Source: Pseudorhodoferax sp. Leaf267
GTDB lineage: Bacteria > Pseudomonadota > Gammaproteobacteria > Burkholderiales > Burkholderiaceae_C
Length of the DNA: 64,000 nucleotides
NCBI RefSeq assembly: GCF_001422405.1
Contig: NZ_LMMV01000001.1
Span: forward strand, 966,620 to 1,030,619
Reading direction: 5' to 3'
The notes below the pieces were generated by a model. That model was not told the DNA's origin. It was given only the letters and a program-made list of their open reading frames with translations, and made no database searches. A program made the position numbers and the translations under genes. Positions 1 to 64,000 of the stretch are shown in pieces; position 1 is the stretch's first letter; every line of letters starts with the position of its first letter.

Positions 1-1
1 C

Positions 2-853
2 CAGGTCACGCAGGTGCACCGTGGCCCGCGCCTGCTGCCGCGCGAGGATGCGGACGCGGCCGAGCTGGTGGCGCAGGGCCTGCGCGCGGACGGCGTCGCG
101 CTGCGGCTGGGCCACGAGGCCGTGCGTTGCGAGGTGGTGGACGGCCAGAAGACGCTGGTCGCCACCCACGCCGGCGCCGAGGTGCGCATCGCCTTCGACA
201 CGCTGCTGCTGGCCGTGGGCCGCCAGGCGCGGCTGGAGGGCTTCGGCCTGCAGGAGTTGGGCGTGGTGACCGGCCGCACGCTGCAGGTCAACGGCCTGCT
301 GCAGACCAACTTCCCGAACATCTACGCGGCCGGCGACGTGGCCGGGCCCTACCAGTTCACGCACGTGGCGGCGCACCAGGCCTGGTACGCGGCGGTGAAC
401 GCATTGTTCGCGCCGTTCAAGAGCTTCCAGGCCGACTACCGCGTGATCCCCTGGGCCACCTTCACCGAGCCCGAGGTGGCGCGCGTGGGCCTGAACGAGG
501 ACGAGGCCCGCGCGCGCAAGATCCCGCACGAGGTGACGGTCTACGACATCGCCGACCTGGACCGCGCCATTGCCGACAGCGAGGCGCGCGGCTTCGTCAA
601 GGTGCTCACCCCGCCCGGCCGCGACCGCATCCTGGGCGTGACCATCGTGGGCGCGCACGCGGCCGAACTCATCGCCGAATACGTGCTGGCCATGAAGCAC
701 GGCATCGGGCTGAACAAGATCCTGGGCACCATCCACATCTACCCCACCATGGCCGAGGCGAACAAGTACGCGGCAGGGCAGTGGAAGCGCGCGCATGCGC
801 CGCAGAAGCTGCTGGGCTGGGTCGAACGCTTCCATGGCTGGAGGCGCGGATGA
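2..853 (+). CDS. FAD-dependent pyridine nucleotide-disulfide oxidoreductase, C-terminal part (5' truncated)
   Basis: The reading frame is open from the window edge, so only the last ~283 residues are present. It carries the second half of a dihydrolipoamide dehydrogenase/mercuric-reductase-type flavoprotein: the FAD-binding segment with NIYAAGDVAG near residue 108 of the visible part, then the dimerisation domain starting at WATFTEPEVARVGL. The usual His-Pro-x-x-x-Glu acid/base motif near the C-terminus is replaced by HIYPTMAEAN, as in mercuric-reductase-like paralogues. In related bacteria such a C-terminus often belongs to a fusion with a TVP38/TMEM64 membrane domain, but that part would lie outside the window. 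The stop overlaps the start of the next gene (ATGA), so the two are probably co-translated. The substrate is unknown. Confidence 0.85.
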   Translation, partial: QVTQVHRGPRLLPREDADAAELVAQGLRADGVALRLGHEAVRCEVVDGQKTLVATHAGAEVRIAFDTLLLAVGRQARLEGFGLQELGVVTGRTLQVNGLLQTNFPNIYAAGDVAGPYQFTHVAAHQAWYAAVNALFAPFKSFQADYRVIPWATFTEPEVARVGLNEDEARARKIPHEVTVYDIADLDRAIADSEARGFVKVLTPPGRDRILGVTIVGAHAAELIAEYVLAMKHGIGLNKILGTIHIYPTMAEANKYAAGQWKRAHAPQKLLGWVERFHGWRRG

Positions 854-1599
854 GGGCGGGCCTGCACCGCCGCCAGGCCCTGGCCTGGCTGGGCCTGGCG
901 GCCACCGGCGTCAGCCCACCTGCCGGCGCGCAGGCGGACGGGCAGCCGCCCCTGCTCTCCACCGCGCCGCCGGGCGACACGCTGCCTGCGGGCTGGACGC
1001 ACCAGCGCCTGCCCAAGGTGGAGCGCGCCAACCGTTACGACATGGTGGACGATGCGGGCCGCCGCGTGCTGCGCGTGCGCTCTGCAGCCTCGGCCTCGTC
1101 GCTGGTGTGCCGGGTCGATGTGGACCCGGCGCGCACACCGCTGCTGCAGTGGCAATGGAAGGTGGCGCGTGCGCTGGCCGGCTCCGACGTGCGCAGCAAG
1201 GGCGGCGACGACTATGCCGCGCGCCTCTACGTGTTCTTCGACCTGCCGTTGGAGCGCCTGTCCTTCGGCGACCGGGTGGCGCTACAGGCGGCACGCGCCC
1301 TGTCCGGGGCCGACATCCCGGCAGCCGCCCTGTGCTACGTCTGGGGCCAGGCCCAGCCCGCGGGCCACACCGCCTGGAACCCCTACACCGACCGCGTGCG
1401 CATGGTGGTGGTGGACAGCGGCGACGCGCAGGCCACCACCTGGCGCAGCCACACGCGCGACCTGCGGCGCGACTGGGCCGAAGCCTTCGGCGGCACCGCA
1501 CCGCGCTTGGGCGGCTTCGGCATCGGCGCGGACACCGACAACACCGGCGACACCGCCGAGACCTGGTTCGGCGACCTGCGGCTGGTGGCCGCCCCATGA
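850..1599 (+). CDS. DUF3047 family exported protein
   Basis: A 249-residue protein that starts at an ATG overlapping the upstream stop. The N-terminus has a signal-peptide-like stretch (RRQALAWLGLAATG followed by small residues and an AGAQA cleavage-like site), so export is likely. The body fits the DUF3047 family: an LQWQWKV motif, a DDYAARLYVFFD motif and a C-terminal GIGADTDNTGDTAETWFGD segment. That asparagine/aspartate-rich end resembles a carbohydrate-binding or jelly-roll type surface, but no function is established. It lies between two flavoprotein genes with 4-base overlaps on both sides, which indicates one operon. Confidence 0.8.
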   Translation: MRAGLHRRQALAWLGLAATGVSPPAGAQADGQPPLLSTAPPGDTLPAGWTHQRLPKVERANRYDMVDDAGRRVLRVRSAASASSLVCRVDVDPARTPLLQWQWKVARALAGSDVRSKGGDDYAARLYVFFDLPLERLSFGDRVALQAARALSGADIPAAALCYVWGQAQPAGHTAWNPYTDRVRMVVVDSGDAQATTWRSHTRDLRRDWAEAFGGTAPRLGGFGIGADTDNTGDTAETWFGDLRLVAAP

Positions 1600-2741
1600 A
1601 GCAGCTGGTGCTGCTGGGCGGCGGCCACGCGCACCTGGCCGTGCTGGCCGATCTGGCGGCGCGCCCGCTGACGGGCTGGCAGGTCACACTCGTCACGCCC
1701 TACCGGCGGCAGATCTATTCGGGCATGTTGCCGGGCTGGGTGGCCGGGCACTACGCGCTGGACCAGTGCGCCATCGCGCTGGACGCACTGGCCGCGCGGG
1801 CCGGCGTGCGCCTGCAGACCACGGCCTGCACGGGGCTGGACCTGGCGGGCCAGACGGTGGATTGCGCGGACGGCACGCGCCTGCCTTTCGACCGGCTGTC
1901 CATCGACACCGGCCCCGTGGCGGCCGTGCAGCAAATGCCCGGCGCGGCCGACCATGCGCTCTGCGTGCGGCCCATCGAAGGGTTTGCCGCGGCCTGGCCG
2001 GCGCTGGCCGCACGCATGGCCGCGCAGCCGGGCGGCTTCGACCTGGCCGTGCTGGGCACCGGCGCCGGCGGCATCGAACTGGCGCTGGCCATGCACCACC
2101 GCGCACTGGCAGCAGGATGGCCGCCGCTGCGCATCACGCTGGTGGGAGCGGATGCGCTGCCGCTGGCCGGCTTTGCCGACGGCGTGCGCCAACGCCTGAC
2201 CCAACAACTGCGCGCGCGCGGCATCGCCTGGCGGGGCGGGCAGCGCGCCCGCGCGGTGGAGGCAGGCCGGCTGCTGTTCGACCAGGGTGCGCCGCTGCCC
2301 TTCGACGCCTGCCTGCTCGCCACCGGCGCCGCCGCACCCGCCTGGCCGCGCGCCGCGGGCCTGGCGACGGATGCGCAAGGCTTCATCCCCATCACGCGCA
2401 GCCTGCAAAGCACGTCCCATCCGCAGGTTCTGGCGGCCGGCGACGTGGCGGCCTATGCGGATGCGCGGCCCAGGTCCGGCGTGTTCGCCGTGCGTGCCGG
2501 CCCGGTGCTGGCGCGCAACCTGCGCGCGTTGTGCGAGGGGCGTGTACCGGAGGACTGGACGCCGCAGGCCCGTGCGCTGTACCTGCTGGCGCTGGGCGGC
2601 CAACGGGCCACGGCGGTGTGGGGCCCGTGGTCGTGGACGGGCGACTGGGTCTGGCGCTGGAAGGACGGGATCGACCAACGCTTCGTGGCGCGGTATGGCA
2701 GCGATGCCACGCATCATCCGAACGACCGCCACCCCCAGTAG
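1596..2741 (+). CDS. SelD-associated type pyridine nucleotide-disulfide oxidoreductase
   Basis: A 381-residue flavoprotein beginning with a Rossmann FAD motif (LVLLGGGHAHL, residues 3-13). A second dinucleotide site follows (LAVLGTGAGGIELALA, about residue 150) and an FAD-closing LAAGDVAAY motif near residue 285. The layout is that of NADH dehydrogenase-2-like proteins, specifically the subfamily resembling the N-terminal domain fused to selenophosphate synthetase in some bacteria. No selD gene is visible here. The start codon overlaps the upstream stop. The 3' end overlaps the convergent gene on the other strand by 28 bases. A role in electron transfer or quinone reduction is possible; the substrate is not known. 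Confidence 0.8.
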   Translation: MKQLVLLGGGHAHLAVLADLAARPLTGWQVTLVTPYRRQIYSGMLPGWVAGHYALDQCAIALDALAARAGVRLQTTACTGLDLAGQTVDCADGTRLPFDRLSIDTGPVAAVQQMPGAADHALCVRPIEGFAAAWPALAARMAAQPGGFDLAVLGTGAGGIELALAMHHRALAAGWPPLRITLVGADALPLAGFADGVRQRLTQQLRARGIAWRGGQRARAVEAGRLLFDQGAPLPFDACLLATGAAAPAWPRAAGLATDAQGFIPITRSLQSTSHPQVLAAGDVAAYADARPRSGVFAVRAGPVLARNLRALCEGRVPEDWTPQARALYLLALGGQRATAVWGPWSWTGDWVWRWKDGIDQRFVARYGSDATHHPNDRHPQ

Positions 2742-3319
2742 AGCCGCGTGGCGACAGTCAGCGCGCAGATACCGCAGAACACCCAGGCCAGCAGCGCAAA
2801 GTGCTGCGGCCACAGGCACATGGCGATGAAGAACGCCAGCGTCTCCCCGGCCTCGGCCAGGCCGCCAAGGAAGAAGAAGGACTTGTCCGGGTAGTCGGTG
2901 CTGGCCATGCCGCGCTTGGCTGCGATGGCGGCGAACGCGAGGAAGCTGGATCCGGTTCCGATGAAGGCGGTCAGCAAGGCCGCAGCGGCCAGCGCGTTGC
3001 GCGCCGGGTCGGCCACGGCGAACGCCAGGGGAATCGCGGCGTAGAACAGGAAGTCCAGCGTGATGTCCAGGAAGCCGCCGCGGTCGGTGGGCGCCGACAG
3101 CCGCGCCACGGCCCCGTCCAGCCCATCGCACAGGCGCGACAGCACGATCGCGCCGATGGCCCAGGCATGGAGCTGGCTGGCGATCAGCACTGCGGCGACG
3201 ATGCCGATCGCAAATCCAATGACGCTCAGCGTGTCGGCGCTGACGCCCATCGCCGACAACGCGCGCGCCAGCCGTGTGATGGCGGGGCGGATTAGGGCGG
3301 TGGCTTGGCGGTCGAACAT
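2714..3319 (-). CDS. CDP-alcohol phosphatidyltransferase family protein
   Basis: A 201-residue integral membrane protein. The diagnostic CDP-alcohol phosphotransferase motif DGxxAR-x8-G-x3-D-x3-D is intact around residues 65-87 (DGLDGAVARL, then GGFLDITLD). These enzymes displace CMP from a CDP-alcohol with an acceptor hydroxyl at the membrane surface, using two metal ions bound by the aspartates. Several hydrophobic segments follow, including a C-terminal pair. The acceptor (glycerol phosphate, inositol or serine) cannot be read from the sequence. It faces the flavoprotein gene convergently with a 28-base overlap, and lies back to back with no conserved partner. Confidence 0.85.
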   Translation of the reverse strand: MFDRQATALIRPAITRLARALSAMGVSADTLSVIGFAIGIVAAVLIASQLHAWAIGAIVLSRLCDGLDGAVARLSAPTDRGGFLDITLDFLFYAAIPLAFAVADPARNALAAAALLTAFIGTGSSFLAFAAIAAKRGMASTDYPDKSFFFLGGLAEAGETLAFFIAMCLWPQHFALLAWVFCGICALTVATRLYWGWRSFG

Positions 3320-3356
3320 GGGGGCGGGGCGTGCGCGCCCCGCACTGTAGCGGCGC

Positions 3357-4106
3357 TCAGGGTTGGCCGAAGCCGTAGCGGCCCAGCACCCGCTGTCCGG
3401 CCTCGGACTGCACGTAGGCGATGAAGTCCGCCGCCAGCGCCTTGCGCCGGCTGTCGGCCACCACCGCGATGGGGTAGGACACCGGCGTCGCGCCCTGCGG
3501 CGAGGCGACGACCTTGACCCTCTCGCCCATCAGCGCGGCATCGGTGCGGTAGACGAAGCCGGCCTCGACCTCGCCGCGGCTCACGTAGTCCAGCACCTGG
3601 CGCACGCTGTCGGCCTGCACGAACTTGGGCTCCAGCGTGGCCCACAGGTTGGCCGGGTCCAGCACTTCCTTGGTGTAGCGGCCCACGGGCACGGTGGCGG
3701 TCTTGCCGATGGCGATCTTCTTGACCGCCGCGCCGCCCAGGTCCTGCAGGCCCTTGACGCCCACGCCACCCTGCACCGGCTCGATGAGCACCAGGCTGTT
3801 CGTCACGAAGTTCCTGCGCGAGCCAGCGTCGATGAGCTTTTGCGTATCGGCGCGGTTCATGGTCTCCTGGTCGGCGCTGGCGAACACGTCGACCGGCGCG
3901 CCCTGGCTGATCTGCTGCAACAGCACGCCCGAGGCCGCGAAGTTCAGGCGCACGGAGGCACCGGGCTTGGCGGCTTCGAACCTGGGCGCCAGTTCCTTGA
4001 ACGCATCGGTCAGGCTGGCCGCCGCCGAGACGGTGATCTGCTGGGACCAGGCGGCCACCGGCAGCGCCAGTGCGATGACCAGGGATGCGACGGCAAAGAC
4101 ACGCAT
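3357..4106 (-). CDS. modA: Molybdate ABC transporter substrate-binding protein ModA
   Basis: A 249-residue periplasmic binding protein with an N-terminal signal peptide (MRVFAVASLVIALALPVAAWSQ). The mature part starts with the family signature ITVSAAASLTDAF and contains GASVRLNFAASGVLLQQI and DVFASAD, which line the molybdate/tungstate pocket of ModA. An AGGAG ribosome binding site lies 6-7 bases before the chosen ATG, which is why longer in-frame starts are rejected. No modB or modC gene lies beside it, so it is an orphan in this window. Molybdate supply would matter for the NicB molybdenum hydroxylase encoded 30 kb away. Confidence 0.92.
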   Translation of the reverse strand: MRVFAVASLVIALALPVAAWSQQITVSAAASLTDAFKELAPRFEAAKPGASVRLNFAASGVLLQQISQGAPVDVFASADQETMNRADTQKLIDAGSRRNFVTNSLVLIEPVQGGVGVKGLQDLGGAAVKKIAIGKTATVPVGRYTKEVLDPANLWATLEPKFVQADSVRQVLDYVSRGEVEAGFVYRTDAALMGERVKVVASPQGATPVSYPIAVVADSRRKALAADFIAYVQSEAGQRVLGRYGFGQP

Positions 4107-4464
4107 GCGATGACTCCTGACAGATAGCGGGACCGTGGGTGCACAGCCAGCGCTGTGCTTGCTTGAATATAGCAAAGCAGCCTGGAGGCCAGGCGCAACC
4201 GGGTCATGCCCATGGTGTATCCGCATCCAAATGCTGCAGGAACGACAGAGGGCTTGCCATGCGCCGGCATGGCCTGCGTTGCAGCGGCCAGCAGACAATC
4301 GCTATGTCATTTGGAACACGGCGAAAGCCACTGCCGCCGGTGCCGGCGCAGCGCCCGTGCCGCACTGGTGCTTGCGGTGCCGCTGCAGCGGCTGCGTCGG
4401 GCAGCAAGAGCACGCCCGCATTGCCTGCTGGGCTATCCTCAGGCGCCACACTGCCCTACCTGCC
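4107..4464. other. Intergenic region between modA and the VOC gene
   Basis: This 358-base divergent region must contain promoters for both flanking genes. An AT-rich patch (GAATATAGC at about 4161-4169) stands out in otherwise GC-rich DNA and could be the -10 area of the modA promoter. Open frames through the region have no family features and are judged non-coding. No clear riboswitch or strong ModE box was found. Confidence 0.4.
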
Positions 4465-4854
4465 ATGCTGCGCCGCATCCACCACACCGCCATCATCTGC
4501 TCCGACTACGCGCGGTCCAAACGCTTCTACACCGAAGTGCTGGGCCTCACCATCGTGGCGGAAAACTACCGCGCGGCGCGCCAGTCGCACAAGCTGGATC
4601 TGGCCTTGCCCGATGGCGCGCAGATCGAGCTGTTCTCGTTTCCCGGCGCGCCGCCCCGGCCCTCGCGCCCGGAGGCCCAGGGCCTGCGGCACCTGGCTTT
4701 CGAGGTGGTGGACGTGGATGCGTGCAAGGCGCAGCTGCAGGCGCAGGGTGTCGCCGTCGAGGACGTGCGCGTGGACGAATACACGGGCCGGCGCTTCGTG
4801 TTCTTCGCCGACCCGGACGGCCTGCCGCTGGAGCTCTACGAGGCCGCGCCGTAA
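4465..4854 (+). CDS. VOC family (glyoxalase-like) protein, YaeR type
   Basis: A 129-residue vicinal-oxygen-chelate domain protein that closely follows E. coli YaeR along its length: an early HHTAIICSDYARSKRFY, then IELFSFPGAPPRPSRPEA, GLRHLAFEV and a C-terminal FFADPDGLPLELYE. The paired beta-alpha-beta-beta-beta units carry conserved His and Glu residues suited to binding a divalent metal. YaeR is annotated as a lactoylglutathione-lyase-like protein but its substrate is unproven. The ATG was chosen because homology starts right at LRRIHHTAI; longer in-frame extensions lack family similarity. Confidence 0.88.
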   Translation: MLRRIHHTAIICSDYARSKRFYTEVLGLTIVAENYRAARQSHKLDLALPDGAQIELFSFPGAPPRPSRPEAQGLRHLAFEVVDVDACKAQLQAQGVAVEDVRVDEYTGRRFVFFADPDGLPLELYEAAP

Positions 4855-4860
4855 GGGCCG

Positions 4861-5049
4861 CTACGCGCCTGCGGCGACATGGGCCAGCGCCATCAGGCCC
4901 GCCAGCAGCAGCGCCAGCAGCACCGCCGCGATGGCGATGATGGGCATCAGGCCGATCTGGTGCATGCGCTGGTCGGCGACCTCGCGCCGGCCACCCAGGC
5001 CGATGAAGCTCCACAGTACGACGCGCAGCGCCCGCAGGAATTTGGACAT
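4861..5049 (-). CDS. DUF2970 family small membrane protein
   Basis: A 62-residue protein typical of the DUF2970 family of proteobacterial inner-membrane peptides. The N-terminal half carries a conserved amphipathic stretch (LRALRVVLWSFIGLGGRR). A single strong transmembrane helix follows (LMPIIAIAAVLLALLLAGLM, residues 34-53). Function is unknown. It ends 6 bases from the convergent VOC gene. Confidence 0.75.
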   Translation of the reverse strand: MSKFLRALRVVLWSFIGLGGRREVADQRMHQIGLMPIIAIAAVLLALLLAGLMALAHVAAGA

Positions 5050-5166
5050 GGCCCCACTGTGCCGCCGATCGGCGGGCCGCGACAGGTGCAGTTGCGGCCG
5101 GCGGACCGGAGCAGACGGCCGGATGGATAGACTCCAGCCCCACCCGCGCACTGCCCCACACGCCGC

Positions 5167-6243
5167 ATGAACTCCAAGCTCTCGCTGTACCTGGACCTCG
5201 TCCGGTTCAGCGCCGCCGTCGTCGTGTTCCTGGGCCACCTGTCGGCGCAGCGCCTGACGGGCGGCTTCCTGTGGCAGTTCAGCGCGATCGCCGACGACGC
5301 CGTGGTGGTGTTCTTCGTGCTGTCGGGCTACGTGATCGCCTGGGTGACGCATGCCCGGCACGCCACGGCCGCCGACTATGTCGTGGCGCGCGCATCGCGC
5401 ATCTACTCAGTGGCGGTGCCGGCCGTGCTGCTGACCTTTGCGCTCGACACGGTCGGCACGCTGATCGATCCCGGCGCCTATGTCACGCATGTCGTCGACC
5501 AGAACCGGCCCCTGTGGTGGGAAGTGGTCAGCAGCCTGACCTTCCTGAACCAGATCTGGTACCTGTCCACCGACATCGGCTCGATGCTGCCTTACTGGTC
5601 CCTGGGCTACGAGGTCTGGTACTACGTGCTGTTCGGCCTGGCCGTGTTCATCGCCGACCGGCGGCGAGCCTGGCTGTGGGTGGGCTCGGTGCTGCTGTTC
5701 GTCGGCCCGCGCATCGCCGTGCTGTTCCCGCTGTGGCTGCTGGGCGTGCTGCTGTACCGCACGATGGCGCACCGGCCCGTGTCGACGCGCGTCGGCGCGC
5801 TGGCCTTCGCCGCCAGCGTGCTGCTGTATGCGCTGTACCTGTGGCAGGGCCGGCACTGGCTGGCCGCGCACGACGCGGTGTCACCCTGGGTCGGCGAGAA
5901 ATCGATCCTGAACCGCTACGCGGTGGCGGCCATCTTCGGCCTGAACCTCGTCGGCGCGGTGGGGCTGTCGCACTTGCGGCTACGCGTGCAGCCGCGGCTG
6001 GAGCACTGTGTGCGGCGCTGCGCGGAGACCACGTTCACGGTGTACCTGGTCCACCTGCCCGTGGCGCATTTCCTGTCGACGGTGACGCCCTGGCCGGCCA
6101 CGGATGCGGCCAACCGCGTCTTCATGTTCGTCGGAACGGGAGCCATCGTGGCCGTGATGGCTGTGCTGTGCGAGCAGCGCAAGGGCTGGTGGGCGCATGG
6201 GCTGCGCCGCCTTCTGTTCGCGCGGCGCGGGCTCCAGCCCTGA
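5167..6243 (+). CDS. Acyltransferase 3 family membrane protein
   Basis: A 358-residue polytopic membrane protein with about ten hydrophobic segments. Family hallmarks are the catalytic His in the first helix (FLGHLSA, residue 23), the arginine motif after helix two (ARASRIYSV) and the PYWSLGYEVWYY motif near residue 144. These enzymes move acyl groups, often acetyl, onto sugars of O-antigen, exopolysaccharide or other envelope glycans. There is no neighbouring glycan gene, so the acceptor is unknown. It is flanked by oppositely oriented genes and is probably monocistronic. Confidence 0.85.
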   Translation: MNSKLSLYLDLVRFSAAVVVFLGHLSAQRLTGGFLWQFSAIADDAVVVFFVLSGYVIAWVTHARHATAADYVVARASRIYSVAVPAVLLTFALDTVGTLIDPGAYVTHVVDQNRPLWWEVVSSLTFLNQIWYLSTDIGSMLPYWSLGYEVWYYVLFGLAVFIADRRRAWLWVGSVLLFVGPRIAVLFPLWLLGVLLYRTMAHRPVSTRVGALAFAASVLLYALYLWQGRHWLAAHDAVSPWVGEKSILNRYAVAAIFGLNLVGAVGLSHLRLRVQPRLEHCVRRCAETTFTVYLVHLPVAHFLSTVTPWPATDAANRVFMFVGTGAIVAVMAVLCEQRKGWWAHGLRRLLFARRGLQP

Positions 6244-6246
6244 GCA

Positions 6247-7161
6247 TCAACGGCGCAGCTTTTTCACCAGCGTGACCAGGCCCAGCACCACGGCGCCAGC
6301 CACGATGCCGATGACCGCGTTCAACAGCATGGGCGTCAGCGCGGCCCAGAAGCCGCCGCCAGGCCATACGGCCGTGTGCGCCGCCACCTCCTCGATGCCA
6401 TGGTGCAGCACTGACACGCCATGCGTGAGGATGCCACCGCCCACCAGGAACATGGCGGCCGTGCCGGCCACCGACAGCGCCTTCATGAGCCAGGGCGCGG
6501 CCCACAGGATGCCGCGGCCCAGCGCGGCCTGCGCGCCGCCGCGCTGGCTCAGGTACAGCCCGGCGTCGTCCAGCTTCACGATGCCGGCGACCAGGCCGTA
6601 GACCCCCACCGTCATCAACACGGCGATGCCGACCAGCACCGCGACCTGGGTGCCGAAGGCGCTCTGCTGCACGGTGCCCAGCGTGATGGCGATGATCTCG
6701 GCCGAGAGGATGAAGTCCGTGCGCACGGCGCCCTTGATCTTGTCCTTCTCCAGCGCCACCAGGTCCACGGCCGGGTTGGCGGCGGACCGCTTGATCTCCT
6801 CCTTGTGTGCCGCCGCTGCTTCGGCACTGTGCAGGAACTTGTGCGCCAGCTTCTCGAAGCCCTCATAGCACAGGAAGGCGCCGCCCAGCATCAGGAGCGG
6901 CGTGATCGCCCAGGGCGCGAACGCGCTGATGGCCAGCGCTGCCGGCACCAGGATGGCCTTGTTGAGCAGCGAGCCCTTGCAGACAGCCCAGACCACGGGC
7001 AGTTCGCGGTCGGCCTTGACGCCAGTGACCTGCTGGGCGTTGAGCGCCAGGTCGTCGCCGAGCACGCCGGCGGTCTTCTTGGCGGCAACCTTGGTGAGGA
7101 CGGAGACATCGTCCAGGACGGTGGCGATGTCGTCGAGCAGGGCAAGCAGGCTGGTGGCCAT
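6247..7161 (-). CDS. DUF808 family membrane protein (YedI-like)
   Basis: A 304-residue multi-pass membrane protein of the DUF808 family, which includes E. coli YedI. It begins with the family signature [29 protein letters not shown] and continues through [16 protein letters not shown] and [10 protein letters not shown]. At least four hydrophobic segments follow ([38 protein letters not shown] and others). The ATG at 7161 is used because homology starts there; the upstream in-frame region is not conserved. Function is unknown. It stops 4 bases from the convergent acyltransferase gene. Confidence 0.88.
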
Positions 7162-7287
7162 GGGTGGACTCCCTCGGGATCGTTGTTGTGCGTTGTGCTG
7201 GGCCGGAATTGTGCCGAAGCACAGGCACCGAAAGATGTCAGCCGGCGGACCGCAATCGACGCGGTCGCGGCGCAAATGCAGCGTCGG

Positions 7288-8679
7288 TCAGGCCGCCGGA
7301 GCAGCGGCCAGCGGCTCCAGCAGTTCGGCCACCTGCTCCACCAGGCGCGCGCGTCGCGCGGAGGTGGCGCCGGCGCGCTCCCAGTCGGCATGGCTGCGTG
7401 CGCTCTGCACGGCCTGCACGGCGCGCTTGAGCGGCGCGTCCAGCGCCGGGTCGCTCTCCAGGCCCTGCACGAAGCCCGTCAGCGCCGCGTGGCCGCGTTG
7501 CTCCAGCGCGCGCGCCAGGCCCAGCAGCTGCAGCGCGACCAGGAACAGCAGCGCGTTGTCCAGCGTGAGCTCGCGCACGCCCAGCACCTGGTTCAAGAGC
7601 TTGCCGCCGACCTGGCGCCAGCCCTGCGACACGATGCTGCCGATGGCACCACCCAGCGCCGCGCCCGCGCCCAGCGACAGGCCGCCCACGGCCGCGTCGG
7701 CCACCAGCCCGATGGAGGCGCCCACGGCCGCGCCCATGCCCAGGCGCTTGCCGGCTTCGCGCAGCGTCTCGGGATGGAACAGGTCGCTGTCCCAGCGGCC
7801 GTCCTGCCAGGGCAGCTGGGCCAGGGCCGCGTCGTCGCCGCGAAAGCCGTGGATCTGCAGCAGACCGTCAGCGGCCGCGCGCACGAAGCCGAGTGCCAGC
7901 TGCTGGAAGTCCTGCTCGGCCTGGCGGCGCCGGGCCGGGTCGGCGTGCACCTCTTCCTCGATGGGGCGGCGCAGTGCGGTCAGGCGCACCAGCAGGTCGG
8001 CAATGGCGCGGCTGCTGGCGCGGCGGCGCTGCACCACCTCGTCGGCCAGGAACTGGGCCACGCCCTGCAGCCGCGCGCGCTGGGCGGGCAGCAAGGTGGC
8101 CAGGTCCTGGTAGAGATGCTGCTCGGCACCGACGAAGGGCGCGACCGCATCGAAGCGCACCTGGGCATGCAAGCCGGCGGCGGCCAGCACGGCCTGCCAT
8201 TCGGGCGCGCGGCTCGCGGCGTCGCGCACGAAGTTCAGCACCGGCATCACGGGGCGCGCGCAGGAGTTCAGGATCTCGATCTCGGCGCGGTGCTTGGGCA
8301 GCACGGGCTCGCGGCTGTCGATCACGTAGAAGGCAGCGTCCACCTCCAGCATCTTGCGCAGCACCTTGGCCTCCTGCTCGAAGCTGGAGCGCGCCTCGGG
8401 GCCTTGCAGGAAGGCGCGCACGCGGTCGGGCCGGTCGGGGCCGGTGACGGCGGTCTGCAGGTAGTCCCACAGCGCGACGGAATCCTCCAGGCCCGGCGTG
8501 TCGAAGAAGCGCAGCGCAGGTGCGCCGTGCACGCGCAGCTCGATCGCTTCCACATGGCGCGTGGTGCCGGGGCGGTCGGAGACCTCGCCGAAGCTCTGCT
8601 TGCGGGTCAGCGTGCGCAGCAGCGAAGTCTTGCCGGCGTTGGTGTGGCCGACGACGGCGATGGCGAGTGCGTCCGTCAC
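7288..8679 (-). CDS. DUF3482 domain GTPase
   Basis: A 463-residue protein with an N-terminal TrmE/Era-like G domain. The P-loop is GHTNAGKTS (residues 11-19), followed by the G2 region RPGTTRH and the G3 motif FDTPGLEDS. The G4 guanine-specificity motif is atypical: LNFVRD stands where NKxD is expected. The C-terminal half is the DUF3482 domain with a glycine-rich hydrophobic patch (GAAVGASIGLVADAAVGG) that may contact the membrane. The start is GTG. It is co-oriented with the DUF2868 gene 76 bases upstream, a pairing that recurs in beta- and gammaproteobacteria. Confidence 0.85.
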   Translation of the reverse strand: MTDALAIAVVGHTNAGKTSLLRTLTRKQSFGEVSDRPGTTRHVEAIELRVHGAPALRFFDTPGLEDSVALWDYLQTAVTGPDRPDRVRAFLQGPEARSSFEQEAKVLRKMLEVDAAFYVIDSREPVLPKHRAEIEILNSCARPVMPVLNFVRDAASRAPEWQAVLAAAGLHAQVRFDAVAPFVGAEQHLYQDLATLLPAQRARLQGVAQFLADEVVQRRRASSRAIADLLVRLTALRRPIEEEVHADPARRRQAEQDFQQLALGFVRAAADGLLQIHGFRGDDAALAQLPWQDGRWDSDLFHPETLREAGKRLGMGAAVGASIGLVADAAVGGLSLGAGAALGGAIGSIVSQGWRQVGGKLLNQVLGVRELTLDNALLFLVALQLLGLARALEQRGHAALTGFVQGLESDPALDAPLKRAVQAVQSARSHADWERAGATSARRARLVEQVAELLEPLAAAPAA

Positions 8680-8759
8680 TGGTGCACCCTTGGGCCTGCG
8701 GCCTGTTGTCCGCCTGAGCGGGCGCGAGCTTGCTTGGGGCGGCCCGGCGCTTCGCTCAT
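8676..8759 (-). CDS. Possible 27-codon coupling ORF between DUF2868 and DUF3482
   Basis: This short frame starts at an ATG that overlaps the DUF2868 stop codon (ATGA) and stops at a TGA that overlaps the DUF3482 GTG start (GTGA). It is rich in Arg, Gly, Gln and Ala and has no recognisable domain. The double overlap would allow ribosomes to pass from one gene to the next. It may serve only for translational coupling, or be chance. Confidence 0.3.
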   Translation of the reverse strand: MSEAPGRPKQARARSGGQQAAGPRVHQ

Positions 8760-10129
8760 GCGGCCTCCAGCCAGGCTTGCGCGGCCTGGGCTTCGGTGTG
8801 CAGCTGGACCTTTGCCAGCGTGCCGCGCTGCAGCCAGTCGCGCCAACGGGCGGCGTCGGCCTCCTGCCGCGCGCCGAGCAGCAGCAGGCCGCAGGCGCCG
8901 GCCAGGCCGCAGGCCTCGCGCACGAAGCGCTCGGTCCCGCGGTCGGGGCTGGAGGGCGCGTGGCAGGCGATCAGCAACTTGTGCGGCGGCGCGGCGGCCA
9001 GGGCCTGCAGCACGGCGGCGCGCTCCTGCTGCGTGCCCTCGATCCGCTGTGTGTGCCACGGGCCTTGCAGCGGCGGCCATTCAGTCTCAGGCGGCAGCTC
9101 GAAGCCCAGCAGCCAACGCTCGGCCGTCTCGGGCGCGGCGCGCACCAGCGCGCGCACAGGCGCATCCGCCGCATGTTCTACATCGATGATCTGCGCCGGC
9201 TCCATGGCCTCGAAGCGGGCCAGCAGGCGGCGCACATAGGGGTCGGCCAGGTCCAGCCGCAGCCGGCCCTGGCCGCGCCGCCACATCGCCCAGCACCACA
9301 GGCCGCACAACACCCGCACCGCCAGCCCATAGACGGCTACGCAGCCCAGCAGCCACCAGGCCCAGGCGCGCTGCGCGTCGGCGCCGGCCAGCGCGGGCTG
9401 CAGCAGCGTGGCGGCATCGGGCACCGCAAAGCCCAGCCGCTGCGGCAACCAGCCCGTGGCGCGCACGAACTGCACGAAGAACTCCGGCGTGAGGATGGTG
9501 GTCTCCCAGGTCAGCCGGTAGGCGCGCAGCGAGAAGCCCAGCGCCAGCGCGACCAGCAGCAGCACGAAGGACAGCGTCCAGATCCCATGGCTGACGCCGC
9601 CGAAGGCCCAGGGCGCGAGCCGCGCGCGGCCCAGCACGTCGCTCGTGGCGCGCGCCAGTTGCACGGCGTGCGGCCCGCGGTCCAGCGGCAAGCGGGCCGT
9701 GAGCTGCAGGGCCCAGCGGCCCAGCGCGCCGCCGGCCGTGGGCAGCGGCACGAGCAGGCTGGCCAGCCACAGCAGCAGCGTCAGCCCATGCAGCCCCAGC
9801 AGCGACACGAAAGCCGCCACCACGTTGATCTCGCGCGCATCGCCCAGCACCACGCGCGCCAGGCCCCAGGCGGCGAACACCACGACCAGGGCCAGCACCA
9901 GCACCACGCCGCCGCCCAGGTGGCGCCAGCGGGCCCATTCACGGCCCAGGCCCAGGCGTTGGCCCAGCAGCGCCGCGCGTTCGTGCACGCGGCCAGCGCC
10001 GTCGGCCTGCGCGGCGAAAGACTGGCGCATGGCCTGGCCGTCTTCGAGCGGGCCGTCGTCTTCGACCAGTTGCACGGCGCGCGTGATGGCGGCCTGGGCC
10101 AGAGGGCTGCGGATGGGGGTGGGATTCAA
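8756..10129 (-). CDS. DUF2868 domain membrane protein
   Basis: A ~457-residue protein with at least four transmembrane segments (for example VVLVLALVVVFAAWGLARV, GLTLLLWLASLLVPLP and WTLSFVLLLVALALGF). A soluble C-terminal domain follows with a short hydrophobic strand, KLLIACHAPSSPDRGTERFV. The N-terminal motif LVEDDGPLEDGQAMRQ fits the family. No good ATG lies close to the homology: TTG at 10129 is chosen, with TTG 10135 and ATG 10180 as alternatives. The ATG would overlap the divergent PhoX-like gene. The DUF3482 GTPase follows in the same operon, suggesting that the membrane protein and GTPase act together. Confidence 0.78.
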   Translation of the reverse strand: MNPTPIRSPLAQAAITRAVQLVEDDGPLEDGQAMRQSFAAQADGAGRVHERAALLGQRLGLGREWARWRHLGGGVVLVLALVVVFAAWGLARVVLGDAREINVVAAFVSLLGLHGLTLLLWLASLLVPLPTAGGALGRWALQLTARLPLDRGPHAVQLARATSDVLGRARLAPWAFGGVSHGIWTLSFVLLLVALALGFSLRAYRLTWETTILTPEFFVQFVRATGWLPQRLGFAVPDAATLLQPALAGADAQRAWAWWLLGCVAVYGLAVRVLCGLWCWAMWRRGQGRLRLDLADPYVRRLLARFEAMEPAQIIDVEHAADAPVRALVRAAPETAERWLLGFELPPETEWPPLQGPWHTQRIEGTQQERAAVLQALAAAPPHKLLIACHAPSSPDRGTERFVREACGLAGACGLLLLGARQEADAARWRDWLQRGTLAKVQLHTEAQAAQAWLEAA

Positions 10130-10202
10130 GTGCAAAAGCGGGCGCGGACAATGGGACGGCGCAGCATGCCACAGCGGCATGGAACCAAACGTAAAGGGCA
10201 CG

Positions 10203-12104
10203 ATGGGCAAGGATTTCGCGGCGATGGAGTGCAGCAACCGATCGGGCAACGCCACGCTGGCGGCGGTGTCCGATCCGGCCCGGCGCATCTGGCTGCAGGG
10301 CGGCCTGGGCGTGGCCACCGCCGCCCTGCTGGCGCCGCTGGCGGGCTGCGCGCTGCCGGCCGCTGGCAATGCGCGCATCGGCTTCACGGGCGTCCCGGCC
10401 TCGACGGCCGACCGCGTGACCGTGCCGCCCGGCTACGAGGCGCACGTGCTGGCACGCTGGGGCGAGCCCGTGGGCCTCGCCGGCGCCATGCCGGCCTTTC
10501 GCGACGACCTGTCGAACACCGCCGAGGAGCAGGCGCAGCAGCTCGGCATGCACCACGACGGCATGGCCTACTTCGCACTGGACGGCCAGCGCGGCCTCTT
10601 AGTCATCAACCACGAGTACACGGACGAGGGCATGCTGCACACGGGCGGCATGGCGCCGTGGACCCTGGAGAAAGTGCGCAAGTCGCAGGCCGCGCATGGC
10701 CTGTCGGTGGTCGAAGTGGCATTCGACGGCCGCCAGTGGCAGCTGGTGCGGCCCAGCCCGTTCGCGCGCCGCATCACGGCGCGCACGCCCTGCAGGCTTG
10801 CCGGCCCCGCCGCCGGCCACCGGCTGCTGCGCACGGCCGCCGACCCCGAGGGCCGCACCGTGCTGGGCACGCTGAACAACTGCGCCGGCAGCGCCACGCC
10901 CTGGGGCACCTACCTGGCGGGCGAGGAGAACTTCAACTTCTACTTCGCAGGTGGCCCGCGGCGCGACGCCGACCAGTTGCGCTGGGGCATGACGGACGAG
11001 GCCTGGTTCCGCTGGAACGAGCACGATGCCCGCTTCGATGCGCGCCAGCATCCGAACGAGTTCCACCGCTTCGGCTGGATCGTGGAGGTCGACCCGATGG
11101 ACCCCACGGCCGCGCCCGTCAAGCGCACGGCCCTGGGGCGCGGCGTGCACGAGGGCGCCTGGGTCGCGGCCACGCGCGCAGGCCGGGCCGTGCTCTATTC
11201 GGGCGAGGACGCGCGCTTCGAGTACCTCTACAAGTTCGTGAGCGCCGGCCGCATCGCGCCGGCCAGCCCCGGCCGGACCGCCGCGCAGGCCAACCGCACG
11301 CTGCTGGACCACGGCACCCTGTACGTCGCCCGCTTCGACGCCGACGGCACGGGCCGCTGGCTGCCGCTCGTGCACGGCGAGGGGCCGTTGACGGCTATGA
11401 CCGGCTTCGCCGACCAGGGCGAGGTGCTGGTCAAGACGCGCCAGGCCAGCGACCTGTTGGGCGCCACCCGCATGGACCGGCCCGAGTGGATGGCCATCGA
11501 CGCGGCGCGCGCCACCGTGTACTGCACGCTGACCAACAACACCGCGCGCGGCCAAGCCGGCCAGCCCGGCGTGGACGCGGCCAACCCGCGCGCTAACAAC
11601 GTGATGGGCCAGGTGATCCGCTGGACCGAGGACGGCGACCTGGACGCCACGCGCTTCCGCTGGGACCACCTGCTGCTGGCCGGCGACCCGGCCAACGCGC
11701 GGCCCGAGGCGCGCGGCAACATCCGCGGCGACCTCTTCGCCTGCCCCGACGGCCTGATGCTGGACGCGCGCGGCCTGCTGTGGATCCAGACCGATGCGTC
11801 GGCCTCCGCGCTGAACCAGGGCGAGCTGCAGCGCCTGGGCAACAACCAGATGCTGGCCTGCGACCCGGCGACGGGCGAGGTGCGGCGCTTCTTGACCGGG
11901 CCGGTCCACTGCGAGATCAGCGGCGCGACCATGGCGCCCGACGGGCGCACGCTGTTCGTGAACATCCAGCACCCGGGCGAGCCGGCGTCCGACCGCAGCG
12001 CGCCGCACGAGGTCATGAAGTACTCGACCTGGCCCGACGGCGGGCGCCCGCGCTCGGCCACGCTGGCCATCCGCCGCATCGACGGCGGGCCGGTCGGGAC
12101 CTGA
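10203..12104 (+). CDS. PhoX-like DUF839 protein with Tat/lipoprotein-type signal
   Basis: A ~633-residue protein of the PhoX/DUF839 family. The leader holds an RR motif (DPARRIWLQGG) and a hydrophobic run ending in LLAPLAGC, so export by Tat with lipidation at the cysteine is plausible. Family motifs include TVPPGYEAHVLARWGEPV, NHEYTDEGMLH and LAGEENFNFYF, and the C-terminal half carries beta-propeller-like repeats. PhoX enzymes are calcium/iron-dependent alkaline phosphatases, but the wider family includes members of unknown activity. ATG 10179 and ATG 10224 are alternative starts. It is divergent from DUF2868 and converges on the cNMP-binding oxidoreductase gene, which stops at the adjacent base. 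Confidence 0.82.
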   Translation: MGKDFAAMECSNRSGNATLAAVSDPARRIWLQGGLGVATAALLAPLAGCALPAAGNARIGFTGVPASTADRVTVPPGYEAHVLARWGEPVGLAGAMPAFRDDLSNTAEEQAQQLGMHHDGMAYFALDGQRGLLVINHEYTDEGMLHTGGMAPWTLEKVRKSQAAHGLSVVEVAFDGRQWQLVRPSPFARRITARTPCRLAGPAAGHRLLRTAADPEGRTVLGTLNNCAGSATPWGTYLAGEENFNFYFAGGPRRDADQLRWGMTDEAWFRWNEHDARFDARQHPNEFHRFGWIVEVDPMDPTAAPVKRTALGRGVHEGAWVAATRAGRAVLYSGEDARFEYLYKFVSAGRIAPASPGRTAAQANRTLLDHGTLYVARFDADGTGRWLPLVHGEGPLTAMTGFADQGEVLVKTRQASDLLGATRMDRPEWMAIDAARATVYCTLTNNTARGQAGQPGVDAANPRANNVMGQVIRWTEDGDLDATRFRWDHLLLAGDPANARPEARGNIRGDLFACPDGLMLDARGLLWIQTDASASALNQGELQRLGNNQMLACDPATGEVRRFLTGPVHCEISGATMAPDGRTLFVNIQHPGEPASDRSAPHEVMKYSTWPDGGRPRSATLAIRRIDGGPVGT

Positions 12105-13778
12105 TCAGGCCGTCGCGGCCAGGTACTGGTGCAGCGCGGCGACCACGGCCGCGCCCTCGCCGATGGCGGCGCCCACGCGCTTGGTGGAGCCGGCGCGCAC
12201 ATCGCCAATGGCGAACACGCCGGGCACGCTGGTTTCCAGCAGTGCGCAGTCCGGCCCCTGCCCCTGCGCCGCCACGCCGGTCAGCACGAAGCCGTGCGCA
12301 TCGAGCGCCACGCCGCAGCCGGCCAGCCAGGCCGTTTCCGGGTCGGCGCCGACGAACAGGAACACATGGGCGAGCGCGCGCTCGATCTCCTCGTCGCGCT
12401 CGCGCCAGCGCACGCGCTGCAGCGACTGGCCAGGCGCGCCGTCCAGCTGCGTCAGGCTGGCGTGCGTGCGCAGCGCGATGTTGGACGCGGCCGCGATGCG
12501 GTCCACCAGGTACTGCGACATGCTGGCCGCCAGGTTCGGCCCGCGCACCAACATGTGGACCTGTGCCGCGTGCTGCGACAGGTAGACCGCGGCCTGCCCG
12601 GCCGAGTTGCCGCCACCCACCAGCACCACCTCGGCGCGTTGGCACATCTTGGCCTCCAACGGCGAGGCCCAGTACCAGATGCCACGGCCCTCGAACTCGG
12701 CCAGGCGAGGCAGATCGGGCCGCCGGTAGCGCGCGCCGCTGGCCACCACCACGGCGCGGCTGCGCAGGCGGCGGCCATCGGTGAGCTGCAGCACGAGTTC
12801 GCCATCCGGCCCGGTGCGGCTGCAGTCGAGCTGCTGCACCTGGGCCGGGATCAGCATCTGCGCGCCGAACTTCTGCGCCTGCACGAAGGCGCGGCCGGCC
12901 AGGGCCTGGCCCGAGATGCCGGTGGGGAAGCCCAGGTAGTTCTCGATGCGCGCGCTGGCGCCGGCCTGGCCGCCGTAGTAGCGGCAGTCGAGCACCACGA
13001 CCTTGAGGCCCTCGGAGGCGGCGTAGACCGCGGTGGACAGGCCGGCAGGACCGGCGCCGACGATGGCGATGTCGAACAGTTCGTCGTGCGCCTCGCTGTC
13101 CACCATGCCGAGCCGGCGCGCGAGCTCGTCCTCGCCGGGATTAACCAGCACCGTGCCATCGGCCAGCACGGCCAGTGGCTTGGCGTGCTGCAGGCTGCAC
13201 TGCGTGAGCAGCGCGGCGGAGTCGTGGTCGCTGGCGGTGTCGACGACCTGGTGCGGGTGGCCGTTGCGCGAGAGGAAGTTCTGCAGCCGCCGCAGGTCGG
13301 GCGAGTCGGCCGCGCCGATCAGCACCGGCCCGCTGGCGCCGGACTCGATCAGCGCCACGCGGCGCAGGATCAGCGCGCGCACGATGCGTTCGCCGAGCTC
13401 GGCCTCGGCCACCAGCAGCGCGCGCAACTGCTCGGGCACGACCAGCAGGGCTTCGACGTCTTCATCGGCATAGCCATCGACCAGCGCATGGCGGCCGGAC
13501 AGCTGGCCCACCTCGGCCACGAACTCGCCTGGCCCCTGGCGCGTGATCGGCACCACATGGCCCAGGCCGTCGCGCTGGCTGATGGCGACCACGCCCTTGA
13601 GCACGATGTACATGCCCGGGCCGGGCTCGCCGGCCGCGAACAGGCGCTGGCCGCGCGCGTAGTGGTGGATCTGGCCGAAGCGGCCGATGCGGGCAATTTC
13701 CGAATCGCTCAGCACCGGAAACATCTGGTGCCGGCGGTCGGCGGTGGCGGGACGGGTTTCGGCTGGAGGATTCGTCAT
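12105..13778 (-). CDS. Cyclic-nucleotide-binding domain / thioredoxin-reductase-like flavoprotein
   Basis: A 557-residue two-part protein. Residues ~20-140 form a cNMP-binding jelly roll (ARGQRLFAAGEPGPGMYIVL, then GPGEFVAEVGQLSG). A thioredoxin-fold-like linker follows (VLADGTVLVNP near residue 212). From ~235 a thioredoxin-reductase-like module holds the FAD site IAIVGAGPAGLS, the NAD(P) site VLVGGGNSAGQAA near 385 and a final FAIGDVRAGSTKRV. The redox-active CxxC of true thioredoxin reductase is absent: the corresponding stretch reads YWASPLEA. It is therefore unlikely to reduce thioredoxin, and may be a nucleotide-gated NAD(P)H oxidoreductase or sensor. ATG 13778 is preferred over an upstream start because the extension lacks similarity. 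Confidence 0.85.
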   Translation of the reverse strand: MTNPPAETRPATADRRHQMFPVLSDSEIARIGRFGQIHHYARGQRLFAAGEPGPGMYIVLKGVVAISQRDGLGHVVPITRQGPGEFVAEVGQLSGRHALVDGYADEDVEALLVVPEQLRALLVAEAELGERIVRALILRRVALIESGASGPVLIGAADSPDLRRLQNFLSRNGHPHQVVDTASDHDSAALLTQCSLQHAKPLAVLADGTVLVNPGEDELARRLGMVDSEAHDELFDIAIVGAGPAGLSTAVYAASEGLKVVVLDCRYYGGQAGASARIENYLGFPTGISGQALAGRAFVQAQKFGAQMLIPAQVQQLDCSRTGPDGELVLQLTDGRRLRSRAVVVASGARYRRPDLPRLAEFEGRGIWYWASPLEAKMCQRAEVVLVGGGNSAGQAAVYLSQHAAQVHMLVRGPNLAASMSQYLVDRIAAASNIALRTHASLTQLDGAPGQSLQRVRWRERDEEIERALAHVFLFVGADPETAWLAGCGVALDAHGFVLTGVAAQGQGPDCALLETSVPGVFAIGDVRAGSTKRVGAAIGEGAAVVAALHQYLAATA

Positions 13779-13830
13779 CGGGACACCCTGCGGCGCGACG
13801 GCGCCGATGCCCCGCATTCTGCGCGGGGGC

Positions 13831-14349
13831 TTACGGGAGTGCGCGCTTCAGGCGCATTTCCTCGATGCGGATGGTGCCCAGCGGCGTGGTGCGCGCGGTC
13901 GTCAGTTCGCGCTTGAAGCCGGCCAGGTCGAAGAAGCGCAGCGCGCGCTCGTTGCGCAGCGGTATCCACACCGTCACGCTGGTGCAGTCTTCGTCCTCCA
14001 GGCCTTCGCGCGCGGCATCCCAGAGCGCCAGGCCGCAGCCGCCATCCCAATGGGTGGGCAGCACATGAATGGCCCAGATCTCGCCCACCGTGGGCTTGGT
14101 GCCCTTGTCGCGCGAGCGGTCGTAGGCGACGAAGCCGACGACCTGCCCTTCGTACACCGCGACCTGCACCTGCGGGTCGCCGAACTCGATGGCTTCGCGC
14201 CATTTCGACAGCCGCTGGGCCGTGGGCTGAATATTCAACTGGTCCTCGGGCACGATGCCGGCATAGGCGGCCTGCGTGGCAGCGACGTGGACATCGACGA
14301 TGGCTTGGGCGTCGCGCATCGTGGCGGGACGGACTTCGTAGGAGGACAT
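13831..14349 (-). CDS. GNAT family N-acetyltransferase
   Basis: A 172-residue single-domain GNAT protein. The fold is visible as an N-terminal VRPATMRDAQAIVDVH strand-helix, a central EIWAIHVLPTHWDGGCGLAL acetyl-CoA-binding region (with GGCGLAL in place of the usual Q/RxxGxG/A) and a C-terminal NERALRFFDLAGF motif. The family moves an acetyl group from acetyl-CoA to an amine; the substrate is unknown. It is divergent from the small ferredoxin gene, with 67 bases between the starts. Confidence 0.85.
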   Translation of the reverse strand: MSSYEVRPATMRDAQAIVDVHVAATQAAYAGIVPEDQLNIQPTAQRLSKWREAIEFGDPQVQVAVYEGQVVGFVAYDRSRDKGTKPTVGEIWAIHVLPTHWDGGCGLALWDAAREGLEDEDCTSVTVWIPLRNERALRFFDLAGFKRELTTARTTPLGTIRIEEMRLKRALP

Positions 14350-14416
14350 GCTTGGGGGAGAGATGCCGGAAAGGGCCAGGATTGTCGCCGCAAGCGCGCC
14401 CTACACTCCTGCGCCC

Positions 14417-14707
14417 ATGCCCTCCCCCACTTTCACCGTGCGGTTGACCCGGCCGGGCCAGGAGCCCGGTCGCTTCGAAACGCCGGCCGACCTGCCCGTG
14501 CTGCTGGCCGCCGAGCGCGCCGGGCTGGCGCTGGAAAGCTCGTGCCGCAACGGCACCTGCCGCAGCTGCATCTGCCTCATGACCGAGGGCAGCGTGGCCT
14601 ATCGCATCGAATGGCCCGGCCTGTCGCTGGACGAAAAGCGCGAGGGCTGGATCCTGCCCTGCGTGGCCTACGCCACCAGCGATCTGGCGCTGGACCTGCC
14701 GCTGTAA
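14417..14707 (+). CDS. Small 2Fe-2S ferredoxin-like protein
   Basis: A 96-residue beta-grasp protein with a plant-type 2Fe-2S cluster motif: Cys43, Cys48, Cys51 and a distal Cys82 (CRNGTCRSC and LPCVAYA). It should be a soluble one-electron carrier. The partner is not evident from the immediate context, since the next gene is guanylate kinase. Whether it can serve the ferredoxin-dependent step of the nicotinate locus at 22-37 kb is only a guess. The chosen ATG is the first one with family similarity. Confidence 0.85.
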
Positions 14708-14738
14708 ACTCGGCGCCCTTTTGCAGACCCCGCGCGCC

Positions 14739-15359
14739 ATGGACTACCCCGGCAATCTGATCGTCGTCGCAGCCCCCAGCGGGGCCGGCAAGTCCAGCCT
14801 GGTCAAGGCGCTGCTCGAACTCGATTCCCGCATTCAGCCTTCGGTCTCGCACACCACGCGTGCCCCGCGCGGCCAGGAAAAGCATGGCCGCGAGTATTTC
14901 TTCGTGCCTGACAGCGATTTCGACGCCATGGTCGCCGCCGACGGCTTCGTCGAATGGGCGCTGGTCCATGGCCGGCGTTACGGCACCTCGAAGAAAGCGA
15001 TCGAGGAGCGCATTGCCCAGGGCGCGGACGTGATCCTGGAGATCGACTTCCAGGGCGCGATGCAGATCAAGAAGGCATTCGCCAATGCCGTGCTGATCTT
15101 CATCCTGCCGCCGAGCTGGGAAGAATTGCGCTCGCGGCTGGAGCGCCGCGGCGAGGACACGCAGGATGTCATCGAACTGCGGCTGAAGAACGCGGCCGTC
15201 GAGATGGCACAGGCCGAAAAGTTCGACTTCGTTATAATCAACGAGTTGTTCGACCGGGCGGTTTTCGACCTGAAAGCCATCGTCCATGCCCAGCGACTCA
15301 AATACCTGGCGCAGGCGCGTGCCAGGGCCGACATCTTCCAATCCCTGCAGATCCTCTGA
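14739..15359 (+). CDS. gmk: Guanylate kinase
   Basis: A 206-residue cytoplasmic kinase that converts GMP plus ATP to GDP plus ADP. The P-loop is [10 protein letters not shown] (residues 12-21). The GMP-binding segment is [13 protein letters not shown], followed by GREYFFV, and the lid region and [18 protein letters not shown] motif are present. Length matches the family. ATG 14739 is used; a TTG 18 bases upstream is less likely. It lies directly upstream of rpoZ and spoT, the usual order in proteobacteria. Confidence 0.97.
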
Positions 15360-15374
15360 GCACTGGAGTCCCCC

Positions 15375-15578
15375 ATGGCACGCATCACCGTCGAAGACTG
15401 CCTCGAGCAGATCCCCAACCGCTTTCAGCTGGTGCTGGCCGCGACCTACCGCGCCCGCATGCTGAGCCAGGGCCACGCACCCCGCATCGAGAGCAAGAAC
15501 AAGCCAGGCGTGACCGCGCTGCGCGAAATCGCCGCTGGCAAGGTCGGCCTGGAGATGCTGAAGAAGGTCCCCTCCTGA
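15375..15578 (+). CDS. rpoZ: RNA polymerase omega subunit
   Basis: A 67-residue omega subunit with the canonical start [20 protein letters not shown] and the [13 protein letters not shown] segment. It helps fold and assemble the beta' subunit and is part of a ppGpp binding site on RNA polymerase in proteobacteria. The spacing from gmk is 15 bases and a GGAG ribosome binding site precedes the ATG. A rho-independent terminator follows within 25 bases, so spoT downstream probably also relies on its own promoter or on read-through. Confidence 0.97.
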
Positions 15579-15600
15579 TCGCTTATCCACACGCTTGAGA

Positions 15601-15630
15601 AAGGGCACCGCATCGCGGTGCCTTTTTTCT
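15601..15630 (+). terminator. Rho-independent terminator after rpoZ
   Basis: An 8-bp perfect GC-rich stem GGCACCGC/GCGGTGCC (15605-15612 and 15616-15623) with a 3-base ATC loop, followed by six T residues at 15624-15629. It lies 23 bases after the rpoZ stop and 42 bases before the spoT start. Confidence 0.85.
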
Positions 15631-15671
15631 TGGGGGCTTGCGTTCGGGGGGCGCAGGCTACATTTGAGGGT

Positions 15672-17963
15672 ATGAACGTCGAACTGCCCTCCGACACCGC
15701 AGTCCGGACATCGCCCCGCAAGGGTCCCAAGGCCGTGGAGGCCAGTCCGGCCGCCGCCAATGCCGCCGCCGCCAGTTTCGCCGCCCTCACGGCCAGCCTG
15801 GACTATCTGGACGCCCAGAGCATCGAGCAGGTGCGCCAGGCCTACCGCTTCGCCGACGAGGCGCACCTGGGCCAGCTGCGCAGCAGCGGCGAGCCCTACA
15901 TCACCCACCCCATCGCCGTCGCGGCCCAGTGCGCTGCCTGGAAGCTCGACGCGCAGGCCTTGATGGCCGCGCTGCTGCACGATGCGATGGAAGACTGCGG
16001 CGTGACCAAGCCGGACCTGATCGAGCGCTTCGGCGCGCCGGTGGCCGAGCTGGTCGACGGGCTGACCAAGCTGGACAAGCTGCAGTTCAACACGCGCGAG
16101 GAAAGTCAGGCCGAGTCCTTCCGCAAGATGCTGCTGGCGATGGCGCGCGACGTGCGCGTCATCCTGATCAAGCTGGCCGACCGCAGCCACAACATGCGCA
16201 CCATGGGCGACATGCCGCGCAGCAAGTGGGCGCGCATCTCGTCGGAGACGCTGGACATCTACGCCCCCATCGCGCACCGGCTTGGCCTGAACGTCACCTA
16301 CCGCGAATTGCAGGAGCTGGCCTTCCAGCACCTGATGCCCTGGCGCCACGCCGTGCTGGCCAAGGCCGTGGCCAAGGCACGCAGCCGGCGCCGCGACCTC
16401 GTGCAGAAGGTGCAGGCCGAGCTGGAAGCGGCTTTTGCCAATGCCGGCATGAAGGTGCGCATCGCCGGGCGCGAGAAGACGCTCTATTCCATCTACCGCA
16501 AGATGGACGACAAGCACCTGTCGTTCGCCCAGGTCACCGACATCTACGGCTTTCGCGTGGTCGTGGGCAGCGTCACCGACTGCTACACGGCACTGGGCAT
16601 CCTGCACCAGCTCTACAAGCCCGTGCCCGGCCGCTTCAAGGACCACATCGCGATCGCCAAGGTCAACGGCTACCAGTCGCTGCATACGACGCTGGTGGGG
16701 CCGTCCGGCGTGAACGTCGAGTTCCAGATGCGCACGGATGCGATGCATGTGGTGGCCGAGTCCGGCGTCGCTGCGCATTGGCTGTACAAGGCCAACCATC
16801 CCGAGGGCCACGCCAGCGACCGCATGGGCGCCCAATGGCTGCAGTCGCTGCTGGACATCCAGCACGAGACACGCGACGCCTCCGAGTTCTGGGACCACGT
16901 CAAGGTCGACCTGTTCCCGGACGCGGTCTATGTGTTCACCCCCAAGAGCCAGATCATGGCGCTGCCGCGCGGCGCCACTGTCGTCGATTTCGCGTACGCG
17001 ATCCACAGCAACGTGGGCGACCGCACGGTGGCCGCGCGCATCAACGGCGACCAGGTGCCGCTGCGCACCGAACTGCACAACGGCGACGTGATCGAGATCA
17101 TCACCGCGCCCGTCTCGGCACCGAACCCGGCTTGGCTGGGCTTCGTGCGCACCGGCCGCGCGCGCTCCAAGATCCGCCACCACCTGAAGGGCCTGGCGCA
17201 GACCGAATCCGAAGGCCTGGGCGAAAAGCTGTTGACCCAGGCCGTGCGCGCCGAGGGCATCGAGACCCTGCCCGGCAGCGATGCGGAAGGCCAGCCGATC
17301 TGGGACAAGCTTTTGCGCTTTTCGGGCAACCGCACGCGCGCCGAGCTGATGACCGACATCGGCCTGGGCAAGCGCATCGCCAGCATCGTGGCCAAGCGCC
17401 TGAAGGTGCTGGTGACCGAACGCGGCGCCAAGGCCGACCCGCTGCTCATGACGCGCGAACGCTACACGGCGCACGAAAGCGTGTCGCAAGGCGGCGTGGT
17501 GATCGACGGCAGCGAGAACGCGTCCGTGCAGTACGCGCGCTGCTGCCGCCCCGTGCCCGGCGACGAGATCGTGGGCTACCTCGGGCGCGGCGAGGGCCTG
17601 TTCATCCACACGGCCGACTGCGCGCTGGCCAAGCGCCTGCAGTACAAGGACAGCGAGCGCTTCATCGCGGTCGCCTGGTCCGACGAGCCCGTGCGTTCGT
17701 TCGAGACGGGCATCGTGGTCACCGTGAACAACGGCAAGGGCGTTCTGGCCCGCGTCGCGGCGTCGCTGGCGTCCGCCGAGGTGGACATCATCCACATGGA
17801 CATGGGGCAGGAAGAAACGCAGGACGCGTCGGACCTGCGCTTCGTGATCTCGGTGCGCGACCGCATGCACCTGGAGCAGGCGCTGCGCACCCTGAAACGC
17901 ACGCCTGCGGTGCTGCGCGCGGTGCGCGCCACGGCCGCCGCCTATGCCGGCGGCGCCGGGTAG
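15672..17963 (+). CDS. spoT: Bifunctional (p)ppGpp synthetase/hydrolase, RelA/SpoT family
   Basis: A 763-residue long RSH protein. The N-terminal HD hydrolase domain keeps the HDxxED catalytic motif (His103-Asp104). The synthetase domain (about 260-370) carries RFKD at residues 321-324, the charge pattern of bifunctional enzymes as opposed to the EXDD of synthetase-only RelA, plus KVNGYQSLHTTL. A TGS domain follows (VYVFTPKSQIMALPRGAT), then a zinc-finger-like CCRPVPGDEI region and a C-terminal ACT domain. It makes and degrades (p)ppGpp in the stringent response. The ATG at 15672 follows the rpoZ terminator. The last 22 bases overlap greB on the other strand. Confidence 0.96.
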   Translation: MNVELPSDTAVRTSPRKGPKAVEASPAAANAAAASFAALTASLDYLDAQSIEQVRQAYRFADEAHLGQLRSSGEPYITHPIAVAAQCAAWKLDAQALMAALLHDAMEDCGVTKPDLIERFGAPVAELVDGLTKLDKLQFNTREESQAESFRKMLLAMARDVRVILIKLADRSHNMRTMGDMPRSKWARISSETLDIYAPIAHRLGLNVTYRELQELAFQHLMPWRHAVLAKAVAKARSRRRDLVQKVQAELEAAFANAGMKVRIAGREKTLYSIYRKMDDKHLSFAQVTDIYGFRVVVGSVTDCYTALGILHQLYKPVPGRFKDHIAIAKVNGYQSLHTTLVGPSGVNVEFQMRTDAMHVVAESGVAAHWLYKANHPEGHASDRMGAQWLQSLLDIQHETRDASEFWDHVKVDLFPDAVYVFTPKSQIMALPRGATVVDFAYAIHSNVGDRTVAARINGDQVPLRTELHNGDVIEIITAPVSAPNPAWLGFVRTGRARSKIRHHLKGLAQTESEGLGEKLLTQAVRAEGIETLPGSDAEGQPIWDKLLRFSGNRTRAELMTDIGLGKRIASIVAKRLKVLVTERGAKADPLLMTRERYTAHESVSQGGVVIDGSENASVQYARCCRPVPGDEIVGYLGRGEGLFIHTADCALAKRLQYKDSERFIAVAWSDEPVRSFETGIVVTVNNGKGVLARVAASLASAEVDIIHMDMGQEETQDASDLRFVISVRDRMHLEQALRTLKRTPAVLRAVRATAAAYAGGAG

Positions 17964-18502
17964 CGCACGTCCAGCACTTCGAGGTCGCGTACGCCGGCCG
18001 GCGTCGCCAGCCGCACCGTGTCGCCCACCCGCATGCGCAGCAACGCGCGTGAGATCGGCGCGATCCAGCTGACTTCGCCCGCAGCACTGTCGGCCTCGTC
18101 GATGCCTCGGATCGTGATGGTCTGCTCGTCGCCCGATTCGTCGGCATAGGTGACCGTCGCACCGAAAAACACTTGGTCGCCGCCGTGGTGCACGCTGGGG
18201 TCGGTGACCTCGGCGATCTCCAGCCGCTTGGTCAGGAAGCGGATGCGCCGGTCGATCTCTCGCAGCCGCTTCTTGCCGTACAGGTAGTCGCCATTTTCGG
18301 AACGGTCGCCGTTGCTGGCGGCCCAGTGCACGATGTCGACGATCTTGGGGCGCTCGTTGTCGATCAGGTCCAGCAGCTCATCGCGCAGGCGTGCATAGCC
18401 CTGCGGTGTGATGTAGTTCTTTCCACCCGCCGGCAGCGACGGCAACGAGGGCTCGTCGTCGTCCTCGACGGCATCGGTCTCTTTGGTGAAGGCTTTGCTC
18501 AT
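17942..18502 (-). CDS. greB: Transcription elongation factor GreB
   Basis: A 186-residue GreA/GreB family protein. After a short acidic, disordered N-terminus come the coiled-coil domain (NYITPQGYARLRDELLDL, then NGDRSENGDYLYGKKRLREI with the acidic tip DRSENGDY) and the FKBP-like C-terminal domain (DPSVHHGGDQVFFGATVTY, SPISRALL-like WIAPISRALL). GreB reaches into the RNA polymerase secondary channel and stimulates cleavage of backtracked RNA. The ATG at 18502 opens the family-typical MSKAFTKE. It overlaps the 3' end of spoT tail to tail by 22 bases. Confidence 0.95.
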   Translation of the reverse strand: MSKAFTKETDAVEDDDEPSLPSLPAGGKNYITPQGYARLRDELLDLIDNERPKIVDIVHWAASNGDRSENGDYLYGKKRLREIDRRIRFLTKRLEIAEVTDPSVHHGGDQVFFGATVTYADESGDEQTITIRGIDEADSAAGEVSWIAPISRALLRMRVGDTVRLATPAGVRDLEVLDVRYPAPPA

Positions 18503-18553
18503 GGCCGAAGTGTGCGGCAAACGCCTGGGCGGCCCCCAGGCCGCACAAGCGGG

Positions 18554-18898
18554 CTACAGGCGCGGCAGGTCGCGCAGGCTTTGCCCTGGCAGGCTCGGGT
18601 CCACCTCGATGGACTCGGTGCCGTCGGCCTGCACATGCACCTTGATCATCGCGCCGAGCCTGGCGCCGCTGGGGCTGCGAAACAGCGGCACCACGGGCTC
18701 CGCGTCGAGCAGCTTGTCAATGACCTCCAAGGTGTCGACGACCGATTCGGCCGTGACAGGGCGCGGCACGGCGCCCGCATGCACCGTCTCGTCCACGCCA
18801 TCGGCCAGGTACCAGCGCACACGCGCCACCTGGCCCAGGTGGTCCAGTTGGACGCCGGTCACGACGTGGGCGGGCATGTCAAGCACCTGGGTGTTCAT
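18554..18898 (-). CDS. Hypothetical protein
   Basis: A 114-residue frame with an ATG at 18898. It is not assigned to a family. It begins MNTQVLDMPAHVVTGVQLDH, has a regular pattern of short beta-like strands (GQVARVRWYLADG, GARLGAMIKVHV) and a helix (SVVDTLEVIDKLLDAE), and is acidic with no signal or membrane segment. A small cytoplasmic alpha/beta protein is likely. Its start overlaps the end of the proline-rich gene by 20 bases, suggesting an operon pair. Confidence 0.6.
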   Translation of the reverse strand: MNTQVLDMPAHVVTGVQLDHLGQVARVRWYLADGVDETVHAGAVPRPVTAESVVDTLEVIDKLLDAEPVVPLFRSPSGARLGAMIKVHVQADGTESIEVDPSLPGQSLRDLPRL

Positions 18899-19100
18899 GG
18901 CGCTGCGTATGGCGGGCGTGCACATGCGCGGGTTTGCCGGGGTGGCCCGGCAGCCGCGTGGGCACGTCGCCCTCATCGGGCGGCTCCTGCACGGGCGTGG
19001 CGGGCTCGGGGTTGACCGGATCGTCCGGGTCCACCACATCGGGGTGGCCGGGCACCGGCGGCGTCGGCGGCACGGAATGCGGCGTCGGAACGGAAGACAT
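18879..19100 (-). CDS. Small proline-rich hypothetical protein
   Basis: A 73-residue frame dominated by Pro, Asp, Glu and Val (for example PTPPVPGHPDVVDPDDPVNP). It is probably disordered. No domain, signal or metal motif is seen. A longer in-frame start exists at 19151. It overlaps the next gene by 20 bases. Composition and coupling support it weakly; it could be spurious. Confidence 0.4.
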   Translation of the reverse strand: MSSVPTPHSVPPTPPVPGHPDVVDPDDPVNPEPATPVQEPPDEGDVPTRLPGHPGKPAHVHARHTQRHEHPGA

Positions 19101-19453
19101 GTGGCGCCGGCGGCGCGCTGCCGGCGTTGGCAAGGCAATGGCATCGAGCATGGATCGGACTCTCCAAAGAGGGCTGCATGGTCGCAGTGCAAAGCCAGCG
19201 TCGGCATCGTCCTCTGCCCCGACGCCACGTAGTCATGGGCCGACAGGTCGTTGCAGCGGCGCAACGTCCAGGATCTGCAGGTTGGCCGGCCATCCATCCG
19301 CTGGCCGCACACCGTCGATGGGCGCCAGTGCAGTGCTAGGCTCTGACTGTTTCGGAATACGCAGCAAAATGTTACGTCGTCGCGGACGCTTCCAAGCCAT
19401 GGATCATGCCAATCGGTCACCCAGGCCCGCCCTGCGACTGCTGGGGCGGCGTG
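19101..19453. other. Intergenic region upstream of the GGDEF-EAL gene
   Basis: This stretch separates two divergent units. GC content falls locally around 19341-19376 (CTGACTGTTTCGGAATACGCA and AAAATGTTACG), which is the most promoter-like part. No RNA gene, repeat or convincing small gene was found. Confidence 0.4.
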
Positions 19454-21850
19454 ATGTTTGAGCGGCGACGTGCCATCGACAAATCGGCAGCCGGCAAGTG
19501 GGCCCGCCTCGGCACCTTTCTGCGCAGCACATTCAGCGCCTATGCGGCGGACGAGGCAGATGCCGCGCACTTTCGTGCCAAGCAGCTGCAGGCCGTCCTG
19601 CGCCTGACGCCGATCGCCACGGTCGTCAACGTGTCGAACGCGGCGTTGCTCAGTGTGGTCTTGTGGGACCAGGCATCGCGCAGCTTCCTGCTGGTCTGGT
19701 CGACCCTGATCGTCGTGGTGTCGGCCATGGGTTTTCGCGGCTGGTACCGCTCGCACCGCGGCGCCCTGCGGGCCACCGCATCGCGCCGTGCGTTGGGCAG
19801 GGCATGGCTGCATGCCGCGGTGCTCGCGACGTTGTGGGCGGCGCTGCCTCTGTCGACGTTTGCCGGGGCCACCTCCAGCGGCAAGTTCTTCATCGGCATG
19901 CTCACTACCGGCATGATCTGCGCGGGTGGTTGCATGCTGGCCCCTCTTCCGTGGGCGGCAACGACCTTTGCGCTGATCCTGGGGCTGGCCGGCACGGTGG
20001 TGCTGGCCGCATGGCCAGCGCCAGAAGCCAGCGGCACCAGCGGGCTGCTGTTCTTCTACGTGCTGACCGTGGTCTATGCCGCGTGGGTGCTGGCCAAGTC
20101 CTTCGGCGCCCGGCTGATGGCCGAAGCCCATGCGGCACGCCAGAGCGAGGTGATCGGCCTGTTGCTACGCGACGTCGAAGACCAGAGCAGCGACCTGCTG
20201 TGGGAACTGGACGCCAGGGGCCGCTTCGCGAAAGTGCCACGGCGGCTGGCGCAGACCCTGAGCACCGCGCCGGCACGCATGCAGGGCCTGCGCGCCAGCG
20301 TGCTGCTACGCCGCCTCCTACCCCAGGACGACGAAGCGCGCGCGCAGTGGGCCAGCCTGACCGATCTGCTGAGTGGCCAGGATCCGTTTCGCGATGCCGT
20401 CATCCATCTGGCGGCTGAAGGGCGTCAGCATTGGTGGTCGCTGAGCGCTCGCCCGCTGCGCGATGCGCAGGGCGGACTCGTGGGCTGGCGTGGCGTGGCC
20501 ACGGACATCACCGACAAGCACGTGGCCCACCGCAAGCTGCGCTGGCTGGCGCACAACGACGCGCTCACCGGCCTGGTCAACCGCGGCCAGTTCCACGAAT
20601 CCCTGCGCGCGGCCCTGCTGGCGGCCAGCACGCACGCCCATCCGCTGGCCGTGGTCACCTTCGACCTGGACGGCTTCAAGCAGACCAACGACTCGCACGG
20701 CCACAGCGCAGGCGACCAGTTGCTGCAGACCTTCGGTGCGCGCTTGATCGCAGTGGCCCGGCGCACGGACACGGTCGCCCGGCTCGGCGGCGACGAGTTC
20801 GCCATGCTGGTGCGCGGGGTCGATGGCGCTGCGGCCATCCAGCCCCTGCTCGAACGCATCGCCTCCAGCCTGGCCTCCCCGCTGCTGACGCACGGCACCC
20901 GCATCTCGCTGCGCGCCAGCATGGGCGTGGCGTTCTCGCCCGAGCACGGCACGGATGTCGACACGCTGATGCGCCATGCCGACATCGCGCTGTACAGCGC
21001 CAAGCGCGCCGGCGGCAGCCGCCACAGCATCTTCCAGCAGACGATGGCCGAGGCCAGCCGGCGCCGCGCCGCACTGGAGCACTCGCTGCGCGGCGCGGTC
21101 GCGCGCCAGGAGCTGTGGCTGGTCTACCAGCCGCAGATTTCGGCCCCGGGCGGGCGACTGGACGGCTTCGAGGCCCTGCTGCGCTGGCGCCATCCGGAGT
21201 TCGGCGAAGTTCCACCGGCCGAGTTCATCGGCATCGCGGAACAGGCAGGCCTGATGCCGGCCATCGGCGCGTGGGTGCTGACCGAGGCCTGCCGCGAAGC
21301 ATTGGCCTGGCCGGCCGACATCAGGATCTCGGTGAACGTGTCGGCGACACAACTGAGCGCGCCGGGCTTCCTGGAATTGGCACGCAGCAACAGCGAGCGC
21401 ATGCCCGCCACGCGTGTGGAACTGGAGATCACCGAATCGGCCCTGATCGACGACCCGGACGCGGTGGTCGCAACCCTCGGCACCCTGCGCACCATGGGCT
21501 ACCGTATCGCGCTGGACGATTTCGGCACCGGCTATTCGGCGCTAGGCTACCTGCGCCTGTTCCGCTTCGACACGCTGAAGATCGACAAGAGCTTCATCCA
21601 CGACCTGGCGGCCAACAATGAGGCGCAGGTCATCGTCGACACCATCGTGGCCATGGCGGGTGCGCTGAAGATGGCCACGGTGGCCGAAGGCGTGGAGACG
21701 TCAGGCCAGGCGCTGCTGCTGGAGCAGCGCGGCTGCAATGTGCTGCAGGGCTACCTGTTCAGCCGGCCGCTCGCGCCGCACGACGCCACAGCGTTCATGC
21801 AAGCCTGGGCCATCGGCGCCGCACCGCCGCGTGTGCACGCCAGCGCCTGA
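19454..21850 (+). CDS. Membrane-bound diguanylate cyclase/phosphodiesterase (GGDEF-EAL)
   Basis: A ~798-residue signalling protein. The N-terminal ~220 residues hold several hydrophobic segments (for example FLLVWSTLIVVVSAMGF and LLFFYVLTVVYAAWVLAK), making a membrane sensor. A PAS-like region follows to ~365. The GGDEF domain has an intact active site (GGDEF at 445-449) and an RRTD product-inhibition site five residues before it. The EAL domain also looks catalytic: EAL at 573-575, the NVSATQLS asparagine, ELEITES, DDFGTGYSAL, KIDKSF and AEGVE. It could both make and degrade c-di-GMP. ATG 19406, 48 bases upstream, is an equally possible start. Links to the exopolysaccharide locus are speculative. 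Confidence 0.92.
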   Translation: MFERRRAIDKSAAGKWARLGTFLRSTFSAYAADEADAAHFRAKQLQAVLRLTPIATVVNVSNAALLSVVLWDQASRSFLLVWSTLIVVVSAMGFRGWYRSHRGALRATASRRALGRAWLHAAVLATLWAALPLSTFAGATSSGKFFIGMLTTGMICAGGCMLAPLPWAATTFALILGLAGTVVLAAWPAPEASGTSGLLFFYVLTVVYAAWVLAKSFGARLMAEAHAARQSEVIGLLLRDVEDQSSDLLWELDARGRFAKVPRRLAQTLSTAPARMQGLRASVLLRRLLPQDDEARAQWASLTDLLSGQDPFRDAVIHLAAEGRQHWWSLSARPLRDAQGGLVGWRGVATDITDKHVAHRKLRWLAHNDALTGLVNRGQFHESLRAALLAASTHAHPLAVVTFDLDGFKQTNDSHGHSAGDQLLQTFGARLIAVARRTDTVARLGGDEFAMLVRGVDGAAAIQPLLERIASSLASPLLTHGTRISLRASMGVAFSPEHGTDVDTLMRHADIALYSAKRAGGSRHSIFQQTMAEASRRRAALEHSLRGAVARQELWLVYQPQISAPGGRLDGFEALLRWRHPEFGEVPPAEFIGIAEQAGLMPAIGAWVLTEACREALAWPADIRISVNVSATQLSAPGFLELARSNSERMPATRVELEITESALIDDPDAVVATLGTLRTMGYRIALDDFGTGYSALGYLRLFRFDTLKIDKSFIHDLAANNEAQVIVDTIVAMAGALKMATVAEGVETSGQALLLEQRGCNVLQGYLFSRPLAPHDATAFMQAWAIGAAPPRVHASA

Positions 21851-21870
21851 AACGGCGCGTTTCGGCAAGA

Positions 21871-21910
21871 CAAAAGAAAACGGGTTGGTCCCTTTTGAGG
21901 ACCAACCCGT
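21871..21910 (-). terminator. Rho-independent terminator of tRNA-Arg
   Basis: A perfect 12-bp inverted repeat, ACGGGTTGGTCC (21880-21891) and GGACCAACCCGT (21899-21910), with a 7-base loop. On the minus strand it is followed by a T-rich run (TTTTCTTTTG) and lies 5 bases after the tRNA CCA end. Confidence 0.85.
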
Positions 21911-21915
21911 CGATT

Positions 21916-21992
21916 TGGTGCGGCTGGCAGGAATTGAACCCACGACCCCTTGGTTCGTAGCCAAGTACTCTATCCAACTGAGCTACAGCCGC
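21916..21992 (-). tRNA. tRNA-Arg(ACG)
   Basis: A 77-nt cloverleaf on the minus strand. The acceptor stem is GCGGCTG paired with CAGCCGC. The D-arm (GCTCAGTTGGATAGAGT) and the T-arm (GTGGGTTCAATTCC) are normal. The anticodon stem CTTGG/CCAAG carries loop CTACGAA, so the anticodon is ACG. The 3' CCA is encoded. A strong hairpin terminator follows at once and a TAGAAT -10 box precedes it. It is a single transcription unit. Confidence 0.97.
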
Positions 21993-22002
21993 GAAGCCAC
22001 AG

Positions 22003-22031
22003 ATTCTAGCACGGCTTTTCGCCGTTTCCAG
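22003..22031 (-). promoter_or_regulatory. Putative promoter of tRNA-Arg
   Basis: On the minus strand a good -10 element TAGAAT (22008 to 22003) ends 11 bases before the tRNA 5' end. A weak -35 (CTGGAA, 22031-22026) is 17 bases further upstream. A strong -10 with short spacing fits a stable-RNA promoter, but the -35 is poor. Confidence 0.45.
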
Positions 22032-22037
22032 AAAATC

Positions 22038-23237
22038 TCAATGCGATGCAGAAACCACCACTGGAATCTCGGTCGCCGGCGGCGTGTTGCGGCTGCGGCC
22101 GCAGCGCACGATGCCGTCGATCATGACCATGCCCACGCCCGGGATATCGCCCAGCTGCACGCTCTCCAGCAGCGTGCGGCCGGCCGTGTGCTGGGCACGG
22201 TCCATGAACACGAAGTCGGCCGCGCGCCCCACCTCGATCAACCCACAGTTGAGCTTGCGGATCCTGGCGGTGTTGCCGGTAGCAAAGCAGAACACGAGCT
22301 CGGCCGGGATGTTGGCCAGGCTGGACAGCAGCGCCACCATGCGCAGCATGCCCAGCGGCTGCACGCCCGAGCCTGCCGGGCCATCCGTGCCCAGGATCAC
22401 GCGGTGCGGGCACTTGAGCTGCAGCGCGGCCTGCGCTGCGGCAATGGCTACCTTCTCGTTGCCGTTGTGCACGATCTCGATCGCGCGGCTGGACTTTTCG
22501 CAGAGCTCGCAGACATGTGCCTCGGGCAGCGAGGTGTGGCCGCCGTTGATGTGGCCGATGACGTCGGCATCGGCCTCCAGCACCACGTCCTTGTCGATCA
22601 GCCCCGAGCCAGGGATCGACGGCCCGCCGGTGTGGATCGTGCTCTGGATGCCGGCAGCACGTGCCCACTTGACCATGACGGCGGCTTCGGTGCCGCCCTT
22701 CACGGAGCCGAGCCCGATCTCGCCGAGCAGGCCCACGCCGGCTGCGGCCAGCTCCTTGAAGTCGCTCTCGACCATGCCCTTCTCGATGACGGGCGCGCCG
22801 GCCAACACCTTCACGCCGCCCGGGCGGAAGTTGTCGAACGCGCGCTGCGCCGTGATGGCCAGCGCCTTCAGGCCGACGATGTCCTTGGGCCGGCCCGGCA
22901 GGTGCACCTCGCCGGCCGAGATCATGGTGGTCACGCCGCCATTCATCGTCGACTCGATCCAGCCGAGCTGGTTCTGCCGCGGCGTCCAGTCGCCAAAGAC
23001 GGGGTGCACGTGGCTGTCGATCAGGCCCGGCGCGACGCAGGTCTGCCTGGCATCGATGACGGTGGTCGCGCCTTCGGTGTCGCAGTCCTTGAGCTTGCCG
23101 ACGGCGGTGATCAGGCCGTCGTGGATGACGATGGTGTCGGCTTCGAGGATGGGGCGGTCGATGTCGCCCGACAGCATCAGGCCGATGTTGCGGATGACGA
23201 CTTTGCCCGAGCTGGCGGTGGCGGCGGCTTCTGCCAT
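22038..23237 (-). CDS. ena: Enamidase (6-oxo-1,4,5,6-tetrahydronicotinate amidohydrolase)
   Basis: A 399-residue metal-dependent amidohydrolase. Similarity to the Eubacterium barkeri enamidase runs along the whole length: GDIDRPILEADTIVIHDGLI, the metal-binding DSHVHP, GGVTTMISAG, LPGRPKDIVGLKALAIT, HTGGPSIPGSG, ATGN and the C-terminal SRNTPPA. The enzyme opens the ring of 6-oxo-1,4,5,6-tetrahydronicotinate to 2-formylglutarate and ammonia. The ATG has a GGAG ribosome binding site. Its first 61 bases overlap the end of the tetR gene, so fpr-tetR-ena is one transcript, opposite hnr and the nicotinate oxidation genes. Confidence 0.9.
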   Translation of the reverse strand: MAEAAATASSGKVVIRNIGLMLSGDIDRPILEADTIVIHDGLITAVGKLKDCDTEGATTVIDARQTCVAPGLIDSHVHPVFGDWTPRQNQLGWIESTMNGGVTTMISAGEVHLPGRPKDIVGLKALAITAQRAFDNFRPGGVKVLAGAPVIEKGMVESDFKELAAAGVGLLGEIGLGSVKGGTEAAVMVKWARAAGIQSTIHTGGPSIPGSGLIDKDVVLEADADVIGHINGGHTSLPEAHVCELCEKSSRAIEIVHNGNEKVAIAAAQAALQLKCPHRVILGTDGPAGSGVQPLGMLRMVALLSSLANIPAELVFCFATGNTARIRKLNCGLIEVGRAADFVFMDRAQHTAGRTLLESVQLGDIPGVGMVMIDGIVRCGRSRNTPPATEIPVVVSASH

Positions 23238-23941
23238 GTTGGATCTCCGTGGGGGCTGGTGGTGTGGTTCTGCAATGGCTCGATCATGACGGTGCGCAGC
23301 ACGGCGTCGACCATGAAGGCTTCCCACCGCGCGAGCGATTCGGCGTCGTCGATGCGCTGGCCCAGGAACTCGGACAGCGTGAACCGGTTGGACTGCGGGA
23401 AATAGCCCAGCGCGGCAATCATCATGTAGACGTCGCGCACCGACACGTCGTCGCGGAACACGCCCTGCGCCACGCCGGCGGCCATCAGCAGCTGGAGCAC
23501 CGAGATCGCGGGCGACGAATACTGGTGCGCCGAACGCATCTTCACGATGTGCCGGCCTTGCAGCAGGTTCTCGTTGTTGAGCAGTGTGACGAACTCGGGG
23601 TGCTTCTGGTAGTAGCGGCAGACGAAGCGGACCACCGTCTTGAGCGATTCCACCGGCTGCGTCTCGTCCAGGGCCAGTTCGGACTCGGCCTCGTTCATGC
23701 GCCGGTAGATGTCCTCGATGACCGCGATGTACAGACCTTCCTTGCTACCGAAGTAGTAATAGATCATGCGGTCGTAGGACTTCGCGGCCTTGGAGATCTG
23801 GCCCACGCGGCCGCCGGCAAAGCCATGCTTGGCGAAGATCCGCGTGGCCGCGCGCAGCAGGTTGGCGCGCGAGACGATGACGGCCTGCTCGCGCACGCCG
23901 GGCTTGCGCGAACCTTCGGCACTCTTGGCAGCCCTGGGCAT
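23177..23941 (-). CDS. TetR family transcriptional regulator of the nicotinate locus
   Basis: A 254-residue TetR-type regulator. The DNA-binding helix-turn-helix is at residues ~20-65 (RANLLRAATRIFAKHGFAGG, then YYYFGSKEGLY). The C-terminal ligand-binding part resembles the TetR_C6-like group seen with pyrimidine and pyridine catabolism (CRYYQKHPEFVTLLNNEN). The ATG at 23941 is chosen at the onset of similarity. It lies 20 bases after fpr and overlaps ena by 61 bases. It likely represses the divergent promoters and is released by a pathway intermediate; the effector is unknown. Confidence 0.85.
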   Translation of the reverse strand: MPRAAKSAEGSRKPGVREQAVIVSRANLLRAATRIFAKHGFAGGRVGQISKAAKSYDRMIYYYFGSKEGLYIAVIEDIYRRMNEAESELALDETQPVESLKTVVRFVCRYYQKHPEFVTLLNNENLLQGRHIVKMRSAHQYSSPAISVLQLLMAAGVAQGVFRDDVSVRDVYMMIAALGYFPQSNRFTLSEFLGQRIDDAESLARWEAFMVDAVLRTVMIEPLQNHTTSPHGDPTWQKPPPPPARAKSSSATSA

Positions 23942-23961
23942 GCGCTGGGGAACGGCTCGGC

Positions 23962-24738
23962 CTACTGCTCGGCGAACGCGCGCTCGACGACGAAGTCGCC
24001 GGGCGTGGAGGTGTTGCCTTCCTTGAAGCCGCGCTCCTCCAGCAGACGCTTGAGGTCGCGCAGCATGGCCGGGCTGCCGCACAGCATCACGCGGTCCTCG
24101 GCGGCGTTGAGCTGCGGCAGTTGCAGGTCGTCGCAGAGCTTGCCGTTCACGATCAGGTCGGGGATGCGGCCCATGTTGCGGTAGGACTCGCGGGTGACCG
24201 TGGGGTAGTAGCGCAGCTTGCTGCTGACCAGTTCGCCCAGCACCTCGTGCGCGGGCAGGTGCTCGACCAGCATGTCGTGGTAGGCCAGCTCGTCGACCTG
24301 GCGCACACCATGCACCACGATGACCTGGTCGTAGCGGTCGTAGGTGTCAGGATCGCGCACGATGCTCAGAAATGGTGCCAAGCCGGTGCCGGTGCCGAAC
24401 AGATACAGGCGTTTGCCCGGCAGCAGGTAGTCGGTGACCAGGGTGCCGGTGGGCTTGCGGCCCACGACGATGGGGTCGCCAACTTTGATGTGCTGCAGGC
24501 GCGAGGTCAGCGGACCGTCAGGCACCTTGATGGACAAAAACTCCAGATGGTCTTCGTAGTTGGCGCTGGCAATGCTGTAGGCGCGCAGCAGCGGCTTGCC
24601 GTTCTCGCCACGCAGGCCAATCATCGTGAAGTGCCCGTTGGAGAACCGCAGCGAGGGGTCACGCGTGGTGGTGAAGCTGAACAGGCGGTCGGTCCAGTGG
24701 TGGACGGAGAGGACCTTCTCTTCGTTGAATGCGCTCAT
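23962..24738 (-). CDS. fpr: Ferredoxin-NADP reductase
   Basis: A 258-residue flavoprotein of the bacterial Fpr type. The FAD-binding motif is LLRAYSIASANYEDHLEF. The NADP domain starts at LYLFGTGTGLAPFLSIVRD, with MLCGSPAML and the C-terminal VVERAFAEQ end typical of subclass I enzymes. It exchanges electrons between NADPH and ferredoxin or flavodoxin. Being first in the transcript with tetR and ena, and divergent from 6-hydroxynicotinate reductase, it most likely feeds that iron-sulfur enzyme. No ferredoxin gene is in the locus. Confidence 0.9.
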   Translation of the reverse strand: MSAFNEEKVLSVHHWTDRLFSFTTTRDPSLRFSNGHFTMIGLRGENGKPLLRAYSIASANYEDHLEFLSIKVPDGPLTSRLQHIKVGDPIVVGRKPTGTLVTDYLLPGKRLYLFGTGTGLAPFLSIVRDPDTYDRYDQVIVVHGVRQVDELAYHDMLVEHLPAHEVLGELVSSKLRYYPTVTRESYRNMGRIPDLIVNGKLCDDLQLPQLNAAEDRVMLCGSPAMLRDLKRLLEERGFKEGNTSTPGDFVVERAFAEQ

Positions 24739-24852
24739 GTCGTTCGAACTGCTGCAAGAGTGAAAAACGGCCCGATTTTCCACCAGGCCATGGCTGTTCC
24801 TGGCGTCTGCGGCATGCAAGTTGCCGGCCCGGCTGGCTCTCGATCCGCGTGC

Positions 24853-24881
24853 TTGCGACCGATGCGCTTTTTCTGTAGCAT
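24853..24881 (+). promoter_or_regulatory. Predicted sigma-70 promoter of the hnr operon
   Basis: A TTGCGA -35 (24853-24858) and TAGCAT -10 (24876-24881) are separated by exactly 17 bases. Transcription would start near 24888, about 90 bases before the hnr ATG, inside the palindrome annotated next. Confidence 0.55.
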
Positions 24882-24887
24882 CGGCCG

Positions 24888-24906
24888 CACTCACGTTAAG
24901 TGAATG
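24888..24906. promoter_or_regulatory. Candidate TetR operator palindrome
   Basis: A 19-base imperfect palindrome with 7-base arms CACTCAC and GTGAATG (one mismatch) around GTTAA; the inner 13 bases TCACGTTAAGTGA have perfect arms. It sits at the predicted transcription start of hnr, a classic repressor position, in the gap between the divergent fpr-tetR-ena and hnr units. A wider repeat, GTAGCAT (24875-24881) and ATGCTAC (24904-24910), flanks it. Confidence 0.5.
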
Positions 24907-24977
24907 CTACATGAAACGCCACAGTGCGTCCATCGATCCCCACGATGACGGCGCGGTTGCCGAACCGAAAGAGCCCC

Positions 24978-26558
24978 ATGCTGAACGAGCACACCAAGAC
25001 CGACGGCCTGCCCGACGCCCCCGACCTCGTGATGCCCCAGGCGCTGGACCGCGCGCGGCCGCGCAACGAGCGCATGGCCAGCGACAAGGTCGAGTGCAAT
25101 GCCTGCCCCGTGCTGTGCCAGATCGGCCGCGGCCGCACCGGCGCCTGCGACCGCTATGCGAATGAAGAAGGTGTGCTGGTGCGCGTCGACCCGGTGGTGC
25201 TGCTGCAAAAGACGCTGGATGCCGAAGCGCTGCTGGTGCCGTTCACGGTGCGTGGCGAGGGCGACGAGGCGGCCCTGGTGCCAGCCTCCTCGGTGTTCGT
25301 CACCGGCATCGGCGCCTCCACCACCTACCCCGACTACAAGCCCGCGCCTTTCATCGTCGCCTCCGAAGCCGCCGGCGTGGACATGGTGACCGTGGTCACC
25401 GAGGGCATCTTCAGCTACTGCAGCCTGAAGGTGAAGATCGATACCGACCGTTGGCTGGGCCCGGAGCAGGCCAACGTGCGCTGCAAGGGCGAGGTCGTCG
25501 GCCACGTGACAACGGCCGAGTACGGCTCGCAGATGCTGTCGCTGGGCGGCGTGCACCACCTCACGGGCGGCAGCAAGAAGGAAGGCCGCGTCACGCTGGA
25601 GGTCATGCAGACGCTGGGCAACAAGAAGCCGCTCGAGCTCACCATCGACGGCGGTGCGCAGCTGCAGATCCAGGCCGGCCAGGCGCCCATCGTCAACGGC
25701 GTGCTGGAGCAGCGCATGCGCGTCGGCTGCGGCTCGGCCACGGTCGGCATCTTCGCGCGCCAGTTCGCAGGCGTCGCCGACGAGGTCATCGTGGTGGACG
25801 ACCACATCACCGGCGTGCTGACCGAGCACCAGGCCGGCCGCTGCCTGGACATGAAGCCGGCCGGCATCAAGGTGCGCGGACGCAAGTCGACCCCCGGCCG
25901 CTACTTCCAGGTGGCCAATCCCGGCACGGGCTGGGGCGGCACCGACATCGCCGATCCGCTGTCCATCATCGAGACCTGCGAGGCCGATGCGGCCTGGCCC
26001 GGCCTGCGCCTGCTGATGGTGTCGACCACCGGCGAGCATGCCGCCTGGTACGTGCTCGACGATGCGCTGGTGCCCCAGCCGCAGCCCATGCCCGAGGCCG
26101 TGGCCCAGGTCGTGGCGCGCATCGGCGAGAACTGCGAGCCCTCGCTGACCACCGTGCTGTTCCTGGGCGGCGCCGGCGGCAGCCTGCGCGCGGGCGTCAG
26201 CGAGAACCCGGTGCTGCTCACGCAGGCGATCAAGAAATCCGTCGTCAACGTCACCCTGGGTGGCGCGCCAGGCTATGTGTGGCCCGGCGGCGGCATCACG
26301 GTCATGGTGGATGTGATGCGCATGCCCGACAACAGCTTCGGCACCGTGCCCACGCCGGCCATCGTGGCGCCGCTGGAGTTCACGATGCCGCTGGCCGAGT
26401 ACCAACGCCTGGGCGGCCACATGGACCAGGTGCGCTCGCTGGCCGACACGCTCGCCCATGGTGCCTGGCACAACGATGGTGCACCGCGTGCACGCCGCAT
26501 GCTCGCGCCGGCGCCCGGCAATGGCTGGCCGATCGGACAGCCTCCGCAGCTGGGCTGA
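24978..26558 (+). CDS. hnr: 6-hydroxynicotinate reductase
   Basis: A 526-residue protein matching the family annotated as 6-hydroxynicotinate reductase, first defined in Eubacterium barkeri. A cysteine cluster (Cys40, Cys43, Cys47, Cys57 in VECNACPVLC..GACD) can hold an iron-sulfur cluster. Long conserved stretches follow (FVTGIGASTTYPDYKPAPF, GKVKID-like LKVKIDTDRW, GCGSATVGIFARQF, GGAPGYVWPGGGI). The enzyme reduces 6-hydroxynicotinate to 1,4,5,6-tetrahydro-6-oxonicotinate with ferredoxin. Upstream in-frame starts at 24924 and 24945 exist. Its position beside fpr and opposite ena supports the assignment. Confidence 0.82.
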   Translation: MLNEHTKTDGLPDAPDLVMPQALDRARPRNERMASDKVECNACPVLCQIGRGRTGACDRYANEEGVLVRVDPVVLLQKTLDAEALLVPFTVRGEGDEAALVPASSVFVTGIGASTTYPDYKPAPFIVASEAAGVDMVTVVTEGIFSYCSLKVKIDTDRWLGPEQANVRCKGEVVGHVTTAEYGSQMLSLGGVHHLTGGSKKEGRVTLEVMQTLGNKKPLELTIDGGAQLQIQAGQAPIVNGVLEQRMRVGCGSATVGIFARQFAGVADEVIVVDDHITGVLTEHQAGRCLDMKPAGIKVRGRKSTPGRYFQVANPGTGWGGTDIADPLSIIETCEADAAWPGLRLLMVSTTGEHAAWYVLDDALVPQPQPMPEAVAQVVARIGENCEPSLTTVLFLGGAGGSLRAGVSENPVLLTQAIKKSVVNVTLGGAPGYVWPGGGITVMVDVMRMPDNSFGTVPTPAIVAPLEFTMPLAEYQRLGGHMDQVRSLADTLAHGAWHNDGAPRARRMLAPAPGNGWPIGQPPQLG

Positions 26559-26566
26559 CAGCGTCC

Positions 26567-27436
26567 ATGGGCCCCACGCGCGACACCCTGCCCGGCGGCC
26601 GCGCGCATTTCCAGCATGGGCCGATCGATCTCGTCATCGGCGCCGAGGGCGACGCCGCAGCAGTGGCCTGCGCCCACGAAAGCGCCTGGGCACGTTTCGC
26701 CACCGTGCTGATGGAACTCGTGTCCGAACTGCCCACACTGCGCCAGCCCGTTGACGAACGCTGCCCGCTGCAAGGTGTGATTGCACGCCGCATGTGGTCG
26801 GCCTGCGCGCCGCACCGCGCACGCTTCATCACTCCCATGGCGGCCGTGGCCGGCGCCGTCGCGCAGGAGATCGCGGCTTGCTACGCGCGCCCCGGCATCG
26901 TGCGCGCCTGGGTCAACAACGGCGGCGACATCGCGCTGCACCTCGCGCCTGGTGCCCAGGTCCGGGTAGGTCTGTTCGCCGACCTGGCGCGCTTCGACGG
27001 GGCCACGTCGCGCGACGCCCTGCCGACCGATGCGCAGTTCAGCGTGACGGCCGACCTGCCCGTGCGCGGCATCGCCACCAGCGGCTGGCGTGGCCGGAGC
27101 TTCTCGCTGGGCATCGCCGACAGCGTGACCGTGCTCGCGCACGAAGCCGCCGCAGCCGACGCTGCCGCCAGCATGGTCGCCAATGCCGTCGATGTGGACG
27201 ACGCCCGCATCGTGCGGCGGCCGGCCAACACAATCAAGGACGACACCGATCTTGGCGCGCGCCTCGTCACCGTCGATGTGCCGCCACTGCCGCCGGGCTT
27301 GGTCGACCATGCGCTGGACGCCGGCCTCGCCCATGCCCAGGCGCTGCGCGCACAAGGCCTGATCTGGCATGCCGCGCTGACCTGCCAGGGCCGGTGGCGC
27401 AGCACCAGCGACACGATTGGTGCAGTAATTGCTTAA
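26567..27436 (+). CDS. UPF0280 family protein (ApbE-like fold)
   Basis: A 289-residue protein of family UPF0280, related to the ApbE/flavin transferase superfamily. Visible features are an IDLVIGAEGD strand, MAAVAGAVAQEIA, VNNGGDIALHL and a GIATSGWRGRSFSLGIADSVTVLA segment similar to the core of FMN transferases. The gene starts 8 bases after hnr, so the products are probably made together. Inference: it may attach or handle the flavin of 6-hydroxynicotinate reductase or of another enzyme in the route. A biochemical function has not been established for the family, as far as I know. Confidence 0.8.
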   Translation: MGPTRDTLPGGRAHFQHGPIDLVIGAEGDAAAVACAHESAWARFATVLMELVSELPTLRQPVDERCPLQGVIARRMWSACAPHRARFITPMAAVAGAVAQEIAACYARPGIVRAWVNNGGDIALHLAPGAQVRVGLFADLARFDGATSRDALPTDAQFSVTADLPVRGIATSGWRGRSFSLGIADSVTVLAHEAAAADAAASMVANAVDVDDARIVRRPANTIKDDTDLGARLVTVDVPPLPPGLVDHALDAGLAHAQALRAQGLIWHAALTCQGRWRSTSDTIGAVIA

Positions 27437-27509
27437 TGAAAGTACCTAAGGCCAACGCCCGCAATCGCCTCCACAATCCGCCCTGACTTCGTAACGCCAC
27501 GAGCCCGCC

Positions 27510-28094
27510 ATGCCCGCCCTGATCCGCAAACTGATCGTGCAAGTCGATGAAACCCGCCTCGAAATGGGGCAGCCCGTCATGCCGCCCGTGCGCCGTGCGC
27601 TGGCCATGGCGGTCATCGTGAATCCCTTCGCCGGCCGCTACGCCCAGAACCTGGACGAGCTCATCGCCATCGGCGAGGAACTGGGCGGCCTGCTCGGCGA
27701 CAAGTGCGTGGCCGCACTCGGCATCAGGCCCGCCGAGGCCGAGGGCTATGGCAAGGCCGCCATCGTCGGCGAAGCCGGCGAACTCGAACACGCGGCCGCG
27801 CTGCTGCATCCCAAGCTCGGCGCGCCGCTGCGCCGCGCGGTGGAGAAGGGCGCGGCCCTGGTCCCGTCGAGCAAGAAGATGGGCGGCATGGGCTGTGCGA
27901 TCGACGTGCCACTGGGCCACAAGGATGCGGCCTTCGTGCGCAGCCATTTCGATGCCATTGAGGCGCGCGTGTCCGATGCACCGCGCGCCAATGAGATCGT
28001 GGTCGCCGTAGCCGTCACGGTCGGCGGCCGGCCGCTGCCGCGCGTTGGCGGCCTGCAGGCGTCCGAGATCGAAGGCAAGGACGGCCTGCGTTGA
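27510..28094 (+). CDS. DUF1185 'amino acid synthesis' family protein
   Basis: A 194-residue protein of the AA_synth/DUF1185 family, whose known structures show a variant of the Bacillus-type chorismate mutase fold. Key stretches are VIVNPFAGRYAQNLDELI, IVGEAGELEHAAALLHP, GAALVPSSKKMGGMGCAIDVPL and a C-terminal PRVGG. No activity is established. Lying between the reductase genes and the uptake system, it is a candidate for a step after ring opening, such as 2-formylglutarate tautomerisation or decarboxylation. This is inference from context only. Confidence 0.82.
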   Translation: MPALIRKLIVQVDETRLEMGQPVMPPVRRALAMAVIVNPFAGRYAQNLDELIAIGEELGGLLGDKCVAALGIRPAEAEGYGKAAIVGEAGELEHAAALLHPKLGAPLRRAVEKGAALVPSSKKMGGMGCAIDVPLGHKDAAFVRSHFDAIEARVSDAPRANEIVVAVAVTVGGRPLPRVGGLQASEIEGKDGLR

Positions 28095-28126
28095 TTCAGT
28101 TTCCATCGTTCCCAAGGAGTCTCTCG

Positions 28127-29335
28127 ATGAAGTCCATGCGTCCTGTGTTCAGCGCAGCCTCGGCCCTTGCGCTGGCCGCCCTCATTCCCGCGCACGCCCA
28201 GGGCGTGATCAAGATCGGCGAGATCAACAGCTACAAGGCCCAGCCAGCGTTTCTGGAGCCCTACAAGAAGGGCATGGAACTGGCCGTGGACGAGATCAAC
28301 GCGGCCGGTGGCGTGAACGGCAAGAAGATCGAGCTCATCATGCGCGACGACAACGGCAGCCCCGGCGACACCGTGCGCATGGCCGAGGAACTGGTCTCGC
28401 GCGAAAAGGTCGACATCCTGGCCGGCGCCTTCCTGTCGAACACCGGCCTGGCGCTGGCCGACTTCGCCAAACAGAAGAAGTTCTTCTACCTGGCCGGCGA
28501 GCCGCTCACCGACAAGATGACCTGGCAGGGCGGCAACCAGTACACCTTCCGCCTGCGCCCCGGCACCTACATGCAGGCCGCGATGCTGGTGCCCGAGGCG
28601 GCCAAGCTCAAGAAGAAGCGCTGGGCCATCGTCTACCCCAACTACGAGTACGGCCAGTCGGCCACGGCCGCGTTCAAGCAGCTGCTCAAGGCCGCGCAGC
28701 CCGATGTGGAGTTCGTCGCCGAGCAGGCCACGCCGCTGGGCAAGGTCGACGCGGGCAGCGTGGCGCAGGCCCTGGCCGATGCCAAGCCCGACGCCATCTT
28801 CAACGTGCTGTTCGGCGCCGACCTGACCAAGTTCGTGCGCGAGGGCAACACGCGCGGCCTGTTCAAGGACCGCACGGTGGTGAGCGTGCTGACCGGCGAG
28901 CCCGAGTACCTGGACCCGCTGAAGGACGAAGCCCCTGACGGCTGGATCGTCACCGGCTACCCCTGGTACTCGATCAAGACGCCCGAGCACGCCGCCTTCG
29001 AGAAGGCCTACCAGGCCAAGTTCAAGGACTACCCGCGCCTGGGCTCGGTGGTGGGCTACAGCATGATCAAGTCGGCCGCAGTGGGCATCGCCAAGGCTAA
29101 GAGCACCGAGACCGACAAGCTGGTCGCCGCCTTCAAGGGCCTGCAGGTCGATTCGCCGTTCGGCAAGATCACCTACCGCGCCGAAGACCACCAGTCGACC
29201 ATGGGCGCCTACGTGGGCCGCACCAAGAACGACGGCGGCAAGGGCGTGATGGTGGACTACGTCTACCTCGATGGCGCCGATGCACGCTTCCAGCCTTCGG
29301 CCGCCGACGTCAAGAAGTCGCGCGCGACGGACTGA
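28127..29335 (+). CDS. LIV-type ABC transporter substrate-binding protein
   Basis: A 402-residue periplasmic binding protein of the branched-chain amino acid (type 1) class. A signal peptide (VFSAASALALAALIPAHAQG) precedes the mature start VIKIGEINSY. Typical motifs include GMELAVDEINAAGGVNGKKI and RDDNGSPGDTVRMAEEL. An AAGGAG ribosome binding site (28114-28119) lies 7 bases before the ATG. Its location in the nicotinate operon suggests it binds nicotinate, nicotinamide or a related pyridine carboxylate, as opposed to leucine. Confidence 0.9.
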   Translation: MKSMRPVFSAASALALAALIPAHAQGVIKIGEINSYKAQPAFLEPYKKGMELAVDEINAAGGVNGKKIELIMRDDNGSPGDTVRMAEELVSREKVDILAGAFLSNTGLALADFAKQKKFFYLAGEPLTDKMTWQGGNQYTFRLRPGTYMQAAMLVPEAAKLKKKRWAIVYPNYEYGQSATAAFKQLLKAAQPDVEFVAEQATPLGKVDAGSVAQALADAKPDAIFNVLFGADLTKFVREGNTRGLFKDRTVVSVLTGEPEYLDPLKDEAPDGWIVTGYPWYSIKTPEHAAFEKAYQAKFKDYPRLGSVVGYSMIKSAAVGIAKAKSTETDKLVAAFKGLQVDSPFGKITYRAEDHQSTMGAYVGRTKNDGGKGVMVDYVYLDGADARFQPSAADVKKSRATD

Positions 29336-29416
29336 TGCGCCGGGCTGCGGTGCCATCCGCACCGCAGCTCGTTCCCCCTCCCCCGCAGCGGCGCGCTGCC
29401 AGCAGAAGAATCCCCC

Positions 29417-31296
29417 ATGAGCTTTTCCGGACTGATCGTCCAACTCCTCAACGGACTGGCCTCGGCGTCGTCGCTGTTCCTGGTCGCGGCCGGGCTGTCG
29501 CTGATCTTCGGCGTCACGCGCATCGTCAACTTCGCGCACGGCTCCTTCTTCATGGTGGGCATCTACACGGCCTACACGCTGGTGGACCGGTTCGGCAGCA
29601 CGCTGGGCTTTTGGCCGTCGCTGGTGCTGGCGGCCATTGCGGTCGGCGTGCTGGGCGCCATCGTCGAGGTCGTGCTGCTGCGCCGCATCTACAAGGCACC
29701 CGAGCTGTTCCAGCTGCTGGCCACCTTCGCGCTGGTGCTGGTCATCAAGGACGCCTCGCTCTGGCTCTGGGGCCCTGACGAACTGCTGGGCCCGCGCGCA
29801 CCGGGCCTGCGCGGCTCGGTCGAGATCCTGGGCCGGCAGTTCCCGAGCTACGACCTGTTCCTGATCGCCATTGGCCCCATCGTGCTCGGCGCGGTCTGGC
29901 TGCTGCTCACGCGCACGCGCTTCGGCACGCTGGTGCGCGCCGCCACGCAAGACCGCGAGATGGTCAGCGCGCTGGGCGTGAACCAGGCCTGGCTGTTCAC
30001 GGCCGTCTTCGCGCTAGGCGCATTGCTGGCCGGCCTGGGCGGTGCGCTGCAATTGCCGCGCGAGCCCGCCACGCTGGAGATGGACCTGCACACCATCGGC
30101 GCGGCCTTCGTGGTCGTGGTGGTAGGCGGCATGGGTTCGCTGCCGGGTGCCTACCTGGCGGCCCTGCTGGTGGCCGAACTCAAAGCCGTCTGCATCTGGC
30201 TGGGCGTGGTCGACATTCTGGGCGTCAGCGTGTCGTTCTCCAAGCTCACGCTGATGGTGGACTTCCTCGTGATGGCCGCCGTGCTGGTCTGGCGCCCCTG
30301 GGGCCTGCTGGGCAGGCCGCAGGCGCCCAGCCGCTACGTGGGCATGCCCGAGGCGCCGCTGCGCCAGCCCGGCAAGGCCTACCTGGTGGCCGCCGCCGTG
30401 TTCGGCCTGCTGCTGGCCGCCGCGCCCTTGCTCACGGCGCAGTCGCCCTACTTCACCGTGCTGCTGATCGACCTCTTGATCGCCGCGCTGTTCGCCACCA
30501 GCCTGCACTTCATCATGGGGCCGGCCGGCATGCATTCCTTCGGCCACGCGGCCTACTTCGGCCTGGGCGCCTATGCGGCCGCACTGCTGGTGCGTACGAG
30601 CGGCATGCCGATGGAACTCGCGCTCGTGGTCGCCCCGCTGTTCGCCGCGCTCGGCGCCTTCGTCTACGGCTGGTTCGCCGTGCGGCTGTCGGGCGTGTAC
30701 CTGGCCATGCTCACGCTGGCTTTCGCGCAGATCACCTGGGCCATCACCTACCAGTGGGACACGTTCACGGGCGGCAGCAACGGGCTCACGGGCGTGTGGC
30801 CCTCGGCCGCGTTCGCCGACAAGCGCATGTACTACTGGCTCACGCTGGTGCTCGTGGGCCTGGGCGTGTGGTGGCTGCGCCGCGTGCTGTTCTCGCCCTT
30901 CGGCTACGCGCTGCGCGCGGGCCGCGACTCGGTGCTGCGCGCCGACGCCATCGGCATCGACGTGAAGCGCATGCAGTGGATGGCCTTCATCGTGGCCGGC
31001 ACTGTCGCGGGCCTGGCCGGCGCGCTGTTCGCCTTCTCCAAGGGCAGCATCTCGCCCGAATCCATGAACGTGACCAAGTCCATCGACGGCCTGGTCATGG
31101 TGCTGCTGGGCGGCATCCAGACGCTCGCCGGCCCCGTCGTCGGCGCCGTCACCTTCACCTGGCTGCACGACACCGTGGCACGCAACACCGACTACTGGCG
31201 CGCCATGCTGGGCGGCATCATCTTGCTGCTGGTGCTGCTGTTCCCGCAGGGCATCGCGGGCTTTGCCAAGCAACTGTTCGAACGCAAGGCAAAACC

Positions 31297-31300
<4 letters not shown>
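29417..31300 (+). CDS. Fused LivH-LivM type ABC transporter permease
   Basis: A 627-residue protein that joins both permease subunits of a LIV-type transporter. Residues 1-~300 match LivH (GLSLIFGVTRIVNFAHGSFF and VVVVGGMGSLPGAYLAALLV). Residues ~325-627 match LivM (FIMGPAGMHSFGHAAYFGLGA, then MVLLGGIQTLAGPVVGA). Each half has the cytoplasmic loop that contacts an ATPase. There are about 16 membrane segments in all. The stop overlaps the next ATPase start (ATGA), giving one expression unit. Confidence 0.93.
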
Positions 31301-32063
<763 letters not shown>

Positions 32064-32067
<4 letters not shown>

Positions 32068-32789
32068 CGACCTTGCTCGAAGCCAAGGGCCTACGCGCCT
32101 GGTACGGCGCCGCGCAGATCCTGTACGACGTGAACCTCACGGTGCGCCGCGGCGAGGTGGTGGCACTCATGGGCCGCAACGGCGCGGGCAAGTCCACCAC
32201 GCTCAAGACCATCATGGGCATGCTGGCCAAGCGCGCCGGCAGCATCCATTTTCTGGACCACGACATCTCGCGCACCGAGCCGCACCATGCCTCGCGCCTG
32301 GGGCTGGGCTTCGTGCCGGAAGACCGCCGCGTGTTCACCGACCTCACCGTCATGGAGAACCTGGAGGTCGGCAAGCAGCCCGCACGCCGCTGGGCCGACG
32401 GCACGGACGCGCCTCTGTGGACCCCCGAGAAGCTGTTCAAGCTGTTCCCCAACCTGGGCGAGATGCCGAACCGCCCCGGCGGCCGCATGAGCGGTGGCGA
32501 GCAGCAGATGCTGACGGTGGCGCGCACCTTGATGGGCAACCCCTACTTGGTGCTGCTGGACGAGCCGTCCGAAGGCGTGGCGCCCGTCATCGTCGAGCAG
32601 ATGGCGCACATGATCCTGGCGCTCAAAGCGCAGGGCGTGTCCATCCTGCTGTCCGAGCAGAACATGCATTTCGCTGAACTCGTGAGCGACCGCGCCTACG
32701 TGCTGGAGAAGGGGCAGATCCGCTTCGAGGGCACGATGGCCGAACTCGCCGCCAATGAAGAGGTGCGCCGCGCGTACCTCAGCGTCTGA
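32064..32789 (+). CDS. LIV-type ABC transporter ATP-binding protein (LivF-like)
   Basis: A 241-residue ATPase with Walker A GRNGAGKSTTLK, ABC signature MSGGEQQML and Walker B LVLLDEPSEGVAP. It also carries the LivF-type FVPEDRRVFTDLTVMENL segment. It completes the five-domain transporter made of binding protein, fused permease and two ATPases. It overlaps the LivG-like gene by 4 bases and is followed after 25 bases by the nicotinamidase gene, tying transport to nicotinamide use. Confidence 0.93.
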
Positions 32790-32814
32790 TTTGTTCCACG
32801 ACCGGGAGCTTTCC

Positions 32815-33528
32815 ATGCAACGCAGAACCGTCCTCCATTCCGCCGCCGCGCTGGGCCTCTTCGCACTGGCGCCGCCGCTGTTCGCCGCCGGCAAGCTCAA
32901 GCCCGGCGCCCATGCCGCGCTGATCGTGGTCGATGTGCAGAACTGTTTCATCGACGGCGGCACGCTGCCCGTCAAAGGTGGCGCCGAGGTCGTGCCCGTC
33001 ATCAACAAGCTGTCGACCGCGTTCCAGAACATCGTGGTCACGCAGGACTGGCACACGCAGGGCCATGCCTCCTTCGCCAGCGCGCACGGCAGCAAGAAGC
33101 CCTTCGACAGCATCAAGCTCAACTATGGCAACCAGGTGCTGTGGCCCGACCACTGCGTGCAGGGCACGGATGACGCGGCGCTGCACAAGGACTTGAAGCT
33201 GCCCACCACGCAACTCATCATCCGCAAGGGCTACAACAAGGGCGTGGACAGCTACTCCGCCTTCCAGGAAGCCGACCGCAAGACCGTGACGGGCCTGGCC
33301 GGCTACCTCAAGGCGCGCGGCATCAAGACCGTCTACATCACGGGCCTGGCCACCGACTTCTGCGTGGCCTGGACGGCGCTGGACGCGCGCAAGGCCGGCT
33401 TCGAGGCCTACGTGATCGAAGACGCCACGCGCGCCATCGACCTCAACGGCTCGCTGGCCGCGGCCTGGAAGCAGATGGCGGCGCAGGGCGTCAAGCGCAT
33501 CCAGTCGGGCGACGTGGAAGGCGCGTGA
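32815..33528 (+). CDS. pncA: Exported nicotinamidase (isochorismatase family)
   Basis: A 237-residue cysteine hydrolase of the PncA group. The catalytic triad is complete: Asp40 (VVDVQNCF), Lys138 (IIRKGYNKG) and Cys183 (GLATDFCVAW). Metal ligands of nicotinamidases are present: Asp78 and His80 in QDWH, and His113. Unusually, it begins with a twin-arginine-like leader (MQRRTVLHSAAALGLFALAP, ending FAAG), implying a periplasmic enzyme. It would turn nicotinamide into nicotinate and ammonia. A GGGAG site precedes the ATG. Its stop overlaps the nicA GTG start. Without export it would act in the cytoplasm like classical PncA. Confidence 0.88.
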   Translation: MQRRTVLHSAAALGLFALAPPLFAAGKLKPGAHAALIVVDVQNCFIDGGTLPVKGGAEVVPVINKLSTAFQNIVVTQDWHTQGHASFASAHGSKKPFDSIKLNYGNQVLWPDHCVQGTDDAALHKDLKLPTTQLIIRKGYNKGVDSYSAFQEADRKTVTGLAGYLKARGIKTVYITGLATDFCVAWTALDARKAGFEAYVIEDATRAIDLNGSLAAAWKQMAAQGVKRIQSGDVEGA

Positions 33529-34004
33529 CCTCTGGTTTCTCGCTTCACGTCAACGGCAGCGCGCGGCAATTCGACGTCCCGCGCCAGACCACGCTGCTGC
33601 AGCTGCTGCGCAACGACTGCGGCCTGAACGGCCCCAAGTACGGTTGCGGCCTGGGCCAGTGCGGCAGCTGCACGGTGCTGGTGGACGGCGTGGCTGCGCG
33701 CAGCTGCGTGGTCCCGGCCCACGGCATGGCCGGCCGCCACATCACCACGCTGGAAGGCCTGGGCACGCGCGAGGCGCCGCACCCGGTGCAACAAGCCTTC
33801 ATCGACGCGCAGGCCACGCAGTGCGGCTATTGCCTGAACGGCATGGTCATGACCACGGTCGCGCTGCTGCAGCGCGTGCCCCACCCCACCGAGGCGCAGG
33901 CGCGCGCCGAGCTGTCGCACAACCTGTGCCGCTGCGGCACGCACCTGGAGATCCTGGACGCGGTGCAGCGCGCGGCCCAGTTGAGCGCCGAGGCGGCAGG
34001 CTGA
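33525..34004 (+). CDS. nicA: Nicotinate dehydrogenase small subunit, 2x[2Fe-2S]
   Basis: A 159-residue iron-sulfur subunit of the xanthine oxidase family. The plant-type cluster is bound by Cys41, Cys46, Cys49 and Cys61 (CGLGQCGSC..C). The helical domain binds a second cluster through Cys100, Cys103, Cys135 and Cys137 (QCGYC and NLCRCG). The length agrees with Pseudomonas NicA. It passes electrons from the molybdenum site of NicB to the hemes. The start is GTG, overlapping the nicotinamidase stop, and its stop overlaps the nicB ATG. Confidence 0.92.
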   Translation: MTSGFSLHVNGSARQFDVPRQTTLLQLLRNDCGLNGPKYGCGLGQCGSCTVLVDGVAARSCVVPAHGMAGRHITTLEGLGTREAPHPVQQAFIDAQATQCGYCLNGMVMTTVALLQRVPHPTEAQARAELSHNLCRCGTHLEILDAVQRAAQLSAEAAG

Positions 34005-37000
34005 TGCGTGCAGAAGGCGGGGACCTGTCGCGCGCTGCACTGCGTGCCGCGCCCGGCGTGCTGCTGGTGCTGCGCGACGTGCCGCCGCCGCCCGCGCCCT
34101 CGCCCGGCCAGCCGCCGGCCGTGGCCGGCAACCCGGCCGAGGGCCCGGAGGTGTTGCTGGCCGTCTGGGACGACGGCAGCGTCACGGGCTTCGCCGGCCA
34201 TGTGGACCTGGGCACCGGCCTGCGCACGGCGCTGACGCAGATCGTCGCGGAAGAGCTGGACCTGTCGCCGGATCAAGTCCGCATGGTCATGGGCAGCACG
34301 GCCAGCGCGCCGAACCAGGGCGCGACGATCGCCAGCGCCTCGATCCAGATCCACGCCCTGCCGCTGCGCCAAGCCGCGGCCCAGGCGCGTGCCTGGCTGC
34401 GGGCGAATGCGTTGGACGGCCGGCATGTCGAGCTGATGCTGGACCCGCTGGTGGCGATCAAACCCATGGCCGACTACCGCCTCGTCGGCCAGTCCACGCC
34501 GCGCGTGGACATCCCGGCCAAAGTGCATGGCGAACTCGTGTTCGTGCACGACATGCGCGTGCCCGGCATGCTGCACGGCCGCGTCGTGCGCCCGCCCTAC
34601 GCGGGGCTGGACGCGGGCGAGTTCGTCGGCAACACGCTGGAGGCAGTGGACGAAGCCTCCATCGCCCACATCGCCGGCATCGTGGCCGTGGTCGTGCAGC
34701 GCGACTTCGTGGGCGTGGTCGCCGAGCGCGAGGACCAGGCCGAGGCCGCCATGGCGGCACTCACCGTGCGCTGGAAACCCTGGCCCGGCATGGCCGGCGT
34801 GGACCGCACCGAGCAGGCCCTGCGCGCCAACTCGTCCACGCGCCGGCTGCTGCTGGAGCAGGGCCAGGTGGACCAGGCCATCGCCGGTGCCGACCAGCAC
34901 ATGTTGCGCACCTACGTCTGGCCCTACCAGATGCACGCGTCCATCGGCCCGTCCTGCGCGCTGGCCGACTGGCACGGCGAGCAGGCCGAAGGGCCGGTCG
35001 CCACCGTCTGGGCCGGCACGCAGAGCCCGCATGTGCTGCGCGCCGACCTGGCGCTGCTGACGGGTGTGCCGGACGCGCGCATCGACCTCGTGCGCATGGA
35101 GGCGGCCGGCTGCTACGGCCGCAACGGCGCCGACGATGTGGCGGCCGACGCGCTGCTGCTCGCGCGTGCGGTCGGCAAGCCCGTGCGCGTGCAGCTCACG
35201 CGCGCGCAGGAGAACGCCTGGGAGCCCAAGGGCGCGGCGCAGCTCATGCAGGTGGACGGCGGGCTGAACGCCGACGGCTCGCCCGCCGCCTACGACTTCC
35301 AGACCTCCTACCCCAGCAATGGCGCGCCCACGCTGGCGCTGCTGCTCACGCGCACGGTCGAGCCTGTCTCCAAGGCTTTCGAAATGGGGGACCGCACGGC
35401 CGTCCCTCCCTATGCCTACGAACACCTGCGCGTGGCCGCGAATGACATGGCGCCCATGCTGCGCGCGTCGTGGCTGCGCGGCGTGTCGGCGCTTCCGAAC
35501 TCGTTCGCGCACGAGTCCTACATCGACGAGCTGGCGACGGCGGCCGGCGTGGACCCGGTGGCCTACCGGCTGCAGTACCTGAAAGACGCACGCGCCGCCG
35601 AACTCGTGCGCGCGACAGCCGACAAGGCGGGCTGGCAAGCGCACACCGCACCGCAACAGCAACCGGCCGAAGGCGACATCCTCAAAGGCCAGGGCTTCGC
35701 CTACGCGCGCTACATCCACAGCAAGTTCCCCGGCTTCGGCGCGGCCTGGGCAGCGTGGGTGGCCGATGTGGAAGTGAACCAGCGCACGGGCGAGGTCCAT
35801 GTGAGCCGCATCGTCGTGGGCCACGACGCAGGGCTGATGGTCAACCCGGCCGGCGTGCAGCACCAGGTGCACGGCAACGTGCTGCAGACCACGAGCCGGG
35901 CGCTGAAGGAGCGCGTCGAGGTCGAGCCGACTACGGGCATCACGCTGAACCGCGAATGGGGCAGCTACCCGATCCTGAGCTTTCGCGAGGTGCCCGTCGT
36001 CGAGGTGATGCTGATGCCGCGGCCCGGCGAGGCGCCGCTGGGCGCGGGCGAGTCGGCCTCGGTGCCGGGCACGGCGGCGATCGCGAACGCGATCTTCGAT
36101 GCGACGGGCGTGCGGTTTCGGGAGCCGCCGTTCACGCCGGAGGTGGTCCGCGCAGGGCTGGGCTTACTCCCTCTCCCCTCTGGGGAGAGGGCTGGGGTGA
36201 GGGGCGGCGGCGGTGGATACGGCGATGGTGCCGCGAACGCCGCGCACCCTCACCCCAACCGTCTCCCAGAGGGAGAGGGAGCCAGATGGCCGCGTCGGCG
36301 CAAGCCGGTGTGGGCGACCGCGTTGGCCTTCGTGCTCGGTGGCGTGGCGACAGTCGCCGGCCTCGCTGGCTGGCGCAGCGAGATCGCCCCAGTCGCACGC
36401 CCGGCCGCCGCCACCTACAGCGCCGCCACCATCGAACGCGGCCGCCTGCTGGCCGCGGCCGGCGACTGCGTGGTCTGCCACACCGCCCCCGGGGGCCTGG
36501 CCAACACCGGCGGCCGCGCCATGGACACGCCCTTCGGCACCGTCTACACGACCAACCTCACGCCAGACCCCGACACCGGCCTCGGCCGCTGGTCGCTCGC
36601 CGCCTTCCAGCGTGCGATGCGCGAAGGCATCTCGCGCGACGGCCGCCACCTGTACCCGGCCTTCCCGTACACCGCGTTCACGAAGATGACGGAAGAGGAC
36701 CTGACCGCGGTCTACGCCTACCTCATGGCGCAGCCCGCCGTGGCGCACCAGCCGCCGGTGACGCAGCTGCCCTTCCCGTTCGGTCTGCGCCCGCTGCTGG
36801 CCGGCTGGAATGCGCTGTATCTGGACCAAGGCCCTGTAGCCACCGAACCAACGCAGACACCTGAATGGAACCGCGGCGCCTACCTGGTCAACAGCGTGGG
36901 CCACTGCAGCGCCTGCCACACGCCGCGCAATGCGCTGGGCGCCGAGCGAGGCGGCAGTGCCTTCCTGTCAGGTGCGGTGATCGATGGCTGGGAAGCGCCC

Positions 37001-37570
37001 GCCCTGACCGCGCTGTCCAAAGCCCCCGTGCCCTGGACGCAACAGGCCTTCTACGACTACCTGCGCCACGGCCACAGCCGCGAGCACGGCGCGGCCAACG
37101 GCCCGATGGCGCCCGTGGTGCAGGAACTGGCCGCGCTGCCGGATGCCGACATCCAGGCCATGGCCACCTACCTGGCCTCGTTGAACCCCGCACGCGCCCC
37201 CCAACCCGTGACAGCGGCAGCGGCGTTGCCCAGCCCCACGCAGCGCCTGTTCGAGAACGCCTGCGGCGCCTGCCACCACGACGGCGATGGCCCCAAGCTG
37301 CTGGGCCTGAACCTGCCGCTGGCCCTGTCCACCAAGCTGCACAGCGACCGGCCCGACAACCTGCTGCGCGTGCTGCTGGAAGGCGTGCGCGAGGCCGCCG
37401 GCCCTGAGGTCGGCTTCATGCCGGCCTTTGCCGACAACCTGTCGGACGCGCAGATTGCCGAACTCGCCGGCTACCTGCGCAGCCGCTACGCGCCCAGCCG
37501 GCCGGCCTGGCAGGGCCTGCAGCAACGTGCCGCCGCGTTGCGCGCGACGCCCACGCACGCGGCACACTGA
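34004..37570 (+). CDS. nicB: Nicotinate dehydrogenase large subunit: molybdopterin domain fused to triheme cytochrome c
   Basis: A 1188-residue fusion. Residues 1-~720 form the molybdenum hydroxylase part, with the catalytic glutamate in PLGAGESASVPG (Glu683). A linker (722-760) is encoded by a palindromic repeat. One transmembrane helix (~775-795) is followed by a cytochrome domain with three heme c motifs: CVVCH (822), CSACH (968) and CGACH (1087). Layout and length match Pseudomonas NicB. With NicA it hydroxylates nicotinate to 6-hydroxynicotinate and sends electrons to the respiratory chain through the periplasmic hemes. It needs the molybdenum cofactor, whose synthesis genes are not here. 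Confidence 0.92.
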   Translation: MRAEGGDLSRAALRAAPGVLLVLRDVPPPPAPSPGQPPAVAGNPAEGPEVLLAVWDDGSVTGFAGHVDLGTGLRTALTQIVAEELDLSPDQVRMVMGSTASAPNQGATIASASIQIHALPLRQAAAQARAWLRANALDGRHVELMLDPLVAIKPMADYRLVGQSTPRVDIPAKVHGELVFVHDMRVPGMLHGRVVRPPYAGLDAGEFVGNTLEAVDEASIAHIAGIVAVVVQRDFVGVVAEREDQAEAAMAALTVRWKPWPGMAGVDRTEQALRANSSTRRLLLEQGQVDQAIAGADQHMLRTYVWPYQMHASIGPSCALADWHGEQAEGPVATVWAGTQSPHVLRADLALLTGVPDARIDLVRMEAAGCYGRNGADDVAADALLLARAVGKPVRVQLTRAQENAWEPKGAAQLMQVDGGLNADGSPAAYDFQTSYPSNGAPTLALLLTRTVEPVSKAFEMGDRTAVPPYAYEHLRVAANDMAPMLRASWLRGVSALPNSFAHESYIDELATAAGVDPVAYRLQYLKDARAAELVRATADKAGWQAHTAPQQQPAEGDILKGQGFAYARYIHSKFPGFGAAWAAWVADVEVNQRTGEVHVSRIVVGHDAGLMVNPAGVQHQVHGNVLQTTSRALKERVEVEPTTGITLNREWGSYPILSFREVPVVEVMLMPRPGEAPLGAGESASVPGTAAIANAIFDATGVRFREPPFTPEVVRAGLGLLPLPSGERAGVRGGGGGYGDGAANAAHPHPNRLPEGEGARWPRRRKPVWATALAFVLGGVATVAGLAGWRSEIAPVARPAAATYSAATIERGRLLAAAGDCVVCHTAPGGLANTGGRAMDTPFGTVYTTNLTPDPDTGLGRWSLAAFQRAMREGISRDGRHLYPAFPYTAFTKMTEEDLTAVYAYLMAQPAVAHQPPVTQLPFPFGLRPLLAGWNALYLDQGPVATEPTQTPEWNRGAYLVNSVGHCSACHTPRNALGAERGGSAFLSGAVIDGWEAPALTALSKAPVPWTQQAFYDYLRHGHSREHGAANGPMAPVVQELAALPDADIQAMATYLASLNPARAPQPVTAAAALPSPTQRLFENACGACHHDGDGPKLLGLNLPLALSTKLHSDRPDNLLRVLLEGVREAAGPEVGFMPAFADNLSDAQIAELAGYLRSRYAPSRPAWQGLQQRAAALRATPTHAAH
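36167..36281. repeat. Inverted pair of REP-like palindromes inserted in nicB
   Basis: Two copies of a ~37-base GC-rich element face each other: 36167-36204 (CTCCCTCTCCCCTCTGGGGA..) and 36245-36281 (its near reverse complement ending GGGAGAGGGAG), with ~40 bases between them. Each copy is itself a hairpin. This matches the widespread proteobacterial REP/BIME type, normally intergenic. Here it is read in frame as PLPSGERAGVRG and HPHPNRLPEGEG between the molybdenum and heme domains. Confidence 0.85.
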
Positions 37571-37573
37571 AGT

Positions 37574-39634
37574 TCAGCCCTGCGGCATGTCCAGCGCCGC
37601 GACGGCCGGCATCAGCCGCTGCACGCTGGCCAGCGGCTGGCGCGCGCCAGCCGGGGCCAGCGGCGCCAGTGCGTTCAGCGTCTCGGACGACAGCGGCCCG
37701 ACCACGCGCCCCAGGTCGCCGAAGCGCAGGCCCTGGCGCACGAGGAAGGCCACATAGGTGTGGCGCAGGCTCTCAGGCGTGACCGACTGCGGCTGCTCCA
37801 GCGCGGCGTCGAAGGCGCTGGACGTGACGGCGCTGGCGATGTCGGCCGCGCTCAAGGCCCTGCCGGAGACGGAAGGCAGCAGCGGCAGGTCTTTCACGTC
37901 CGGGTCGCCGCTGGCCTGCAGCGCGGCCAGCGGCCCCAGCAGCGGCAACACACGCGCGCCTTCGCCCGGCACCCTCAGGCTGGCGCCAGACGCATCCACG
38001 TCGCCCACCTTGAGCGCCGCGACCTCGTCGGCCGACAGCCCGCACAGCAGGCACACCAGCACGAACAGATGCTCGGGCGCCGACGCAGCCAGCAGCTGGT
38101 GCACCTCGCGCTGCTCCAGCTCGCGCGGCAGGCCCTGGGCCAGCAGCGCCATGGGCGCGCCGGCTGCCGGCTGGTAGCCCACGCCCTGCGGGCTGGCACC
38201 GGCCTCCAGCGCCGGCCCGGGCGGGTAAGACTGCACCCAGGGTTGTGAGATCACGACGGCCGACGGCCCGGCCACGACGGGCTCGGGCCGGTTGAAGAAC
38301 TCGACGAACCAGACCGCCAGGAAGCCCAGCAACAGCGAGCCGGCCAGCGCGATGCCCGCGTCGCGAGCATAGAGCGGGCGCCAGGCCGACTCGGGCACGG
38401 CCGCCGGCTCGACCACCAGCAGGCGCGGTTTGCGCTCGGTGACCGTGGCCTCCAGCGCCAGCGCACGCTGGCGCGCGGTCTGGCGCATCTGCTCCAGGCC
38501 CTTGAGGTCCTCCTCCATGGCCTTGAACTCGGCGAAATTGCGCGTGAAGACCTGCGCGCTCTGGCGGTCCTCGCCCAGCTGCTGCTGCAGCCGACGCGCG
38601 GCAGCCCGGGCGCTGGCCAGCTCCTCGCGCGCGTCGGCCAGCGCGTTCTGGTGGCCCTTGGCGCGCTCGGACTCCAGCTGCTGCTCCAGGTTGGTGATGC
38701 GGGTCTTGGCGGCCTTGGCGACCGGGTCCATGTCCAGGTATTGCGGCGTGTACTGGCGCTCCAGCGCGCGGTATTCCTCGCGCATCTGGGATAGGCGGGC
38801 CTCCATGTTGGCCACCGTTGGGTTGTCCTTGGCCGCGGGCGAGCGCGTGCCGGCGGCGGCGGCCTGCTCCAGCGCGCGCACGCGGCCCTCGGCGGCGGCC
38901 TCGCGCTCGTCGTTCTTGGCGACCGAGGCGCCCAGCCCCTTGAGGCGCGCCAGCGTCTGGTTCTCGTCGCGCTCGGCCGAGACGATGGACGAGCGGGCGC
39001 GGAAGTCCTCCATCGCCTTGCGGCGCGTGGCCACGCGCTCGTCCATCACGCGCAGGGCCTCGCGCGCATCGGCCAGCTGCTGGCCGCTGGTGGTGTCGCC
39101 GTCGCTGGCCTGCTGTTCGCGGTAGGCCTCGATCACCGCGTTCACGAGCCGGGCCACCGCCTGGCGGTCCGGGCCACGGGCCTCGATCTGGACGACGTTG
39201 GTGCCGGCCACGGGCTGCAAGCTCAGCATGTCCTGCAGGCCCAGCACGGCCTCGTCCATGTTCGCGGGCGCCGTGCCGCCGGCCAGGCGGGTGGCCACCT
39301 TCTCCAGCAGCGGGCGGCTGCTGAAGATCTGCAGCTCGACCATGAAATCCTGCGTGCCGTCGCGCGCGCCCGAGGACGCCACCGAGGGTGCGATGGCGGA
39401 GGGTGTGATCTGCACGCGCGCATCGGCCCGGTAGACCGCCGGCCGCAGGAAGTTGTAGGCCAGGCTCACGATGGCACAGAGCAGGAACACGCCGCAGAAC
39501 ACCATCAGGCGCCGCCGCATGGCCTGGCTGCGGCCGGGGGGCGTGGGGTCGATCAGCGGTGGCCCGCCGCCCGGAAAGGCCCGGAAGCTGGCCCCATGCA
39601 GGCGCTGGGGGCCGTCAGTCTCATGAGGGGGCAC
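37574..39634 (-). CDS. Wzz/GumC-type chain-length protein with C-terminal recombinase-like domain
   Basis: A ~686-residue protein. A first membrane helix (LMVFCGVFLLCAIVSLAYNF, ~43-63) precedes the Wzz domain (PAVYRADARVQITPS), a long periplasmic coiled coil (~175-420) and a second helix (~425-445). This is the layout of polysaccharide co-polymerases that set chain length. Beyond a Pro-rich cytoplasmic linker, residues ~500-660 resemble the catalytic fold of tyrosine recombinases (LCGLSADEVAALKVGDVD and ESLRHTYVAFLVRQG), but nearly all catalytic residues are lost. GTG 39634 is chosen; ATG 39520 gives a protein 38 residues shorter. No tyrosine-kinase domain is attached. Confidence 0.85.
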   Translation of the reverse strand: MPPHETDGPQRLHGASFRAFPGGGPPLIDPTPPGRSQAMRRRLMVFCGVFLLCAIVSLAYNFLRPAVYRADARVQITPSAIAPSVASSGARDGTQDFMVELQIFSSRPLLEKVATRLAGGTAPANMDEAVLGLQDMLSLQPVAGTNVVQIEARGPDRQAVARLVNAVIEAYREQQASDGDTTSGQQLADAREALRVMDERVATRRKAMEDFRARSSIVSAERDENQTLARLKGLGASVAKNDEREAAAEGRVRALEQAAAAGTRSPAAKDNPTVANMEARLSQMREEYRALERQYTPQYLDMDPVAKAAKTRITNLEQQLESERAKGHQNALADAREELASARAAARRLQQQLGEDRQSAQVFTRNFAEFKAMEEDLKGLEQMRQTARQRALALEATVTERKPRLLVVEPAAVPESAWRPLYARDAGIALAGSLLLGFLAVWFVEFFNRPEPVVAGPSAVVISQPWVQSYPPGPALEAGASPQGVGYQPAAGAPMALLAQGLPRELEQREVHQLLAASAPEHLFVLVCLLCGLSADEVAALKVGDVDASGASLRVPGEGARVLPLLGPLAALQASGDPDVKDLPLLPSVSGRALSAADIASAVTSSAFDAALEQPQSVTPESLRHTYVAFLVRQGLRFGDLGRVVGPLSSETLNALAPLAPAGARQPLASVQRLMPAVAALDMPQG

Positions 39635-39698
39635 GGAAACCTCGCGATGCTCGAAGTCTGGGCGCCGGCTGAGCCGGCCGCCGCCGACGGGGGACCGA

Positions 39699-41639
39699 CT
39701 ATAGAGGCGTCGGCGGTGCCCGGGAAGTCGACCCGGCCGCAGGCGCAGGCAAATGCAGGCTCCAAAAAGCCAACAAAAGAAACAAAAAGGCGATCCTGGG
39801 CACGTCCATGACACTGCTGACCAGGCCCAGTGCGCAGCCACTGGCCAACGCGGCGGCCAGGTAGGGCGCGGCCTGCGCCTCGCGGGCGGCGCCGAACACC
39901 AGCCGCCACCAGGCCATGGCCACCAGCGCGGCGAGCAGCGCCAGCCCGACGGCGCCGCGCTCGATCAGGGTCTCCAGGTACAGATTGTCGATGTGCCAGG
40001 GCAGGAAATAGGCGCGCACCACTGGAAACCAGTGCGCCAGGCCGGACTCGAAGCCGCCGTTGTCCAGCAGCTCGGTCGGCGTGCCGGCGCTCAGGCGCAG
40101 GTTGTCGATGTCGATGGCGGTGCCGGGCCAGGTCACGGCCAGCGACAGCACGACCAGCCGGGGCGCGAGGCGCGGGCCACCGGTGATGGACGGGCCGGCA
40201 AGCTCCAGTTCGACCCGCTGCCAGGTCGAACCGGCCCGCCCGCGCTGCACTAGGTCGCGGTACTGGCAGTCGGCCGCGTACAGCAGGTGCCGCTCGCAGA
40301 CCTGGATGCGCAGGCGCGTCGTGCGCGGGGCCCGCACATCCAGCGCCACGCGGTAGGGCACGCCCGGCACGGCCTCGACCTGCTGCGTCAGCGCGTAGCG
40401 GCCGGCCAGCTGCAGCCGCGTGGCCGGGCCGTACAGGCGCAGGAACCGGCCTGGCGCCTCGGGCGGCTCGCTGTGCCGCAGCTCGGCCGCGCCCGGCAGT
40501 TCGCCGGTGCGGCCCAGCGCGGCATAGCGCGCCGGCAGCCGCCCCAGCCCGACGCCCCCCAGCCAGTCGGCAGGCGACTGCAGCACGGCGAGCCCGCGCG
40601 TCCAGTGGGCCCAGCGGCTGCCGAAGTCGTTGTCCATGTCGCCCAGGCGCCCGACCAGGAAGCTGCTGACCAGGGCCATGCCCGCCACCTCCAGCACCAG
40701 TGCCACGCGCAGCCAGGCATTGGCCCGTGCGCGCCAGGGCGGTGGCGGCGGCTGCGGCACGGCGCGCTGGCGCCGCACCAGCACGGCGGCCACGGCAAGG
40801 CCGCCCAGCACCGCGCCATACACCCCGCGCGCGAAGGTCGTCAGGCAGACGTAGGCGAGGACCTGGGCCAGCAGCGCCGCCGCGGCCCAGGCCCAGGGCC
40901 GGCGGGCCGCCACGACAGCCCAGACCGCGAATGGCACGGACAGGGCCAGGAACGCATCGATGGCCGCGCCGCCCACATGCATGTCCCAGAACAGGCCGGT
41001 CGTGCGGTAGTCGTCGGCCAGGTTGAACAGCCCGGGAAACGCGGCACGCTCCCAGAGCACGGCGCCCACCAGCCCCACCAGGGCCGCCACCATGCCGGCA
41101 TGCAGCAGGCGCTGCGCCGGGCCCGGCGCGGCTGCCAAGGCCGCGCGCAGCAAAGGCAGCGCCAGCAGCACGAATGCCATGCCTTTGCCCACGCGCAGCG
41201 TGTTGGCCCAGCCCGTGTAGGCCTCGGGCGGCACGGCCCGGGCGGCCTGCGCATCGGCCCAGCCCAGGGCCAGCCCCAGCAGCAACCAGACCCACAGCAC
41301 GGCCACCAGCCAGGCCATCGGCCGTGGCCAGGCAGGCTGCGCCACGGGCCACAGCGCCAGCCGCAGATGGCCGGCCGCCAGCGCCGCGAGTACCAGCAGG
41401 TCGAATTCCTGGGCCGCGATCCAGCCCGTCCACGGCGCCAGCGCCAGCACCGGCACCGCCGCGGGCACCACCAGCAGCCAGGCATGGGGCCAGCGCAGCG
41501 CGACCAGCAGCCACACCGTGCAAGCGGCCAGCGCCAGCCCCGGTGCCAGCGGATGGTTCACGGCCAGCCAGGCCCCGGCCAGCGCGCAGGCCAGCGCCAG
41601 CAGCAGGCCCAGCAGGCGCCGGGGCGCGCCGGCACTCAT
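39699..41639 (-). CDS. O-antigen ligase/polymerase-like protein with inserted carbohydrate-binding-like domain
   Basis: A 646-residue membrane protein with about a dozen hydrophobic segments and the O-antigen ligase/Wzy core: LTTFARGVYGAVLGG, then RWAHWTRGLAVLQSPADWLGGVGLG. The large periplasmic loop holds an extra ~130-residue beta-rich domain (about 390-525) that ends in LLDNGGFESGLAHW, a start typical of CBM4/9-like jelly rolls. It lies just before the His-containing HIDNLYLETLIERG motif. AGGAG precedes ATG 41639. It is most likely the Wzy polymerase of the locus; the adjacent Wzz-like gene supports this. Confidence 0.8.
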   Translation of the reverse strand: MSAGAPRRLLGLLLALACALAGAWLAVNHPLAPGLALAACTVWLLVALRWPHAWLLVVPAAVPVLALAPWTGWIAAQEFDLLVLAALAAGHLRLALWPVAQPAWPRPMAWLVAVLWVWLLLGLALGWADAQAARAVPPEAYTGWANTLRVGKGMAFVLLALPLLRAALAAAPGPAQRLLHAGMVAALVGLVGAVLWERAAFPGLFNLADDYRTTGLFWDMHVGGAAIDAFLALSVPFAVWAVVAARRPWAWAAAALLAQVLAYVCLTTFARGVYGAVLGGLAVAAVLVRRQRAVPQPPPPPWRARANAWLRVALVLEVAGMALVSSFLVGRLGDMDNDFGSRWAHWTRGLAVLQSPADWLGGVGLGRLPARYAALGRTGELPGAAELRHSEPPEAPGRFLRLYGPATRLQLAGRYALTQQVEAVPGVPYRVALDVRAPRTTRLRIQVCERHLLYAADCQYRDLVQRGRAGSTWQRVELELAGPSITGGPRLAPRLVVLSLAVTWPGTAIDIDNLRLSAGTPTELLDNGGFESGLAHWFPVVRAYFLPWHIDNLYLETLIERGAVGLALLAALVAMAWWRLVFGAAREAQAAPYLAAALASGCALGLVSSVMDVPRIAFLFLLLAFWSLHLPAPAAGSTSRAPPTPL

Positions 41640-41731
41640 CGCACGCTCCTGGGCGCGGGCCACCGGCGGAATCGGGACAATTTCAGTTTTGTGAGCAAAA
41701 GATGGCGCGCATCATAGGCGTCGGCTGCAAA

Positions 41732-41762
41732 TTGCTGCACTGCCGCAATTGCCCGCTAAGAT
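41732..41762 (+). promoter_or_regulatory. Weak promoter candidate upstream of ugd
   Basis: A TTGCTG (41732-41737) and TAAGAT (41757-41762) pair lies 54 bases before the ugd ATG in an AT-richer part of the divergent gap. The 19-base spacer is longer than ideal. The same TAAGAT hexamer occurs at 48728 upstream of the carrier-protein gene. Confidence 0.3.
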
Positions 41763-41816
41763 AAGCTCCGCGTCGTTCCGCCCTGGGGCGATCCCTGTCT
41801 TCTTCGAAATCGAAAC

Positions 41817-43136
41817 ATGAAAATCACTGTCATCGGAACGGGCTACGTCGGCCTGGTGAGCGGCACCTGTCTGGCCGAAGTCGGCAACGATGTGCTTTGC
41901 CTGGATCTGGATCCCGAGAAGATCCGCATCCTCGAAGAAGGCGGCATTCCCATCTACGAGCCCGGCCTGCAGGAGATGGTCAAGCGCAACGTGGCGGCCG
42001 GCCGCCTGCGCTTCACGACCAGCATCGAGCAGGCGGCCCACCACGGCACCATCCAGTTCATCGCGGTCGGCACGCCGCCGGATGAAGACGGCTCGGCCGA
42101 CATGAAGTACGTGCTGTCCGCGGCCCGCAACATCGGCCGCCTGATGACCGACTACAAGGTCGTCGTCGACAAGAGCACCGTGCCCGTCGGCACGGCCGAC
42201 CTGGTGCGCGAGACCATCGCCGCCGAGCTCAAGTTGCGCGGCATCGATGTGCCGTACAGCGTGGTGTCCAACCCCGAATTCCTGAAGGAAGGCGCGGCCG
42301 TCGAAGACTTCATGCGCCCTGACCGCATCGTCGTCGGCGCCGACGACGAGCAGTCCATCTTGCTGATGCGTGCGCTCTACGCCCCGTTCCAGCGCAACCG
42401 CGAGCGCCTGATCGTGACCGACGTGCGCAGCGCCGAGCTGACCAAGTACGCGGCCAATGCCATGCTGGCCACGCGCATCAGCTTCATGAACGAGCTGGCC
42501 AACCTGGCCGAGAAGCTGGGCGCCGACATCGAGATGGTGCGCCAGGGCATCGGCTCGGACCCGCGCATCGGCTACCACTTCCTGTACCCGGGCTGCGGCT
42601 ACGGCGGCTCGTGCTTCCCCAAGGACGTCAAGGCGCTGATCAAGACCGCGGCCGACAAGGCCGACATCGAGCTCAAGGTGCTGACCGCCGTCGAGGAGGC
42701 GAACGACGCGCAAAAGCATGTGCTGACCGGCAAGATCACTGCGCATTTCGGCGAGCTGCGCGGCAAGCACTTCGCGCTGTGGGGCCTGGCCTTCAAGCCC
42801 AACACCGACGACATGCGCGACGCGCCCAGCCGCACGCTGGTGGCCGACCTGCTGGCCGCCGGCGCGACCGTGACGGCTTACGATCCGGTGGCGATGCATG
42901 AAGCCCAGCGCATCTTCGGCGACGAGCCGCGCCTGCGCTACGGCGACAGCCCCATGGCCTGCCTGAGCGACGCCGACGCGCTGGTGATCGTGACGGAGTG
43001 GAAGGAATTCCGCAGCCCCGACTTCGACGCCATCAAGGCCAAGCTCAAGAGCCCGGTCATCTTCGACGGCCGCAACCTGTACGACCCCAAGCTGGTGCGC
43101 GGCATGGGCATGACCTACCTGCCGATCGGCCGCTGA
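41817..43136 (+). CDS. ugd: UDP-glucose 6-dehydrogenase
   Basis: A 439-residue enzyme that oxidises UDP-glucose to UDP-glucuronate with two NAD. The NAD site is [17 protein letters not shown] (residues 4-20). The catalytic cysteine is in [12 protein letters not shown] (Cys266), and the C-terminal domain includes [20 protein letters not shown]. It supplies glucuronic acid for the exopolysaccharide. It is transcribed divergently from the polymerase gene, with a 177-base gap that must hold both promoters. Confidence 0.95.
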
Positions 43137-43361
43137 CGGCCAGCGCGACGTTTTTGCGCCACGCGCCCCCGTGCCAGGGCGCCTGAGCGCGCGTAGTTCA
43201 CGGCAGCCCGCGCTCCGCTGCCACGCAAGCCGCGCCACGCACGCGACAATGTCGCCCGAACTGCCTGCCCGTGCCCCTGGTCGTCCCGGCCAGGACCACG
43301 GGCGCTCTCTCGCCCTGTGCAGGGCCCCGGCGCTCCGCCCCCACGAACCCGTTGCATCAGC

Positions 43362-44810
43362 GTGAGAAAAGCCATCTTCATCAACTTCGCCTCCACCACG
43401 GGGTCGACGGCCGTCCAGTTCATCGTCTCGGTCCTGATCGCGCGGCTGCTCACGCCGGCCGAGATCGGCATCTACTCCATCACCATCGTCCTGGTCAACA
43501 TCGCCCACGTGTTCCGCGACTTCGGTGTCGTGTCCTACCTGCAGCGCGAGGCCGATCTCACGAACGAGAAGATCCGCTCGGCCATGGGCGTGCTGTATGC
43601 CTCGACCTGGCTGATCGCGCTGATCATCTTCCTGGCCAGCGGCTGGGTGGCCGGTTACTTCGGCTACCCGGAGGTCAAGCCCGTCATGCAGGTGCTGGCC
43701 ATCGGCTTCGTGTTCATCCCGTTCAGCTCGGTGATGGTGGCGCTGCTCACGCGTGAACTGCAGGCCGTCAAGCTGGCCTGGGCCAACCTGGTCGGCACCT
43801 CGGCCTATGCGACGGCGTCGCTGAGCCTGGCCTACATGGGCTTCGGCACCATGAGCCTGGCCTGGGCAAACCTGGCCAATCTGGTGGCCACCGGCCTGTT
43901 GTACATCCCGATGCGGCCGCGCGGCCTGCCGTGGCTGCCGGGCTTTCACCGCTGGCGGCGCGTCGTCAAATTCGGCGTCGGGGCGCTCATGACCAACGGC
44001 TTGAACGCGATCAACACCGCCCTGCCTGACCTGCTGCTGGGCAAGATGGGCTCGGCGCACCAGGTCGGCCTGGTCAGCCGCGCCAACTCGACCGTCAGCA
44101 TCTTCACGTACGTGGCGGGCAGCGCGGTCAACTTCGGGTCGTTGTCCTATATCGCCAAGGCGCACCACCGCGGCGAGTCGCTAGAGCCCTTGCTCGTACG
44201 CGCGACCGCCCTGCTGACCGGCGTGGGCTGGCCGGCACTGGCGCTGACCTCGCTGCTCGGCCACCAGCTCGTCGAGGTGCTGTACGGCCAGAACTGGCTG
44301 GAAAGCGTGCCGGCCATTCCCGCGCTGGCGCTGGCGGCGGCGATCGGCCTGCTGTTCAACTACAGCAGCATCGCCCTGACCGCGATCAACCGGCCCTACC
44401 TGGCGGCGCTGCCGGTCGCGGCCGCGATCATTGCGCGCATCGTGCTGGCCGTGGCGTTCTTCTCCGGCGACATCGCGCGCTTCACCTGGCTACTGCTGGC
44501 GGCCACCGTCTTCACCGTGCCGTTCCACCTGTACCTGCAAACGCGCTACCTGCATCTGCCCTGGCGCAGCGTGCTCAAGAGTTGCCAGGGCAGCTTCGGC
44601 GTGACGCTGGCGGTGGGGGTGTGCTGCAAGCTGTTGCTGCTCGCGACCTCGGCCTACGCGTTGAGCCCGCTGGCCACGCTGGTGGCCATCAGCTGCGCCA
44701 TGGTGCCGGTGTGGCTGGGCGCCGTCGTGCTGCTGGACCACCCGATCAAGCAGGAGCTGCAGGTTCTGGCCAAGAACCTGCCCGGCCGGCGCTTTCTCTC
44801 CAGGCGCTAG
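43362..44810 (+). CDS. Oligosaccharide flippase (Wzx-like, MOP/PST family)
   Basis: A ~482-residue polytopic protein with about 12-14 membrane segments. The N-terminus (RKAIFINFASTTGSTAVQF, then LLTPAEIGIYSITIVLVNI and FRDFGVVSYLQRE) is characteristic of the polysaccharide-transporter branch of the MOP superfamily. It would flip undecaprenyl-linked repeat units to the periplasm for the polymerase. The start is a GTG where homology begins; a 15-residue N-terminal extension is possible. A 225-base gap after ugd contains no clear gene or terminator. Confidence 0.88.
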   Translation: MRKAIFINFASTTGSTAVQFIVSVLIARLLTPAEIGIYSITIVLVNIAHVFRDFGVVSYLQREADLTNEKIRSAMGVLYASTWLIALIIFLASGWVAGYFGYPEVKPVMQVLAIGFVFIPFSSVMVALLTRELQAVKLAWANLVGTSAYATASLSLAYMGFGTMSLAWANLANLVATGLLYIPMRPRGLPWLPGFHRWRRVVKFGVGALMTNGLNAINTALPDLLLGKMGSAHQVGLVSRANSTVSIFTYVAGSAVNFGSLSYIAKAHHRGESLEPLLVRATALLTGVGWPALALTSLLGHQLVEVLYGQNWLESVPAIPALALAAAIGLLFNYSSIALTAINRPYLAALPVAAAIIARIVLAVAFFSGDIARFTWLLLAATVFTVPFHLYLQTRYLHLPWRSVLKSCQGSFGVTLAVGVCCKLLLLATSAYALSPLATLVAISCAMVPVWLGAVVLLDHPIKQELQVLAKNLPGRRFLSRR

Positions 44811-44825
44811 CCGGGCCAGCGCCGC

Positions 44826-45728
44826 TCAGCCGCGGCGGTTGAGCTCCGCGATGATCTGGTTGCCCAGCTTGGCGAACAGGTCGTCGTCGAAGCGGTTGGA
44901 CCCGATGAAGTGCAGGAACTCGCTCTGGCGAGGATCGTGGTGGCCGTCGAAATTGGCGTACTTCGGGAAAGGCAACACCACGGCATCGGGCGAATTGGCC
45001 ACCGAGAAATTGGACGCGCATTGCTCCGTGCCCCATTCCTTCCAGCGCGCGGGCAGCAGGCGCTCCATCTGGACGTGGAAGTTGTCCAGCTGGGCGCGCG
45101 TGAAGCCGCCCTTGGCAAAGCCGGCGAAGCCCGAGGAGCCCCGTACGTAGCGCAGTTGCTCGTGCCCCGGGAAGCGGTCGAACAGCTGCTCGGCTGCGAT
45201 GCCGACGTAGGGGTGTTGGATCAGGGCGGCGCGCCGCGCGGCTTCGGCCATGCTGACGATCTCGCGCTCGCCACCGCTCAGCGTGAAGGCGCGGTTGCTG
45301 GTGATGCAGTCGGCCACCTCCTGCAGGCCCTGGCCAAACGCCAGCGTGTCGCTGTCCATCTGGATCACATACTGGTCACGCGAACGTTCGATCAGGTAGA
45401 TGATCCGCTCCCAGGTACCGCCGCGCTGGCAGGGGCCGACGTCGATGTCCTCGAGCACCTGAAACTCGATGCCGGGGAAATGCTTGCGCAGCTCACCGCG
45501 GATCTCGTCCGGCATGTCGCGGTCGATGATGGCCACGATGTTGCCGCTGCCGATGCGCGCATACAGCGACTTCATGCTCAGCAGGTACATCTGCCAGTCG
45601 TTGTTGGACACCATGCTGACGAAAGCATGCCCGGCCGGCACGATGGGCATCGCGGGCGTGTCCAGGATGCCTTGCGTCTTGCGGTAGAAATCCTTGGTCG
45701 CCAGCGATTTTTTGAGCTTGTAGAACAT
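44826..45728 (-). CDS. Putative GT-A type glycosyltransferase (paralogue of the gene at 59224)
   Basis: A 300-residue soluble protein. It has a DSDT (DxD-like) motif in QYVIQMDSDTLAFG and the blocks RGGTWERI, YVRGSSGFAGF, WGTEQCASN and FLHFIGSNRF, all shared with the product at 59224-60141. The DxD motif suggests nucleotide-sugar binding with a metal ion. No established family name is offered. A purine-rich ribosome binding site precedes the ATG, and an AT-rich patch around 45766-45776 (AATATT on the minus strand) may be its promoter. It is convergent with the flippase gene. Confidence 0.7.
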   Translation of the reverse strand: MFYKLKKSLATKDFYRKTQGILDTPAMPIVPAGHAFVSMVSNNDWQMYLLSMKSLYARIGSGNIVAIIDRDMPDEIRGELRKHFPGIEFQVLEDIDVGPCQRGGTWERIIYLIERSRDQYVIQMDSDTLAFGQGLQEVADCITSNRAFTLSGGEREIVSMAEAARRAALIQHPYVGIAAEQLFDRFPGHEQLRYVRGSSGFAGFAKGGFTRAQLDNFHVQMERLLPARWKEWGTEQCASNFSVANSPDAVVLPFPKYANFDGHHDPRQSEFLHFIGSNRFDDDLFAKLGNQIIAELNRRG

Positions 45729-45776
45729 ATCTTTTCCGTTTCCGATCCGTTGCCTTGAGTTGTCAGAGAGAAATAT

Positions 45777-47024
45777 TCAGACCAGGACTTCCGCGCATGC
45801 GGGATGCCCCAGAAATGCCTGTGGGCTGGCGGTGGCCCCGTAGGCGCCCGACTGGTAGACGACCACCAGGTCGCCGACCTGCGCGCGCGGCAGCGTGACG
45901 CGCTCGGCCAGCAGGTCCAGCGGCGTGCACAGCGGGCCCACGATGGTGACCGGCTCCAGTGCATCGCCCTGCATGCGGTTGCCGATCGCCACCGGGTAGT
46001 TGCGGCGCAGCGCCTGGCCGAAGTTGCCGCTGGCGGCCAAATGGTGGTGCAGCCCACCGTCGGCGACCAGGAACACCTGGCCCCGCGAGACCTTGCGGTC
46101 CAGCACGCGGCACACGTACACACCGGCTTCGCCAACCAGGTAGCGGCCCAATTCCAGCACCAGGCTGGCGCCGGGCAGGTCGGTCGCGGCGCGCTGGGCC
46201 AGCAGGGCGAGGTTGTCGGCAATCGGCGCCAACGCCAGGCGCGCCTCACCGGGGAAATAGGGGATGCCGAAGCCGCCGCCCAGGTTCAGGCTGCGCACGG
46301 GCGCCGGCGCGCGCTGCGCCAGGCGCAGCGCCAGCGCGTAGGACTGGCTCTGCGCGTCGCAGATCGCATCGGGCTTGAGGTTCTGCGAGCCGGCGAACAG
46401 ATGGAAGCCTTCGAACGACAGGCCAGCGGCGGCGATGTCGGCCAGCAGCGCCGGTACCTGTTCCGCGTCCACGCCGAAGGGCTTGGCGCCGCCGCCCATC
46501 TTCATGCCCGAGCCGCGCAGCTCGAAGTCCGGGTTCACGCGCACCGCGACACGCGCCGGCAGGCCGAGAGCGGACGAGGCCCGCGCCAGCGGCGCGATCT
46601 CGCGTGCCGACTCGATGTTCACGAGCACGCCCGCCGCCACGGCCTGGAGCAGCTCGGCATCGCGCTTGCCCGGCCCGGCAAAGCTGATCTCGCGCGGGCC
46701 GGCCCCCCCATCCAGCGCCACGCCGAGTTCGCCGGCCGAGGCCACGTCGATGCCGTCGACCAGGCGCGCCAGGTGCGCGACCACGGCCGGCATCGGGTTC
46801 GCCTTCATCGCGTAGTGCAGCTTCACGCCGGCCGGCAGCGCCTGGCGCAGCCCGGCGACCTGCGCGGCGATCAGGGCACGGTCGTAGGCGTAGAACGGCG
46901 TCTGCCCCACGCGGGCGGCCAGCCGGCTCAGGCGCATGCCGCCGACGAGCAGCTCGTCGCCTTCGACCGGGAATTGCGCCATCTCGGCGTGGCGCAGCGG
47001 CGCGCGGGGCGGGCCTTGCGTCAT
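45777..47024 (-). CDS. PLP-dependent decarboxylase, exosortase A system-associated
   Basis: A 415-residue fold-type III enzyme related to diaminopimelate/ornithine decarboxylase. The PLP lysine is Lys74 (LHYAMKANP). Glycine-rich phosphate-binding GGGFGIPYFPGE, LELGRYLVGEAG and the active-site cysteine in GPLCTPLD are present. It fits the exosortase-A-linked decarboxylase subfamily. It probably decarboxylates an amino acid or an amino-acyl group to make an amine. Its ATG overlaps the AMP-ligase stop (ATGA), so the two act as a pair. Confidence 0.88.
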   Translation of the reverse strand: MTQGPPRAPLRHAEMAQFPVEGDELLVGGMRLSRLAARVGQTPFYAYDRALIAAQVAGLRQALPAGVKLHYAMKANPMPAVVAHLARLVDGIDVASAGELGVALDGGAGPREISFAGPGKRDAELLQAVAAGVLVNIESAREIAPLARASSALGLPARVAVRVNPDFELRGSGMKMGGGAKPFGVDAEQVPALLADIAAAGLSFEGFHLFAGSQNLKPDAICDAQSQSYALALRLAQRAPAPVRSLNLGGGFGIPYFPGEARLALAPIADNLALLAQRAATDLPGASLVLELGRYLVGEAGVYVCRVLDRKVSRGQVFLVADGGLHHHLAASGNFGQALRRNYPVAIGNRMQGDALEPVTIVGPLCTPLDLLAERVTLPRAQVGDLVVVYQSGAYGATASPQAFLGHPACAEVLV

Positions 47025-48640
47025 GAGGGCTCGAGATCCTTGGCGGCGTGGCGCGTGGCCCACTCGGCGGCCAGGCGCTGGCGGTCGATCTTGCCATTGG
47101 GGTTGCGCGGCAGCGGCCCGGCCAGGGGCTCGATGGCCGCCGGCACCATGTAGCCCGGCATGCGCGCACGGCAGGCGGCCAGCAGGGCCGCCACGTCCAG
47201 CGCCGCGGCATCGCCCGGCGCCGTGGCGACAACCTGCACGCTTTGCCCCAGAGTGCCATGCGCCGCGCCGAACGCTGCGCATTCGCCGACCAGGCCCGTG
47301 CCGTACAGCACCTCCTCGACCTCGGTCGGGCTGATGCGGTAGCCCGACGACTTGATCATCTCGTCGCGCCGGCCGATGAAATACAGGTAGCCATCGGCAT
47401 CGCGGCGCACGGTGTCGCCGGAGTACACGGCCAGTTCCGGCAGCGGCAGGCCGGCCACACTGCCCGGCAGGCCGGGCGGCAGCGGGCGGTAGCGCTCCGC
47501 CGTGCGCACCGGGTCGCGCCAGTAGCCCTGGGCCACGAGCGGGCCGCGGTGCACGAGTTCGCCGGGCTCGTCGTCGTCGGCCAGCGAGCCGTCGGCGCGC
47601 AGCACCAGGATCTCGGCATTCGGGATCGCACGGCCAATGGAATCGGGTCGCAGGTCGACCTGCTCGGGCGGCAGGTAGGTCGAGCGGAAGGCCTCGGTCA
47701 GCCCGTACATGAGGAACGGCTTGGCGGCCGGCGCCCACTGGCGCAGGCGCTGCAGCGTCTGCCGCGGCATGCGGCCGCCGGTGTTGGCGAAGTAGCGCAG
47801 CGCCGCCGCGCTGGCCGCGGGCAGGTCCAGCTGGGCGAGCTGGATGTACAGCGAGGGCACGGCCGTCAGGCCCGTGATGCGCTCGTGCGCCATGGTGGCC
47901 AGCAAGTCGCGCGGCAGCAGGTAGTTGTGCAGCACCACGCAGGCCCGGGCATGGAACGCGGTGGTCAGCTGGCTGAAGCCGGCGTCGAACGACAGTGGCA
48001 GCGCCGCGAGCAGGCGGTCCCCGGCGCGGTTGTCCAAGTAGCTGGCGACGCTGGTCGCGCCCAGCACGAGGTTGCGGTGCGACAGCACCACGCCTTTGGC
48101 CCGCCCCGTGCTGCCGGAGGTGTACAGGATGGCGGCCATGTCGCTGTCCAGCACGCGGTGGCCGGCCCGTGCCGGCGTGCGTGCCAGCTCAGGCCAATGC
48201 GCAGCCGGTGGCGCGCCGGCCAGCGCGCCGGATGCCGGGTCGACGAGCCAGACTGCCTGCACGGCCGGGCATGCCTGCCACAGCGTCGTGCCCAGCGCCT
48301 GCAGGCGTGCGCCGGAGCTGATCAGCACGGCGGCACCGCTGTCCTGCAGGATCTGTTGCACCTGCGCGGTCTTGAGCACCGCATTGATGGGCACGAACAC
48401 CAGCCCGGCACGCGCTGCGGCAAAGGCAGCGACCACGCATTCGCGCCGGTTCTCCAGATAGATCGCCACTCGCGCAGCGCGCGGCAGGCCCTGCGCGATC
48501 AGCGCGGCGGCCAGACTGTCGACTTCGTGCGCCAGGCTTTCGTAGCTGTGGCGCTGCGCACCGTCGACCAAGGCGCAGGCTTGCGGCGCCGTCGCGGCGG
48601 CCTCGAACAGCAGCGTATCCAGCAGACGGGTAGGAGACAT
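47021..48640 (-). CDS. Acyl-CoA ligase (AMP-forming), exosortase A system-associated
   Basis: A 539-residue adenylate-forming enzyme. The P-loop-like AMP motif is ILYTSGSTGRAKGVVLSHRN, followed by MYGLTEAFRSTYLP and YSGDTVRRDADGYLYFIGRRD, and a C-terminal PRNPNGKIDRQRL with the catalytic lysine. It activates a carboxylate as the adenylate and could load it onto the carrier protein encoded divergently at 48774. It matches the exosortase-A-associated subfamily by context and overall layout. It is the first gene of a two-gene minus-strand unit with the decarboxylase. Confidence 0.88.
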   Translation of the reverse strand: MSPTRLLDTLLFEAAATAPQACALVDGAQRHSYESLAHEVDSLAAALIAQGLPRAARVAIYLENRRECVVAAFAAARAGLVFVPINAVLKTAQVQQILQDSGAAVLISSGARLQALGTTLWQACPAVQAVWLVDPASGALAGAPPAAHWPELARTPARAGHRVLDSDMAAILYTSGSTGRAKGVVLSHRNLVLGATSVASYLDNRAGDRLLAALPLSFDAGFSQLTTAFHARACVVLHNYLLPRDLLATMAHERITGLTAVPSLYIQLAQLDLPAASAAALRYFANTGGRMPRQTLQRLRQWAPAAKPFLMYGLTEAFRSTYLPPEQVDLRPDSIGRAIPNAEILVLRADGSLADDDEPGELVHRGPLVAQGYWRDPVRTAERYRPLPPGLPGSVAGLPLPELAVYSGDTVRRDADGYLYFIGRRDEMIKSSGYRISPTEVEEVLYGTGLVGECAAFGAAHGTLGQSVQVVATAPGDAAALDVAALLAACRARMPGYMVPAAIEPLAGPLPRNPNGKIDRQRLAAEWATRHAAKDLEPS

Positions 48641-48773
48641 GAACGGATGTCGAAAGAAGATGGAGCCAAACGGCGCGCCCCCCTGGCGGGCGGGTCAATG
48701 TATCGCATCGGGGTGGGGGCAGCACGGTAAGATGCCCTCCTTTCCCGACTTGAAACGGTGCTGGGGCTCCGGT

Positions 48774-49088
48774 ATGGCTTGCAGCCAAACGATGTGGCGC
48801 CCGTGCCCCGAAGCCTGCTCTGAAAGCGAACAATTGCAGTTTGATCGCCTGATCCTCGACATTCTCGATGAGACGCTGAGCCTGCAGGGCCGCGCTCACA
48901 GCTACACCCGAGACACACCGCTGCTGGGCTATGTGCCCGAACTCGATTCCATGGCGGTGGTGTCGCTGCTGGGCGCTTTCGAGGACACGCTGAACATCGA
49001 GATCGACTACGGCGAGATCAACGCCGACAACTTCGCCACGGTCGGCTCGCTGACCGATTTCCTCGGCAGCAAGATCCGTGAAGCCTGA
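48774..49088 (+). CDS. Acyl carrier protein (phosphopantetheine attachment domain)
   Basis: A ~104-residue carrier protein. The phosphopantetheine serine is Ser59 in ELDSMAVV, preceded by LILDILDETL and followed by LLGAFEDTLNIEIDYGEI, the helix II-III pattern of acyl carrier proteins. It would hold an activated acyl or aminoacyl group as a thioester. The start is uncertain: ATG 48732 and 48792 are alternatives. It is divergent from the AMP ligase and overlaps the next hydrolase by 11 bases. Confidence 0.85.
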   Translation: MACSQTMWRPCPEACSESEQLQFDRLILDILDETLSLQGRAHSYTRDTPLLGYVPELDSMAVVSLLGAFEDTLNIEIDYGEINADNFATVGSLTDFLGSKIREA

Positions 49089-49962
49089 CAGCGAAGTGCT
49101 TGCGCCGCTGCCTGCGCGCGAAGCCTGGTTCGAAGCGCTGCATCCCGGGCCGACGGGGGAACGCTTCTGCATCCGCCACCCTGCCCAGGGCGAAGCGCAG
49201 GCCTTCGTGCTGTACATCCATCCCTTTGCAGAAGAACTCAACCGCAGCCGGCGCATGGCCGCGCTGCAGTCGCGCCGCCTGGCCGCGGCGGGCTTCGAGG
49301 TCTGGCAAGTGGACCTGTTCGGCTGCGGCGACAGCCCCGGCGATTTCGGCGCGGCCGGTTGGGACGCGTGGCTGGACGACGTGCGCACGGCCGCCCGGCG
49401 GCTCGCCGTGCGCGCGGCCGGCAAGCCCGTGTGGCTCTGGGGGCTGCGGCTGGGCTGCATCCTGGCGGCGGAGGCAGCCGAGGCGCTCGACGGGCCGCTG
49501 AACTTCCTGCTCTGGCAGCCGCTGCTGAGCGGCCACGCGCAGATGCAGCAGCTGCTGCGCCTGGTGTCGGCCGGCGAGCTGCTGGCACGCCAGAGCGCGG
49601 GCGAGGCCGCGCTGCTGCGCCAGCGCGTGGCGCAGGGCGAGGCCGTCGAGATCGGCGGCTACGCGATCGCTGCGCCGCTGCTGCAAGGGCTCAAGCCGGC
49701 GCGGCTCAAGGCACCGGCCAGCGCGGCGCGTGGCCGCACCGTCTGGCTGGAGGTCACCAATCCCGAGGCCGTTGCCTCGATGAGCCCGGTCGTGATCCAG
49801 GCCTGCCAGGGCTGGATCGAGGCCGGCACGGCGCTGCAGTACCAGAAGGTCGCCGGCCCGGCGTTCTGGCAGCTGGCCGAGTGCGAAGACGCCACCGAGT
49901 TGCTGGACGCCACCGTCGCCGCGCTGCGCGCCCGCGTGGTGCCGCAAGCCGCTGCGCCCTGA
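49078..49962 (+). CDS. Hydrolase 2, exosortase A system-associated (alpha/beta hydrolase)
   Basis: A 294-residue alpha/beta-hydrolase-like protein. It has FVLYIHPFAEELNRSRRM, VDLFGCGDSPGD and LWGLRLGCILAAE. The nucleophile-elbow position reads GLRLGC, which lacks the usual Ser in GxSxG, so the catalytic residue is unclear. It matches the exosortase-A-associated hydrolase 2 subfamily. The GTG start overlaps the carrier protein by 11 bases, and hydrolase 1 follows after 7 bases. It may release or transfer the group carried by the carrier protein. Confidence 0.82.
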   Translation: MKPDSEVLAPLPAREAWFEALHPGPTGERFCIRHPAQGEAQAFVLYIHPFAEELNRSRRMAALQSRRLAAAGFEVWQVDLFGCGDSPGDFGAAGWDAWLDDVRTAARRLAVRAAGKPVWLWGLRLGCILAAEAAEALDGPLNFLLWQPLLSGHAQMQQLLRLVSAGELLARQSAGEAALLRQRVAQGEAVEIGGYAIAAPLLQGLKPARLKAPASAARGRTVWLEVTNPEAVASMSPVVIQACQGWIEAGTALQYQKVAGPAFWQLAECEDATELLDATVAALRARVVPQAAAP

Positions 49963-49969
49963 GGAACGG

Positions 49970-50815
49970 ATGAGCTACCGCGACGAGGTCCTGAACATCG
50001 CCTGCCAGGGTGAGGCCCTGCTCGGCGTGCTGTCGGTGCCGCAGCAGCCGGCGCCGCTGGCCGTGCTCGTGATCGTGGGCGGCCCGCAGTACCGCGTCGG
50101 CGCGCACCGGCAGTTCGTGCTGCTGGCGCGGCGGCTCGCCACGGCCGGCTTTCCCGTGCTGCGCTTCGACCACCGCGGGGTGGGCGACAGCGCGGCGCCG
50201 CATCCCGGCTTCGAGGCCATCGGCCGCGACATCCAGGCCGCGATCCAGGCGCTGTACAACCGCATGCCCGAACTCGGCGGTGTGATGCTGTGGGGCCTGT
50301 GCGATGCGGCCAGCGCGGCCTTGCTGTACCACAATACGCACCGCGACCCGCGCGTCAAGGGCCTGATGCTGGCCAACCCCTGGGTGCGCTCACCGCAGAC
50401 GCTGGCGCGTGCCCATGTCAAGCATTACTACCTGGACCGCCTCATGCAGGCCTCGTTCTGGCGCAAGCTGCTGCGCGGCGAGCTCGCGTCGGGCGCGGCC
50501 GGGCGTGGCCTGGTGAACAACCTGCGCGCGGCCCTGTCGCGCGCAGACAGCCCGCTGGCCGACAGCTTCCAGCGCCAGATGGCGCAGGCCTGGCAGCACT
50601 TTCCGGGCGAACTGCTGCTGGTGCTCAGCGAGCAGGACTACACGGCCAAGGAGTTCATGGACGCCGTGAACACCCAGCCGGTGTGGCGCGGCGCGCTCAA
50701 GAGGTCGGGGCTGAGCTGCGTCAACATCGCGTCCGACCACACCTTCTCCTCCAGCGCCGCGCGCGAACAGCTCGAACGCGCGACGCTGCAGTGGTTGCGC
50801 CAACTCGAGCTCTGA
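49970..50815 (+). CDS. Hydrolase 1, exosortase A system-associated (alpha/beta hydrolase)
   Basis: A 281-residue alpha/beta hydrolase: VLVIVGGPQYRVGAHRQF (oxyanion region), LRFDHRGVGDS, and a nucleophile elbow GLCDAASAAL with cysteine in place of serine. The acid VLSEQDYTAKEF and His in ASDHTFSS complete a likely triad. A thioesterase or acyltransferase role is possible, since cysteine nucleophiles suit acyl transfer. It is co-transcribed with the carrier protein and hydrolase 2. Confidence 0.85.
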   Translation: MSYRDEVLNIACQGEALLGVLSVPQQPAPLAVLVIVGGPQYRVGAHRQFVLLARRLATAGFPVLRFDHRGVGDSAAPHPGFEAIGRDIQAAIQALYNRMPELGGVMLWGLCDAASAALLYHNTHRDPRVKGLMLANPWVRSPQTLARAHVKHYYLDRLMQASFWRKLLRGELASGAAGRGLVNNLRAALSRADSPLADSFQRQMAQAWQHFPGELLLVLSEQDYTAKEFMDAVNTQPVWRGALKRSGLSCVNIASDHTFSSSAAREQLERATLQWLRQLEL

Positions 50816-50897
50816 TTCGCCTGCACAGCGCCTGGCGAGCGCGTGGCATTGCCATCTGCCGCGGCTATCATGCCGCGCACTTTCATTCGCTTTCTTC

Positions 50898-52331
50898 ATG
50901 CCCTCCCCACAGACCCCCCTGGTCGTCGACCTCGACGGCACACTGACGGCGACCGACACGCTGGTCGAGTCGGTGATGGCCATGCTCAAGCGCCGGCCCT
51001 GGATGCTGCTGCAGCTGCTGCTGTGGCTACTGGCCGGGCGCTCGGGCTTCAAGCAGCGCGTCGCCGGCCAGGTGCGCCTGCAGGCCGGCCTGCTGCCCTG
51101 GCGTGGTGACCTGCTGGACTGGCTGCGCGCGCAACGCGCGGGCGGCCGTCGCCTGGTGCTGGCGACCGCGGCGCACGAAAGCATCGCCCACGCGGTGGCC
51201 GATGAATTGCAGCTGTTCGACCAGGTGCTGGCGACCCGGGATGGGCACAACCTCAAGGGGGCCGCCAAGCTGGAGGCGATCGAGCAGCAGGTCGGCGCAG
51301 ACTTCGCCTATGCCGGCGACAGCCGGGCCGACCTGCCGATCTGGCAGGCCGCCCGCGGCGCGGTGCTGGTCGGCGTCTCGGCCTCCGTGGCCCGGGCGGT
51401 GCAGGCCAGTGGCACGCCGGTGGAGAAGAATTTCGCGCGGCCCGGCGGCCGGCTGCGGCTGTGGGTGCGCGCCATGCGCGTGCACCAGTGGGCCAAGAAC
51501 CTGTTGATCCTGGTGCCGCTGTTCACCTCCTTCAGCTTCGGCGACAGCGCCCGGGTGGGCGCGGCTGCCTTGGCCTTTTTTGCGTTCTCGCTGGCCGCTT
51601 CGGCCACCTACCTGCTCAATGACCTGTGGGACCTGGACAGCGACCGCCAGCATCCGCGCAAGAAGCGGCGCCCGTTTGCCAGCGCCGAACTGCCGCTGTT
51701 GCACGGCGTGGCCGGCGCGGCCGTGCTGCTGTTGCTGGCCTTCGCGCTGGCACTGCAGGCCAGCCTCGGCTTTGCGCTGATGCTGCTCGGCTATGTGGTA
51801 CTGACCACGGCTTACAGCTGGGCGCTCAAGCACTATGTGCTGCTCGACGTGCTGGTGCTGGCCGTGCTCTACACCTACCGCGTGCTGGCCGGCTCGGTGG
51901 TGACCGGTATCCCGGTCACGCCGTGGCTGTTGAGCTTCAGCGTGTTCACCTTCTTCAGCCTCGCGCTGGTCAAGCGCTGCGCCGAACTCGTGCTGCTGCA
52001 GCAGGGCGGGCGCACAGGCGCCCATGGGCGCGACTACCAGGTCGGCGACCTGGTCGTGCTGTGGCCTCTCGGCATCGGGGCGAGCCTGTGTTCCGTGGTG
52101 GTGTTCGGCCTGTACGTCGGCTCGGCCGAGGCGCTGGGCCGCTACGCCAACATCGACCTGCTGTGGCTCGTGGGCATCGGCCTGCTCTACTGGAGCGCGC
52201 GGCTGTGGATCAAGACAGCGCGCGGCCAGATGCACGACGACCCGCTGGTGTTCGCGCTGCGCGATGTCGGCAGCCGTGTGAGCGTGCTGGCCATGGTCTG
52301 CGTCACGGTGCTGGCACGCCTGACCGGTTGA
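50898..52331 (+). CDS. HAD phosphatase - UbiA prenyltransferase fusion
   Basis: A 477-residue fusion. Residues 1-~190 are a HAD-type hydrolase with the nucleophile motif DLDGTLTATD (Asp11) and AYAGDSRADLPIW. Residues ~195-477 are a UbiA-type membrane prenyltransferase with the metal-binding NDLWDLDSDRQHPRKKRRP near residue 241 and about eight membrane helices. The second half resembles decaprenyl-phosphate phosphoribosyltransferases. Such a fusion could join a sugar phosphate to polyprenyl phosphate and then remove the phosphate. The 3' end overlaps the convergent GNAT gene by 29 bases. Confidence 0.85.
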   Translation: MPSPQTPLVVDLDGTLTATDTLVESVMAMLKRRPWMLLQLLLWLLAGRSGFKQRVAGQVRLQAGLLPWRGDLLDWLRAQRAGGRRLVLATAAHESIAHAVADELQLFDQVLATRDGHNLKGAAKLEAIEQQVGADFAYAGDSRADLPIWQAARGAVLVGVSASVARAVQASGTPVEKNFARPGGRLRLWVRAMRVHQWAKNLLILVPLFTSFSFGDSARVGAAALAFFAFSLAASATYLLNDLWDLDSDRQHPRKKRRPFASAELPLLHGVAGAAVLLLLAFALALQASLGFALMLLGYVVLTTAYSWALKHYVLLDVLVLAVLYTYRVLAGSVVTGIPVTPWLLSFSVFTFFSLALVKRCAELVLLQQGGRTGAHGRDYQVGDLVVLWPLGIGASLCSVVVFGLYVGSAEALGRYANIDLLWLVGIGLLYWSARLWIKTARGQMHDDPLVFALRDVGSRVSVLAMVCVTVLARLTG

Positions 52332-53526
52332 ACGCCGCGCCGAGCCGCCGCCAGGCGCCGCCGGCATGGTGGCGCAGCGCTGCGGCCAGGCCGGCCGGGC
52401 GCCAGGGGTCGAACGCCACCAGCCCCCAGCGCTCGCGCCGGTGCGACATCCACTCGCGCTTGTAGGCGTCGTCGCCGCTCAGGTAATCGATCTCCCGCAC
52501 CCGGTCCACGTCCATCGCGTGGCGGAACAGCGAAGCGCTGAGTACCGAGCCGGCCGAGAACCGGGCGGCATCCTCGCGGTAGGCCAGCTTGTAGATGCAG
52601 GCGCGGCCGTCGCGCACCCACCATAGCTGGGCCGCCAGGGCGCGGCCGTCCACGCGCAGCACGCCGAGCCGCAGGCTGCCCTCGCGTGCCAGCAGCCGCA
52701 CGAGCTGGCGGATGAATTCGGGCCGGGCCTCCGACTGCTTCCAGCTCGCGGCGTAGACCGCCTCGTAATCGTCCAGGCAGGGCTGCAGGCGCGCATCGTC
52801 GGCCTGGCAGATTTCGACGCCCCAGGCCGCGCAGCGGTCGAGCCTGCGGCGGCCGCGCTCGATGTTGTGGCGCAGGCGCGAATGGCGCCCGCGCAGGTAG
52901 GTGTCGAAGTCCAGCCCGGCGCAGGGCAGCGACCAGTTCACGAAACAGAAAAAGCGGTCCACCCAGTAACCGGCCGCGCGCAGGCCTGTGGCCTGGGCCT
53001 GCAGCAAGCCGTCTTCCTCGGCCAGGGGTTGCAGGCGCAGCGTGGCACCCTGCGGCAGGCGGCGCAGTGCGCGGCCCACGGCGCGCCACGTGTCAGGCGC
53101 CAGCCGCCCCATGTCCGCACCCGGGGCGATCGGCCCGTAAGCGCAGCTGTAGTAGTTGGACAGGCTGTGCAGGCCGCCGGCCGCGGCCAGCAGCGGCAGG
53201 CACAGCGGCGCTGCGGGGACGGGCGGCTGCACCAGGGCCAGCCGCAGATCCGCAGCGGCGTGCTCCAGGCCATGCGCGGCCAGCAGCTCGAACCAGGAAA
53301 GGTCCAGGAACAGATCGCCCTGCGCCTCGCCGCGGCCCCAGGAGGGCACGGCCGTGCGCAGGGCCGCGAAGCTCGGCAGCACGCGCACGCCTGCGATGGG
53401 CGGCTGCGCGCTGTCCGTTTCCCGATCCGTCTGCCCCTGGTTCGCCAATGCCGCCCGCCTGCTGTTCGTTGGCGGCATTGTGCCGTTGCGTCCTGGGGCC
53501 TCCGGCCGGGCTGCCACGGACTTCAT
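52303..53526 (-). CDS. GNAT/FemAB-like acyltransferase
   Basis: A 407-residue protein with the double-GNAT layout of the Acetyltransf_6/FemAB-like family: LFLDLSWFELLAAHGLE, then RGRHSRLRHNIERGRRRLDR and a C-terminal QLWWVRDGRACIYKLAYRED, followed by REIDYLSGDDAYKREWMSHR. Proteins of this type are found in polysaccharide and cellulose loci and transfer acyl or aminoacyl groups. It is a candidate for attaching the group activated by the carrier-protein module. ATG 53478 is an alternative start. It is divergent from the small transporter gene. Confidence 0.8.
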   Translation of the reverse strand: MKSVAARPEAPGRNGTMPPTNSRRAALANQGQTDRETDSAQPPIAGVRVLPSFAALRTAVPSWGRGEAQGDLFLDLSWFELLAAHGLEHAAADLRLALVQPPVPAAPLCLPLLAAAGGLHSLSNYYSCAYGPIAPGADMGRLAPDTWRAVGRALRRLPQGATLRLQPLAEEDGLLQAQATGLRAAGYWVDRFFCFVNWSLPCAGLDFDTYLRGRHSRLRHNIERGRRRLDRCAAWGVEICQADDARLQPCLDDYEAVYAASWKQSEARPEFIRQLVRLLAREGSLRLGVLRVDGRALAAQLWWVRDGRACIYKLAYREDAARFSAGSVLSASLFRHAMDVDRVREIDYLSGDDAYKREWMSHRRERWGLVAFDPWRPAGLAAALRHHAGGAWRRLGAAFNRSGVPAP

Positions 53527-53552
53527 GCATGATCGCGGTCCCCGCCACCACC

Positions 53553-53930
53553 ATGCCGTCTGCCGTGAACCCCCTGCTGCTCGCCTTGCTAAGTATCCTG
53601 ATGTCGGTCGCCGCGCAGTTCACCTTGAAGACCGGCATGAGCAGCCAGCCCGTCCAGGCCATGCTCGGCACGCCATGGGGGCTGGGCAAGCTGGCCGGCA
53701 TCCTATTCAACCCTTGGGTGTTCGGCGGCTTCGTGCTGTACGGCCTGGGCGCCGTGGTCTGGCTGTCGGTGCTCGCGCGATGGGACGTCAGCAAGGCCTA
53801 CCCGCTGGTCGGCCTGGGCTTCGTGCTCACGGCCGTGGTGGGCGCGGCGCTCGGTGAGCAGATCGGCGGCCTGCGCGCGGCCGGCATCGGGCTGATCTGC
53901 CTGGGCGTGTGGGCCGTGGCGCGCAGCTGA
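53553..53930 (+). CDS. Small EamA/SMR-type membrane transporter
   Basis: A 125-residue membrane protein with four hydrophobic helices (LLALLSILMSVAAQFTLKTG, FGGFVLYGLGAVVWLSVLA, VGLGFVLTAVVGAAL and GLICLGVWAVARS). It resembles the half-size EamA/SMR proteins such as ArnE/ArnF, which flip lipid-linked sugars. Here it could move a polyprenyl-linked sugar, perhaps made by the HAD-UbiA protein. ATG 53529 would add 8 residues. The next gene starts 11 bases downstream. Confidence 0.75.
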   Translation: MPSAVNPLLLALLSILMSVAAQFTLKTGMSSQPVQAMLGTPWGLGKLAGILFNPWVFGGFVLYGLGAVVWLSVLARWDVSKAYPLVGLGFVLTAVVGAALGEQIGGLRAAGIGLICLGVWAVARS

Positions 53931-53941
53931 GGGGGGCCAGC

Positions 53942-55249
53942 ATGCACCCCCGCCACCGCGCCGATGCGCTGATCGCGCTGGCCCTGGGCCTGGCCAGCAC
54001 CGCCGTCTATGCCTGGCTGGCCCTTCCACTGGCCCGCACGGTCGCGTTCGACTTCCTGAACCTGGCCTTCGACTTCGACCCCCTGTTCTTCGTCACCTAC
54101 CTCACGGCGCCGCTGGCAGAACAGGACGGCCTGAACTACAAGCACCCGCTGTGGATGTTGTTCCGCCCGCTGGCCAGCCCCTTCCTGTGGGCGGGCTGGA
54201 GCGCCAAGGAGTCGGCCGCGCTGGCGATGACGCTGACCGGCGGGCTCAGCGTGGGCCTGGCCTATGCCTACGCCCGGCTGACCGCCATGGGGCGGCCCGA
54301 ATCCGCCGCAGCCGCGCTGCTGTTCGCGGCCAGCAGCTGCAGCCTGTTCACGGCCCTGATCCCTGAGTCCTACGGCTGGGTCAACCTGTCGCTGGCCCTG
54401 CTGTGGTGCGTGCACGTGGCCTCGCAGCGGCGCCCGGGCGGCCTGCTCGCGGCCCGCCTGGCCAGCGCCGTGCTGGTGGCCGGCGTGACGATCTCTAACG
54501 GCGTGCAGTCCACGCTGGCCGAGTTCTTCCTGCGCTGGCGCGCACAGGGCTGGCGCCGCGCCGTCTGGCTGACGGCCTGCTTCGGTGCCGGCACGCTGGT
54601 GCTGATCGGGCTGGCGCTGGTCGTGCTGCAACCGCAGGACCTGTGGCAGGCGCTGAGCCGGCCGGTGCAGACCGCCAAGGACGTCTACTGGCTGCGCACC
54701 AAGGGCGACACGGTCGGCCTGCTGGAACTGCTGCAGACCTACTGGATCTTCGGCTTCTTCGCGCCGGCTTTCGACCACGTCCCGCTGGCGCCGCAGATCG
54801 TGATGCTGGACTTCCGCGCCATGGCCTATTCGCCCGTGATGCTTGTGATCGTGGGCATCTGGGTGGTGTTCTGGCTCGTGAACGCCGGCCATGCCTTGCG
54901 CCTGCCATCGTCGCGCTGGCTGGCCGCCGCGCTGCTGGCATCGGTCGCGTTCAACGTGCTGTTCCACCTGGACTACCAGTACCGCGGCAGCGTCTACATC
55001 TATGCCAGCCACCTGCACTTCCCGCTGTTTGCGCTCGGCCTGGGCGCCGGCCCCTGGGTGCGCCAACAGGGCCCGAGGTGGCGGGCGGCCTACACCGCCG
55101 TGCTGCTGGCCCTAGCCCTGGCCGCCGTCTGGACCAACGGCCAGCGCGCGTTGGAATTCAACGCGCACATGCAGGCCCTGCAACTGCCCGCCGATGCGCC
55201 GGAGATCGGCGCGCCCGGTGCGCCGCGGCCGACCGGCGGGCCACCCTGA
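53942..55249 (+). CDS. Polytopic membrane protein, possible GT-C-like glycosyltransferase
   Basis: A 435-residue membrane protein with about ten hydrophobic segments. An early periplasmic loop holds acidic residues after helix one (FDFLNLAFDFDPLFF), as in GT-C enzymes that use polyprenyl-phosphate sugars, followed by DGLNYKHPLWMLFRPL. No family is assigned with certainty. Pairing with the EamA/SMR-like gene suggests that a lipid-linked sugar is flipped and then transferred outside the membrane. The 3' gap to the next gene is 154 bases. Confidence 0.65.
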   Translation: MHPRHRADALIALALGLASTAVYAWLALPLARTVAFDFLNLAFDFDPLFFVTYLTAPLAEQDGLNYKHPLWMLFRPLASPFLWAGWSAKESAALAMTLTGGLSVGLAYAYARLTAMGRPESAAAALLFAASSCSLFTALIPESYGWVNLSLALLWCVHVASQRRPGGLLAARLASAVLVAGVTISNGVQSTLAEFFLRWRAQGWRRAVWLTACFGAGTLVLIGLALVVLQPQDLWQALSRPVQTAKDVYWLRTKGDTVGLLELLQTYWIFGFFAPAFDHVPLAPQIVMLDFRAMAYSPVMLVIVGIWVVFWLVNAGHALRLPSSRWLAAALLASVAFNVLFHLDYQYRGSVYIYASHLHFPLFALGLGAGPWVRQQGPRWRAAYTAVLLALALAAVWTNGQRALEFNAHMQALQLPADAPEIGAPGAPRPTGGPP

Positions 55250-55403
55250 CCGGCGCACGGCCGGGCGCCAGCTGGTCGCCTGGCGATCCAATTAAGTATG
55301 CTCTGAGCTCCTGTTCGTCCCCCAGTCATGGGAAACTTGCGGGCTGCCAGCGCCGTTTGAAGCGGTCGGCTGACGCGTACTGCTCCCTTTCTGTGGTAGC
55401 GGA

Positions 55404-56411
55404 TTGGCGCGTGAACCTGTCGAGAACCGAGACCCAGCATTGATATCCATTGTCATCCCCAGCCGAAACAGAGCCACGCTGGTGACGCGCGCCCTGGCGG
55501 GCATCCAATCGCAGACTTGGTCGGACTACGAGGTCATCGTGGTCGATGACGGATCGGACACCGCGACCCGCGCTTCCTACACGGAGATCTGGCCCACCCT
55601 GGACGCGCGCTTTCGGCTGGTGCTGCTTGGCGAGGCCGGCCACCGCAGCGCCGGCCCCTCGGTCTCGCGCAACCACGGCATCGCCGTGAGCCGCGGCGAC
55701 GTGCTGGCGTTCTGCGACGACGACGACTACTGGTGCGACAACGGCCACCTGGCCTGCCTGGCGCAGCTGTTCGCCGACCTGCCCGACCTGGATGTCTACA
55801 TCGCCAACCAGCGAGCAGTCGACGTCGACGGCGGCACCAAGCCCGATTGGCTGCCCCTGCTCAATGCACGCGTGGCCGGCCGGCCGCAGTTGGCCGGCGG
55901 CGCGACCGAGGTCAGCGTGCAGGACCTGTGCCGCGGCGGCGGCTTCGGCCACCTGAACATCCTGTCGCTGCGCAAGAGCCTGGCGCAGCAGATCCAGGGC
56001 TTCTGGGAGCGTGTGAGCTACGAGGAAGACCGCGACTTCTTCTGGCGTGCCGTGGACGGCGCGCGGCGCATTGCCTTCAACCCGCGCGTGATCGCCCAGC
56101 ACAACGTGCCTGACCCACGCCTGCGCGCCAACGCATCCACCGCCCACTCGCGCAGCGAACGGCTGCTGCTGGCCGTGCTGGTGTGCCAGCACATCGCGGC
56201 GAACGTGCGGCACCCGGCCGTGGCGGCGCTGGCGGCCCAGTACAGTGGCGACCTGCTGCGCCGGCTCACGATGTTGGCGCTCGAGTCCGGCCAGCGCATC
56301 GCAGCGCTGCAGTTCGCGCGCCAGGCGCTGGGTGCCCGCTTCTCGCTGAAATGGGCCGGCTACGTGCTCATGCTGTCCACGCGCGCCATGCTGGGTGGGC
56401 GCCAGGCATGA
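55404..56411 (+). CDS. Glycosyltransferase family 2
   Basis: A ~335-residue GT-A enzyme. The nucleotide-sugar site is seen in ISIVIPSRNRATLV and YEVIVVDDGSD, the DxD region in VLAFCDDDDYW and the later acidic residues in VSYEEDRDFFW. No ATG lies between the preceding in-frame stop (55371) and the first conserved strand; TTG 55404 is chosen, with TTG 55440 as the alternative. An AT-rich patch at 55288-55301 may be its promoter. It probably adds one sugar of the repeat unit on the cytoplasmic side. Confidence 0.85.
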   Translation: MAREPVENRDPALISIVIPSRNRATLVTRALAGIQSQTWSDYEVIVVDDGSDTATRASYTEIWPTLDARFRLVLLGEAGHRSAGPSVSRNHGIAVSRGDVLAFCDDDDYWCDNGHLACLAQLFADLPDLDVYIANQRAVDVDGGTKPDWLPLLNARVAGRPQLAGGATEVSVQDLCRGGGFGHLNILSLRKSLAQQIQGFWERVSYEEDRDFFWRAVDGARRIAFNPRVIAQHNVPDPRLRANASTAHSRSERLLLAVLVCQHIAANVRHPAVAALAAQYSGDLLRRLTMLALESGQRIAALQFARQALGARFSLKWAGYVLMLSTRAMLGGRQA

Positions 56412-58150
56412 GACCGGCGACACCACAGCGCGTCCTGGTCATCGGCGACGACACCCGCAGCTTTCTCGCAACGGTGCGCTCGCTGGGCCGCCAGGGCCTG
56501 GAGGTGCATGCCGCACCCTACGGTCTGGGGTCGCCCGCGCTGCGCTCGCGCTACATCCACAAGACGCACTTGCTGCCTTACTACCTGGACGGCGGCGCGC
56601 AGTGGCTGGAGTGCATCCGGCGCCTGATCGTCAACGAGGGCATCGCGCTCGTGATCCCGTGCGAGGAGCGCAGCCTGCTGCCGCTGTTTCGCCACCAGGA
56701 CGCGCTGCCCGCCGGCTGTGTGCTGGCCATTCCCGACGCGCCGGCCCTGGAGGCATTCTTCGACAAGGTGCGCACGCGCAGCCTGGCCGCGGCCCAGCAG
56801 GTGCCGACGCCCAAGGGCTACGAGTTGACGGAACACACCCGCGCGGCCGACGTGGCGGCGCAGCTGCAGTTTCCGGTCATCGCGAAGTACCGCCAGTCCT
56901 ATTCCTGGCCTGAGCTCTACGTGCGCACCGGCGTCACGATCCTGCCATCGGAGCCCGAGCTGCAGGCCTGGCTGGACAAGCACCGCGACCAAGCCGGCCT
57001 GATGTTCGTCGAGCAGATGTGCCCGGGCGTCGGCATCGGCGTGTCGGTGCTGTGCGACCAGGGCCGCGTACTGCAGGCGTTCGAGCACCACCGCGCCCAT
57101 GAGCTGGACGGCAGCAGCTACTACCGCAAAAGCGCCCCGCTGCACGATGCGCGCGTGGCCGCCGTGGCACGCATGTGCGCTGCCATCGGCTACACGGGCA
57201 TCGCGATGTTCGAGTTCAAGCTCGACGAGGCCAGCGGCGACTGGGTGTTGCTGGAAGTCAATGCCCGGCCCTGGGGCTCGCTGCCGCTGCCCGTGGCGCT
57301 GGGTGTCGACTTCCCGTACCGGCTGTACCGCCTGCTGGTGCACAAGGAAGCCACACCGGCCGTGCCCTACCGCGTGGGCGTGTACGGCCGCAACCTGGTC
57401 GCCGACATCTGGCAGCTGCGCGTGCTGCTGCCGCGCCTGCGCGGCAGCAAGCTGGTGCTGCTGGGCCAGCTGCTGACCTGGCTGGGCAGCCTGGGCCGCA
57501 TCCTGATCGGCCGCGAGCACCAGGACGTGCTGGTGCTGGACGACTGGCGCCCCGGCGTGCTGGAGCTGCGTCAGTTCTTTGCCGAGCGCTGGCAAGGCCT
57601 GCGCGGAAAACCGCAGCTTGCGCGCAACCCGGCGTTCGCTGCCGGCGGCGCGGGGCTGCGGCGCAGCGACGGTGCGCCGCTCTCGGTGGTCTTTGTCTGC
57701 CAGGGCAACATCTGCCGCAGCCCCTATGCCGAGCACAAGATGCGCCAGCTCGCGCAAGCCGCGGGCCTGCCGCTGCACATCGCATCGGCCGGCATGTTGC
57801 CGCGCAACCGGCGGCCCTCGCCGGCCTCGGCCCAGGCCGCCGCCGCCAGGCGTGGCGTGCCGCTGGACACGCACCTGTCGCAACATGCGCACGAGGCGCT
57901 GCTGCAACAGGCCGATGTGATCGTCATCTTCGACCTGATCAACCAGCACAGCGTGCTCACGCGCCACCCGGCGCTGGCCGCGCGCCTGTGCTACCTGGAT
58001 GAGTTCAGCCCGGGCGCCGGCCCGGTCGAGGAAATCGCCGACCCGGACGGCCGCGATGGCGCGGTGTTCGACGCGATCTACAGCCACATCGACCGCAGCC
58101 TGCAAGGGCTGGTCGAGCGCCTGCGGCGCCCCACAGACAGCCATGCTTGA
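56408..58150 (+). CDS. ATP-grasp ligase fused to low-molecular-weight protein tyrosine phosphatase
   Basis: A 580-residue two-part protein. Residues 1-~390 are an ATP-grasp carboxylate-amine ligase: VLVIGDDTRSFLATVRSLGR, FPVIAKYRQSYSW and the metal-binding FEFKLDEASGDWVLLEVNARPWGS. Residues ~425-580 are a low-molecular-weight phosphatase with the CX5R loop CQGNICRS (Cys431, Arg437) and a late ADPDGRDG acid region. The first half may form an amide on the polymer or its precursor. The second half may regulate polysaccharide export as Wzb does, although no cognate kinase is visible. It overlaps neighbours by 4 and 8 bases. Confidence 0.88.
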   Translation: MRPATPQRVLVIGDDTRSFLATVRSLGRQGLEVHAAPYGLGSPALRSRYIHKTHLLPYYLDGGAQWLECIRRLIVNEGIALVIPCEERSLLPLFRHQDALPAGCVLAIPDAPALEAFFDKVRTRSLAAAQQVPTPKGYELTEHTRAADVAAQLQFPVIAKYRQSYSWPELYVRTGVTILPSEPELQAWLDKHRDQAGLMFVEQMCPGVGIGVSVLCDQGRVLQAFEHHRAHELDGSSYYRKSAPLHDARVAAVARMCAAIGYTGIAMFEFKLDEASGDWVLLEVNARPWGSLPLPVALGVDFPYRLYRLLVHKEATPAVPYRVGVYGRNLVADIWQLRVLLPRLRGSKLVLLGQLLTWLGSLGRILIGREHQDVLVLDDWRPGVLELRQFFAERWQGLRGKPQLARNPAFAAGGAGLRRSDGAPLSVVFVCQGNICRSPYAEHKMRQLAQAAGLPLHIASAGMLPRNRRPSPASAQAAAARRGVPLDTHLSQHAHEALLQQADVIVIFDLINQHSVLTRHPALAARLCYLDEFSPGAGPVEEIADPDGRDGAVFDAIYSHIDRSLQGLVERLRRPTDSHA

Positions 58151-59144
58151 AGTTTCCCGACACACCCCGGCGCGCCTGCCCCAGGGGCATCCGCCCGTGC
58201 TGTGCATCGTCATCGACACCGAAGAGGAGTTCGACTGGGACCGCCCGTTCTCGCGCAGCAACACAGCCACCACCACGATCGCGGCCCAGCCCCTCGCGCA
58301 CGAGCGCATCTACGACGCGCTGGGCGTGGTGCCGACCTATGTGATCGACTACCCCGTGGCGACCACACCCGCGGCCAGCGCGGTGCTGACCCGGCTGATG
58401 CAGGAGGGCCGCTGCGAGATCGGCACGCACCTGCACCCCTGGGTTTCGCCGCCGCACGAGGAGGAGGTGAACCGCTTCAACTCCTACACCGGCAACCTGC
58501 CGCCTGCGCTGGAATACGCCAAGCTCGACGCACTGACGCACGCCATCGCCGACAGCACGGGCCGCAGGCCCACAGTGTTCAAGGCGGGGCGCTACGGACT
58601 GGGCCCTCAGACCTCGCAAACCCTCGCGCGACTTGGCTACGAGATCGACGCCAGCGTAGTGCCGCACACCGCTTTCACGGCTGACAGCGGGCCGGACTTC
58701 AGCGCCTTCGACGTCCATCCCTACTGGTTCGAGACCGAAGGGCGCAAGCTGCTCGAGCTGCCGGTCACGACAGGGTTTTGCGGCAGCCTGCGCGGCCAGG
58801 GCGGTGCGCTGTACCCGGCCCTGCAGACGCCCCTGGGCCGCACGCTGCGGCTGCCCGGCATCGCCTCGCGCGCCGGCCTGCTGGACCGGCTGCGGCTCAC
58901 GCCCGAAGGCTATGTGCTGCAGGACCTGCAGCGCCTGGCCCGCACGCTGGTGCAGGACGGCTGCCAGGTGCTGAGCCTGACCTACCACAGCCCCAGCCTG
59001 GCGCCCGGCCACACGCCCTATGTGCGCGACGCCGCCGACCTGGAACGCTTCCTGGCCTGCATCCAGGGCCTCTTGCTGTACTTCCGCGACACCCTGGGCG
59101 GCACGTTCATGAGCTGCACGCAGCTGCGCCAGGCGCTGCGTTGA
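58143..59144 (+). CDS. Polysaccharide deacetylase-like protein
   Basis: A 333-residue NodB-like protein. The motif-1 acid region is CIVIDTEEEFDWDRPF, the metal histidines are in EIGTHLHPW and a later FKAGRYGLG carries the Arg/Tyr. It fits the divergent deacetylase group found in exopolysaccharide loci, which removes N-acetyl groups from sugars. There is no signal peptide, so it may act on cytoplasmic intermediates. It starts 8 bases inside the upstream gene. Confidence 0.82.
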   Translation: MLEVSRHTPARLPQGHPPVLCIVIDTEEEFDWDRPFSRSNTATTTIAAQPLAHERIYDALGVVPTYVIDYPVATTPAASAVLTRLMQEGRCEIGTHLHPWVSPPHEEEVNRFNSYTGNLPPALEYAKLDALTHAIADSTGRRPTVFKAGRYGLGPQTSQTLARLGYEIDASVVPHTAFTADSGPDFSAFDVHPYWFETEGRKLLELPVTTGFCGSLRGQGGALYPALQTPLGRTLRLPGIASRAGLLDRLRLTPEGYVLQDLQRLARTLVQDGCQVLSLTYHSPSLAPGHTPYVRDAADLERFLACIQGLLLYFRDTLGGTFMSCTQLRQALR

Positions 59145-59223
59145 ACGACTTGCCCAATCGCAGCGCGCCCTTTCCAGTGCACGGCAGCAGGCACGCCCGC
59201 CCCGTCCTTCCCGCGTAACGCCC

Positions 59224-60141
59224 ATGCTCCAGCGCTTGTCCACCCGTCTCGTTCGCACACTGTGCCAGCGCCTGTACCTGGGCGGCATCGCCGGCATCGC
59301 GCAGACCGCCGCGCTGCAGCCCGGCCACCTGCCCTACAGCCTGCTGTCCATGGTGCAGCACCGCGACGTGCTGCCCTACCTCGTGGCGCTGAAGTCCTTC
59401 CATGCGCGCTTGCCCGCGCGGCGCGTGGTCGTGGTCTGCGACCCCTCCATCACGGCCGAGGACCGCGTGCTGCTGGCGCGCCACGTGCCGCACATCGTGC
59501 TGCGCGAGGCCGCGGAGTTCGTCGATCCGCACATCCCGCGCGGCGGCACCTGGGAGCGGCTCTACGCGATCAGTGAATACGCGCGCGACGACTACGTGGT
59601 GCAGCTGGACGCCGACACGCTGACGCTGGGCGCGCTGCCCGAGGTCCAGGCAGCGATCGTGCAGGCGCGCGGCTTCGTGATCGGCGAGAGCGTCGGGCAG
59701 ACGCTGGAGACGCTGCCAGAGGTGGCGCAGCGCGCCCGCGCGTGGCTGGCGCCCCCGATCAACTCGGTCCACATCCAGGCCGTCGTGGAGGCCATGGTCG
59801 ACGAACTCGGCCTGCCGCCGCAGACGCGCTACGTGCGCGGCTGCTCGGGCTTCACGGGCTTTCCGCCCGACGCGGCCATGCGCGCGCGGCTGCTGGCGTT
59901 TTCGGCGCAGATGCGCGAGCGCCATGGCCCGCGCTGGGCGGACTGGGGCACGGAGCAGATCACCTCGAACTACCTGGTGGCCAACGCGCAGGGTACGCAG
60001 GTCCTGCCGTTCCCGCGCTACGGCACGCCGGACGCCATCACGCCGGACGCCGCCTTCATGCATTTCATCGGCTACCTGCGCTTCGTGAACCGTCGCTACG
60101 AGCGCCTGAGCCGGCGCGAGATCGCGCGCCTGCCGCGCTGA
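59224..60141 (+). CDS. Putative GT-A type glycosyltransferase (paralogue of the gene at 44826)
   Basis: A 305-residue protein. It shares with the product of 44826-45728 the blocks RGGTWERL, YVVQLDADTLTLG (DxD motif), RYVRGCSGFTGF, WGTEQITSNYLVAN and FMHFIGYLRF. The two are clear paralogues placed on opposite strands of the same locus. The N-terminus may be longer-membrane-associated (CQRLYLGGIAGIAQTAAL). A sugar-transfer role is inferred from the DxD motif; no named family is offered. Confidence 0.7.
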   Translation: MLQRLSTRLVRTLCQRLYLGGIAGIAQTAALQPGHLPYSLLSMVQHRDVLPYLVALKSFHARLPARRVVVVCDPSITAEDRVLLARHVPHIVLREAAEFVDPHIPRGGTWERLYAISEYARDDYVVQLDADTLTLGALPEVQAAIVQARGFVIGESVGQTLETLPEVAQRARAWLAPPINSVHIQAVVEAMVDELGLPPQTRYVRGCSGFTGFPPDAAMRARLLAFSAQMRERHGPRWADWGTEQITSNYLVANAQGTQVLPFPRYGTPDAITPDAAFMHFIGYLRFVNRRYERLSRREIARLPR

Positions 60142-60150
60142 CCTGCCGCC

Positions 60151-61482
60151 TCAGCCGGTCGCCAGCTGTGCGGGCGGGCGCGCAAGCGCCGCCCTGCCCT
60201 GCTGCACCACGTGCTGCTTGAGCACCTCGAGCAGCACCACGACCACATAGTAGGTCTCGAAGTACGCCAGGCTCACGGCAGCGCCGCCCACGGCGAACGC
60301 CACCAAGGCCAGGCGCAGCGCATCGGCCATGTCGCTGGCCCACAGCATGGACGGCCCTTGGGCCCTGGCGGCGCGCTTGGTGAGCGCGGCATTGATGAAC
60401 GCCGTGCAGCCGATGCCCAGGAAAAGGAACAGCCCGATGAAGCCCTGGTCACCCAGCACCTCGAAGTAGATGCTGTGCGCCGCGATCGGCCCGGGCGAGA
60501 CCGGGCCGGCCGGCAGGAAGCCGCTCAGCAGGCCCTCGTGCGGCCGCACGCTGCCCCACACGCCCCATGACTGCGGGGCATGGAAGCCGCTGCCGAAGAT
60601 CGGGCTCTTGAGCGCAACGGCGGTCGCCACGTTCCAGGCTTCGACACGCCCCATGAACGAGCGGTCCTCGCCGGCATTGCCGATGCTCTCGATGCGCTCG
60701 AACCACTCGGCCGGGCTCAGCACCAGGATCAGGATGACCGCCACGCCGACCAGCACGCTGGCCTTGATGCGGTGGCGGCTGGTGGCCACCATGGCCGCCC
60801 CCACGAGCGCCATCGCCAGGAACGCGCCGCGCGACTCGGAGCCGACCACGGCCAGCGCCGTGAACCCCGTCAGGGCCAGGAAGCCGTAGCGGATGAGCCG
60901 CAGTTTGGAGTACTGGTAGAGGTACAGAAGAATCGGCAGCACCATGACGATGGCCACGCCGAAGTGGTTGTTGTCGCCCATCTTGGAGCTTGGAATGCCG
61001 AGCACGATGTGGCCGCCGCCGGTGGCCAGGGTCTTCAACCCTTCGATGCCGCCGTGAAAGCCCAGGCCGAGCGCGATCGCCACCAGCATGGCATGCAGCC
61101 GCAGCCGCGTGTTCACGAAGAAGAACATCACCAGGCAGTAGGTGAAGGACTTGACCAAGTCAATGTAGATGTCGGTGCTGTTGAATGCGGTGGGCGCGGC
61201 CAGCGCGGCACAGATGCCGCCGTGCGCCAGGAACAGCAGCATCAGCACCGAGGTAGCGTTGAGCGAGAACTTGCCCTTGTTCTGGATGCGCCCGGCGAAC
61301 ATCAGCGTCAGCGCGATGACGGCAAAGAACAGGTTGTAGCGCAGCGAGCCCATGAAGCCGTACAGGTAGAACGGCACCGAGATCACGGACGTCCAGCCCC
61401 ACACCAGGTAGGCGGCAAAGGCATTGGCCAGCGCGATGGGGACGATGAAGACCATCGCCCCCAGCATCATCAGGTCACGCAT
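60151..61482 (-). CDS. O-glycosylation ligase, exosortase A system-associated
   Basis: A 443-residue polytopic membrane protein of the O-antigen ligase superfamily, subfamily linked to exosortase A. The N-terminus (MRDLMMLGAMVFIVPIALAN) and the loop GSGFHAPQSWGVWGSV followed by AAHSIYFEVLGDQGFIGLFLF fit. It is a second Wzy/ligase-type protein besides that at 39699, so one may polymerise and the other transfer the glycan to a protein or lipid. It is translationally coupled to the small upstream gene. Confidence 0.87.
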   Translation of the reverse strand: MRDLMMLGAMVFIVPIALANAFAAYLVWGWTSVISVPFYLYGFMGSLRYNLFFAVIALTLMFAGRIQNKGKFSLNATSVLMLLFLAHGGICAALAAPTAFNSTDIYIDLVKSFTYCLVMFFFVNTRLRLHAMLVAIALGLGFHGGIEGLKTLATGGGHIVLGIPSSKMGDNNHFGVAIVMVLPILLYLYQYSKLRLIRYGFLALTGFTALAVVGSESRGAFLAMALVGAAMVATSRHRIKASVLVGVAVILILVLSPAEWFERIESIGNAGEDRSFMGRVEAWNVATAVALKSPIFGSGFHAPQSWGVWGSVRPHEGLLSGFLPAGPVSPGPIAAHSIYFEVLGDQGFIGLFLFLGIGCTAFINAALTKRAARAQGPSMLWASDMADALRLALVAFAVGGAAVSLAYFETYYVVVVLLEVLKQHVVQQGRAALARPPAQLATG

Positions 61483-61669
61483 CGCGCTGCCCCTTGCCGC
61501 GTCGGCCCAGGCCCTTTTGCACCTCGTCGGTCTTGGCCTCCAGGTAGGAGAACAGGCCCAGCCCCAGGCCCTGTACACGCTTGGGATCGCGCGGACGATC
61601 GGACAGCCGCACGGCCCGGATCAGCACCAGCAGCAGGAAGACGTCGAGCGTGAACAGCGCGGCTTCCAT
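61475..61669 (-). CDS. Small single-pass membrane protein of the exosortase-type locus
   Basis: A 64-residue protein with one N-terminal membrane helix (ALFTLDVFLLLVLIRAV) and a basic cytoplasmic tail. Its stop overlaps the O-ligase start by 8 bases, while the gap to wecC is only 3 bases, which supports it being real. No family is recognised. It may assist the membrane ligase. Confidence 0.65.
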   Translation of the reverse strand: MEAALFTLDVFLLLVLIRAVRLSDRPRDPKRVQGLGLGLFSYLEAKTDEVQKGLGRRGKGQRDA

Positions 61670-61672
61670 GGC

Positions 61673-62893
61673 CTAGCGGAAGATGCCGCGCGTATCGATC
61701 ACGATCTTGTCCTTGATCGTGTCGGGGTCGATGCTGCGGAACTCTTCGTGGTCCACCAGCAGCAGCAGGATGTCGGCGTTCTTCATCACGTGCTTGAGGT
61801 CGTGCAGCGGGATGTCGATCTTGTCGGCCGCCACGTTCGGGTCGCAGGCCAGGATCTGGCCCACGTCCTGCGCGATCAGTTCGCGCACGATGTCCAGCGA
61901 GGGCGACTCGCGCAGGTCGTCGATGTTGGCCTTGAAGGTCAGGCCCAGGCAGGCGATCACGGGCGACTTGAAGCGCTCGGCCTTGGCCTTGACCTTGTCG
62001 ATGACCCAGTGCGGCTTGGCGTCGTTGACCTCGCGGGCCGTGCGGATCAGGCGCGACTGCGTGGGCGCGCTGGAGACGATGAACCAGGGGTCGACCGCGA
62101 TGCAGTGGCCGCCCACGCCGGGGCCGGGCTGCAGGATGTTCACGCGTGGGTGGCGGTTGGCCAGCGCGATGGTGTCCCACACGTTCACGCCCAAGTGGTC
62201 GCAGACCAGCGAGAGCTCGTTGGCAAATGCGATGTTCACGTCGCGGAACGAGTTCTCCACCAGCTTGGCCAATTCGGCCGTGCGGCTGTCGGTCTCCAGG
62301 ATCGCACCGTTGCAGAAGGTCTTGTACAGCTCGCGCGCCTTGGCCACGGCCGCCTTGGTGCTGCCGCCGATGATGCGGTCGTTGTCGACGAGTTCGCGCA
62401 GGATGTGGCCCGGCAGCACGCGCTCGGGGCAGTGCGCGGTGTGCACCTTGCCGGCCAGCTCGGGACGGGCCTCGACAATGGTCTTCTCGATGAACTCGGT
62501 CGTGCCGACCGGCGAGGTCGACTCCAGGATCACGAGGTTGCCTTCGCGCAGGAAGGGCGTGATCGCGCGGGTCGCCGACTCCACGTATGACAGGTCGGGC
62601 GCCTTGGGGTTGCCGTCGACTTCCTTGAAGGGCGTGGGCACGGCGATGATGAAGGTGTCGCCCTCCTCGGGCACGAGCGAGGCCTTCAGGTTGCCGCTGT
62701 TCACGGCCGAGCGCACCAGCACGTCCAGGTCGGGCTCGATGATGTGGATGCGGCCGGAGTTGATGGTGTCGACCGCGGCCTTGTTCACGTCCACGCCAAG
62801 CACGGTGTGGCCCTTGGTGGCCAGCATGGAGGCGGTGGGCAGGCCGATGTAGCCCAGGCCCATGACAATGATCTTTTGCAGTGTGTGTGCCAT
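61673..62893 (-). CDS. wecC: UDP-N-acetyl-D-mannosaminuronate dehydrogenase
   Basis: A 406-residue nucleotide-sugar dehydrogenase. The NAD site is IIVMGLGYIGLPTASMLA (residues 8-25). The catalytic cysteine is in GPGVGGHCIAVDPWFIVSS, and a C-terminal ACLGLTFKANIDDLRESPS follows. The GHCIAVDPWF variant is typical of WecC. It oxidises UDP-ManNAc to UDP-ManNAcA, acting after WecB encoded 1 base upstream. It is distinct from the Ugd at 41817, which acts on UDP-glucose. Confidence 0.93.
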   Translation of the reverse strand: MAHTLQKIIVMGLGYIGLPTASMLATKGHTVLGVDVNKAAVDTINSGRIHIIEPDLDVLVRSAVNSGNLKASLVPEEGDTFIIAVPTPFKEVDGNPKAPDLSYVESATRAITPFLREGNLVILESTSPVGTTEFIEKTIVEARPELAGKVHTAHCPERVLPGHILRELVDNDRIIGGSTKAAVAKARELYKTFCNGAILETDSRTAELAKLVENSFRDVNIAFANELSLVCDHLGVNVWDTIALANRHPRVNILQPGPGVGGHCIAVDPWFIVSSAPTQSRLIRTAREVNDAKPHWVIDKVKAKAERFKSPVIACLGLTFKANIDDLRESPSLDIVRELIAQDVGQILACDPNVAADKIDIPLHDLKHVMKNADILLLLVDHEEFRSIDPDTIKDKIVIDTRGIFR

Positions 62894-64000
62894 TTAGCGG
62901 CTCTCTTTCCAGGACTGAACGGCTTGCAGGATGCGCCCCACGGCCAAGCCATCGCCATAGGGGTTGTGCGCCTTGGTCATGCGGGCATAGGCCGCCTGGT
63001 CCTGCAGCAGATGGGAGGTGGCGTCGACGATGGCGCGGCGCGAGGTGCCCACCAGCTGCACCGTGCCGGCGGCCACGGCCTCGGGGCGCTCGGTGATATC
63101 GCGCATGACGAGCACCGGCTTGCCCAGCGAGGGGGCTTCTTCCTGCACGCCCCCCGAGTCCGTGATGATCAGGTGCGCGCGGTCCATCAGGTACACGAAG
63201 GGCAGGTAATCGACCGGCTCGATCAGGTGCACGTTGGACAGGCCGCGCGCGGCCAGGATCTCCTGCACGGGACGGCGCACGTTGGGGTTCAGGTGCACGG
63301 GGTACAGGATCTCGACGTCCGGCGTGGCGGCGGCGATGTCGGCCAGCGCGTTGCAGATGTTCTCGAAGCCTTCGCCGAAGTTCTCGCGCCGGTGGCCCGT
63401 CACCAGGATCAGGCGCTTGGCCGGGTCCAGGAACCCGAAGCGCTGCTGCATCTCGGCCGCCAGCGCGGGCGAGTTCTTGAGCTTGTGCACCACGGCCAGC
63501 AACGCGTCCACCACGGTGTTGCCCGTCACGAAGACGCAGGCCGGGTCCACGCCCTCCCTGAGCAGGTTGGCGCGCGAGGTGTCGGTCGGCGCGAAATGCA
63601 GGTCGGTGATGGCGCCGGTCACGCGGCGGTTGATCTCCTCGGGGAACGGCGCGTACTTGTTGCCCGTGCGCAGGCCGGCCTCGACATGGCCGACCGCGGC
63701 GCGCGCGTAGTAGGCGGCCAGGCTGGTCGCCAGCGTGGTACTGGTGTCGCCATGCACGAGCACGAGGTCGGGGCGCTCGGCAGCCATGACGCCCTTGAGG
63801 CCCGCCAGCACGCTGCAGGTCACGTCGGTCAGGTCCTGGTTGGGCTTCATGACGTTCAGGTCATGCTCGGGCACGATCTCGAACAGGCGCAGCACCTGGT
63901 CCAGCATCTCGCGGTGCTGGGCGGTGACGCAGACCACGGTCTCGAAGCGGTCGGACGCGTCCTGGAAACCCTTGACCACGGGCGCCATCTTGATGGCCTC
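62894..64000 (-). CDS. wecB: UDP-N-acetylglucosamine 2-epimerase (non-hydrolysing), 5' end beyond window
   Basis: 368 residues are visible; the frame stays open to the window end, where the family motif EAIKMAPVV is entered, so only the first ~10-15 residues are missing. [19 protein letters not shown], the catalytic [20 protein letters not shown] and [12 protein letters not shown] are present, along with [20 protein letters not shown]. It interconverts UDP-GlcNAc and UDP-ManNAc. It lies directly upstream of wecC, giving the two steps to UDP-ManNAcA. Confidence 0.95.

What the first reader, a model, noticed from the sequence alone, without database searches (positions are those of the whole stretch)
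22038..37570. Reductive nicotinate catabolism locus in an apparently aerobic betaproteobacterium
The locus combines NicAB hydroxylase genes of the aerobic type with enamidase and 6-hydroxynicotinate reductase known from the anaerobe Eubacterium barkeri. Seen directly: the ena motifs, the hnr cysteine cluster, the nicA and nicB cofactor motifs and the linkage. Established: the Eubacterium route runs through tetrahydro-6-oxonicotinate to 2-formylglutarate, and a reductive aerobic version was reported for Azorhizobium caulinodans. Inferred: this strain oxidises the ring with NicAB through cytochromes, then reduces it. The downstream fate of 2-formylglutarate is not encoded here.
Basis: partly seen in the sequence, partly recalled or inferred. 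Interest (0 to 1): 0.72.

Follow-up and report, generated by a model that had tools for sequence, protein, structure and literature searches.

The report
Reductive vitamin B3 (nicotinate) degradation locus
A betaproteobacterium whose nearest named relative is Pseudorhodoferax carries a gene cluster that predicts breakdown of nicotinamide and nicotinate by first oxidising and then reducing the ring; the pathway type is already on record, but a small unexplained gene that accompanies the ring reductase in nearly every genome checked may be a helper that finishes that enzyme.

Summary
Minus strand: enamidase (ena), TetR regulator, ferredoxin-NADP reductase-like fpr. Plus strand: 6-hydroxynicotinate reductase (hnr), UPF0280 protein, DUF1185 protein, ABC importer, nicotinamidase, nicA, nicB with cytochrome c domains. 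It is not new in kind: Shettigar 2012 (PMC3511419) describes such a cluster in Azorhizobium, Bradyrhizobium and Rhodopseudomonas, and GenBank/RefSeq records already name hnr. UPF0280 (COG2122, ApbE flavin-transferase-like fold, role unsettled) was found in exactly the hnr-positive genomes of two samples (24 of 24, one by a contig-end fragment; 21 of 21), plus one weak extra hit, and follows hnr in 79 of 80 contig loci. It stays where hydroxylase or ring opener differ. Hnr is recalled to carry a covalent flavin, and this genome shows no ApbE match, so a dedicated maturation factor is plausible; but the usual ApbE target motif and catalytic His are absent. Also found: an operator-like repeat with fixed spacing in 57 of 63 fpr-hnr regions, and hydantoinase-type genes in six ena-less loci.

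The parts
22038..23237 (-). ena, enamidase (399 aa): predicted to hydrolyse tetrahydro-6-oxonicotinate to 2-formylglutarate and ammonia
   Evidence: 2VUN enamidase E=1.6e-105; Pfam Amidohydro_1
23252..23941 (-). TetR-family regulator
   Evidence: PF00440 and PF17938; nearest NCBIfam model RutR, 50 bits against cut-off 368
23962..24738 (-). fpr, ferredoxin-NADP reductase-like; possible electron supply for Hnr
   Evidence: PF00175/PF00970; NF008178 153.6 bits against cut-off 390; within 1.5 kb upstream of hnr in 62 of 80 loci
24874..24911 (.). operator-like inverted repeat TGTAG-N28-CTACA in the fpr/hnr divergent promoter region
   Evidence: same 38-bp span in 57 of 63 fpr-hnr regions, window included; absent in that exact form from the nearest named relative L076
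24978..26558 (+). hnr, 6-hydroxynicotinate reductase (526 aa), with CX2CX3CX9C Fe-S-like motif
   Evidence: alignment A1, 17 sequences; annotated homologues; in 24 of 150 family genomes
26567..27436 (+). UPF0280/COG2122 protein, ApbE-like fold; proposed Hnr maturation factor
   Evidence: NF003322 399.7 bits, cut-off 290; model pLDDT 91.4; ApbE fold matches; co-occurrence with hnr
27510..28094 (+). DUF1185 / 'amino acid synthesis' PF06684 protein, function unknown
   Evidence: PF06684 E=6e-71; PDB 2qtp E=4.8e-86
28127..29335 (+). ABC importer, periplasmic binding protein
   Evidence: PF13458 E=6.7e-73
29417..31300 (+). ABC importer, fused double permease
   Evidence: PF02653, two stretches
31297..32067 (+). 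ABC importer ATPase, LivG type
   Evidence: PF00005, PF12399 (longer ORF scanned)
32064..32789 (+). ABC importer ATPase, LivF type
   Evidence: PF00005
32815..33528 (+). nicotinamidase with a signal-peptide-like N terminus (ORF opens at 32755; start at 32815 and signal judged by eye)
   Evidence: NF008623 181.5 bits, cut-off 174; 2wt9 nicotinamidase E=5.1e-84
33525..34004 (+). nicA, 2Fe-2S subunit of nicotinate dehydrogenase
   Evidence: PF00111, PF01799; 65% identity to the NicA-type protein of L175
34004..37570 (+). nicB, molybdopterin subunit with C-terminal cytochrome c domains
   Evidence: PF20256, PF02738, PF00034 (3 stretches); 56% end to end to the NicB-type protein of L175

Best explanation
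A gene cluster, probably TetR-regulated, for use of nicotinamide and nicotinate by the reductive 6-hydroxynicotinate route. Nicotinamide is deamidated, NicAB hydroxylates nicotinate at C6 and passes electrons to the cytochrome chain, Fpr with an unlinked ferredoxin reduces Hnr, Hnr makes 1,4,5,6-tetrahydro-6-oxonicotinate, and Ena opens it to 2-formylglutarate and ammonia. UPF0280 probably serves Hnr, perhaps in its maturation; DUF1185 is unassigned. Shown: gene content, homology, synteny, co-occurrence. Inferred: substrates, electron flow, regulation, maturation.
For: Enamidase match to 2VUN. Hnr homologues annotated as such and 7 cysteines invariant in 17 sequences. NicAB 65%/56% to a pair beside annotated nic-type genes. 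Nicotinamidase over cut-off. Synteny. Enamidase (E up to 1e-60) in 21 of the 24 hnr-positive family genomes, one of them (G078) with an in-frame stop. NicX not detected in own genome (query works). Published growth of SG-6C on nicotinate with transient 6-hydroxynicotinate and an Hnr-containing cluster (PMC3511419).
Against: No experiment on this strain. Related molybdenum hydroxylases act on many compounds, so the substrate rests on homology and context. Hnr is not assigned by any profile library used, and its fold model was poor (pLDDT 61.7). Three flavin monooxygenases resembling the L175 one occur elsewhere in the genome (28-35% identity), though without NicX. The NicX control record is an 82% match, so a distant NicX could be missed. 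Genes for using 2-formylglutarate were not sought.
Confidence: 0.88

Rival explanations
1. NicAB feeds the classical maleamate route and hnr/ena serve another ring compound.
For: NicAB is 65%/56% identical to a pair beside an annotated 2,5-dihydroxypyridine dioxygenase and a flavin monooxygenase in a Pseudomonas plasmid, with a like cluster in Pantoea; flavin monooxygenases at 28-35% in the own genome.
Against: NicX not found in the own genome while the same query finds an 82% match in Pantoea; NicAB sits in the hnr block here and in many relatives.
Confidence: 0.05
2. The locus degrades a related N-heterocycle, not nicotinate; Hnr reduces another hydroxypyridine carboxylate.
For: Relatives keep hnr but differ in hydroxylase type and ring opener, so Hnr may serve more than one pathway.
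Against: Nicotinamidase in this operon, nicotinate phosphoribosyltransferase beside the cluster in L165, and the cluster reported in nicotinate-growing SG-6C (PMC3511419).
Confidence: 0.07
3. UPF0280 is a pathway enzyme or sulfur carrier, not an Hnr maturation factor.
For: COG2122 is needed for homocysteine synthesis in Desulfovibrio, and a persulfide role has been proposed (PMC5764234 passages; PMC12068725 passages). No ApbE-type target motif in 65 Hnr rows; the ApbE His aligns to Leu and the residues after it are missing.
Against: It follows hnr rather than enamidase or hydroxylase type; no sulfur step is expected in this pathway; ApbE-like fold.
Confidence: 0.5

Closest known systems
Nicotinate cluster of Azorhizobium caulinodans, Bradyrhizobium, R. 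palustris and SG-6C (PMC3511419; passages and section 13 seen)
   Different: Betaproteobacterial here; nicotinamidase, fpr and TetR in the block. Gene-by-gene comparison with its figure was not possible (figures not held)
Eubacterium barkeri nicotinate fermentation (Alhapel 2006, recalled; paper not held)
   Same: Hnr and enamidase steps; solved enamidase 2VUN
   Different: NicAB with cytochrome c domains; the later fermentation genes were not seen in the block
P. putida KT2440 type nic cluster (recalled; clusters of that kind read in L175, L176)
   Same: NicA and NicB
   Different: No nicX-type gene in the block, and NicX not detected in the genome
COG2122/UPF0280 of homocysteine synthesis (PMC5764234, passages seen)
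   Same: Same protein family (name COG2122 for UPF0280 is recalled; NF003322 also rings weakly in two methanogens)
   Different: Here it goes with Hnr; DUF39 (PF01837) was found in 0 of 299 phylum genomes

Membership tests
Reductive nicotinate (Hnr/Ena) cluster | Enamidase homologue | tested here: met
   2VUN E=1.6e-105
Reductive nicotinate (Hnr/Ena) cluster | Hnr homologue with conserved cysteines | tested here: met
   not compared with the E. barkeri protein itself
Reductive nicotinate (Hnr/Ena) cluster | Enzyme activity and tetrahydro-6-oxonicotinate intermediate | not testable with these tools
   needs assay
NicAB nicotinate dehydrogenase | 2Fe-2S subunit plus molybdopterin subunit carrying cytochrome c domains | tested here: met
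Maleamate-type nic pathway | NicX 2,5-dihydroxypyridine dioxygenase in the genome | tested here: not met
   query works
ApbE flavin transferase (for UPF0280) | ApbE fold | tested here: met
   Foldseek: ranks 1-2 are 2o34 (DUF375), ranks 3-41 all ApbE/Ftp/FmnB entries, E 1.3e-4 to 3.6e-2, TM-scores 0.3-0.55
ApbE flavin transferase (for UPF0280) | Pfam PF02424 over cut-off | tested here: not met
   14.6 bits, cut-off 25.6
ApbE flavin transferase (for UPF0280) | Metal-site Asp and Thr in the AD..T stretch (roles recalled) | tested here: inconclusive
   weak hhalign (probability 11%, E=0.0026) puts D198 and position 202 there; D198 invariant, position 202 Thr in 90% or more of 32 rows but Ser in the window
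ApbE flavin transferase (for UPF0280) | HxIDPxTG stretch with catalytic His (role recalled) | tested here: not met
   His aligns to Leu and 11 following residues are missing
ApbE flavin transferase (for UPF0280) | Target motif D..[ST][GSA]A[ST] in the partner (recalled) | tested here: not met
   0 of 65 Hnr rows, the window counted twice
DUF39/COG1900 relative (for Hnr) | Sequence similarity to PF01837 | tested here: not met
   no PF01837 match in 17 members at E up to 10; kinship by fold could not be tested with the poor model

The most novel reading that the evidence does not exclude
UPF0280/COG2122 is a dedicated maturation factor for 6-hydroxynicotinate reductase, most boldly an atypical ApbE-fold flavin transferase that installs Hnr's covalent flavin by a chemistry without the canonical His or target motif. 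If so, a like role, rather than sulfur delivery, may underlie its requirement in homocysteine synthesis in methanogens and sulfate reducers.
Probability: 0.35. Interest if true: 0.72.

Novelty: new member of a known kind. Interest (0 to 1): 0.45.

Why it matters
The useful new lead is the near-perfect pairing of Hnr with UPF0280. The role of COG2122 in homocysteine synthesis is unsettled in the passages I saw, and how Hnr gets its covalent flavin (recalled) is unknown to me; a two-gene pair in ordinary proteobacteria would make both questions directly testable.

Tried and rejected
Maleamate route: NicX not found (query works). Hnr as a DUF39/COG1900 relative, suggested to me by the shared COG2122 partner: no PF01837 match in 17 Hnr rows; 0 of 299 phylum genomes carry PF01837, so no sequences were at hand for a profile comparison; left open. 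Hnr fold: model pLDDT 61.7, best PDB match E=2.3; uninformative. Hnr profile against PDB: best 1jr1 (IMP dehydrogenase) E=0.044, not relied on. Weak GcvT C-terminal barrel signal in 17 of 17 Hnr rows (best E=0.0036; for the window protein under cut-off), not relied on. ApbE target motif in Hnr: 0 of 65 rows. Paper searches. 'UPF0280' gave 0 papers; judged by listings alone, none of the others joins UPF0280 to Hnr; most subscription papers are not held.
Full report
WHAT IS THERE. The window lies in a 6.53 Mb assembly and is 70% G+C. The nearest named Hnr is from Pseudorhodoferax aquiterrae, 88% identical, with the same gene block. Left to right: tRNA-Arg 21916-21992; minus-strand ena, TetR and fpr; a divergent promoter region of about 240 bp; plus-strand hnr, UPF0280, DUF1185, ABC importer genes, nicotinamidase, nicA and nicB. 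Past nicB lies a minus-strand ORF with a Wzz match. Several calls read hnr from 24984 or 24981; the ATG is at 24978.

WHAT THE ENZYMES ARE. Enamidase is secure: 380 residues aligned to 2VUN at E=1.6e-105. Hnr has no library model over cut-off but matches proteins named 6-hydroxynicotinate reductase in GenBank/RefSeq plasmid records. In 17 sequences C39, C42, C46, C56, C147, C250 and C385 (A1 numbering) are invariant. NicA and NicB are 65% and 56% identical to the pair of Pseudomonas sp. BYT-5, which stands beside an annotated 2,5-dihydroxypyridine dioxygenase and a flavin monooxygenase. NicAB thus looks like a module used with either downstream route. The nicotinamidase passes its NCBIfam cut-off and best matches solved nicotinamidase 2wt9.

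WHICH ROUTE. NicX gave 0 matches in the own genome; the same query found an 82% match in a Pantoea plasmid, so close relatives would be seen, distant ones perhaps not. Three flavin monooxygenases at 28-35% identity exist, which alone do not make the maleamate route. The reductive route is the better reading. Genes for use of 2-formylglutarate were not searched for.

PRIOR KNOWLEDGE. PMC3511419 (passages and section 13; [quoted passage not shown] SG-6C degraded nicotinate with transient 6-hydroxynicotinate. PMC9304392 (passages) mentions the route. The papers on E. barkeri and on Azorhizobium biochemistry are not held and are recalled. Plasmid records show nearly the same order in a Comamonadaceae bacterium, there without an annotated nicotinamidase and with two DUF1185 genes, and a variant order in Sulfitobacter.

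HOW WIDESPREAD. Hnr was found in 24 of 150 family genomes and 21 of 299 phylum genomes. 26 of 72,556 plasmid records carry a match.

THE UPF0280 LINK. NF003322 matched 24 of 150 family genomes, the same 24 as hnr by handle; G104 is a 27-residue match at a contig end, below cut-off. In the phylum sample it matched 22 of 299: the same 21 as hnr and a weak extra (G436, 22.1 bits, below cut-off). Coordinates put UPF0280 within 500 bp of hnr in 21 of 21. It follows hnr in 20 of 20 family loci and 79 of 80 contig loci; the miss, L107, has 145 bp after hnr. The 79 gaps between alignment ends run from 5 to 555 bp. The samples overlap in organisms and share descent, so these counts are not independent. 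In L166 another small gene stands between. Enamidase (E up to 1e-60) was in 22 of 150 genomes: 21 hnr-positive and G105, which lacks hnr; hnr-positive G046, G090 and G101 lack it. PF06684 (DUF1185) was in 35 of 150, so it is less specific. UPF0280 therefore tracks Hnr rather than the hydrolase.

WHAT UPF0280 MIGHT DO. The AlphaFold model is good (pLDDT 91.4). Foldseek ranks 2o34 (DUF375) first, then only ApbE, Ftp and FmnB flavin transferases from rank 3 to 41; 11 matches have E of 0.001 or less and TM-scores to ApbE are modest, 0.3-0.55. By sequence 2o34 is the only credible PDB match (E=4.3e-4 single, 1.1e-7 as profile). hhalign to E. coli Ftp gave E=0.0026 but probability only 11%; it aligns the GG, TSG and AD stretches, puts Leu at the His and lacks the 11 residues that follow HVID. 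The own genome has no PF02424 match (the same search rings in 7 of 14 control genomes). Alhapel 2006 is recalled as reporting a covalently bound flavin in Hnr. Together this makes a flavin-related maturation role plausible. Against it: no ApbE-type target motif in 65 Hnr rows, no catalytic His, and published work that favours sulfur traffic and doubts that the homology reaches the flavin-binding region (PMC5764234 passages; PMC12068725 passages). I put the novel reading at 0.35.

VARIANTS. Instead of cytochrome-linked NicAB, L095, L053-L055 and 5 of 7 phylum loci have a flavin subunit, next to a fused Fe-S/molybdopterin protein where I looked; Sulfitobacter and Fuscovulum are annotated likewise. 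In 107 loci (20 family, 80 contig, 7 phylum; partly the same organisms) 86 show ena only, 6 hyuA only, none both, 15 neither. Of the 15, L077, L116, L165 and L168 were read over the full stretch, the rest are short or cut. The hydantoinase pair of L163 is nearest to caprolactamase CapAB among NCBIfam models (497 and 312 bits, cut-off 1000), a lactam-opening enzyme, so it may replace enamidase.

REGULATION. Between fpr and hnr, TGTAG-N28-CTACA occurs with the same spacing in 57 of 63 regions (window plus 62 loci), in the window at 24874-24911 and nowhere else in it. A looser spacing (14-34) also gave 57 of 63, against a shuffle mean of 0.06 and maximum 1 in 100 shuffles. The regions are related by descent, so the shuffles overstate the case. 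Six regions lack it, among them L076, the nearest named relative, and none of the 18 loci without fpr within 1.5 kb of hnr has it. TetR binding is inferred.

VERDICT. Real and correctly read, ordinary in kind, with one good testable lead.

Noticed in passing
L163:7822-12148 (same genome as L053); L054, L164, L166, L169, L170, L178: Hydantoinase/oxoprolinase (caprolactamase-like) genes stand with hnr where enamidase was not found; a possible ATP-dependent ring opener for tetrahydro-6-oxonicotinate.
   Followed up: partly
window 24874-24911: Inverted repeat with fixed 38-bp span in the fpr/hnr promoter region, 57 of 63 regions.
   Followed up: partly
window 27510-28094; L037-L051 (subset), L173, L174: A second DUF1185-like ORF stands between UPF0280 and DUF1185 in 9 of 10 family loci read; congener L036 and the window have one; two copies also in L173 and L174.
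   Followed up: partly
L171, ena-like 11302-12498 and the DUF1185 match just after it: Genome G105 has no hnr match but has a 40% enamidase-like gene beside a PF06684 match, a flavin monooxygenase and an aldehyde dehydrogenase, hinting that DUF1185 goes with amide or lactam hydrolysis.
   Followed up: no
window 34004-37570: NicB lacks about 31 residues (after residue 136) that the Pseudomonas sp. BYT-5 NicB has.
   Followed up: no
window 21916-21992: tRNA-Arg gene directly next to the end of ena; no sign of integration was sought.
   Followed up: no
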